NCBI GenBank assembly: GCA_947566705.1
Contig: CANOLA010000028.1
Coordinates: forward strand, 1 to 35,828
Direction: 5' to 3'
DNA from: an uncultured Lachnospiraceae bacterium
GTDB taxonomy: Bacteria > Bacillota > Clostridia > Lachnospirales > Lachnospiraceae
DNA: 35,828 nt
Positions 1 through 35,828 of this stretch are shown piece by piece; the first letter of the stretch is position 1, and the number at the start of each line of letters is the position of its first letter. Below the pieces are notes generated by a model. The model was not told the origin of the DNA and searched no databases. It was given only the letters and a program-made list of their open reading frames with translations. The translations under genes were made by a program, and so were the position numbers.

Positions 1-612
1 ACTCCTAAGATATTCATCATCATTTAATCTTTCAAAAGGATGTCCTGCCTTTAACGTCCTATGACGGTTTCTGTATCCGCGAATGGTCTCATAATTCAGA
101 TCCTGCAACGGAACATCTTCCAGAATTTCCATATCCATAGTACTTTCTGCCTGATCCCGGAGCATTGTTTTTACTTGTAATCTCGTACAACGGTAATCGC
201 CTTCATGATTTCTTCTAAATGTACCACCAAATAAATCATCATTTATATAAATCGGCTTTTCTTCCCTCTTAGCCATTGGTACATATATAACAATGATCAG
301 ATCTCCATTAACATCATAGGTTACAACGTCATCATCGCGTAGAATATTAATATTGATTTTCTTTCGATTATTGACAGTGTCCCAAAATTCTTTAAGTATC
401 TTGCTTTGATCTACTGAATTCAGTCCAGTTGTTCTCCATGAACCAGCCTTGTCTTCAGCTACTCCAAGAATAATAACTCCACCATAACAATTTGCATAAG
501 CGGAATATGTTTCCCACAAAGAAACCGGTAATCCGCCTTTTGCTTTTTTTACTTCTCTTCTGTTGTCTTCTTTGTATGAATCAAATTTTGATATATCAAA
601 TAATTCTGGCAT
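1..612 (-). CDS. AlbA_2/Schlafen-type putative nucleic-acid-binding protein (C-terminus off the window)
   Basis: This is an open frame of 204 codons that begins at ATG 610-612 and is still open at base 1, so the C-terminal part is missing. The N-terminus reads MPELFDISKFDSYKEDNRRE, followed by a KKAKGGLPVSLWETYSAYAN segment and a GGVIILGV strand. An E...K...GGLP...W.T.SAFAN pattern followed by GG.I..GV is the hallmark of the AlbA_2 (divergent AAA_4, Schlafen-related) domain, known from putative transcriptional regulators and defence-associated ATP-binding proteins. Upstream there is an AAAGGGAG ribosome site. It is the last visible gene of the defence island and follows a small membrane-protein gene by about 150 bases. 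The domain call is reasonably firm; the cellular role is unknown. Confidence 0.75.
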   Translation of the reverse strand, partial: MPELFDISKFDSYKEDNRREVKKAKGGLPVSLWETYSAYANCYGGVIILGVAEDKAGSWRTTGLNSVDQSKILKEFWDTVNNRKKININILRDDDVVTYDVNGDLIIVIYVPMAKREEKPIYINDDLFGGTFRRNHEGDYRCTRLQVKTMLRDQAESTMDMEILEDVPLQDLNYETIRGYRNRHRTLKAGHPFERLNDDEYLRS

Positions 613-759
613 TCGGCATCATCTCCCTTTGCAAATCTCCAACAAAACTGTACATTCAGTAGATTGCTTATTATATATTTTGTCATAATCTGTCTGCACA
701 TATACTTTCTCTTTTCTTTCCTGCATACACCTTTTTAATATTATCATCCACACTTTGCT

Positions 760-1299
760 TTATTCTTTCAACATGTCCGCCATTTTTTCCGTAATTAATT
801 TTATTGCATCATGTATTACTTCCACAGCATCTGCTTTAGACCTGTTAATCTCTTCATTTGTCCGGTCATCTACTGGTTTTTCCACGTTATTCTTGTATAT
901 TTCCAAAATATTATCTGCAAAATTTCCTATAACTTCCTTATACTTCTGTATATCAATGTCAAGCCCCATGGACTTATTAAAACTGTCCAGCATATAATAT
1001 GAAGCCAGATTTTTCTCATTAAACTTACTAAGTTCCCCGATAATTTCATTACATTGTTTTTCTCTATCCTCATGCTTACCCAATGAACTATCCACTTTCC
1101 GGGACACCAGCATCATATCGTATTCCATTTCAGCCAGATAATTTATTTCCTTTCGCATATAATCAATTTGTATTTCAATCTTCTTCTGTTTATAATCTCT
1201 CTTTCTTGCAAAATATTCTGCACAGTACACACTTCCAACTGCAATAAACACTGGAATTACTGAATCTGTAAAAAAATCCCACAACAATCCACAATTCAT
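760..1299 (-). CDS. small membrane-anchored coiled-coil protein, unknown function
   Basis: The 179-residue product has one hydrophobic segment near its N-terminus (about residues 10-27, DSVIPVFIAVGSVYCAEYFA). A charged, largely helical region rich in Glu and Lys fills the rest and is probably a cytoplasmic coiled coil. I do not recognise the family. It lies 63 bases downstream of the type III restriction subunit gene on the same strand, so it is probably co-transcribed with the defence genes. Its layout (N-terminal TM plus long soluble helical domain) resembles that of the other island membrane protein at 7115-8112, although I see no sequence similarity between them. A membrane-damaging effector or sensor is conceivable but unproven. 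Confidence 0.6.
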   Translation of the reverse strand: MNCGLLWDFFTDSVIPVFIAVGSVYCAEYFARKRDYKQKKIEIQIDYMRKEINYLAEMEYDMMLVSRKVDSSLGKHEDREKQCNEIIGELSKFNEKNLASYYMLDSFNKSMGLDIDIQKYKEVIGNFADNILEIYKNNVEKPVDDRTNEEINRSKADAVEVIHDAIKLITEKMADMLKE

Positions 1300-1362
1300 A
1301 TTCTATACCTACCTTTCTACTCACAAAATTATTTATCCCTGCAGCCTACGGCCCCAAATACA

Positions 1363-4300
1363 CTAAATTGCATTCATAATCCTAAGCAGACTCTGATAGC
1401 TGTCCACATCATGATACTTAACCTTGCTTGTTGACATCTCATTGAACAGCTTCTTTGCACAAGAAATCTTCGCCTGCTCTATCGGCCTTAAGTTCAGGCT
1501 TTCCATGGTTCCTTTTGTTTCAGCAACAAAGAAAATATGTTTTACCTTACCCTCGTAAAAAGCAATCGCCCAGTCAGGGGAATAATTTCCGACCGGAGTA
1601 GGGATTTGGAATGTCTTTGGGAGTTTAGCATAAACACATACTTCCTCAGCAGCATCCAGATCCTCCACAAATTTTCTTTCAATGCTCTTGTCCGCCGATC
1701 CATCCGTAAATACATAATCCTGAATCGCTTTTTTTGCAAGAAAAGCCTTATCAAAACTCTGTGTATTCTTTCCAGCAGTAAAAATGTCTGAATCATATCC
1801 ACCCTCAATGGTATCATAAGAAATATGTTCGACTATCATTGTGGCTTTCTGCTCGTTGATGAGTTTAATAACCTTTGAAATAAACTCCTCCGGATTATTC
1901 CTGAACATATAGAACTTGTCCTGCCTAATCCCCTGCAGGATTGCTGATACAGTTTTTCGTGTAAGTACCGTCCCCTCTGCCACCTTACCGATAAGGTCAT
2001 ACTTAATCGGGCTTATCTGGTCATGTTTAAGGGTTTTTGTTTTTGACTTTTCTCCTGTGAACGAAGTTCCCCGCCCTACTTCATATTCATTCATTTCTGC
2101 TTTCTGTCTGCCGACTGTCGCTGTGTATTGCAGCTCAGAAACAAAAAGCCTTTCATTAATATGAGAAATAGCTTTCTTTATCAGCTCGCCGCTTTCAAAC
2201 TCTACGGTATAAGCATACTTATGGTTGATTTCTTTCCAGAGAGCCTGAAACTCTTTCTTAGCAAAGTTGTCATTAAGCGGATTTTCCTTAACCTTTGTCT
2301 CACGTCCGTTCGTAAACATCCCCTCCAGAATACTGTCATCATACACCGACTGAATAAGGGTGTGAATACCATCAGCCATAGGCTTTAATTCTTCCGGAAG
2401 CTCCACCACTGTATTCATTGCCACATCAGAACGGTATTTGTCAGTAACTTTTCGCTTTACATCTACATATCCATTCTGAATAAGATAAAACTCAATGGCA
2501 TTTGCAATATTGTCATCAATCAGAACAGACACATCGTTGGCCCTGACATATTTGCCCTTAAAATATTCACTGGCAGCAACCGTTGGTCTGTCGTAAAGGA
2601 CAGTCTTAATATCCGACTGCAAATCAGATACAAAGGTTTTATAGCTCTCGCTTGCAATAACTGTAAGAGTATTGATATCGTGAACAGTTTCTCCGCAGCT
2701 TTGCACATCCATTCGGTTACCGCCCTGATTTACACAAAGCCGGAGTCCACGGCCTATCTCCTGACGTTTTGCCATATTACTGTCGGAATGTTTCAGGGTA
2801 CAAATCTGAAACACATTTGGATTGTCCCAGCCTTCACGGAGCGCTGAATGTGAAAAAATAAACCGTGTCGGTTCGTCAAAGGAAAGCAGCCGTTCCTTGT
2901 TCTTCAAAATCAGGTCATAAGCAGAAATATCATCAGAAAACTCACTTCCACGTTTCAGTTTGCTGTCAATATTTCTTCCGGTCTTTTTATCTATACTGAA
3001 ATATCCCTTATGTACGACACTTACATCACTGCAGACTGATTTCAAGTACTTCTGGTACGGTGTATCCAGCAAAGTAGTATAATCATTAAGAACGCTTAAA
3101 TATTCCTGCTCGAACATTTTACCATATTCCCCAAGTACCTCATCGCCATTTTCATCATACTGACGGTACTTTGCAACCTCGTCAATAAAAAACAGTGACA
3201 GACACTTGATACCCATATTAAAAAGTTTTTCTTCCTTTTCAAAATGAGAAAGAATTGTTTCCCTAATCTGAATACGGCGCATATCCTTTTCAGATACATC
3301 CCCTGTCACATCACCAGTTCTGATAACTTCTCCATTTGTAAACGTTACTGTTCCACTCAATGGATCAATCTCAGAAACCGTATATCCTTTATATTGTTCC
3401 ATCCGCTGGGATACATAATAAAGGTCATCACCCACACCAAGAATACGGGATTCACGATTGACAGATTTATTATATCCAATTTCCATCTCCATTTTAGCCA
3501 TAGGCGGCTTCTTTGCAGACAACACAATTTGCTCAAGATACAAATAGCTGTCCGTCCCCCTGAAGTTTTTAACTTCAAATCCCTTGACCTCTATCTTCTT
3601 AACAAGTTTCTTATTAAAGGCATCCAAAGCATCCAGCACATAGATAAGATTGTGCTGTTTTGCATGAGTAGCCGAGTAATTCAGGCTGAAAAGCGGATTA
3701 AAATTTTTAAGTGCCTTCCTCGTAACATCTCCGCCCATTTTCTGTGGCTCGTCCAGAATAATAATCGGTCTGTTTGCTTTAATAACATCAATCGGGCGGC
3801 GCGAACCGAACTCATCGCGCTTAGAATAGATAATACGGGCTTCCTTGCTTCTACCATCCTCTTTCAGCGAAGACGCAAACGCTTGCGTATTGATTATCAT
3901 TACATTGATACCGGCACTTTGGGAAAAATTATCAAGCTGGTTTAAGTTGGCGCTATTGTATATAAAGAACCTGGCTTTCTTACCATAATGTTCCATAAAG
4001 TGGTCAGTTGTCATTTCAAAAGACTTATACACTCCCTCACGAATTGCAATGCTCGGTACAACAACAATAAATTTACTCCAGCCGTACTTTTTATTCAGCT
4101 CAAACATCGTTTTTATGTACACATATGTTTTTCCTGTACCAGTTTCCATTTCAATATCAAGACTGCATCTGCCTAAATCCTTTACAAGAGAAGGAGAAAT
4201 CTTGATATTGTTCTGACTCTGCAAAGTCTGTATATTCGCCAAAAGCTGCTCATCAGAAAGTTCCAGCACTTCATTCTTATAACCTGTATCATCCATAGGG

Positions 4301-4479
4301 TCATACAGTTCTATTTCTTCCTCTGTCACTCCCAGTGTTATCTGGGAAATATCAGATTTCATTTTGCCGAGGTCACGGATATAATTAATTTTATCATGAA
4401 AGCCTTGTCCGTTAAAAACTTTTACCACGGCGCCAACAGCGTCGGTTTGGTATTGTTGGATTTTAAAATTGAATTTCAT
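1363..4479 (-). CDS. res: Type III restriction enzyme, Res subunit (helicase plus PD-(D/E)XK nuclease)
   Basis: The 1038-residue protein is the normal size for a type III Res subunit. Walker A METGTGKT is at residues 111-118, the DEAD-like motif II is DEPQ at 243-246, motif III SAT is near 269, and the motif VI region QEIGRGLRL lies in the second helicase lobe. The C-terminus carries a PD (968-969)...ETK (987-989) nuclease core. Res works in a complex with Mod, using ATP to communicate between two inversely oriented sites and then cutting DNA. AAAGGTG precedes ATG 4479. In most type III systems res directly follows mod; here about 3.6 kb of other genes lie between Mod (ending 8113) and res, including a Septu-like pair. 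No disruption is seen in the frame. Confidence 0.93.
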   Translation of the reverse strand: MKFNFKIQQYQTDAVGAVVKVFNGQGFHDKINYIRDLGKMKSDISQITLGVTEEEIELYDPMDDTGYKNEVLELSDEQLLANIQTLQSQNNIKISPSLVKDLGRCSLDIEMETGTGKTYVYIKTMFELNKKYGWSKFIVVVPSIAIREGVYKSFEMTTDHFMEHYGKKARFFIYNSANLNQLDNFSQSAGINVMIINTQAFASSLKEDGRSKEARIIYSKRDEFGSRRPIDVIKANRPIIILDEPQKMGGDVTRKALKNFNPLFSLNYSATHAKQHNLIYVLDALDAFNKKLVKKIEVKGFEVKNFRGTDSYLYLEQIVLSAKKPPMAKMEMEIGYNKSVNRESRILGVGDDLYYVSQRMEQYKGYTVSEIDPLSGTVTFTNGEVIRTGDVTGDVSEKDMRRIQIRETILSHFEKEEKLFNMGIKCLSLFFIDEVAKYRQYDENGDEVLGEYGKMFEQEYLSVLNDYTTLLDTPYQKYLKSVCSDVSVVHKGYFSIDKKTGRNIDSKLKRGSEFSDDISAYDLILKNKERLLSFDEPTRFIFSHSALREGWDNPNVFQICTLKHSDSNMAKRQEIGRGLRLCVNQGGNRMDVQSCGETVHDINTLTVIASESYKTFVSDLQSDIKTVLYDRPTVAASEYFKGKYVRANDVSVLIDDNIANAIEFYLIQNGYVDVKRKVTDKYRSDVAMNTVVELPEELKPMADGIHTLIQSVYDDSILEGMFTNGRETKVKENPLNDNFAKKEFQALWKEINHKYAYTVEFESGELIKKAISHINERLFVSELQYTATVGRQKAEMNEYEVGRGTSFTGEKSKTKTLKHDQISPIKYDLIGKVAEGTVLTRKTVSAILQGIRQDKFYMFRNNPEEFISKVIKLINEQKATMIVEHISYDTIEGGYDSDIFTAGKNTQSFDKAFLAKKAIQDYVFTDGSADKSIERKFVEDLDAAEEVCVYAKLPKTFQIPTPVGNYSPDWAIAFYEGKVKHIFFVAETKGTMESLNLRPIEQAKISCAKKLFNEMSTSKVKYHDVDSYQSLLRIMNAI

Positions 4480-4616
4480 TTTTCACCTTTCTTCGTAATG
4501 GTAGCAGCAAGTTACCAGCAAGTTAAATCATGCCCATATGGGTAAATATTTCATATATCCGGGTGCTGTATCTGGTTCAAGCGGTTTGATAACTCCCAAA
4601 TTAACAGTTTCTTTAG

Positions 4617-4861
4617 TCAAGCGCATATTTATTACATTTCTTTTCAAATACAAGAAATTAATGTTTTCAGATACATTTCCTTTTGATCAAGTAAATTTTT
4701 AGTGTCTATACTGTTATCAAGTGCCTCTTGTAATTTCTGAACCATCGAATTGCAATTACGAGCTATTTTATTAAAACATTCACAAAGTTTTGTTTTCCTT
4801 CTTGATAACACTCCATAAAATTAAATTGCACAGTCATTGCAGCCATCACATTTTGACGTAT
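4617..4861 (-). pseudogene. Decayed partial copy of the membrane coiled-coil gene at 7115-8112
   Basis: Bases 4651-4861 align without gaps to 7458-7668, with 16 mismatches in 211 positions counted by eye. Bases 4617-4650 align to 7119-7152 with one mismatch. The copy therefore holds the C-terminal half of the gene, with about 305 bases (7153-7457 of the intact copy) deleted inside it. The original frame is broken: shortly after the CDGCND stretch it meets TAA. The 5' half is absent and the homology stops abruptly at 4861, inside the last codons of the HNH gene. The rest of the gap between res and the HNH gene (4480-4616) holds the res ribosome site and a short tandem repeat of cagcaagtta (4505-4514 and 4516-4525); I see no gene there. 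Confidence 0.85.
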
Positions 4862-5508
4862 TTCTGTAATTCAGGATATTCATTGGCATGTTCACGCACA
4901 TAGCATCTTTTAAATGCCGCAAAAGCAGATTCTCTCCTGAGCAGGCTTTCAATCATCCGCATAATTACTTTAGACTCAGGTTTCTTATGTAACTTTTCAA
5001 GCTGTTTATATAAAACATTCATTTCTTTTTGGAGCAATTTTAATCTCTGATCACTCCTATAAATTCTCATTCCCGTATTTTTTAATGAGAATATCTCTGT
5101 TACCAGTTGCGCCGTTCTCTTTTGAAGTTCATTATCCGCATCCAGTATTGTAATGGTTACATCATCATTCTCTAAAGAAAACGACAAAACCTTTTCAGGA
5201 TCATCTTTACAGCAGTCAAGGATTCCATTATCATATTTACCATTATTTTTTACTCCATTGCAATGACTGCATGACCAGAAAAGATTTTCCCAGTCAAATT
5301 TTCTTTCTGGATATTTCCCATTTTTATGCGGTAATAAATGTTCCACATTTGGATCCTGCAATTCTTTCATCTCACAAATATAACACTTATTATGAAAATC
5401 CTTTTTCAATCTTTCAATCACATCTGGCTTGTCATACTTACCATCTACTTTTCTTGCTTCTTCCGCCAAAGAATCCGGAGCAGGAAACGAGCGTTCTACT
5501 TTAACCAT
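4846..5508 (-). CDS. ptuB: Septu-like HNH endonuclease (PtuB-type)
   Basis: The 220-residue protein has an HNH/zinc core: CYIC at 42-45, EHLLPH at 56-61, FDWENLFWSCSHCN with C80 and C83, and N84. This pattern (KCYICE...VEHLLPH.NGKYP...NLFWSC.HCN) is typical of HNH nucleases paired with ABC-like ATPases in Septu (PtuAB) and in retron-associated modules. It overlaps the upstream ATPase gene by 8 bases, indicating coupled translation. The final codons (YVKM and stop TGA, 4846-4860) lie inside the repeated sequence shared with 7654-7668, so the native C-terminus appears to have been replaced at a recombination joint. Assignment to HNH is firm; assignment to Septu rather than another ATPase-HNH defence pair is probable. 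Confidence 0.85.
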   Translation of the reverse strand: MVKVERSFPAPDSLAEEARKVDGKYDKPDVIERLKKDFHNKCYICEMKELQDPNVEHLLPHKNGKYPERKFDWENLFWSCSHCNGVKNNGKYDNGILDCCKDDPEKVLSFSLENDDVTITILDADNELQKRTAQLVTEIFSLKNTGMRIYRSDQRLKLLQKEMNVLYKQLEKLHKKPESKVIMRMIESLLRRESAFAAFKRCYVREHANEYPELQKYVKM

Positions 5509-6640
5509 CTATATCCTCCCGATTCATAAATTCCAACTTCATCTTTTGATATTCTGTTGTTATTCCTATAGCAAGATAATCCGGCACTTCATCAAGATAA
5601 AGTTCCAGTTCCGCAATTTCACCTATCTCATCATCCGACAGGTTTTCTTTGTATACAAGTTCCTTATACCTGTCAAACTTGTCTCTCAAAGTTTCTGAAA
5701 GCTTATCAACTTTAAAATATCCTTCCACAACGCCTTCATATGGCACGTTACCTAATCCATGTTCCACTAACGTTTGGTTTTCAAAATCGTAAATCGCGGC
5801 ATTACTTATACTGCTCAATATAAATGGAGAATGTGTTGTCACAACAAACTGTATATTGGGGAAAAATTCTGTCAAAAACGGCAAAATGCTTTTCTGTAAT
5901 TCCAGATGCAAATGCGTCTCAATCTCATCAATCAAAACAATTCCGGGAAGATTGAAATCAAACGAACGTTTTGTCTGATGCTGCATACGCATCATGATAT
6001 CCAGCACAATATCCAGTACCGCCTGATACCCACTGGATAAAGTATTGAAGTCAAAAGGTTCCTTTCCCTGCTGCAAAATATGAAATTCAAAAGTTTCTTC
6101 ATCAAATTCCAGCTTTACAGTTTCATCATCAAATATTCGCTTTAAAAGATGCTCTAACTGCATAAACCATGCATGAATTTCATCTGCTTTCTCTATCTTG
6201 TTATTGCTTTTTGCCAGTGCTTCTGTCATTTTTAAATCCAGCAAATATTTCACAAATTCATTGCGCGGAAATTCTGTCAATTCATAACTGTCTTTTAACT
6301 GTACTTTCTCAACATGACTGGGCTGTTCTGCATGAAATACCCTGTCTGCTGTATAATAAGCCAGTATATAGTTATACTTACACGCCAATTCCGGAATACT
6401 GTCAATTTTACTATTAAACTTAATAGCCAACTCTTTTTGGCAATTTTTAAAAGCATTCTCTCTGCTTCCTCTAATAATATCCAGATATCCCGCCATCGCT
6501 TCAACTACGCTTGTCTTGCCACTTCCATTCTTTCCTGTCAAAATTAAATGTCTGATTTTTTCTTCCGACAATGGAATAAAAATATCCTTTAGGTGTCTGA
6601 CTTTTTTAATTGTCAAATTCGTTATAAAAAATTGCTCCAT
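5501..6640 (-). CDS. ptuA: Septu-like AAA/ABC-type ATPase (PtuA-type)
   Basis: The 379-residue protein is an SMC/OLD-like ATPase. Walker A GKNGSGKTS is at 36-44, an ABC-like signature LSSGYQ is at 201-206, Walker B LIDEIETHLH has D238-E239, and the switch segment TTHSPF is at 268-273. No TOPRIM domain is seen after the ATPase, and the partner nuclease is the overlapping HNH gene, as in Septu where PtuA senses infection and PtuB cuts nucleic acid. It is somewhat shorter than many PtuA proteins. It starts 69 bases after a DUF6429 gene, and that gene plus this pair seem to form a cassette inserted between Mod and Res. Confidence 0.82.
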   Translation of the reverse strand: MEQFFITNLTIKKVRHLKDIFIPLSEEKIRHLILTGKNGSGKTSVVEAMAGYLDIIRGSRENAFKNCQKELAIKFNSKIDSIPELACKYNYILAYYTADRVFHAEQPSHVEKVQLKDSYELTEFPRNEFVKYLLDLKMTEALAKSNNKIEKADEIHAWFMQLEHLLKRIFDDETVKLEFDEETFEFHILQQGKEPFDFNTLSSGYQAVLDIVLDIMMRMQHQTKRSFDFNLPGIVLIDEIETHLHLELQKSILPFLTEFFPNIQFVVTTHSPFILSSISNAAIYDFENQTLVEHGLGNVPYEGVVEGYFKVDKLSETLRDKFDRYKELVYKENLSDDEIGEIAELELYLDEVPDYLAIGITTEYQKMKLEFMNREDIDG

Positions 6641-6709
6641 ATCATCCTCCCACTTGATATTGACACTGCTTTGCTATTCAATTTCCCATGTGCATCAATA
6701 TCACCTTAT

Positions 6710-6973
6710 TTACCAATCTGCTACATTATACTTTTCCAGAAGTTCTTTTGCCTTCGCTTCGCCTTCCTTCGTAATGTACATAGATTTTGATCGATGGGAA
6801 CCCTGTCTTATATAATCTTTTTCGTCAAGTTGATTCAATACATCAAAATCATAACCTTTCCATGCATATTTGCCATCTGAATTAGTAAATCTGTCTTTTT
6901 CTGTAAAATGAGATAAGTAAATCAACATCATTGACAATTCTTCCATTGCTGTTTTTGTGTCTGTTTTATCCAT
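6710..6973 (-). CDS. DUF6429-like small protein
   Basis: The 87-residue product is soluble and has the pattern of DUF6429 proteins as I recall it: an N-terminal helix with ELSMMLIYLSHF, then AWKGYDFDVLNQLDEKDYI, then a SKSMYITKEGEAKAKELLEKY segment that looks like the recognition part of a small winged-helix domain. It sits just upstream of the ATPase-HNH pair on the same strand. A role as a regulator or accessory subunit of that pair is inference from position. AAAGGTGG lies upstream of ATG 6973. The family name is from memory of the motif layout, without a database check. Confidence 0.6.
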   Translation of the reverse strand: MDKTDTKTAMEELSMMLIYLSHFTEKDRFTNSDGKYAWKGYDFDVLNQLDEKDYIRQGSHRSKSMYITKEGEAKAKELLEKYNVADW

Positions 6974-7114
6974 CCTAAAATACCACCTTTCAAACTATAT
7001 AATTCCTCTATCAACAAAGTTTCTCGTCAACTTAGCTATCCCTGCTTAAAAGCAGAACTTCCTAGTCAAGCATAGCAACAAATTATGTCCAAACCGGAAT
7101 ATATAAATCTTCAT

Positions 7115-8112
7115 TTAATCAAGCGCATATTTCTTACATTTCTTTTCAAATAATGCGCCATTTTTCATGACATATTCCTTATTTTGTTCAATATAAAAAC
7201 TATATGCATCAAAATACATCATGACAGCATTATACAATTCCATTTTATCATACTTCTGTATATTATTAGCTTCCTCGCGTGCTTGTTTATTTTTTTCACC
7301 AATAACATTTAATGCAGATTGAACCTGCTCGTCAATTGTTTGAATATTTTCTTGCAATTTTAAATATTCTTTTTCAGATTGCTTCATCTTCTCATATATT
7401 TTCTGGTCATTCGGATTCATTGCAAAATAATACTTATATCTTTGAATTTGTTCTTCACAAGAAATTAATGTTTTCAGATATGTTTCCTTTTGATCAAGTA
7501 AATTTTTAGCGTCTATACTGTTATCAAGTGCCACTTGCAATTTCTCAACCATCGAATTGCAATTACGATCCACTTTATTAAAACATTCATAAAGTTTTGT
7601 TTTCTTTCTTGATAGCTCTCCATAAAATTTAATTGCGCAGTCATTACAGCCATCACATTTTGACGTATCAACATAAATATCGGTATTAAGCTTTATGACA
7701 TTCATGGCTTCACGATAATCCGAAAAAATATTAATCAGATTTTTTCGTTCCTCTGATATTGCATTAACATTTTCTATCTTCAAAATTTGAACCATAAAAA
7801 GCAGATCGTCTAATTTATTTACACTTTCTGCTACAACTTCCCGCCGTTTTTCCAATGAATGCAAAAGATTACTTTCCACCTGCAATGCGAATTGCAGCCT
7901 TAATGCTGTCTCCTGGTTTTCATTTCCTTGTTTTATGGTAATAAATAATACCACCAATGTAATAATGCCGCTTATTACCGCGCCCAAAGAGTTCCAATAA
8001 AACTTACAAAATTGCTATTATTTCTAAAAAGAAATGAAATAACAGTAGTACACAAAATCACTATAAGAAAAATTAGTAAACCACCTGCAAAAATTTTACG
8101 TTCTTTTTTCAT
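7115..8112 (-). CDS. Two-TM coiled-coil membrane protein, frameshifted near its N-terminus
   Basis: A 290-codon frame ends at 7115 but has no ATG at its 5' end, only TTG 7985-7987. An ATG at 8110-8112 directly abuts the Mod stop codon (TAA 8113-8115) and opens a frame MKKERKIFAGGLLIFLIVIL... that ends at TAA 7975-7977, overlapping the main frame. One additional C in the CCC run at 7983-7985 would read ...SFIGTLW-GAVISGIITLVV..., joining the two into about 332 residues. The restored protein would have two TM helices (about 8-29 and 44-62), then a helical coiled-coil region with a CDGCNDC cysteine cluster. The family is unknown. Tight coupling to mod suggests it belonged to the same system. The frameshift is either a real lesion or a one-base sequence error. 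Confidence 0.75.
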
Positions 8113-9981
8113 TTATAACACCCTCCTTACTGTATCAGGACTATATGTAGCAAAAATCTGTTCAAAGTTCGTTGCGACACAATCATTTGCCATGGAGCTG
8201 TCACGCATTACAAAGTAATACGGTTTCTGCTTTGCAATTTCAGTGATGACATCTTCCGTTACATTATCATCAAAGCAGGCTATAAGATAATTTTCTTCAA
8301 CATTGAACACTTTCTTACCTGCAATGGTTGTTTCCTCAATTTTGCCTGAAAGCAGAACCCCCAAATCAAGCATAACCTGAAACAGCAAATCTTCCGGTAT
8401 TCTATCCGCTTTGATATTGTCCTCAAGTTTATTAAACAATGACGGCTCATACTCGGCAGGGTTATAGTACACATCTTTCATATTGGAGCTGTCACATTTT
8501 AGTACGCGGAAACCACCGTCAAATTTTGCATCAGGATTTTCTCCTGCAATTTTCTTGGCAGCTCTCCGAATACGCTCTTTGCCAATTTCGCAGATGTTTT
8601 TGTAGCCTGCCTTGTATGCTTCGCTTTTTTCATCAGTTTCCTCGGGTAACTGCACCATAATAAATTTACGGTTTCCATTATCCTCTGCGTTTAACTGCAT
8701 TACTGCGTGGGCAGTAGTAGCAGAACCAGAAAAAAAATCAAGAACAATCGAATCTTTATCACTTCCAATAAGGAACATTTGCTTAATATAACTTACAGGC
8801 TTTGGAAAGTCAAAACATTTTTTGCCATCAAATAGAGCTTTAACTTCTCTTGCTGCGGTTTGATTATGTCCAACTTCCTCACAAAGCCATAAAGTATTTG
8901 GGGTCCTCCCATTCTGAACATCGGATAAAAATCTCTTTTTTCGGGGAAAAGAGTTTCCATCTGCACCAAACCAAATCTGATTATTTGCAACAAGCACCCT
9001 TAGATTATCCTCAGAATAAACCCAATGCTTCCCTTGCGGAACATCAAATTTCTTTCCTGATTTTGGACTGGTAATAATAAAGTGACCGTTACTCCTTTCG
9101 CCACTGGCAACAAGATCACCCGACTGCCACGGTCCACGAGGGTCATTATCGGGATTTTTATAACGCTCATTCATTTCTGTGGTTCGGGGCAACAGATTTA
9201 ATGTAATAGCCTCTATAGACTTTGCATACACATAAGCATATTCATGATTTTCTGAAAAGTATTTTGCATCATTTTTAATACTATGAATCTTCTGCCATAC
9301 AATACAAACCACAAAATTACCTTCTCCAAATATTTCATCGAGAATTTTTTTAATATTTGAGCTTTCATTATCATCAACACTTACAAACAGTAATCCATCA
9401 TCACTTAATAAATCCTTGGCAAATCGAATGCGTGGATAAATCATATTAAGCCAGTCTGTGTGAAAACGTCCATTGTTTTCTGTATTCTGCACAAGTCTAT
9501 TCCCTTCATCATCAAACTGTCCACTATTTTCAAAATATTCATCTATATTTTGAGCAAAATCATCATCAAATACAAAATCATTCCCTGTATTATATGGTGG
9601 GTCTATGTAAATCATCTTAATCTTTCCAAGATAAGTTTCCTGCAACAGCTTCAACACTTCAAGGTTGTCACCCTCAATATAGAGATTCTCCGTATTATCA
9701 AAATCAACACTCTCCTCCCTGCATGGACGCAAAGTTTTGTTTATGGGTGCGTTAGCAAGAAGAACTGACTTCTTTTTGTCAGGCCAGGTAAACTGATAGC
9801 GTTCCTCGTTATCATCAACAACCTTTGTATTGATTTCCTGCATCAGCACATCTTTATCAATTGCCCGAACAACCTCTCCGTTTTCGTCAATCATTTCTGT
9901 AACTGCATTGGGAAACATTTCCGCTAACTTTTTAAAATTCTCATCAGCCTTATTCGCTGTCTGCATCTTAAGTTTGTCCAT
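8113..9981 (-). CDS. mod: Type III DNA N6-adenine methyltransferase (Mod)
   Basis: The 622-residue protein has the beta-class motif order: catalytic DPPYNTGN at 127-134 precedes the SAM-binding motif DFFSGSATTAHA at about 415-426. Between them lies a variable region (about 210-390) that would hold the target-recognition domain, and the FHTDWLNMIYPRI segment follows the catalytic motif. Mod methylates adenine at a short asymmetric site and provides sequence recognition for Res. GGGGGGAC precedes ATG 9981. It follows the HEPN-like gene by 16 bases, and its stop codon abuts the ATG of the next gene at 8112. The reading frame is intact and of normal length. Confidence 0.94.
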   Translation of the reverse strand: MDKLKMQTANKADENFKKLAEMFPNAVTEMIDENGEVVRAIDKDVLMQEINTKVVDDNEERYQFTWPDKKKSVLLANAPINKTLRPCREESVDFDNTENLYIEGDNLEVLKLLQETYLGKIKMIYIDPPYNTGNDFVFDDDFAQNIDEYFENSGQFDDEGNRLVQNTENNGRFHTDWLNMIYPRIRFAKDLLSDDGLLFVSVDDNESSNIKKILDEIFGEGNFVVCIVWQKIHSIKNDAKYFSENHEYAYVYAKSIEAITLNLLPRTTEMNERYKNPDNDPRGPWQSGDLVASGERSNGHFIITSPKSGKKFDVPQGKHWVYSEDNLRVLVANNQIWFGADGNSFPRKKRFLSDVQNGRTPNTLWLCEEVGHNQTAAREVKALFDGKKCFDFPKPVSYIKQMFLIGSDKDSIVLDFFSGSATTAHAVMQLNAEDNGNRKFIMVQLPEETDEKSEAYKAGYKNICEIGKERIRRAAKKIAGENPDAKFDGGFRVLKCDSSNMKDVYYNPAEYEPSLFNKLEDNIKADRIPEDLLFQVMLDLGVLLSGKIEETTIAGKKVFNVEENYLIACFDDNVTEDVITEIAKQKPYYFVMRDSSMANDCVATNFEQIFATYSPDTVRRVL

Positions 9982-9997
9982 TACCCATGTCCCCCCG

Positions 9998-11128
9998 TTA
10001 ATTATTAGATAAATCTATATTTTCCTCAGTTACTTTCTTCGGCTTCAGATTCAAAAGAAAATCTGTCAGTAAAATTGCATTAAGTGCCGCTTTTTGATTT
10101 GGATATTTGGTATACCAGCTATGTGCAACACCGTGCCTATTCGGTACTCCCTCTACAATATCATCAACACTGTAACAAGTGCCAATAATCATATTATTAT
10201 AAAAATCACTAAACACATCATCGTAACCATTTTCATTAATAACTACCTTAATGTCCTTTTTTGGTTTCTTTGTATTCTCTACACCTTTTGACTTTAAAAT
10301 TCCTTCCCACATTGTTGCTAAAAGCGGAATAACCAGAGCATACTCCTTCCGTAAATATGCTTCAAGAGTCTGTCCGAGAGCTTTTTTAACATGCGGCTCT
10401 ATGCCAGACTCTCTCCACTGCCTTTTTATATGCTTTATTTCAGTTTTTGTATAGTAAGATATAATCGCTTTGTCAATTCGCTTTTCACATCTCTTACTCA
10501 TACCACGACTTGACCCTAATATATCATTCACTTCAGCAAAAAGCTGAATATCTGCAATCCACCCAGCATATGGAAACCATTTAGCATCATACATAGCCCT
10601 TAAGTAGATTTCGTTCAGTTCATCATATTTATCTACAAATGCAGAATCAAAATTCCAACTCTCCCATATATGAGTTAAAGGAGAAAAATCAACATCTCGC
10701 AGCCACTCTATAAACGGAGACCTTATAGTTTCCGTCAATAATGACGAGCAATTTGCCAACACACCCTGAATAGAAGTTTTTACCGATGATGCTAAAATAT
10801 TTCTCAACGAACTTGCAATCTGTAAAACCGATGTATCAATATGAAATGATGACATTTTTATAGCTGCCAAACCTATCGGCTCTGCAATATCTCTCACTGC
10901 ATCAAGTGACTGACTGTTCTTAAATGCATCTGCAATTGGAGTGGGTACTTGAACCGCCGATGGCAAATTGCTATTTATAGCCACCATTCTTTCAAGCGGT
11001 TCTGTTATTGATGCATATTGCTGCTGTACCTGAAGAATCGACTGCATACTCTGTTTAATCTCATTACTTTTTTCAATACTTTTTCTTAACTCATCCGATA
11101 TAAGATTATCCGGCTTAAACTCACTCAT
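9998..11128 (-). CDS. Uncharacterised protein with a C-terminal HEPN-like RX4H motif
   Basis: I choose ATG 11126-11128, giving 376 residues, because AAGGAAG lies 8 bases ahead of it; an upstream TTG (11149) is possible but unlikely. The N-terminal half is helical and low in recognisable motifs. The C-terminal region contains EGVPNRHGVAHS with R331 and H336, an R-x4-H arrangement like the catalytic motif of HEPN ribonucleases and ApeA/abortive-infection type proteins, and is followed by a helix ALNAILLTDFLLNL as in that fold. It sits between DUF4391 and Mod in one tight operon, so an RNase toxin or back-up effector for the restriction system is a plausible role. The motif is seen; the activity is inference. 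Confidence 0.65.
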   Translation of the reverse strand: MSEFKPDNLISDELRKSIEKSNEIKQSMQSILQVQQQYASITEPLERMVAINSNLPSAVQVPTPIADAFKNSQSLDAVRDIAEPIGLAAIKMSSFHIDTSVLQIASSLRNILASSVKTSIQGVLANCSSLLTETIRSPFIEWLRDVDFSPLTHIWESWNFDSAFVDKYDELNEIYLRAMYDAKWFPYAGWIADIQLFAEVNDILGSSRGMSKRCEKRIDKAIISYYTKTEIKHIKRQWRESGIEPHVKKALGQTLEAYLRKEYALVIPLLATMWEGILKSKGVENTKKPKKDIKVVINENGYDDVFSDFYNNMIIGTCYSVDDIVEGVPNRHGVAHSWYTKYPNQKAALNAILLTDFLLNLKPKKVTEENIDLSNN

Positions 11129-11149
11129 ACATTCAACTTCCTTCTGCAA

Positions 11150-11767
11150 TTATTTTTCTTTCCCTATCAACATTAATTTCTCCTGATAAGCCCTCATCCT
11201 CTGCACCATCTCATACTTCTTCTTCGGCTGCTTTTCTGCCCTTGCCTGCTTTTCCAGTTTTACTATTTCCATTTCAATCTTCTGTCTTTTTTCATCAACC
11301 GCAATCTGTTCATCAAGCGAATTTCCCTGTTCAATGTTTACAGTGCCTACCGCAACAACAATATTCTCCCATACCCTGTCAAGATTCAGTCCCTGCAGCT
11401 CAATTTTATGTTCTTCCGTAGGTTTCCACTCTGTCTGCATGACCTTTGTATAATAAACGGCAAGTTTGCTTTCACCACCATATTCTAATACAAAGAGATT
11501 ATTCTGCGGAATTAATTTTGAAAGAGTCACAATTGTTTTCTCATCAATGTCCTTCTTTTTCAGCACAACAAGTAAAACAAAAAAATTTTTTACTCGTTCA
11601 CCAGCCGGTATATGAACCTTGTCCGGCGCAATTTCATTTACAATCGTAATTCTTGAAATATCGGCATCAATTTTTTCTTTTGCTGCTGTATTCATTTGAA
11701 ATTTTGAATAAATCGCTTTTTTAGGAAGCTGTTTACTCATTTCAGTTGTTTTCGGTAATCCCAGCAT
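11150..11767 (-). CDS. DUF4391 domain protein of the helicase-Mod operon
   Basis: ATG 11765-11767 is chosen because GAGGTGG lies 5 bases ahead; it gives 205 residues beginning MLGLPKTTEMSKQLPKKAIY. The first 140 residues alternate short strands and helices (IPAGERVKNFFVLLVV, NNLFVLEYGGESKLAVYYTK), and the C-terminal 50 are a charged coiled coil (EMEIVKLEKQARAEKQPKKK). The overall pattern fits DUF4391, a family that I recall next to SNF2 helicases and DNA methyltransferases in bacterial and archaeal defence loci; its biochemical role is not established. It follows the helicase stop by 10 bases and is followed directly by the HEPN-like gene, so all belong to one transcript. Confidence 0.72.
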   Translation of the reverse strand: MLGLPKTTEMSKQLPKKAIYSKFQMNTAAKEKIDADISRITIVNEIAPDKVHIPAGERVKNFFVLLVVLKKKDIDEKTIVTLSKLIPQNNLFVLEYGGESKLAVYYTKVMQTEWKPTEEHKIELQGLNLDRVWENIVVAVGTVNIEQGNSLDEQIAVDEKRQKIEMEIVKLEKQARAEKQPKKKYEMVQRMRAYQEKLMLIGKEK

Positions 11768-11777
11768 TATAACCACC

Positions 11778-14700
11778 TCATTTAACGACAAGAAAGCATA
11801 TCAGTTCAAAATCATCCAGACCTTTAATCTCATTTGCCAGAAAGCTGACCTGACCGCCTCCTAAGAAGCTGTCAATATCGCTCTCATCCTTAATTTCAAT
11901 GATAGAAGCAATCGCTTCGCCAAGCAAATTTGAAAATTTAGACATATCCCTTCCGTCACGAGTTTCCTTGTTGAACTGTTTGTAAACCTCCGGAACAGGC
12001 TCTGTTTTACCTTTACAAAGAAACCGTATTTTGTCAAGCATTTGTTTCGGGGAAAGATGGTCGCATATCACTTTCCCATCATTACTTATATAAACCATAT
12101 AGAATGGGTGAAGCCGGTTCTGGTTATCAATGTTTACACTATCAGAGCGGTTTTTTAAAACAAATATTACACCAGCCGGCGCATCTTCACCTGCCGGAAC
12201 AACAGCGTTAAGCCCAAACGGTGATTTTTCAATATCAGGATGATTTTTTATGTACTCGAGCAAATCAAGCCGGAACTCGTTAAGGCCCAAATCCATAATG
12301 GAAATCCCTGACGACATTTCCTCAATATCAACCACCTCATCCTGCAGCTTCTTAAGCTGTACCTTTCTGTATTCCAGATCGGTCTTTTCCTCATCACTTA
12401 AAATATTGTCATCAGCCGTTGCGGTCATATCAACAATTTTCATTCTTGTTTCAACTTTGGCTTTGAGATTGATATAATCATCAAGAGTTACATCAGGCCA
12501 GAAGTTGACAAGCTGTATCACTTTATTTCTGCTGCCAATACGGTCAATTCGCCCAAAACGCTGGATAATACGCACCGGATTCCAATGGATATCATAATTA
12601 ATAAGATAATCGCAGTCCTGTAAATTCTGCCCTTCGGAGATACAGTCGGTTGCAATCAAAATATCAATATTCTCTTTCGGCATACTGTCAAATAAATCTC
12701 TATCTTTAGATATCGGTGAAAAGCAGGTAAGCACAGTATTCAAATCGCTGTGCAGTTTCGGGCAGGTCGTACGTCCGTCAACCGAACCAGTTACCATGGC
12801 AGAATCCAGGCTGTATTTATTTTTTACATACTTGCTGACATTATCGTATATATATCCGGCAGTATCTGCAAAAGCGGTAAATATAATAATTTTTTTATTT
12901 CCATCGTTAATTGGGTGAGCTATTTTATCATCAATTACACGATAAAGTTCCTGCAATTTAGAATCGTGTTCCGGCGTGATATCTCCCACCATATAAGTCA
13001 GAAGTCCAAGAACCTCTGCGTCTTTTACAAGGCTTTCCCGCCAGGATACATAGTCCATATCGGCAAGATTTATTTTCACTTTCCTGCCAAAGGAAAAAAG
13101 GTCATCTGTATTCTGGTCTTCATCGTCAAACTCGTCCACATTTGAGATATCTGTTAAGTCAAGACAGCTGTCAAATTGGTCAATGGTATTAATCGTGCTT
13201 TCAATCAACTCTTTAATGCGTTTTAATGTAAGATTAAAGGAATATACCGAGCTTTCCATTCGCTTCATCAAATTGATAGCAGTAAGTCTGCGGATTCCCT
13301 GCTCACGATTAGCCTGTGTAAATCCGACATTAACCTTGTTGTCTCCGTATAATTCTGCATACTTCTCCATTTTACTCGGTAATATGTAATGCGTAGGCGT
13401 GTAAATTGTAAGTGCCAGAAGCATAAGCTGCTCAAAAATCTCATTATAATTGATTGCTTCTTTCAGGTCTGTAAGATGCGGCCGCAGCGAAACAGGCTTT
13501 AACCTTGTCGGGAATGTACCCACATCGCTTGTATCGTAATACTTCTGAATGTGTTTTCTTGAACGCGCTATGGTAACGCTGTCCAGAACCTCGAAAAAAT
13601 CAAAATCCAGCATTTTGAGAAGATTTTCAGTCGTTCTGTCACAAAGCTCCCATTTGCTCCACGTATTAAATGCCCTCTGTGCATTTTTAAATATATCATC
13701 AATCGAACGGTTTGTATTCAGTTTGTCATCAATGTAGTCCGTATGCCCCTCATATGCAAGGGCAAGCTGATTTTTCAAATCAAGGAATTTATTATTGACT
13801 GGAGTAGCTGAAAGCATAAGCACTTTTGTTTTTACGCCAGCACGGATAACCTTTTTCATTAGGGTTACATAACGATTATCCTTTTCATTTTCATCCGGAT
13901 TTTCAACTATCTTTCCACCGTTTCTAAAGTTATGGGATTCATCAATAACCACAAGGTCATAGTTTCCCCAATTGATTCTTCCTAAATCTATACCGTTTGA
14001 TGTCCCCATCGTTCTGTTTAAGTCCGTATGGTACAGCACATCATAACGCAGACGGTCGGAAGCAATCGGGTTGTTAATATAGTTTTCTTTATATGTATTC
14101 CAGTTATTTGCCAGCTTTTTAGGGCATAGCACAAGAACGGATTTGTTTTTATTTTCATAATATTTAATTACAGACAGAGCCGTAAATGTTTTACCCAGAC
14201 CTACACTGTCAGCAAGGATACAGCCGTTATATTTCTCAAGTTTATTAATAATTGCAAGTGCCGCATCCTTCTGGAAATTATAAAGCATACTCCAGATTTT
14301 ACTGTCCTTAAATCCGGTTGCTTCATTGGGAAGGACATCCTCTGAAACATCTTCAAGAAATTCATTAAAAATATTATAAAGGGTGAAAAAATAAATAAAA
14401 TCCGGAGAATTTTCGTTATATGCTGCAGTTATGTTCTCAATCACTTCGTCCGTGACCTCCTGCAGTACGTTTTTGTCATTCCAAATCTCATCAAAATCTC
14501 TTACCAGTGCCTGAGCCAGCGACTGGTCTTTTACAATCGCGGTGCTGATTACATTTCCTTTTTCACATCCAAGCTCAACTGTTGTAAAATGATTGATTGG
14601 TGTATAGCCAATGTCATCAACAACCATTTGTCCCTGAATTGTTTTTTCACTTATGTTAGATTTGAATGTAACCTTTTCTTTTATCCAGTCTGCACATTCT

Positions 14701-15005
14701 TTTGCTATAGCCTTTTGAGTCATTTCATTTCTCAGTTTTATCTCAAACTCAGTTCCGTAAAGGCTACGCTCACGGTTCAGGCGTGGTATGTAAAACTCCC
14801 TTTTCTCTTTCTTTGTTTTTTCGGCAACAAAGGTGGGGGAGGTAAAAATGAAGCGCAATTCATCAATCGAAGTGAGCTGTTTTTTCAACTCCTGAAATGC
14901 ATAAATTGAAAAGCATGCCGCCGCTATTGACAGTTTGCTCCCTTTTTTAATTTCTACAGATAAATCTTCTCCAAGGGTTTTCGTCGTATTGTTAATAAGC
15001 TCCAT
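11778..15005 (-). CDS. SNF2-family helicase with N-terminal PLD-like region
   Basis: Helicase motifs are clear: GLGKT at about 269-273, DESH at about 355-358, a LMLSATPVNN motif III, and in the second lobe ATDCISEGQNLQ and QRFGRIDRIGS. The first 170 residues (KLSIAAACFSIYAFQELKKQ, then RFIFTSPTF) resemble the N-terminal phospholipase D-like domain of this group of helicases, but I see no HxK catalytic motif. I start the gene at ATG 15003-15005 (1075 residues) because a promoter occupies 15064-15092 and therefore excludes the longer frame opening at 15092. It is the first gene of the defence operon. Helicases of this kind translocate on DNA in DISARM-like and related systems; here the partners are DUF4391 and a type III Mod. 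Confidence 0.85.
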   Translation of the reverse strand: MELINNTTKTLGEDLSVEIKKGSKLSIAAACFSIYAFQELKKQLTSIDELRFIFTSPTFVAEKTKKEKREFYIPRLNRERSLYGTEFEIKLRNEMTQKAIAKECADWIKEKVTFKSNISEKTIQGQMVVDDIGYTPINHFTTVELGCEKGNVISTAIVKDQSLAQALVRDFDEIWNDKNVLQEVTDEVIENITAAYNENSPDFIYFFTLYNIFNEFLEDVSEDVLPNEATGFKDSKIWSMLYNFQKDAALAIINKLEKYNGCILADSVGLGKTFTALSVIKYYENKNKSVLVLCPKKLANNWNTYKENYINNPIASDRLRYDVLYHTDLNRTMGTSNGIDLGRINWGNYDLVVIDESHNFRNGGKIVENPDENEKDNRYVTLMKKVIRAGVKTKVLMLSATPVNNKFLDLKNQLALAYEGHTDYIDDKLNTNRSIDDIFKNAQRAFNTWSKWELCDRTTENLLKMLDFDFFEVLDSVTIARSRKHIQKYYDTSDVGTFPTRLKPVSLRPHLTDLKEAINYNEIFEQLMLLALTIYTPTHYILPSKMEKYAELYGDNKVNVGFTQANREQGIRRLTAINLMKRMESSVYSFNLTLKRIKELIESTINTIDQFDSCLDLTDISNVDEFDDEDQNTDDLFSFGRKVKINLADMDYVSWRESLVKDAEVLGLLTYMVGDITPEHDSKLQELYRVIDDKIAHPINDGNKKIIIFTAFADTAGYIYDNVSKYVKNKYSLDSAMVTGSVDGRTTCPKLHSDLNTVLTCFSPISKDRDLFDSMPKENIDILIATDCISEGQNLQDCDYLINYDIHWNPVRIIQRFGRIDRIGSRNKVIQLVNFWPDVTLDDYINLKAKVETRMKIVDMTATADDNILSDEEKTDLEYRKVQLKKLQDEVVDIEEMSSGISIMDLGLNEFRLDLLEYIKNHPDIEKSPFGLNAVVPAGEDAPAGVIFVLKNRSDSVNIDNQNRLHPFYMVYISNDGKVICDHLSPKQMLDKIRFLCKGKTEPVPEVYKQFNKETRDGRDMSKFSNLLGEAIASIIEIKDESDIDSFLGGGQVSFLANEIKGLDDFELICFLVVK

Positions 15006-15063
15006 ATCCTCATGCCCCTTCATCTTATTGCCATGTTTCACATAACCGGATTCAACTGTAAAA

Positions 15064-15092
15064 AGTATACCATTCCCCAAGTATTTTATCAA
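15064..15092 (-). promoter_or_regulatory. Sigma-A-type promoter of the defence operon
   Basis: Read on the minus strand this is TTGATA (15087-15092), a 17-base spacer, then TATACT (15064-15069): five of six matches to consensus in each box. It would start transcription near 15057 and leave a leader of about 52 bases before ATG 15005. The position rules out translation from the ATG at 15092, which lies in the -35 box. Confidence 0.7.
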
Positions 15093-15128
15093 TTATATAT
15101 TGTATCCCTAATCCAACATCCTCTTCCT

Positions 15129-16826
15129 TCACCCCGCAACCACCCTGCACCTCTTCTTATAACAAGCAATCCCATACCTGTAAATCGTCTTTACCCCATC
15201 ATCCCTGAGCACCTCTTCATAATCCCTGTCCTTTATCTGCCCCAGTGCCTTCCGGCATGCATCATCAAACGCACCATCTTCTGCATATTTCACCTCAATC
15301 ACAATACCCGTATCCTCCGCCTCATCCTCAACAATAATATCACAGTACCCCTCACCAGACTCAGCATTTGACGAAACAATCCAGCCAGCCATACACCCGA
15401 AAAGCCCCAGCAGAATACCATGATAAAAGTTCTCTTTCATTTCCTTTTTCCCGTATGTATCCCTTATACTGATTGTCTGTTTCAGATAAGAGGTAAAACC
15501 CTCCTCAATAGCTGAAACATCATTTTCCATAAATGCCCTGCAGAAACGTTTCAGCCTGCCGCTGTCCTTTGCAGTTTCTTCTTTAAACCACTCATGTATC
15601 TGCCGGGCAAAAATCCAGCGGATTTCCTTATTTGGAATCACAAGCTCTGTCAGTCCCCCATCATCTTCCCCGCGCTGAGTCAGATAACCAGTTGTAAACA
15701 GAATACTCCAGAGATTATCAATGCCGGAATCCAGATCCCTGTAAGTCAGGTCCTGCCGTATTTCCTTTTTAATACTGTCTCCTTCCATCAGCAGCTCTAT
15801 TTCTTTTTTTGTTACGGAATTTGCTTTATTTATAAATCTCCTTATAATATTATTACTGCTTGTATTAATCCAGTAATTCTGCGGTTTCGCAGACGGATTC
15901 AGCTTCAGGTCAAAGCAGTAATTAATAACATCCCACGGACAGTATATATCCTGATTACCAAAATGATATCCGTCATACCATTCCTTAATAGTGTCATATA
16001 ATCCGCTCCAGTTATAAAATGCCAGGAGCTTTTGGACTTCTTCATCCGTAAAACCAAAATACTCCTTGCAGTGCACATCTTTTACGGAAAAAACTTTAAA
16101 ATTATTTAACCCTGTAAAAATACTTTCCTTTGAAACCCTGAGACATCCGGTAAGGACTGCTAGGAACAGACTATCATTTGTCTTCAGTGCCTGTCCGAAT
16201 ATTCCGCGGAGCAAATCCACCATTTCATCATAATATCCCGCCGCAAACGCCTTATCAAGCGGCACATCATATTCATCAATCAGTATGACCGCTTTTCTGC
16301 CATAATGCTTTTGCAGAAGCTGTGACAAAGTCAGAAGACTTTTCTTTAACAACACTTCCGACATCGCAAACTCGCCCCTGTCATTTAACTCAGTAAGCTT
16401 CTTATATTGTGAATGTTCCACCTCGGTCAGATTATCGCTCTGCTGCAAAAATGAAAATTTAAGCGCTTCTGTTCCTACAATCATGCAAAGCATCCTTTTC
16501 GCCGCATCAAAGTTTCTGCCGTCCACATCCTTTAAACTGATAGAAATAACAGGGAATTTTCCCATGTATTTATCACATAGTTCTTTTTCTTCTGAAATTA
16601 CGAGTCCGTCGAAAAGCTCTTCATTTCCCTCTGTCCCAAAAAAGTATTTCAGCATACTCATATTCAGGGTTTTTCCAAATCTTCTTGGACGTGTAAACAG
16701 ACTGACTTTCCCCGGATTTTCCAGAAGCTCTTTGATAAGTCCCGTTTTATCTATATAATAAAATCCTTCTGTGCGTATTTCTGCAAAATTTTCTATACCT
16801 ACTGGAAGTTTTGTTTTTATCGTCAT
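15129..16826 (-). CDS. AAA-ATPase-like / PD-(D/E)XK nuclease family protein (first paralog)
   Basis: The 565-residue protein has the AAA-ATPase_like N-terminal domain with the family's unusual P-loop RPRRFGKT at 46-53 and a Walker B ILIDEYDVPL. Its C-terminal PDDEXK_9 (former DUF1703) domain has CDIIVED with D496 and IEVKY with E511 and K513. Members of this family are extremely numerous in gut Clostridia and Bacteroidia, are often called mobile-element-associated, and have no proven substrate. AAGGAG lies 4-5 bases before ATG 16826. It ends 37 bases before the defence promoter. A second copy lies at 18292-19986. Confidence 0.9.
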   Translation of the reverse strand: MTIKTKLPVGIENFAEIRTEGFYYIDKTGLIKELLENPGKVSLFTRPRRFGKTLNMSMLKYFFGTEGNEELFDGLVISEEKELCDKYMGKFPVISISLKDVDGRNFDAAKRMLCMIVGTEALKFSFLQQSDNLTEVEHSQYKKLTELNDRGEFAMSEVLLKKSLLTLSQLLQKHYGRKAVILIDEYDVPLDKAFAAGYYDEMVDLLRGIFGQALKTNDSLFLAVLTGCLRVSKESIFTGLNNFKVFSVKDVHCKEYFGFTDEEVQKLLAFYNWSGLYDTIKEWYDGYHFGNQDIYCPWDVINYCFDLKLNPSAKPQNYWINTSSNNIIRRFINKANSVTKKEIELLMEGDSIKKEIRQDLTYRDLDSGIDNLWSILFTTGYLTQRGEDDGGLTELVIPNKEIRWIFARQIHEWFKEETAKDSGRLKRFCRAFMENDVSAIEEGFTSYLKQTISIRDTYGKKEMKENFYHGILLGLFGCMAGWIVSSNAESGEGYCDIIVEDEAEDTGIVIEVKYAEDGAFDDACRKALGQIKDRDYEEVLRDDGVKTIYRYGIACYKKRCRVVAG

Positions 16827-16898
16827 ATGATACTCCTTTCCGGATCATCCTATTAATTAAAAGAATACCATTTCCCTTCTCCTAATTCAAGAAATAAC

Positions 16899-18200
16899 CT
16901 ACTCCCCATTCGCCGGATTATCAATCACCCTCCCCTCCTCAGAAAACCTCGACCCATGGCAAGCACAGTCCCACGTCCGTTCCGCCTCATTCCACTTAAG
17001 CGCACACCCCATATGCGGACACCGCCTTGGAACCGGCGTAAGCAGATTTTTTACAGCCTCAAACATATTCACAAACAACTGCGGTTTTACCATATTTCTG
17101 GACGGGGAAAACACCTCCGCAAACGGATTGTCCCTATCCGTCAGCATATCCCGCAGAAGCTGCGCCGAAACCATTGCCCCCGTCATTCCCCATTTATTAA
17201 ATCCCGTTGCCACATAAAGCCTCTGTGTCCGTCCTGAATAACGTCCGATATACGGCATGTCATCCACTGTCATGCAGTCCTGCGCCGCCCATGCGCACAC
17301 TTCTTTTGCCTGCGGATAATACTGCATTGCAAACCGCCTTAATTCCTCCCAGTTTCCGCCCTTTTTTCCGGTGCGGTGGGAACCGCCGCCAAACAGCAGG
17401 ATATCCCCGTAATTACGGAAGGACAGTCCCTTTTTATCCTCATCCAAATACATGCCGTCAACCTGCAGGCTTTTCGGTTCTGCGCCGCGAAGCGCCAGCA
17501 CATAGGAGCGGTGCTGGTACATTTTTAAAAAGTAACTTCCGTGCTTATTAATAAACGGAAAATGCGTTGTCACGATTACATAATCCGCCTTTATTTTTCC
17601 GTTTTCTGTGATGGCAGTATTCCCCACCATTTCACGGACAAAAGTATGTTCATAAACCGTTAAATCCTTTGCTATATAAGATAAAAATTTAAGCGGCTGG
17701 AACTGCGCCTGTTTGGGGCAGCATACTGCGCCCACGGTTTGAAACGGCAGCAGCGGTGTATCCGTAAACTGTGCATCATAACCAAGCTTATGAAGCGCTT
17801 CCAGCTCCTGCTCCAGTTTCCGTTTGTCATCCCTGGAATAAACAAAACTGTCTTTACGTTCAAAACTGCAGTCCGCATTTTTGCAGATATGGGCAAACTG
17901 TTCGACAGCCTGCTTATTTGCCTGCAGATACTGCCATGTTTTTTCCCTGCCGAAAGAATCCATAAGCTTACTGTAAACCAGACCGTGCTGCAGAGTGATT
18001 TTTGCTGTTGTATGCCCGCTTGTCCCGCTGCAGATTCTGTTTTTTTCCACCAGCACACAGTCAATTCCCGTCTGCTTTAAAAAATATGCCGTAAGTATTC
18101 CAGCAATTCCGCCCCCGATAATCAGTACATCCGTTTTTATATCATTTTTCAGTGCCGGAAATTCCGGCATTGTCACTTCTTTTTCCCAGATAGATTCCAT
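16899..18200 (-). CDS. FAD-dependent oxidoreductase with C-terminal Rieske [2Fe-2S] domain
   Basis: The 433-residue protein opens with a DAO-type Rossmann motif DVLIIGGGIAG (about 24-34) for FAD, followed by a typical SGTSGHTTAKIT loop. The final 40 residues hold a Rieske cluster site: CPH with C394 and H396, and CACH with C412 and H415 (C-x-H...C-x2-H). The arrangement matches the YhfW-like group of FAD/Rieske oxidoreductases, whose substrates are not established; an amine or amino acid is possible given the DAO fold. The Rieske domain ends at the extreme C-terminus and is slightly short. It is placed between the two AAA-ATPase-like paralogs but shows no functional link to them. Confidence 0.88.
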   Translation of the reverse strand: MESIWEKEVTMPEFPALKNDIKTDVLIIGGGIAGILTAYFLKQTGIDCVLVEKNRICSGTSGHTTAKITLQHGLVYSKLMDSFGREKTWQYLQANKQAVEQFAHICKNADCSFERKDSFVYSRDDKRKLEQELEALHKLGYDAQFTDTPLLPFQTVGAVCCPKQAQFQPLKFLSYIAKDLTVYEHTFVREMVGNTAITENGKIKADYVIVTTHFPFINKHGSYFLKMYQHRSYVLALRGAEPKSLQVDGMYLDEDKKGLSFRNYGDILLFGGGSHRTGKKGGNWEELRRFAMQYYPQAKEVCAWAAQDCMTVDDMPYIGRYSGRTQRLYVATGFNKWGMTGAMVSAQLLRDMLTDRDNPFAEVFSPSRNMVKPQLFVNMFEAVKNLLTPVPRRCPHMGCALKWNEAERTWDCACHGSRFSEEGRVIDNPANGE

Positions 18201-18291
18201 AGTTTTTGCAATTCCTCTTATACTATTTTTATAAGAGTATTCCCTTGCTTATGAAATCATATTCTTTGTGGAGCGGATGCTTTTTGTCCCG

Positions 18292-19986
18292 TTATCCGAT
18301 TAATATTTTTTTACCTTCAAATGCAAATCCGTATTTCATGATCCTCTCCGGTGAAAAACCGTCTGCAATAAGTTGTGTATCATATTGTTTTTCCCTGATT
18401 TGAAGCAGTGCGTTTGCAACAGTTTCCGCAAGGTCTTTTTCCTTTTTTAGTTTGCGGACTTTGAATTCAATAATATATGCAAAGTCCTTTACCTTGTCAG
18501 CAGGCACCAGTACAACATCATAACGTCCAAAACCGCTTTCCCTGTTGGAAGTAATCTGAAACCTTCCGGCAAGCTCCACCATCAGCCCCAAAACAAAGCC
18601 ATGGTAAAACCGCTCTGGTGCATCATCATTTGATACGCCCTTTGCGATATCAAAACTTGAAAAGCTGCTTAGTGCAATTTTATTCATATATTCGTTCATT
18701 GCTTCCACATCATTCATAAGAAAAGCTTTAATAAAGTTATTGTATGGCATCTTAGCTATACCATCAAACCAGCCCTTGACCATTTTCCGGAACATTCTTT
18801 TTACTTCATAATTAGTCAGTTTAAGCATATACCAGTCATCTTCTTCCATCACATCCCGTTTTACAACCTTTAAATATCCGGTCGCAAGCAGCAGGCTCCA
18901 GACTGCATTTGTATTGTCATTAAGCTGGTCAAAGACAATCTGCTCATCAATCTCCGCCATAAAACTTTTCCCTTGTAAAAGCTCCTCCATTGTCTGCTTT
19001 ATATCAGAATTCCCTTCCCGTATCAGGGAATTTACAAGCTCGTTTCCACTGGTATTTGACCAGTAGGTATCATATTTTCCATTTTTCCTGATAAATGAAG
19101 CAATTGACCACGGATTGTAGATATCTGTATGCGTGCCGAATGTAAATCCGTCATACCACTCTTTTACAGACTGTTTCTCACTGCCAAGCCCTGCCCTGTC
19201 AAGTGCTGCAAAAACCTCTTCTTCTGTAAATCCAAAGGATGCGGCATATTCATCGGCTGTGGTCGTAATAACCTCCAGATTATTCATTCCGGAAAAAATA
19301 CTTTCCCTGGCAATCCGTGTAATTCCTGTAATCAGCCCGCGGCAAAGATATGGATTTGTTTTAAAAGAACTGTTAAAAAAACTGCTGAAAAAACGGACTG
19401 CTTCATCCCAGTAGCCTGAAAGCCATGCTTCCTGCATTGGAGTGTCATATTCATCCAAAATAATAATTACATCTTTCCCATAATAGCGCTGCATAAAATT
19501 TGCCATCCGGTGAAGGGCTCCTGCCGCCACAATATCCTTCATTCCAACCTTGACGTTTTTGTAATATTCTTTTTCATTTTCACTTAACAGATCACCCTCA
19601 AGCAGATAGCGGTTTTTCTCATATAAATCCGCAATTACTTCTGAGAGCTTATAATTCATTTCTTCAAAATCTGCTGCTTTTACATTCGCAAAACTCAGAA
19701 AAATAACGGGAAATGTCCCTTGTAATTTCCTGTATTTTTCTTCCTCCCAGACAGAAAGCCCCTTAAACAAATCTCCCCTGTCTGCATATTCATTAGAGAA
19801 AAAGCACTCTGTCATGCTCATATTAAGTGTCTTTCCAAAACGGCGCGGACGTGTAATCAGTGTTACCGCTGCTCCGGTTTCCCACCATTCTTTGATAAAG
19901 CCCGTCTTGTCAATATAAAATTTATTTTCACCAACCACCCTGTCAAATCGTTGTTCCCCAAGATTTACTGACTGCCGGTTATCCAT
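18292..19986 (-). CDS. AAA-ATPase-like / PD-(D/E)XK nuclease family protein (second paralog)
   Basis: I start at ATG 19984-19986 because GGAGG lies about 8 bases ahead; an upstream ATG at 20004 has no comparable site. The 564-residue product has RPRRFGKT at 46-53, IIILDEYDTPM as Walker B, and a C-terminal nuclease core with YDVVLV (D490) and IIEFK (E507, K509). Gene layout, P-loop position and nuclease spacing match the paralog at 15129-16826, but the proteins have diverged widely. Nuclease residues are intact, so activity is possible. Confidence 0.9.
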   Translation of the reverse strand: MDNRQSVNLGEQRFDRVVGENKFYIDKTGFIKEWWETGAAVTLITRPRRFGKTLNMSMTECFFSNEYADRGDLFKGLSVWEEEKYRKLQGTFPVIFLSFANVKAADFEEMNYKLSEVIADLYEKNRYLLEGDLLSENEKEYYKNVKVGMKDIVAAGALHRMANFMQRYYGKDVIIILDEYDTPMQEAWLSGYWDEAVRFFSSFFNSSFKTNPYLCRGLITGITRIARESIFSGMNNLEVITTTADEYAASFGFTEEEVFAALDRAGLGSEKQSVKEWYDGFTFGTHTDIYNPWSIASFIRKNGKYDTYWSNTSGNELVNSLIREGNSDIKQTMEELLQGKSFMAEIDEQIVFDQLNDNTNAVWSLLLATGYLKVVKRDVMEEDDWYMLKLTNYEVKRMFRKMVKGWFDGIAKMPYNNFIKAFLMNDVEAMNEYMNKIALSSFSSFDIAKGVSNDDAPERFYHGFVLGLMVELAGRFQITSNRESGFGRYDVVLVPADKVKDFAYIIEFKVRKLKKEKDLAETVANALLQIREKQYDTQLIADGFSPERIMKYGFAFEGKKILIG

Positions 19987-20134
19987 ATCCGCACCTCCAT
20001 CCATTGAACATTATTTATTTTTATATTAACACAAACGGTATGCAAAATGAACATCTTTTTCTACTGGAATAATTTCTGAAACTGTGATAAAATTTTTAAA
20101 AGCGATAGAAAAAAAATAAAGAGGACAAACAACC

Positions 20135-21202
20135 ATGCGACAAATCAACAATGAATACATTGCCATTCCGGCATTTTTAAAAGTAGAGAGCAATGCCCTG
20201 AGCAAAATGGGAACCTATTTAAAAGAAAACGATATTGAAAAAGTTGTAATTTATTTCGGAAATGGATTAATTGATATGTTTGGAAACACGGTCATGGAAT
20301 CTCTGCGTGAAGCAGAAATAGAAGTTCTGGAATACCAGGAGCTGGATTCCGTGCGCCTGGAAGATATCACCGCGCTTGCTTTTTCCCTGCCAAATAAAAC
20401 GCAGGCGGTCATCGGACTTGGCGGCGGCAAAGTGATAGATGCTGCAAAATACTGTGGGTTTTTGCGGAAGCTTCCGTTTATCAGTGTTCCGACTTCTGCA
20501 TCAAGCGACGGATTTTCCAGTGCAAGCGCCTCCCTTTTAATTGACGGCAGGCGTAACTCCGTTCCTGCACGGATGCCGTTTGGAATTATTGTGGATACCG
20601 CAGTAATCAAAAGCGCGCCGGAACGCTTTCTTTATTCCGGTATTGGAGACATGGTTTCAAAAATTACCGCATTATATGACTGGCTGTATGAGGAACAGAA
20701 CGGTTATACAAAAGTAAACGATTTTGCAATGATGATTGCAAAAAAAGCGGTCAACAGCTTTGTGCGGACGCCGTTTGAAAGTATAAAAGACGACCTGTTT
20801 TTAAAAGAACTGCTGGACTCCCTTGCCATGAGCGGGGTTGCAAACGAAATTGCCGGAAACAGCGCGCCTACCAGCGGCAGCGAGCATTTAATTTCCCATG
20901 CACTGGATAAAATGTTGGAAGTTCCACAGCTCCACGGAATCCAGGTTGGTATTGCCACTTATCTGATGAGCCTTGTACAGGACCACCGCTTTCAAAGGGT
21001 GCATACCATTTTTACGGATACCGGATTTTTTGACTTTGCAGAAACACTCGGATTAAATGCCGCAGATTATGAAAAAGCCATTGACCTTGCACCTTCCATC
21101 AAACCGTTCCGCCATACTTATCTGCACGAAGAAAAATACCGGGAAAAAGCAAAGGAACTGCTTTATCATGAACCTGAATTAAAAAGGATTTTCCACTTAT
21201 AA
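20135..21202 (+). CDS. egsA: sn-glycerol-1-phosphate dehydrogenase (AraM/EgsA type)
   Basis: The 355-residue protein belongs to the metal-dependent G1P dehydrogenase branch of the iron-alcohol-dehydrogenase superfamily, which reduces dihydroxyacetone phosphate to sn-glycerol 1-phosphate with NAD(P)H. Seen here: nucleotide-binding GGGKVIDAAKY at 96-106, PTSASSDGFSSASASL at 119-134, metal ligands D172 (SGIGDMVSK), H251 (GSEHLISH) and H267 (QLHGIQVG). Homologues are B. subtilis AraM and archaeal EgsA. GAGG precedes ATG 20135. It is the only plus-strand gene in the window and ends one base before the stop of the convergent DUF4173 gene. The enantiomeric product in a bacterium suggests a heptaprenylglyceryl-phosphate-like or other special lipid, but no partner enzyme is in view. 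Confidence 0.9.
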   Translation: MRQINNEYIAIPAFLKVESNALSKMGTYLKENDIEKVVIYFGNGLIDMFGNTVMESLREAEIEVLEYQELDSVRLEDITALAFSLPNKTQAVIGLGGGKVIDAAKYCGFLRKLPFISVPTSASSDGFSSASASLLIDGRRNSVPARMPFGIIVDTAVIKSAPERFLYSGIGDMVSKITALYDWLYEEQNGYTKVNDFAMMIAKKAVNSFVRTPFESIKDDLFLKELLDSLAMSGVANEIAGNSAPTSGSEHLISHALDKMLEVPQLHGIQVGIATYLMSLVQDHRFQRVHTIFTDTGFFDFAETLGLNAADYEKAIDLAPSIKPFRHTYLHEEKYREKAKELLYHEPELKRIFHL

Positions 21203-21203
21203 A

Positions 21204-22697
21204 TCAGGGCTTATCCATTACCTTTTCTGCAACCGCATAGGAAAAGTTAAATGTCCGGAATGTCATTTCACCTGCATGGTCGTTTACCCTGTTTATATAC
21301 GGCTTCATTTCTTCTGCCGTACATCCATCAAGGGCAGGCGCCGCATCAGCGGACAAATGTCCAATATAGGAATAGTCCTGCCTTGCCGTATTATATTTTG
21401 CAATCCAGTAATCCGGATGTGAAAACGTAAAACCCAGAACAAAAACCGTCACAGCCACAATGGTGTACCGAAAAAGCGGAAACCTGTCTTTATAAATCTG
21501 TAACAGGATTCCTGCAAGAAGGATTCCCGTCAGACCAAGCAGCCACAATACTAACACCCGCAGAAACGTCAGGTTATAATTCTCTATATACATACACATC
21601 CGAAGTGCCGATGACGCGAGCATAATATAAGTGCATAAAGAAATTACTGTTAAAAGGATTTTTTTCAGCCGGTTTTCCCGGAAACATCCCATAAAGAAAA
21701 GGACAAGTCCCACATTGATCATGCAGACAAACAGTAACTGGAAAAATCCCTCCCTTGCATATTCTGCATAGGTATATCCATCCGGCAGCTGCATATTTCC
21801 CCAGAAAAGATACAGAATCTGTATCGCCGAAAACGCAAGGTATACAGCTGAAACCAGCACCAGAATGGTATTTGCAACTACCGGCTCAAACTTTCTGTAA
21901 TCTTTGCTCTCAGATGAAATCGTTCCTTTTTCCAGATAACGGATTCCGCAGTATGATGCAAACAGAGCATAACAGAACATCATACCGGCAGGCACAACAC
22001 CGGAGACTTCAATATCAAAATCAAACATCGAGCGGAGCATATCTGCAAACACAGCATCCGCACAATATAACAGTGCAACGATTATTAGCAGCACCGGAAT
22101 CGCAAACAGTACGCCCAGAAAAATATATCCCGCCCTGGGGTCTTTTTTTCGTACACGCTTTTTCTGGAAACAGGAAAAATCACTGAATGGTTCACCAATG
22201 CATCCAATAGCACCGCATATGGCAGTTACAGTCGCGGAAAATCCTTTTGCAATTGTCCAGTTTTCAGTACTGCAGCACTGAAACAGAAGCGTACATACCA
22301 GCAGGAGAAAGATTCCGGCAAGGTTCATAAAGATAAGCGGTGCGCTCCCCGTACACGCCGCAGATACAGCCAGTAAAAGCATCCCTGCTATACAGAAAAT
22401 ACTAAAAGGCTTTAGCTTCTGCTGCTCCTTTGCCAGCACTGTTTTACAGTACCAGAGTGTGGCCAGCACAAAAACCGGCGTCATAATGCTATTGGAATTT
22501 TTGTACAGGCAGAACGTATACAAAAATGCATAAATTACCGTCGGAAGCGCCATCATTTTAAATACTTCCGCCCGCTTCTGTTTCTGTTCCTCTGTTTCTC
22601 CATAATATACCGGTGGCTGGGAATATGGGGGATACATTCCATTATGGTATATTTCATTCTGAATAATTTCTTTTCCCTGATAGTTCTGATTATCCAT
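21204..22697 (-). CDS. DUF4173 (DUF4153-like) polytopic membrane protein
   Basis: GAGGTG with 5-6 bases of spacing supports ATG 22695-22697 (497 residues); an earlier ATG at 22709 overlaps the regulator gene. The first 55 residues are soluble and rich in Tyr and Pro (NGMYPPYSQPPVYYGE), followed by about twelve hydrophobic helices. The spacing of the helices, and the long C-terminal soluble tail ending near KYNTARQDYSYIGHLSADA, fit the DUF4173 family. The C-terminal DYSYIGHLSADAAPAL motif is common in that family. Function is unknown. It is the last gene in a unit with an XRE regulator and a DUF2975 protein. Confidence 0.82.
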   Translation of the reverse strand: MDNQNYQGKEIIQNEIYHNGMYPPYSQPPVYYGETEEQKQKRAEVFKMMALPTVIYAFLYTFCLYKNSNSIMTPVFVLATLWYCKTVLAKEQQKLKPFSIFCIAGMLLLAVSAACTGSAPLIFMNLAGIFLLLVCTLLFQCCSTENWTIAKGFSATVTAICGAIGCIGEPFSDFSCFQKKRVRKKDPRAGYIFLGVLFAIPVLLIIVALLYCADAVFADMLRSMFDFDIEVSGVVPAGMMFCYALFASYCGIRYLEKGTISSESKDYRKFEPVVANTILVLVSAVYLAFSAIQILYLFWGNMQLPDGYTYAEYAREGFFQLLFVCMINVGLVLFFMGCFRENRLKKILLTVISLCTYIMLASSALRMCMYIENYNLTFLRVLVLWLLGLTGILLAGILLQIYKDRFPLFRYTIVAVTVFVLGFTFSHPDYWIAKYNTARQDYSYIGHLSADAAPALDGCTAEEMKPYINRVNDHAGEMTFRTFNFSYAVAEKVMDKP

Positions 22698-22705
22698 AAA
22701 ACACC

Positions 22706-22927
22706 TCACATTTCTTCATCTTCATCCGGCACATATTCCAGTAAATCACCTGGCTGGCAGTCAAGTATCCTGCAGAGTCTGTTCAAAGTTTCCACCTTAA
22801 CTGCTTTTGCCTTTCCGTTTTTCAGTATCGAAACGTTTGCCATGGTAATTCCAAGCCGTTCCGACAGCTCTGTCACACTCATTTTTCGTCTGGCGAGCAT
22901 GACGTCAATATTTACAATAATCGCCAT
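22706..22927 (-). CDS. XRE (Cro/CI-type) transcriptional regulator
   Basis: A 73-residue single helix-turn-helix protein. The HTH is about residues 16-37 (MSVTELSERLGITMANVSIL followed by KNGKAKAVKV), with the C-terminal LCRILDCQPGDLLEYV that is typical of YozG-like regulators. GAGGTGATGGT precedes ATG 22927. It follows DUF2975 by 10 bases and overlaps or abuts the DUF4173 start region, so the three are one transcript. Regulators of this family normally control their own operon; the perfect inverted repeat at 23461-23503 over the promoter is the obvious candidate site. Confidence 0.92.
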   Translation of the reverse strand: MAIIVNIDVMLARRKMSVTELSERLGITMANVSILKNGKAKAVKVETLNRLCRILDCQPGDLLEYVPDEDEEM

Positions 22928-22937
22928 ACCATCACCT

Positions 22938-23408
22938 CTAAATTGTCAAATCATTTTCCTGCTTCACATCATAGGCATACTGTATCAGCCGGGACAATGC
23001 CTCGCACAGCAGGAGAAACATAGCTGCCAGTATCATCTTTACCACAACTGCAAGAACCTTTGCCGGCTCTGCCAGTCCGGTAACGCCAAGCCAGATAATC
23101 CTTCCGGCTTCCCCTGTGATTTCTGCTATTGCACACAGCCCCATGATATGAAACGCCCTGGCATTTTCCATGGAAAAGGAATTATCCTTGCCTATCTCCG
23201 TGCATACCTTCCAGAACTGGAAGAGAATCAGATAGCACAGCACCGCGGTGTACCATGTAAAAAAGATAAACTGCCACTGTGCGCTTTCTGGCATTTCTTT
23301 TTTCAGGGTGAATGCATACCATGTCAGTCCGCTGAAAGCTAAAAGCCCCATAATGCCGAGTACAACTGTCATGCCTTTTAACCAGTACGATATTTTTGTC
23401 TGTTTCAT
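22938..23408 (-). CDS. DUF2975 family membrane protein
   Basis: The 156-residue product has four predicted transmembrane helices (about 9-31, 46-66, 92-108 and 122-143). DUF2975 proteins are regularly encoded next to a small XRE regulator of the type found directly downstream, and their function is unknown. Immediately upstream lies GGAGGGAGGGG, 9-18 bases ahead of ATG 23408, and a promoter at 23438-23466. The pair may be a membrane-sensor and regulator unit with DUF4173 as its third member. Confidence 0.85.
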   Translation of the reverse strand: MKQTKISYWLKGMTVVLGIMGLLAFSGLTWYAFTLKKEMPESAQWQFIFFTWYTAVLCYLILFQFWKVCTEIGKDNSFSMENARAFHIMGLCAIAEITGEAGRIIWLGVTGLAEPAKVLAVVVKMILAAMFLLLCEALSRLIQYAYDVKQENDLTI

Positions 23409-23437
23409 GAGATTTAACCCCTCCCTCCTTTAGGAGA

Positions 23438-23466
23438 AGTATACTCCAGAAAACATCAAAAGGCAA
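23438..23466 (-). promoter_or_regulatory. Promoter of the DUF2975-XRE-DUF4173 unit
   Basis: On the minus strand: TTGCCT (23461-23466), 17-base spacer, TATACT (23438-23443). The -35 box is the last six bases of the 19-bp inverted repeat at 23461-23503, so anything bound to the repeat would affect RNA polymerase. Predicted start is near 23430, leaving a short leader with the purine-rich ribosome site. Confidence 0.6.
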
Positions 23467-23503
23467 GATAAATTTATCGAAATACGATAAATTTATCTTG
23501 CCT
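23461..23503. repeat. Perfect 19-bp inverted repeat (operator or terminator hairpin)
   Basis: Left arm aggcaagataaatttatcg (23461-23479), loop aaata, right arm 23485-23503 is its exact reverse complement. It lies between the ABC ATPase stop (23552) and the DUF2975 start. Read leftward the hairpin is followed by TTTTGATGTTTT, so it could terminate the ABC operon. The stem is AT-rich in the middle, and its end forms the -35 box of the next promoter, so an operator role is equally possible. Confidence 0.8.
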
Positions 23504-23551
23504 TACAATTAAAACATGCAAATATGTCCTAATAAACGGTTTTGCTGTATA

Positions 23552-24226
23552 TCAAATATGTACCACTCCGTCAGCAAGCCTGATAACCCGCCTGCATTTT
23601 TCCGCAATCGATAAATCATGCGTAACAATAACCACTGTTTTCCCCTGCTGGTTCAGTTCCATCAGGAGGGAAACGATTTCCGAAGAGGTTTTGGAGTCCA
23701 GCGCGCCCGTCGGTTCGTCAGCAAGAATGACATTCGGGTTATTTGCCAGTGCCCGTGCAATTGCCACGCGCTGTTTCTGACCTCCCGAAAGCTCCCCCGC
23801 CTTCCGTTTTGCCAGGTTTCCGATACCGGCGAGTTCCAGCGCATGTTTTGCTGTCCTCCTTGCCGCATGTAATCCACCGCTTTTTGAAAACAGGAGGGGA
23901 ACACAGACATTTTCAAGGGCGGTGTCTGCCATAAGCAGACCAAAATCCTGCAGGACAAATCCCACCTCACAGTTTCTGTAATCTGCAAGCCAGTTCGGAC
24001 TCTTGTACTTAATCTTTTTTCCATTGTACAAAACCTCTCCCGAAGTAGGCACGTCCAGCCCTCCCAGCAGATGCAGGAGCGTGGACTTTCCGCTTCCGGA
24101 TTCCCCCACGATGGCAAGCAGTTCTCCTTCTTCTATGTTAAGAGATATATCATGCAGCGCCGTTACAGCATTTTCCTTTCCTTCATTGTATATTTTGGTA
24201 ACACCGTTAAGCTGAAAAATACACAT
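23552..24226 (-). CDS. ABC transporter ATP-binding protein (MacB/LolD type)
   Basis: The 224-residue ATPase has Walker A GESGSGKST at 41-49, Q-loop VLQDFG at 91-96, signature LSGGQKQRV from 146 and Walker B ILADEPTGALDS from 167. The EPTGALD motif and length are those of the MacB/LolD/FtsE group that works with FtsX-like permeases. It begins 2 bases after the second permease stop. It probably energises the two permease-like proteins encoded upstream, in export or in removal of a peptide from the membrane (inferred). Confidence 0.93.
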   Translation of the reverse strand: MCIFQLNGVTKIYNEGKENAVTALHDISLNIEEGELLAIVGESGSGKSTLLHLLGGLDVPTSGEVLYNGKKIKYKSPNWLADYRNCEVGFVLQDFGLLMADTALENVCVPLLFSKSGGLHAARRTAKHALELAGIGNLAKRKAGELSGGQKQRVAIARALANNPNVILADEPTGALDSKTSSEIVSLLMELNQQGKTVVIVTHDLSIAEKCRRVIRLADGVVHI

Positions 24227-24228
24227 GT

Positions 24229-25314
24229 TTATTCCCTCCGTATGTTGGTGACTGAAAATGTCCGGCAGAGCCGCACCATGTTTATCAGACCGAAAATTAA
24301 CATTGTTCCGAAAAATATCCCGAATCCCAGCGCCATGTCACTAATCGTCAGGGGTGCATTTTTTGTAAACACAAGACGACAGACAGCATTTAAGAATAGT
24401 CCCACTATATAGGAACTGCCGCACAGTAACAGCGTTTCACAGAAAACAATTCCGAATATTTTCCGGTTTTTTGCCCCTATCAGCCAATAGATTGTGTATG
24501 CCGGCAGATTCACATCATACCAGTAGCGGAGGATAAAGGCAAGAAAAACCACCAGAAGGAAAATAAAAATGCTGTACTGCAACTGGTGTGACCGCGTAAC
24601 CATTTCAGCATCCTCTGTTGACTTCCGGGGCCAGTGGATGCTGCCGTGCTCAACATATTTTTTGACAAGATTTTCAAATGCCTGCTGCTCTTTTTTGCTG
24701 AGACGCTCATCAAACGTAATCCAGATGTCATTAAACACCCCGTATTTTTCCTTATATTTTTCCAGAAAAATTACGATATCTGCTTCCCCAAAACCGGCAA
24801 AAGTCTCATAAACACCGCGTATTATAAAATCCTCGCCGTCCAGCGTGAAAACCTCGTCTGTCATTTTCAGGCGTCCGTCATAGGAAAGCAGTCTGTCACT
24901 GACTGCGCATGCATTTTTATCATCCGGGGACACAGATACCGCGTATCCCTCCGTCCATGTGCCGGTGAGCCATGCACCGTCCGGGGTAATTTCCGTTGTC
25001 CCGGCAATTCTTTTTCCGTCTGCAGTATTTGTCCGGCAGCTTATGGAAACAGTTTCCGGAAGTCCCGCCTCCTTAAAGTCCATGATTGCCTTTTCAAATC
25101 CGGAAAGCCTTACCGGAACCGTGCTGGAAATCCGGTAAACAGGTATATCCGCCCCCCACGCCTGGTCATACATTTTCCCCCGAAACCGGGCGAAAGAATA
25201 AGAATAGTTTAAAATAAATGCTGCTGTCACCATGCCTGCAAGAAGACCAAAAAAGACCTTTCTCTCCCTGTTAAAAAAAGCGGAAATATCCTTTAATGTT
25301 ATATACCAGAGCAT
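24229..25314 (-). CDS. FtsX/MacB-like ABC transporter permease (second)
   Basis: I place the start at ATG 25312-25314 (361 residues, MLWYITLKDISAFFN) because AAGGAAGG lies just ahead; the longer frame from 25416 would overlap the previous permease gene. It has one TM helix at about 18-38, a soluble outside domain of roughly 200 residues, then three TM helices at the C-terminus (about 236-256, 285-310, 325-345). This layout is that of FtsX/MacB-type permeases. It follows the first permease by 28 bases and precedes the ATPase. Sequence similarity between the two permeases is weak by eye, so they probably form a heterodimer. Confidence 0.8.
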   Translation of the reverse strand: MLWYITLKDISAFFNRERKVFFGLLAGMVTAAFILNYSYSFARFRGKMYDQAWGADIPVYRISSTVPVRLSGFEKAIMDFKEAGLPETVSISCRTNTADGKRIAGTTEITPDGAWLTGTWTEGYAVSVSPDDKNACAVSDRLLSYDGRLKMTDEVFTLDGEDFIIRGVYETFAGFGEADIVIFLEKYKEKYGVFNDIWITFDERLSKKEQQAFENLVKKYVEHGSIHWPRKSTEDAEMVTRSHQLQYSIFIFLLVVFLAFILRYWYDVNLPAYTIYWLIGAKNRKIFGIVFCETLLLCGSSYIVGLFLNAVCRLVFTKNAPLTISDMALGFGIFFGTMLIFGLINMVRLCRTFSVTNIRRE

Positions 25315-25342
25315 AATCCTTCCTTTCTGTAAAACCTTGCTT

Positions 25343-26563
25343 TCATGATAATCGTATGGTATCCAGCGGCACCGGTCCTTTCGCAATGGAAAACGGGCGG
25401 ACAGTGGATGCAGCAAAAATAACTGTTATAAATGCCCCCGTAATCCAGACATTGTAAGCCCCCGGGTACAGATCGTGGTATTCCTGCCTCCTGCAGAAGG
25501 TAAAGAATACATATAACCCAGCTGCTGCCGGAAGATAAAGCTTCAGCAGGTTTTCAAGCGCCATACAAAAAACCCCCGTCCCCGGCTTCATGCCGCAGAG
25601 GAAATAAACCGCCTGCCTCTTTTTTCCCCTGACAAAGGACAAAAGATTTCCGCAGGCTGTTCCGGCGATACAGATTAATAGTGCAAGGACTGCCAGCGTT
25701 GTCTGCATTTCTATTCCATAACTGTTGTCTTCCTGCGCCTTGTCCGTCAGGTGGCGGAAGGAGAATGCATCTGATACATCCGCAATTTTTCCCAGTACAG
25801 CCTGCTCTGAAGCAGCTCTGTTTTTTTCCGGAAGCCTGACGATAAACGATCCGTAACTGTCCGAATATTCCTGTGCCACAATGACCAGACTGTCCGCTGA
25901 CTGAACTACACTGTTTAAATCCATTCCTGAACCACCTACATTGGGATTCAAAAAAAATGTGCCGTGTTCCAGTATTCCAGTGACGGTACACTTCATTTTT
26001 ACTCCCCCGAAATCCCGGGTAAAAACTTCACCAATCCCGTAAACGGATTTCAGATTATTCCCGATGACCACCGGAACCATGTCCTTCTTCCAGTAATCCG
26101 GGGGACAGGTGTCAAACCAGTCCCCCTCCGCCACCGGCACGGACAATTCTTTCAGCATGTCCGGCTTTATAAAACAGAACTCTGCATCCACACCCGTTTC
26201 TTTATGGAAAGCTTCGTCGCCCACCTTGCAGCTTCTGGTATAATCAGCAATTGTTCCGTCCAATTTTAACTGCTCCAGTTCTTCTGCCACATATTCGTTC
26301 GCTTTCCTGGATAAATCCTCTCCGCCGCTTTCCTGGTATTCTGCATATGCCCGTTTTACAGAATCACCCACAAATATAAAGGAATCATAAAGACCCGATG
26401 TTTTGGAAAACTCATTCAGGTGGTTGCCGTACCTGAAACTGGCAAGGGATATATTCATAAAAAACACGGCAGTAGCAGTAAACAGAACCATCATCAAGTT
26501 CTGCGCCAGACTGCAGCGGATATTTTTAATTATTATACAAGATAGCTTTATAAGACTGTTCAT
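25343..26563 (-). CDS. FtsX/MacB-like ABC transporter permease (first)
   Basis: The 406-residue protein starts MNSLIKLSCIIIKNIRCSLA and has AAGGAG 8 bases before its ATG. An N-terminal TM helix (about 21-42) is followed by a periplasm-side domain of about 230 residues and three more helices (about 280-303, 322-346 and 368-392). The extracytoplasmic domain carries the VPVVIGNNLKSVYGIGEVFT...G...CTVTGIL pattern characteristic of MacB-like cores. It begins 46 bases after the secreted protein gene, so secreted protein, two permeases and ATPase are one operon. Confidence 0.83.
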   Translation of the reverse strand: MNSLIKLSCIIIKNIRCSLAQNLMMVLFTATAVFFMNISLASFRYGNHLNEFSKTSGLYDSFIFVGDSVKRAYAEYQESGGEDLSRKANEYVAEELEQLKLDGTIADYTRSCKVGDEAFHKETGVDAEFCFIKPDMLKELSVPVAEGDWFDTCPPDYWKKDMVPVVIGNNLKSVYGIGEVFTRDFGGVKMKCTVTGILEHGTFFLNPNVGGSGMDLNSVVQSADSLVIVAQEYSDSYGSFIVRLPEKNRAASEQAVLGKIADVSDAFSFRHLTDKAQEDNSYGIEMQTTLAVLALLICIAGTACGNLLSFVRGKKRQAVYFLCGMKPGTGVFCMALENLLKLYLPAAAGLYVFFTFCRRQEYHDLYPGAYNVWITGAFITVIFAASTVRPFSIAKGPVPLDTIRLS

Positions 26564-26608
26564 GCTGTAGCTCCTTCAAATAATAAGCAGTATCTTTTTT
26601 GTCTGGTA

Positions 26609-27022
26609 TTACCAGCTTACCACAGTATCACCTGAATTGCTCTTTTGTCCATGGCTGGCCCTATGTTTTCCTTCTCCCCGGTAACCTACTCCAATTAATG
26701 ATTCTCTGGCAGTGATTGAACATTCATTAGAATTATACTTAACATTACTTTCCGTGATACTTTTCATCGTTGATCCTTCGGCATAGTAAATAACGGCCGT
26801 TGCCGCAATACTGTCCATAACAGACGGGGAAGTAGTTCTTGCTGTAACAGAATCCCTGTCAAACGGATCTGTATCTACCGAATCAAGATACGCAAGCCTC
26901 CCGGTTACTGTTACGCTGTTCACCTTAAATGTTATACGTGTTGCTGCAAACGCTGTTACCGTCATACATGCAATCCCTGCCACTACAGCCCCCGTTGCCA
27001 ACACTTTGTTTAATTTCTGCAT
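26609..27022 (-). CDS. Small secreted protein of the ABC/two-component locus
   Basis: The 137-residue product has a clear signal peptide, MQKLNKVLATGAVVAGIACM then TVTAFA, with likely cleavage after residue 26. The mature part of about 111 residues is rich in Ser and Thr and contains one Cys. Its tail is basic and Gly-rich (GYRGEGKHRASHGQKSNSG) and ends in Trp. I do not recognise a family. The order secreted peptide, two permease genes, ATPase resembles lactococcin 972-type bacteriocin/immunity loci, and the final residues are loosely similar, but this is not enough to call it a bacteriocin. No good ribosome site lies next to ATG 27022; the strongest purine stretches upstream serve very short upstream frames. 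Confidence 0.75.
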   Translation of the reverse strand: MQKLNKVLATGAVVAGIACMTVTAFAATRITFKVNSVTVTGRLAYLDSVDTDPFDRDSVTARTTSPSVMDSIAATAVIYYAEGSTMKSITESNVKYNSNECSITARESLIGVGYRGEGKHRASHGQKSNSGDTVVSW

Positions 27023-27037
27023 TACTCATTCACATTT

Positions 27038-27073
27038 CAGCATGAAATCCTTTAAAGGTATTCTTTCATGCTG
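27038..27073 (-). other. Leader hairpin upstream of the secreted-protein gene
   Basis: A perfect 10-bp inverted repeat (cagcatgaaa at 27038-27047 with tttcatgctg at 27064-27073) encloses a nested palindrome cctttaaagg at 27049-27058. The ATG inside the upstream arm opens a five-codon frame MKEYL preceded by GAAAGGA; a second five-codon frame MLKCE starts in the other arm and stops 3 bases before the secreted protein's ATG. A further 9-bp hairpin (one wobble pair) lies at 27114-27134. The arrangement could support translational control. The structures are seen; the control is inference. Confidence 0.5.
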
Positions 27074-27157
27074 TCCTTTCTTTTCAATTTTTTAACATAT
27101 CATGTTTACTGCTGGCTTTATCCCTGATAAAACCTTTTTCCGCTTCTGGTATTTCTG

Positions 27158-27217
27158 TCATCCGCTTCCCAGCAAACGTCTGAGCAATTCCAAGAAGTCA
27201 TTTGAACCATAAACCAT
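27158..27217 (-). CDS. Possible 19-residue amphipathic peptide ORF
   Basis: ATG 27215-27217 opens MVYGSNDFLELLRRLLGSG and stops at TGA 27158-27160. It has a stronger ribosome site (AAGGAAGGGGG, 8 bases ahead) than the secreted-protein gene behind it. The sequence could form an amphipathic helix, as in some signal or membrane-active peptides. It lies between a regulator-type direct repeat and the secreted protein. Very short frames with a chance ribosome site are common, so this is a candidate only. Confidence 0.3.
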   Translation of the reverse strand: MVYGSNDFLELLRRLLGSG

Positions 27218-27280
27218 TCGCCGTTCCCCCTTCCTTCGTTTTTCTAACCGTAACACCATCTTTCCCGTCTGTCCATATAT

Positions 27281-27320
27281 TTGGCGTGAATCGACCTTTT
27301 TTGGAGCGAACCGACCTTTT
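27281..27320 (-). promoter_or_regulatory. Tandem direct repeat, likely LytTR regulator binding site
   Basis: Two 20-base units in head-to-tail order (ttggcgtgaatcgacctttt at 27281-27300 and ttggagcgaaccgacctttt at 27301-27320) agree at 17 of 20 positions. LytTR-domain regulators bind pairs of direct repeats about two helical turns apart, and a LytTR regulator is encoded 1.3 kb upstream. The repeat lies 35 bases after the histidine kinase stop and upstream of the secreted-protein operon. The remainder of this 330-base gap holds only the short ORF and hairpins listed separately. Confidence 0.55.
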
Positions 27321-27354
27321 TCTTCCAAAAATCCAGTTTTCCGGCTTTTCTTGT

Positions 27355-28632
27355 TCAGTTTTCCTCAAGAAAAACCTCTGCAATCACATATTCCCCCTCC
27401 ATACCAAAATGAACCTCTCCACCCAGTCTGTCTGCCGCCTCACGGATATTTTTTATTCCGTATCCGTGCTGCCCGCCGCTTTTCGTGGAATAGGTGAATG
27501 TCGTATTGGAATTTTGGGCACTGTATGTATTTTCCACTCGCAGATACCACTGGTTCTGATTTTGTTTAATCAGAACATTTATCTGTCTGTTTTCCGCCAT
27601 TGCGGACGCAGCTTCTATTGCATTGGATAATAAATTGGAAAGTATAATACAGAAATCATATCCTTGCAACGCGGGCTTTTTTTCTGCTTTTACCCTCACA
27701 TGAAATGCAATGTTCTGTTTTTCTGCAATCCCTGTATACTGAGAAATGATTGCATCTATCAGTTCGTCATTTGTATATACCAACTGGTGCCGCTTTCCGT
27801 TTAATTTCCGGTTCAGTTGTCCAAGTGTCTTTAGCGCCTCGTCATAACGTCCACCTTCCATAAAGGCATTTAGCACCAGCACCATTTTATCCAGATCATG
27901 GTACATCCCCCGGATTTCCTCCCTGTCACCCAAAATCTCCCGCACATATTTCTGCTGGGACTCTATGATGGATTTACTTTCTGTATTTGCCTGCTCCATA
28001 TCCGCTTTTTTATGGCTTATCACCAATAATATCGTAAAGCAGAGGACAAAGGAAACCATCAGAACGGCAATGGCAATAATATTGATGGATACAGCTCCCC
28101 GACTATGAAAGTCATCATGCAGTATATTAGAGATAAATGCAGAAACCCCAAACCCAAATAATCCCAATGCCAGCAGGATCACATTACTAATCCTGCTTAC
28201 GTCAATAAACCTGATTTTATGTACAGACTGTATCACACATAATACCATTACCAGGACCAGCATCGTAATAATGTGAATTATATTCTCCTGCTTTTCGCCG
28301 ATACCCGGAACAAACCTTAAAACCAATCTCACAATATCAAATGTCATTCCCATAAACATATAGCTGCAAAAAGATGCTGCACCCCCTTTTAACAGCCTGC
28401 ATTTTGCAACCGCCACGGGTAACCCAATTTCCAAAAGGTTACAAACCACCACAACCACCGTATAATTCTCCTTCATATACCACAATCCACTCCACACCAG
28501 AACATGAGCAAGAATCATTATTCCCCAAAAGCACTTTTTCTCTTTCCTTTTCAGTCCCAGAATCTGAAAACACATGACAGAATAGACTGCCGTTTCCAGT
28601 ACTTCTTTTATCATCTCATATCCGTAATTCAT
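27355..28632 (-). CDS. AgrC-like sensor histidine kinase (GHKL)
   Basis: The 425-residue protein has about six N-terminal TM helices (to residue 206), a short coiled linker, then the dimerisation motif MYHDLDKMV with H245 as likely phosphorylated residue, N-box LSNLLSNAIEA at 331-341 and a G-box HGYGIKN at 389-395. This is the layout of peptide-sensing AgrC/ComD-type kinases (HPK10). It follows the response regulator gene by 12 bases, so both are in one transcript. The usual ligand of this class is a secreted peptide; the small secreted protein or 19-residue ORF downstream are candidates. Confidence 0.9.
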   Translation of the reverse strand: MNYGYEMIKEVLETAVYSVMCFQILGLKRKEKKCFWGIMILAHVLVWSGLWYMKENYTVVVVVCNLLEIGLPVAVAKCRLLKGGAASFCSYMFMGMTFDIVRLVLRFVPGIGEKQENIIHIITMLVLVMVLCVIQSVHKIRFIDVSRISNVILLALGLFGFGVSAFISNILHDDFHSRGAVSINIIAIAVLMVSFVLCFTILLVISHKKADMEQANTESKSIIESQQKYVREILGDREEIRGMYHDLDKMVLVLNAFMEGGRYDEALKTLGQLNRKLNGKRHQLVYTNDELIDAIISQYTGIAEKQNIAFHVRVKAEKKPALQGYDFCIILSNLLSNAIEAASAMAENRQINVLIKQNQNQWYLRVENTYSAQNSNTTFTYSTKSGGQHGYGIKNIREAADRLGGEVHFGMEGEYVIAEVFLEEN

Positions 28633-28644
28633 ACTTTACTTTTC

Positions 28645-29346
28645 CTACCGTTCTCTCATGTACTGCTGGTAAGCCTCTTTGAATGCCCGTTTCCTGCCCT
28701 TTGGAACATCAATCCGCTTACCATCAACTGTCAGGTTCCATTTGAGAACGGAGCCGCGCAGAAAACCGAAATTCACGATACAGTACCTGCTTGCCCAGCC
28801 AAACCTTCCACTCGGAAGCAGTTCCCACCATTCCTTTAAGGGCAGCCGGAACGTCAGCTTATTATCTTTCAGGCAGACCTGCGTATATTTGTTAAAGACT
28901 TCTATATACCTGATTTGTGATGGACGAATATGACGGGAAATTCCATTTGCGTCCTCCAATTCCAGCTGCCCAGTATCAAAATCCCTCAGTACATCATCAA
29001 GAACGGACACCAGTCTGTTTTCTATATCCTTCTTCTGCAAAAAAGCATATACATTTCTTCCAAATGCTGCCTCTGTCATTTCACAGTGGCTTGTGACAAA
29101 TACAATCCGGATGTCTGTCCCCCAAGAAGCAAGCTGGTTTTTTATCTGAATCCCACTGTCCGTTTCCCCCATTTCAATATCCAGAAACAGAATATCCAGT
29201 TCCGCAATGTTTTCCAGTAAATCTTCTCTGTCCATAAAGATTATTATCTCATAACCGAACGTCCCTTTCGCCTCCATATACGACCTGATCTTATCGCTTA
29301 ACAAGTCTGTAAAAATCTGTTCATCATCACATATTCCTATCACCAT
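28645..29346 (-). CDS. LytTR-family response regulator (AgrA type)
   Basis: The 233-residue protein has a receiver domain with acidic pair D7-D8, phosphorylated residue D56 (ILFLDIEMG) and the conserved K at about 105 (FLQKKD), and a LytTR DNA-binding domain from about 130 (IRYIEVFNKYTQVCLKDNKL, followed by the RFGWASRYCIVN region). It is encoded first in the operon with its kinase, behind the promoter at 29399-29427; AAAGGAAG precedes ATG 29346. Likely targets include the direct repeat at 27281-27320. Confidence 0.9.
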   Translation of the reverse strand: MVIGICDDEQIFTDLLSDKIRSYMEAKGTFGYEIIIFMDREDLLENIAELDILFLDIEMGETDSGIQIKNQLASWGTDIRIVFVTSHCEMTEAAFGRNVYAFLQKKDIENRLVSVLDDVLRDFDTGQLELEDANGISRHIRPSQIRYIEVFNKYTQVCLKDNKLTFRLPLKEWWELLPSGRFGWASRYCIVNFGFLRGSVLKWNLTVDGKRIDVPKGRKRAFKEAYQQYMRER

Positions 29347-29398
29347 ACGGCTTTTCTTCCTTTGATGCCTAATATTTTATAAAAACGGTTCTTCTTAA

Positions 29399-29427
29399 AT
29401 TATAGCTTTATACATACAAATATGCAA
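29399..29427 (-). promoter_or_regulatory. Promoter of the two-component operon
   Basis: On the minus strand: TTGCAT (29422-29427), 17-base spacer, TATAAT (29399-29404). It would start transcription near 29391, about 45 bases before the response regulator ATG. The -10 box is perfect; the -35 box matches only three of six. Confidence 0.55.
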
Positions 29428-29454
29428 TATCTTTATATTATTTTTCCACAAAAA

Positions 29455-29491
29455 AATATCCCCATAGCCATAAATTGACTCTGGAGATATT
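29455..29491 (-). terminator. Intrinsic terminator behind the HipA-like kinase gene
   Basis: A 13-base imperfect inverted repeat (arms 29455-29467 and 29479-29491, with one mismatch and one G-U pair) is followed, reading leftward, by a run of seven T. It lies about 80 bases after the kinase stop at 29570 and before the two-component promoter. Confidence 0.7.
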
Positions 29492-29569
29492 CATTCTTAT
29501 CAATTTTAATTCCAAGTATGTCATAGGTTTTACATCAAGAATGTATGACAAATGCTGCATGTAAATTTG

Positions 29570-30367
29570 TCATGAAAAACATGACACAATCATATCATGC
29601 GCCGGGGAAAGTATCAGCTTGATTCTTGCGTCTATATACTTTTTATAAAACTCTTTCTGCAAATTACTGATATATGGCGTTTTATCTATAAAAGTATGAA
29701 TTTTTTTCACATCCAGCCTGCCATAGATTCGTTCAACAGCCTTGTTACACTCTGTATCTCCTGCTTTAACCAAAAAATCATAATAATTAATTTTCCTGCC
29801 ATCAAGCTTAATAGCGGAAGTTGGAAACTGAAACACTCTCTGATGCAGCGCATCCTCGTTTTCCAGCACACTGCACATAACGCTTTCATCTGCCTGCGGA
29901 AGAAGACAGCTTCCACAATCATAAACAGGTGCAATATCTATTATTTTAGTAACCGAATTGTAAAGGAATCCCCAATTGCCATTATGCCTGTCGAAATTTC
30001 CAAGCAGCGCATCTACTACAAAAATCTCCCAAAAACGTTCCAACAGGTACCCCGGCTCTATAAACTGCTGTTTTTCTATTGTTTCAAGAATATCTGCAAG
30101 TTCTGTCCCGCTTCCATTACTATCAGAATCGAGAATGGTATTTTTGATAGAACAAAAATCAAAAAGTTGTTTTCCATCCACGGTAAAATCACGACAGGCA
30201 CAAACAACTTTTATCCTGCCATTAATTACAAAGGTTCCGAGCATAGTTTCCTGTGCCGGAATGCCCAGCATATTAAAGATACTGCTGGCAATGTGTTCGG
30301 AAAAACAACTGTTGGTATAAGAAAGTTCCGTGGGTTTTGACTGACCGGATGGTGGGAATTTCAGCAT
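29570..30367 (-). CDS. HipA/CtkA-like serine/threonine kinase, N-terminal lobe apparently short
   Basis: The 265-residue protein has a HipA-type catalytic core: D119 in FVVDALLGNFDRHNGN with loop GNFDRHNGN at 122-130, and the metal-binding D150 in PVYDCGS. Such kinases phosphorylate translation factors or other proteins and may act as toxins. It begins at MLKFPPSGQ, which in related proteins is preceded by a Gly-rich nucleotide-binding segment of about 25-30 residues. The nine codons just before the ATG (KKEYKGQQF) read on in frame and look like the strand leading into MLKFP, but they are cut off by the TAG stop of the upstream gene. AAAGGA lies 9 bases ahead of the ATG, so translation from there is possible. 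Truncation by deletion is a fair possibility. Confidence 0.78.
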   Translation of the reverse strand: MLKFPPSGQSKPTELSYTNSCFSEHIASSIFNMLGIPAQETMLGTFVINGRIKVVCACRDFTVDGKQLFDFCSIKNTILDSDSNGSGTELADILETIEKQQFIEPGYLLERFWEIFVVDALLGNFDRHNGNWGFLYNSVTKIIDIAPVYDCGSCLLPQADESVMCSVLENEDALHQRVFQFPTSAIKLDGRKINYYDFLVKAGDTECNKAVERIYGRLDVKKIHTFIDKTPYISNLQKEFYKKYIDARIKLILSPAHDMIVSCFS

Positions 30368-30394
30368 AAACTGTTGTCCTTTATATTCTTTCTT

Positions 30395-30640
30395 CTACTC
30401 TTCTTCCGGTTCCAGCCCAAGATATTTTTTCCGCAAATAATCCGCATTTTCCGCTGTAATTACCCCATCACTTATTTCAGCTACGTTAATACTGCCATAT
30501 AATTCTCCCCACAGGCAGTCAAGAATATCTGATTTTGTCCTCACCCCCTCCTTATAGGCAGCAAGATCATGTTGCAGATAATCTGGTAAACCATACTCAT
30601 AGGACCGTTCCCGTTTTGCCTGCAAATCTTCTATCGCCAT
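30395..30640 (-). CDS. Small partner protein of the HipA-like kinase
   Basis: An 81-residue acidic protein of unknown family (MAIEDLQAKRERSYEYGLPD at the start, EPEEE at the end). It has a strong promoter 36 bases upstream, a GAGGGAG-type ribosome region, and ends 27 bases before the kinase, in the same frame. Small genes in this position next to CtkA/HipA-like kinases are often antitoxin-like, but no DNA-binding motif is visible here. The function is therefore open. Confidence 0.65.
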   Translation of the reverse strand: MAIEDLQAKRERSYEYGLPDYLQHDLAAYKEGVRTKSDILDCLWGELYGSINVAEISDGVITAENADYLRKKYLGLEPEEE

Positions 30641-30675
30641 TTTAACATCACCACTCCCTCTTGTTATTTATGCAC

Positions 30676-30704
30676 ATTATATTACTCCGGCAGTTAAATA
30701 TCAA
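30676..30704 (-). promoter_or_regulatory. Promoter of the small protein / HipA-like kinase pair
   Basis: Minus strand: TTGATA (30699-30704), 17-base spacer, TATAAT (30676-30681). Eleven of twelve consensus bases match, the best promoter in the window. Predicted start is near 30669, about 29 bases before the ATG at 30640. Confidence 0.75.
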
Positions 30705-30781
30705 TGAATTTTAGCTATTTTCAAGTCTTTCTTAAAACTTCCAGATAAGACTAATTCATATTTCATCAATCAATATCAAAA

Positions 30782-30816
30782 ATATCCCCAAAATCAGAAA
30801 CTGACTTTGGGGATAT
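30782..30816 (-). terminator. Intrinsic terminator behind the thioesterase gene
   Basis: A perfect 11-bp hairpin (atatccccaaa at 30782-30792 with its complement at 30806-30816), followed leftward by TTTTT. It lies 20 bases after the thioesterase stop. The stem resembles that of the terminator at 29455-29491. Confidence 0.85.
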
Positions 30817-30835
30817 CCTCTTAATTTTTATTCTT

Positions 30836-31267
30836 TTATTCTTCGGAATTTTCCAGCTTTGTACTGGTCCGGTAATACGTAAACTCCGCCGTGGCAAGCA
30901 GTTTTCCGTCATCATCCGTTATTCTGGCTTCATAAAGCCCGATTCTGCCGCCCTGCCTGACTGCCTGAGTCTCACAGTAAACATATTCCGTATCTTTGAT
31001 AGGAAAAAGATAATTCATTTTCCCGTCAATAGTTGTAACACAATTTCCATATGTGGACGCCGCGATTCCGGCAAGCGTATCGGCAAGTGCATAACTGCAG
31101 CCGCCGTGCATTCCGTTATAAATATTTGTATGCTTTTCCTCCAGACGGATACGGCCGCTGGCAAATCCCTCCCTGATTTCCAGAAGTTCCATTCCCATCA
31201 GCTTCACAAATCCATTGTTTTTCAGAATCTCGTCCGCTTCACTTTTATTAATCATATCCGTATCCAC
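30836..31267 (-). CDS. PaaI-family hotdog thioesterase
   Basis: The 143-residue product is a single hotdog domain with the PaaI-type motif NIYNGMHGGCSYALADT (N48-T64, with H54-G-G) and a C-terminal AEFTYYRT strand. Enzymes of this family hydrolyse acyl- or aryl-CoA thioesters; no specific substrate can be read from the sequence. It lies 31 bases after the DEAD-box helicase gene and is probably in the same transcript, ending at the terminator 30782-30816. It may be a housekeeping thioesterase. Confidence 0.88.
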   Translation of the reverse strand: MDTDMINKSEADEILKNNGFVKLMGMELLEIREGFASGRIRLEEKHTNIYNGMHGGCSYALADTLAGIAASTYGNCVTTIDGKMNYLFPIKDTEYVYCETQAVRQGGRIGLYEARITDDDGKLLATAEFTYYRTSTKLENSEE

Positions 31268-31298
31268 CCGCCTTTTAGATTTGCTGCCCGTCTCATCC

Positions 31299-32900
31299 TT
31301 ATCTGGAATTTGCCGGCTCCACGTTTACAGACTTCCCTTTTATTTTAACATTTTTCATGGCTTTTAATACATCCCTGCCGTACTCTTCCGGAACTTCGAC
31401 AAAGGTGTAGTTATCGTACATGTCAATCGCACCGACAAGCTTGCCCGGAATATTTGCTTCTCCGGCAACAGCGCCTAAAATATCGCCCGGCTTGATGCGC
31501 TGGGATTTTCCAATATTAACAAAAAGACGTACCATGCCTTCCTCTGCCCCGGTATCCCCGGCAAGGGCAGCATCCATATCCTTATCTTCCCTGGAAAGCT
31601 CCACACCGCCGATTGCCTGCTTTAAAAACGCTGCCGCAATATCCATTGCAGTGTAGTCGGAATTATTTACCTGCTGCTCGATAATGTCTATCATATCGCG
31701 AAGCTTTCCATCCTCGATGATCATGCCGATTTCATCCATAATCTTTTCTGCCTTGATTGCGGCCACATCATCCGTGGAAGGAATCGGCTGCGCTTTAATC
31801 TTTGTTTTGCAGTAACGCTGGATTTCCTTAAGCTTGTAGACTTCCTTGCCTTTGACAAAATTAAAGGCGCGTCCGGTTCTTCCGGCACGTCCGGTACGCC
31901 CGATGCGGTGTACATAGTATTCATTATCCTGCGGAAGGTCAAAATTAAATACTGCCTCCACGTCATCCACATCGATTCCGCGCGCTGCCACGTCCGTTGC
32001 AATCAGAATATCCGTCCTGCCGTTCCGGAAGCTCTTCATTACGCGGTCCCTCTGCTGCTGCTTCATATCGCCATGGATTCCTTCTGCCGCATAGCCGCGT
32101 CCCTGAAGCTCTGATGCAAGCTCGTCCACCATACGCTTGGTATTGCAGAATACAAGGGAAAGCTTCGGATTATGATAATCCAGAAGCCTAGTCAGTACGT
32201 CCACCTTGTTGTTGCGGCGCACATCATAGTAAAACTGGTCGATATTCGGTACGGTCAGTTCCTTTTTGGTAATGGTAATCCGTTCCACATTTTTTTTCTG
32301 GTATTTCTTTGTGATTTCCAGAATCGGCTTCGGCATGGTGGCAGAAAACAGCACCGTCTGGCGTTCCTCATTTGGTATGTACGATAAAATCGTTTCAATA
32401 TCCTCGCGGAATCCCATATTGAGCATTTCATCTGCCTCATCAAGAACAATAGTATCCACATAATCAAACCGGATTGTCTTGCGGCGCAGATGGTCCATCA
32501 CACGTCCCGGTGTTCCGATAATAATTGTTGCACCGCCCTTTAACGCCTTAATCTGTCTGGAAATATCCTGTCCCCCGTATACCGGAAGCACCTTTACCCC
32601 GTGCATGTATTTGGAAAGCTTGCGGATTTCCTCTGCACTCTGGATGGCAAGCTCCCTTGTCGGTGAAAGTACAATCGCCTGCGTTTTCTTATTACCCGGA
32701 TCCACCTTCATCAGAAGCGGAATGCCAAACGAAGCTGTCTTACCTGTTCCGGTCTGTGCCTGTCCAATCACATCCGCCCCGCTCATTACAACCGGAATCG
32801 CCTGTGACTGGATCGGGGTTGCCTCTTCAAATCCCATCTCCTTAATCGCCCGCATAATCTGCGGGGATAAACCTAATTCTTCAAATTTAACTGTTTCCAT
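31299..32900 (-). CDS. deaD: DEAD-box RNA helicase with C-terminal DbpA-type RNA-binding domain
   Basis: The 533-residue protein has AQTGTGKT at 48-55, PTRELA at about 80, DEAD at 154-157, SAT at 186-188, and HRIGRTGRAGRTG in lobe two. The last 80 residues (RLFVNIGKSQRIKPGDILGA and TFVEVPEEYGRDVLKA) form a DbpA RNA-binding domain that in DeaD/CsdA-like proteins binds structured RNA. It acts in ribosome assembly and mRNA turnover, typically under cold or other stress. The gene is ordinary for Clostridia, and no promoter of note was found. Confidence 0.93.
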   Translation of the reverse strand: METVKFEELGLSPQIMRAIKEMGFEEATPIQSQAIPVVMSGADVIGQAQTGTGKTASFGIPLLMKVDPGNKKTQAIVLSPTRELAIQSAEEIRKLSKYMHGVKVLPVYGGQDISRQIKALKGGATIIIGTPGRVMDHLRRKTIRFDYVDTIVLDEADEMLNMGFREDIETILSYIPNEERQTVLFSATMPKPILEITKKYQKKNVERITITKKELTVPNIDQFYYDVRRNNKVDVLTRLLDYHNPKLSLVFCNTKRMVDELASELQGRGYAAEGIHGDMKQQQRDRVMKSFRNGRTDILIATDVAARGIDVDDVEAVFNFDLPQDNEYYVHRIGRTGRAGRTGRAFNFVKGKEVYKLKEIQRYCKTKIKAQPIPSTDDVAAIKAEKIMDEIGMIIEDGKLRDMIDIIEQQVNNSDYTAMDIAAAFLKQAIGGVELSREDKDMDAALAGDTGAEEGMVRLFVNIGKSQRIKPGDILGAVAGEANIPGKLVGAIDMYDNYTFVEVPEEYGRDVLKAMKNVKIKGKSVNVEPANSR

Positions 32901-32938
32901 AAAATTTCCTTTTCTGTGCTTGGTTAATCAATATCATC

Positions 32939-32978
32939 AAAAAAGTACCTCCCTGACAAATTTAGAGAGGCACCTTTT
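32939..32978 (-). terminator. Intrinsic terminator behind the LytM-like gene
   Basis: Arms aaaagtacctccct (32941-32954) and agagaggcacctttt (32964-32978) pair with one bulge and a mismatch or two; reading leftward the hairpin ends in six T. It lies 45 bases after the LytM-like stop and upstream of the RNA helicase. Confidence 0.75.
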
Positions 32979-33022
32979 GATTATAGTAAAAAAATGGTAT
33001 AAAGTCAAATAGGTTTTCCTTT

Positions 33023-33796
33023 TTATTCTAAAGTTTCCATTGACATCTCCGGCAGATAGTCCTTTGGATTAACAGCTTCCCCGTCCTTTTCCAGGGCAAA
33101 ATAGACATTACTTCCTTCTGTCACATAATATTTGGTCGGCTCGTTTACATATCCAAGAGTCTGTCCCTGCTCCACCATATCTCCTTTTGCAAAGTTCAGC
33201 TCCTTTAACTGCCCGTATACTGCCGTATAGCCGTCTCCCAGGTCCTGTTTTACGGTACATCCGGTTACTTCGTTTTCACTGATATCTATGATTTTACCCT
33301 TTGCCATGGAAATGACTTTGTCATTGACTGCACCGCCGATTACCATTGCGGGATTATAGCGGTATACTTCCAGGGTAGGGAAAAATATCGTGGCATCCAT
33401 GCTGTAGTCAAGAAGAATTTCCCCTTCTATCGGCCATGCCGTTTTTGTTTTGTCAAAATGTAAGGTATCTGCCTTTGCGGTTGGAACTGTTTCCTCAGGC
33501 TTCTTATCCTCTTTTGCAGTTTCTTCCGGTTCCTTTTCTTCTTCCTTTTCCTTCGCTGTTTCTTCTTCAGCAGTTCTCTGTTCCTGCACTTTCTGTGCTG
33601 CCTTTGCCTGCTCGGCTGCAGGATTCACGTTTGTCTTAGGCTTCACTTCATTGGAAGCCGGAGAGGTCTGCTGCGTCTCCTGCTGCTGGGCGGCATGTTT
33701 GCGTTCCTGGCCTTTTTCCGTTGCATACACACTTGCGAATCCAATTGCACCCGCCACAAGACAGGCCACTGCTGCTATATACTGTTGTTTTTTCAT
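33023..33796 (-). CDS. Degenerate M23/LytM-domain protein, SpoIIQ-like
   Basis: GGAGG, 8 bases ahead of ATG 33794-33796, fixes the start; the product is 257 residues. It has an N-terminal TM anchor (about 6-25), a long Glu/Lys/Pro-rich linker (27-115) and a C-terminal LytM-like domain (about 120-250). Metal ligands of M23 peptidases are missing: Y-G-Q-L at 194-197 replaces Y-x-H-L, V-Y-F at 231-233 replaces the final HxF-type motif, and no HxxxD is found near 150. It is thus probably a scaffold, as SpoIIQ is in B. subtilis where it meets SpoIIIAH between the sporulating compartments. That role is inference. Confidence 0.75.
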   Translation of the reverse strand: MKKQQYIAAVACLVAGAIGFASVYATEKGQERKHAAQQQETQQTSPASNEVKPKTNVNPAAEQAKAAQKVQEQRTAEEETAKEKEEEKEPEETAKEDKKPEETVPTAKADTLHFDKTKTAWPIEGEILLDYSMDATIFFPTLEVYRYNPAMVIGGAVNDKVISMAKGKIIDISENEVTGCTVKQDLGDGYTAVYGQLKELNFAKGDMVEQGQTLGYVNEPTKYYVTEGSNVYFALEKDGEAVNPKDYLPEMSMETLE

Positions 33797-33854
33797 TGGG
33801 CTTTCCTCCATCATCATTTTGTCTTTGATGACAGTATTACCACCCGAAAAGTTT

Positions 33855-34730
33855 TTATTCAATATTCTGTCTGTCAAAAATTAGGTTACTGAGCCTGGCA
33901 AACTGTTCCAGGGAAAGTGCTTCCCCGCGGACATTTGCCGGCACGCCAAGCTCTTCAATGCATGACTGCAGCGCTTCTTTTCCTATGGAAAATGCACCAT
34001 AATTATTCAGACCGTTTGCCAGTGTTTTTCTTCTCTGGTTAAAGGATGCACGGATAACCTGAAACAGAATTTTTTCACTTTTGACATCCACAGGCGGTTT
34101 TTCATGCCGTGTCAGACGGATGACCGAACTGCCGACCTTTGGCTGTGGTATAAAACAGTCCGGTGAAACATCTGCAATAATTTCAGGCAGCGCGTAATAC
34201 TGCACTGCAAGGGACAGCGCCCCGTATTCTTTGTTTCCCGGTCCCTGCTGCATCCTCTCTGCCACTTCCTTCTGTACCATTATCGTAATGCTGTCAATCG
34301 GCGCATGGCTTTCAAAAAGCTGCATAATAATCGGCGTTGTGATATAGTACGGCAGATTTGCAACTACTTTAACCGGTTTTCCGCCATTTTTTTCCCTGAC
34401 AAATTCTGCAAGATTTATTTTTAAAATATCTTCATTAATCACATCCACATTATCATATGCAGACAGTGTATCTTTTAATATCGGAATCAGGCTGGTATCT
34501 ATTTCCACCGTGGCAACTTTTCTGGCGGACTCGCAGAGAACCTGCGTCATTGTGCCGATTCCAGGTCCGATTTCCAGAACAAAATCATCCGCTGTAATCT
34601 GTGCCGCTTCTATAATCTCCTCCAGAATTCCCATATTTATCAGGAAATTCTGCCCGTATTTTTTTTGAAAATTAAAGCGGTACTTTTTCAGTACGGCAAT
34701 GGTATTTCCCGGATTTCCCAACGCTGCCAT
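33855..34730 (-). CDS. rsmA: 16S rRNA (adenine1518/1519-N6)-dimethyltransferase RsmA/KsgA
   Basis: The 291-residue protein has the KsgA pattern: KKYGQNFLIN at 23-32, SAM-binding LEIGPGIG at 52-59, VEID acidic loop near 75, NLPYYI from 125, and the C-terminal RNA-binding helix KVGSSVIRL/SFNQRRKTL. It dimethylates the two adjacent adenines of the helix 45 loop in the small subunit. AGGAG precedes ATG 34730. It follows the chemotaxis receptor by 21 bases on the same strand, though the two are unlikely to be functionally linked. Confidence 0.97.
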   Translation of the reverse strand: MAALGNPGNTIAVLKKYRFNFQKKYGQNFLINMGILEEIIEAAQITADDFVLEIGPGIGTMTQVLCESARKVATVEIDTSLIPILKDTLSAYDNVDVINEDILKINLAEFVREKNGGKPVKVVANLPYYITTPIIMQLFESHAPIDSITIMVQKEVAERMQQGPGNKEYGALSLAVQYYALPEIIADVSPDCFIPQPKVGSSVIRLTRHEKPPVDVKSEKILFQVIRASFNQRRKTLANGLNNYGAFSIGKEALQSCIEELGVPANVRGEALSLEQFARLSNLIFDRQNIE

Positions 34731-34751
34731 TTATTTATCTCCTGCTATGTA

Positions 34752-35828
34752 TTATCTGGTCCGGAAGAAATTCAGGTCATTTTCCAGACGGTTTGCCATC
34801 TCCTTAAGTTCCCCGGATGCACCCACAAGATTTTCAATATTCTGGTTAAACTCTGTCATGGAAGCCGTTGTCTCCTGCGTGGACGCCGCATTTTGCTCGG
34901 AAATTGCAGATAAACCTGTAATAATTTCCTCCACATTTCTTCTCGCCTCATCACAGATTCTGGTCTGCTCTTTAATCACATCTGTTTCTTTGCCGGAATC
35001 CTCAATGCCGTGCTCCAGAACCTCAAAATGTTCCTGTGTCTGCGTCAGTTTCTGCTGCTGGGTTTCAACAATCTCCGTAACCTCATCCACAATCTTTACC
35101 GTCAGGTCTGCTTCACGCGCCAGCTCCTCAATAATCTGCTTAATGATATCCGCTGATTCACTGGACTGCACAGCCAGATTCTGAATCTCGGTTGCCACCA
35201 CGGCAAATCCCCTGCCCGCCTCGCCTGCACGTGCCGCCTCGATGCTTGCATTTAAGGATAACAGATTGGTCTGGTCGGCAATCGAAGTAATCAGTTCGGC
35301 TGCCTCACGAATTTTCTGTACGGACTGGTTGGTAGTATGTGTCTGTCTGGATACCTGTGAAAATACTTCCACGGTTTTCCGGTTCGTCTGTCCCAGTTCC
35401 TCCATAAACCGGGCGGACTCGCTGCTGACTTCATGCATCTGGTCTGCCATTTCCCCCAAATGCCGGATGCTCTGTACAATTCCCTCAAAAGCAATACCCA
35501 TCTGCTGAATCTGTCCTGACGCACTGTCTGTTTCGCCAGCCTGGGTTGTGGCACCGCTGGAAATTCCTTCTACCGCCATACCGATTTCCATGGAAGTCTG
35601 GTTACTGTTTTCTGCCATGGTATCCAGTTTTTCCCCGGACTGCTTTACTGCACATGAAATATTCTGTGCAGAGGAAATTACTTCCGACAACCTGTCCAGA
35701 AAGTCATTTACATATTTACCAAAAACAGAAAATTCATCCCTGCCCCGGATTTCTGCCCTTACCGCAAGGTTTCCTCCCGTCATCTCGGAAAGCGTGTCTT
35801 TAAAGATATGAATACTGCTGTTCATTGT
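34752..35828 (-). CDS. Methyl-accepting chemotaxis protein, C-terminal part (5' end off the window)
   Basis: The frame is open through the right edge: a Thr codon precedes the first Met at 35825, so the N-terminal sensor and TM part lie outside. The visible 357 residues contain the end of a HAMP-like segment (about 1-50), long signalling helices with methylation-region character, and the conserved hairpin tip [20 protein letters not shown] followed by [13 protein letters not shown] (about 182-215). It ends with the normal C-terminal helix pair. It is a standard MCP that relays ligand signals to CheA/CheW. Confidence 0.95.

What the first reader, a model, noticed from the sequence alone, without database searches (positions are those of the whole stretch)
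1363..15092. Extended type III restriction locus: SNF2 helicase, DUF4391, HEPN-like protein, Mod, membrane protein, Res
A single promoter precedes a tightly spaced chain of helicase, DUF4391, RX4H protein and Mod, with Res further on. Classical type III systems need only Mod and Res. The extra helicase plus DUF4391 plus RNase-like protein look like dedicated partners, giving a candidate composite system with DNA recognition by Mod, DNA tracking by the helicase and a possible abortive RNase or membrane effector. I do not know a named system with this set.
Basis: partly seen in the sequence, partly recalled or inferred. Interest (0 to 1): 0.8.

Follow-up and report, generated by a model that had tools for sequence, protein, structure and literature searches.

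The report
Type III restriction core with plug-in defences
A bacterial DNA-cutting defence of a known type carries two extra conserved partner genes and two fixed positions where different anti-virus genes are swapped in and out; in this genome those positions hold a probable RNA-cutting enzyme and a second known defence called Septu.

Summary
On the minus strand: SNF2 helicase, DUF4391, HEPN-like protein, type III Mod, a membrane coiled-coil gene (frame broken), DUF6429, Septu PtuA and PtuB, type III Res. Helicase-DUF4391-Mod-Res is a conserved four-gene core: of 56 DUF4391 loci examined, 55 have the helicase, 55 Mod and 49 Res, and every miss lies where the fetched sequence ends. The HEPN, Septu and membrane genes are not core. 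They sit in two positions (DUF4391/Mod, Mod/Res) where relatives carry TIR, SIR2+HerA, OLD, AbiJ, RloB, PrrC-like, Schlafen, RhuM, Fic and others, or nothing. Near-identical loci differ in these inserts and in the central part of Mod: exchangeable cassettes. Core catalytic motifs are intact; the helicase's PLD-like N-terminus lacks the HKD site. Best reading: type III restriction with a dedicated helicase-DUF4391 pair and plug-in backup effectors. The anatomy is shown; the pair's role and any coupling of cargo to the core are inferred. Toxin genes inside type I and III loci were noted in 2012; nine searches of an open-access library gave no paper on this four-gene core.

The parts
15064..15092 (-). 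promoter-like site before the helicase
   Evidence: TTGATA-17-TATACT with TG; best-scoring group of the scan but no excess over shuffles
11778..15005 (-). CORE: SNF2-family helicase with PLD-like N-terminal domain that lacks the HKD site
   Evidence: Pfam SNF2-rel_dom and Helicase_C; PADLOC C3a139 'HKD+Snf2' 421.9 bits over nearly the whole length; alignment of 35 rows; start codon chosen by me
11150..11767 (-). CORE: DUF4391 protein
   Evidence: Pfam PF14335, 105.7 bits; start codon chosen by me
9998..11128 (-). SLOT 1 cargo: HEPN-like protein, RX4H motif NRHGVAHS
   Evidence: no Pfam, PADLOC or NCBIfam match; motif seen and shared with L007
8113..9981 (-). CORE: type III Mod (adenine-type N6_N4 methylase, DPPY motif)
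   Evidence: PADLOC MTase_III 1.4e-235; EcoP15I Mod among solved relatives
7115..8112 (-). SLOT 2 cargo: membrane plus coiled-coil gene, reading frame broken
   Evidence: no Pfam, PADLOC or NCBIfam match for the 290-aa part
6710..6973 (-). SLOT 2 cargo: DUF6429 protein, 87 aa
   Evidence: Pfam PF20008 5.1e-25
5501..6640 (-). SLOT 2 cargo: Septu ATPase PtuA
   Evidence: PADLOC PtuA 3.6e-114; solved PtuA chains among relatives
4846..5508 (-). SLOT 2 cargo: Septu HNH nuclease PtuB
   Evidence: PADLOC PtuB 1.1e-87
4612..4861 (-). relic of the membrane gene 3' part, a direct repeat that brackets DUF6429-PtuA-PtuB
   Evidence: repeats D1 (212 nt, 92%) and D2 (39 nt, 95%)
1363..4479 (-). CORE: type III Res (helicase plus PD-ExK nuclease)
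   Evidence: PADLOC REase_III 1.7e-285; Pfam RE_endonuc; EcoP15I Res is the only solved relative found
760..1299 (-). small membrane protein downstream of Res; membership uncertain
   Evidence: no Pfam or NCBIfam match and only a weak DruC match, E 0.0005
1..612 (-). Schlafen AlbA_2 domain gene, cut by the window edge; membership uncertain
   Evidence: Pfam PF04326 2.3e-09

Best explanation
A type III restriction-modification system whose conserved core is four genes, not two: SNF2 helicase, DUF4391, Mod and Res. SHOWN: conserved order, intact catalytic motifs, inserts at two fixed positions, exchange of inserts and of the central part of Mod between near-identical loci. INFERRED: Mod methylates the host's sites and guides Res to cut unmethylated DNA; helicase and DUF4391 work as one unit, a DNA-tracking motor plus an adaptor, that is needed for restriction or reports on it; the slot genes (here a HEPN-like RNase and Septu PtuAB) are backup effectors that stop an infected cell when a phage blocks or escapes the core, as PrrC does for EcoPrrI. 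Cassettes are exchanged by homologous recombination through the DUF4391 3' end, the ends of Mod and the Res side.
For: Core present in 55/55/49 of 56 loci with misses only at sequence ends; helicase and DUF4391 overlap or are at most 20 nt apart in 52 of 55, and only 1 of 55 has a gene between them, against 21 of 55 in slot 1 and 12 of 49 in slot 2 (p 1.2e-6 and 5.5e-4). Same four genes in 6 of 6 E. coli loci read. Helicase, Mod and Res motifs invariant. Core protein identities correlate, Spearman 0.76-0.88, not corrected for shared ancestry. Cargo matches known defence families. Exchange footprints. PrrC precedent and toxin genes in type I and III loci: PMC12707154 and PMC3506569, passages.
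Against: No experiment. About half of the loci with both slots readable carry no cargo (23 of 49 have some, with L035 dropped), so cargo is not needed. Two loci keep Mod and Res intact with only helicase fragments (L041, L051) and four uncut loci of the same Res groups lack DUF4391 (L052, L053, L057, L061), so Mod/Res can persist without the pair. The slot 2 rate does not differ significantly from DUF4391-less type III loci (12 of 49 against 1 of 11, p 0.43). DUF4391 has no known fold or activity (structure prediction was off).
Confidence: 0.45

Rival explanations
1. Four-gene type III system whose inserts are unlinked passengers: the operon is a safe, expressed landing place for self-sufficient defence genes, with no functional coupling to the core.
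For: Septu, SIR2-HerA, TIR and OLD-type genes are known as stand-alone defences (recalled; PADLOC lists them as systems of their own). Inserts vary freely among near-identical cores and many loci have none.
Against: Placement is restricted to two of the three junctions, and cargo is mostly co-directional and tightly packed, for example L017 and L023.
Confidence: 0.35
2. Helicase and DUF4391 form a separate two-gene defence system that merely travels with a type III system.
For: They are inseparable (52 of 55 within 20 nt or overlapping), and Mod/Res can be found without them.
Against: No helicase-DUF4391 pair without Mod and Res was seen among the loci with enough sequence; the order is the same on plasmids of Actinomycetota and Pseudomonadota.
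Confidence: 0.15
3. Chance neighbourhood in a defence island.
For: Defence genes cluster; DUF262, WYL and Schlafen genes lie near some loci.
Against: Fixed order and spacing in 56 loci from Bacillota, Bacteroidales, Spirochaetia, Actinomycetota and Pseudomonadota records.
Confidence: 0.03

Closest known systems
Type III restriction-modification (EcoP1I, EcoP15I)
   Same: Mod and Res of the same families with intact DPPY, helicase and PD-ExK motifs
   Different: Two further conserved genes (helicase, DUF4391) and cargo slots; Res falls in other groups of the tree than EcoP1I Res, though the order of the three deepest groups is unresolved
PrrC inside the EcoPrrI type I locus, and other toxins in type I and III loci (Makarova 2012)
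   Same: Toxin-like genes nested in a restriction operon and replaced repeatedly (PMC3506569 and PMC12707154, passages)
   Different: Type III core with a helicase-DUF4391 pair and two defined slots; coupling not shown here
BREX and BREX-related loci with auxiliary effectors (2026)
   Same: SNF2 helicases, some with an N-terminal HKD domain, and backup effectors in the loci (PMC12839542, passages)
   Different: No type III Res or DUF4391 mentioned there (0 occurrences of both terms); here the HKD site is lost
DISARM
   Same: SNF2 helicase distantly like DrmD (146 bits, cut-off 610)
   Different: Score far below the cut-off; no DrmB or DrmC match among the ten window proteins scanned (lists capped at 25 for four of them)
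Septu
   Same: Complete ptuA-ptuB pair in slot 2
   Different: Nested between mod and res of another system

Membership tests
Type III restriction-modification | Mod with DPPY-type N6/N4 methylase and Res with helicase plus PD-ExK nuclease, adjacent genes | tested here: met
   Families and motifs met; Mod and Res are in one operon but in the window separated by slot 2 genes
Type III restriction-modification | ATP-dependent cutting from two head-to-head unmethylated sites and methylation of one strand | not testable with these tools
   needs biochemistry or methylome
Septu (PtuAB) | ABC-type ATPase PtuA followed by HNH nuclease PtuB | tested here: met
   best PADLOC E-values 3.6e-114 and 1.1e-87; Walker A and HNH-type residues read
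DISARM | DrmD helicase at family score, with DrmB and DrmC | tested here: not met
   DrmD 146 bits against cut-off 610; no DrmB or DrmC match seen
PLD (HKD) nuclease-helicase | HxK(x)4D catalytic motif in the N-terminal domain | tested here: not met
   not present by eye in 35 aligned rows; L012 keeps H and K but not D; motif recalled
PrrC-like restriction-coupled effector | effector held by and released from the restriction complex | not testable with these tools
   only gene placement is known
HEPN RNase (slot 1 protein) | RX4-6H motif in a helical domain | tested here: inconclusive
   motif shared by window and L007, but no Pfam match and no structure model

The most novel reading that the evidence does not exclude
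Helicase plus DUF4391 turn a type III restriction enzyme into a sensing platform with two effector sockets: DUF4391 and the ends of Mod are docking points, so that one recombination event between conserved crossover sites re-arms the system with a new toxin and a new DNA specificity.
Probability: 0.3. Interest if true: 0.82.

Novelty: new variant of a known kind. Interest (0 to 1): 0.62.

Why it matters
In the sampled phylum 27 of 56 strong Res-domain matches (86 bits or more) lie beside DUF4391, 17 more are cut at contig ends, and only 6 lack it with intact Mod and Res (counted by hand). The same four genes lie on E. coli chromosomes and plasmids. If the extra pair is required, much of what is counted as plain type III restriction is a different machine. 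The fixed slots give a natural list of candidate effectors, several without a known family, and near-isogenic natural pairs for testing whether restriction systems and abortive effectors are coupled, a hypothesis in print since 2012.

Tried and rejected
Active PLD nuclease in the helicase: rejected, no HKD site in 35 rows. DISARM: rejected. HEPN as a core gene: rejected, only the window and L007. Viral contigs: two scans, no relative confirmed. Phage collection: 2 unverified fecal records; one was read (L088) and has the core. Slot 2 excess over DUF4391-less type III: not significant. A single Res clade that excludes EcoP1I: not supported, the three deepest groups are an open fork. In one search the profile step failed for the membrane, DUF6429, PtuA and PtuB proteins because no relatives were in the fetched loci. 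L035 was counted by script as slot 1 cargo but its ORF is the broken DUF4391 itself, so I dropped it. L041 and L042 are not among the 56 because only DUF4391 fragments remain.

Full report
WHAT IS THERE. All these genes lie on the minus strand. In order of transcription: SNF2 helicase, DUF4391, a 383-aa HEPN-like protein, Mod, a membrane coiled-coil gene, DUF6429, PtuA, PtuB, Res. Mod and Res match PADLOC type III models over nearly their whole length (1.4e-235 and 1.7e-285); EcoP15I Res is the only solved relative found for Res and EcoP15I Mod is among three for Mod. A partial copy of the membrane gene, 92-95% identical, lies between ptuB and res, so the DUF6429-PtuA-PtuB insert is bracketed by repeats of its neighbour, which suggests a recent insertion. 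The membrane gene's frame is broken. A promoter-like site stands before the helicase, but such sites occur here at the shuffled rate.

IS THE SET CONSERVED? DUF4391 was sought in 398 genomes of the phylum: 34, the window's own included, had it, with 37 matches. I fetched 35 regions covering the 36 matches other than the window's, six loci from named genomes, 14 of the 39 matching plasmid records, one of two phage-collection records and one same-genus locus. Layouts were made with profiles built from the first of these loci. The table holds 56 loci: the window and all of the above except L041 and L042, where only DUF4391 fragments remain. Of the 56, 55 have the helicase upstream, 55 Mod and 49 Res downstream; each miss lies where the fetched stretch, contig or record ends. 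Helicase and DUF4391 overlap or are at most 20 nt apart in 52 of 55. Some loci are near copies (L044/L045, L049/L095), six were found by likeness to the window, and a few have broken core genes (L017, L033, L035, L040, L049, L091). Seen from the helicase, 33 matches reach 230 bits to the PADLOC model (a limit I chose; 8 weaker rows were left out) and 30 of them lie beside a DUF4391 match; of the other three two are at contig ends and one is a longer protein without Mod or Res hits nearby. Among 60 close relatives only the window's genome and one other have DUF4391, which suggests horizontal acquisition.

E. COLI. A distant DNA search with an E. coli plasmid helicase matched 87 of 5426 complete E. 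coli genomes, 10 of them over at least 80% of the query; some of the rest match only a few per cent of it. I read six loci: all six have helicase, DUF4391, Mod and Res annotated in this order, Mod being split by an insertion sequence in one (L097).

RES GROUPS. In a quick tree of 63 Res (long branches flagged) the 38 DUF4391-linked Res fall in two supported groups of 16 and 39 rows; EcoP1I Res with L067 and L068 forms a third. The order of these three is not resolved, so a single DUF4391 lineage is not shown. Inside the two groups four uncut loci lack DUF4391 (L052, L053, L057, L061), two keep only helicase fragments (L041, L051), and 11 rows are contig-cut and uninformative. The link is typical, not universal.

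CARGO. Between DUF4391 and Mod 22 of 55 loci hold a co-directional ORF of 90 aa or more; one (L035) is the broken DUF4391 itself, leaving 21. Between Mod and Res it is 12 of 49; between helicase and DUF4391 1 of 55 (Fisher p 1.2e-6 and 5.5e-4 against that junction; loci are not independent). Of 49 loci with both slots readable 23 carry cargo. Pfam on 30 cargo proteins matched 24: TIR (2), SIR2 (2), HerA (2), AAA_21, RloB, DUF4145, an AAA_13 ATPase, OLD-type nuclease (2), DUF2130, KilA-N, AbiJ, RhuM (3), Fic/Bro-N, AlbA_2 (2), PDDEXK_3, trypsin-like, YobI ATPase; 6 had no match. PADLOC on ten of the 30 gave SIR2, a TIR candidate (PDC-S66), a PrrC-like candidate (PDC-S06), GajA and Old as best matches for five; five had none. 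Later loci add a UvrD-like protein, AAA with DUF4276, a sub-threshold TIR and DUF2971. One unnamed cargo, in L002 slot 2, shows an HExxH peptide in its sequence. Control: of 11 DUF4391-less Mod/Res loci (L052, L053, L057, L061, L067, L068, L074-L078, some distant or with Res before Mod) one, L052, has a gene (RhuM) between Mod and Res. Against 12 of 49 this is not significant (p 0.43), so slot 2 insertion may be shared with plain type III loci; slot 1 exists only here.

CASSETTE EXCHANGE. Two genomes (L026, L029) are about 95% identical over 5.5 kb through helicase and nearly all of DUF4391 and again over 7.3 kb from the Mod 3' part through Res and beyond, but show no match in slot 1 or in the central part of Mod. 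The same pattern holds between a Citrobacter and a Raoultella plasmid (95% flanks; OLD+DUF2130 against a UvrD-like gene) and among three E. coli chromosomes (90-92% flanks); in one, ABU 83972, slot 1 is an internally deleted copy of the UvrD-like cargo. Between an Aeromonas and the Raoultella plasmid the cargo with the start of Mod is 86% identical while the helicase side and Res are 75%, so the cassette moved apart from its neighbours. Among near copies Mod is usually the least alike core protein (only pairs with helicase over 70% or Res over 75% were listed).

MECHANISM. Shown: the key residues of Walker A, DExH and motif VI are invariant in 45 helicase rows (two of them other SNF2 helicases, L052 and L078), Mod DPPY in 53 of 53, Res Walker A GKT in 60 of 60 and PD and ExK in 59 of 59; these rows include DUF4391-less and contig-cut loci. 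The helicase's N-terminal domain aligns with the 'HKD+Snf2' model, but I saw no HKD site in 35 rows, so it looks like a motor without that nuclease. Inferred: Mod marks self and guides Res; the inseparable helicase-DUF4391 pair moves along DNA and supports or monitors restriction; slot genes act when the core is blocked. The last step follows the PrrC-EcoPrrI precedent (PMC12707154 and PMC3506569, passages). I rate the anatomy at about 0.95, a functionally required helicase-DUF4391 pair at about 0.65 and coupling of cargo to the core at about 0.4.

KNOWN OR NEW. That type I and III loci hold toxins such as HEPN and Sir2, repeatedly replaced, is in Makarova 2012 (passages); backup effectors in BREX loci are in a 2026 paper (passages). 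The name DUF4391 occurs in one paper of the library, as a table line. Eight further searches listed no paper that I could recognise as describing the four-gene core. I saw passages of six papers and only listings of the rest; most subscription papers and preprints are not held, and a paper using other names could be missed. PADLOC-DB 2023 has a model for the helicase (C3a139) and none that matched DUF4391; which system it files the helicase under is not visible here. I call it a new variant of a known kind.

Noticed in passing
L069 (own genome, G000:C34) 4733-5478 and 6468-7135: The same genome holds a second, decayed piece: the res 3' part (96% to window 1317-2014) joined to the short stretch before res (window 4487-4536), with an AlbA_2-like gene 93% alike to window 1-667 nearby; upstream lie a methyltransferase and a PLD-helicase.
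   Followed up: partly
L004 10743-18174: Two mod genes in tandem with a 100-aa res start piece between them, as if a second mod-res had recombined in.
   Followed up: no
L085 2712-6453 with L015 (one genome, two contigs): A mod stands upstream of the helicase on one contig and another follows DUF4391 on the second, so this genome may hold two mods for one core.
   Followed up: no
L052 1946-8742; L057: Mod/Res of the same Res groups without DUF4391 stand downstream of a different SNF2 helicase; in L052 a 1279-aa gene without Pfam match lies between.
   Followed up: partly
L048, L093, L096, L097, L098: A WYL or helix-turn-helix regulator gene directly abuts the helicase in enterobacterial loci; L099 has one annotated as MADS protein MAD1.
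   Followed up: no
window 15129-16826 and 18292-20004: Two copies of an AAA-ATPase_like plus PDDEXK_9 gene upstream of the operon.
   Followed up: no
L049 11280-12506; L091 8142-17145; L097 19403-20554: Insertion sequences interrupt mod or lie between core genes in three annotated loci.
   Followed up: no
L041 13468-19890; L057 9811-16364: Genes beside two DUF4391-less Mod/Res loci look by eye like type III CRISPR RAMP genes; not tested.
   Followed up: no
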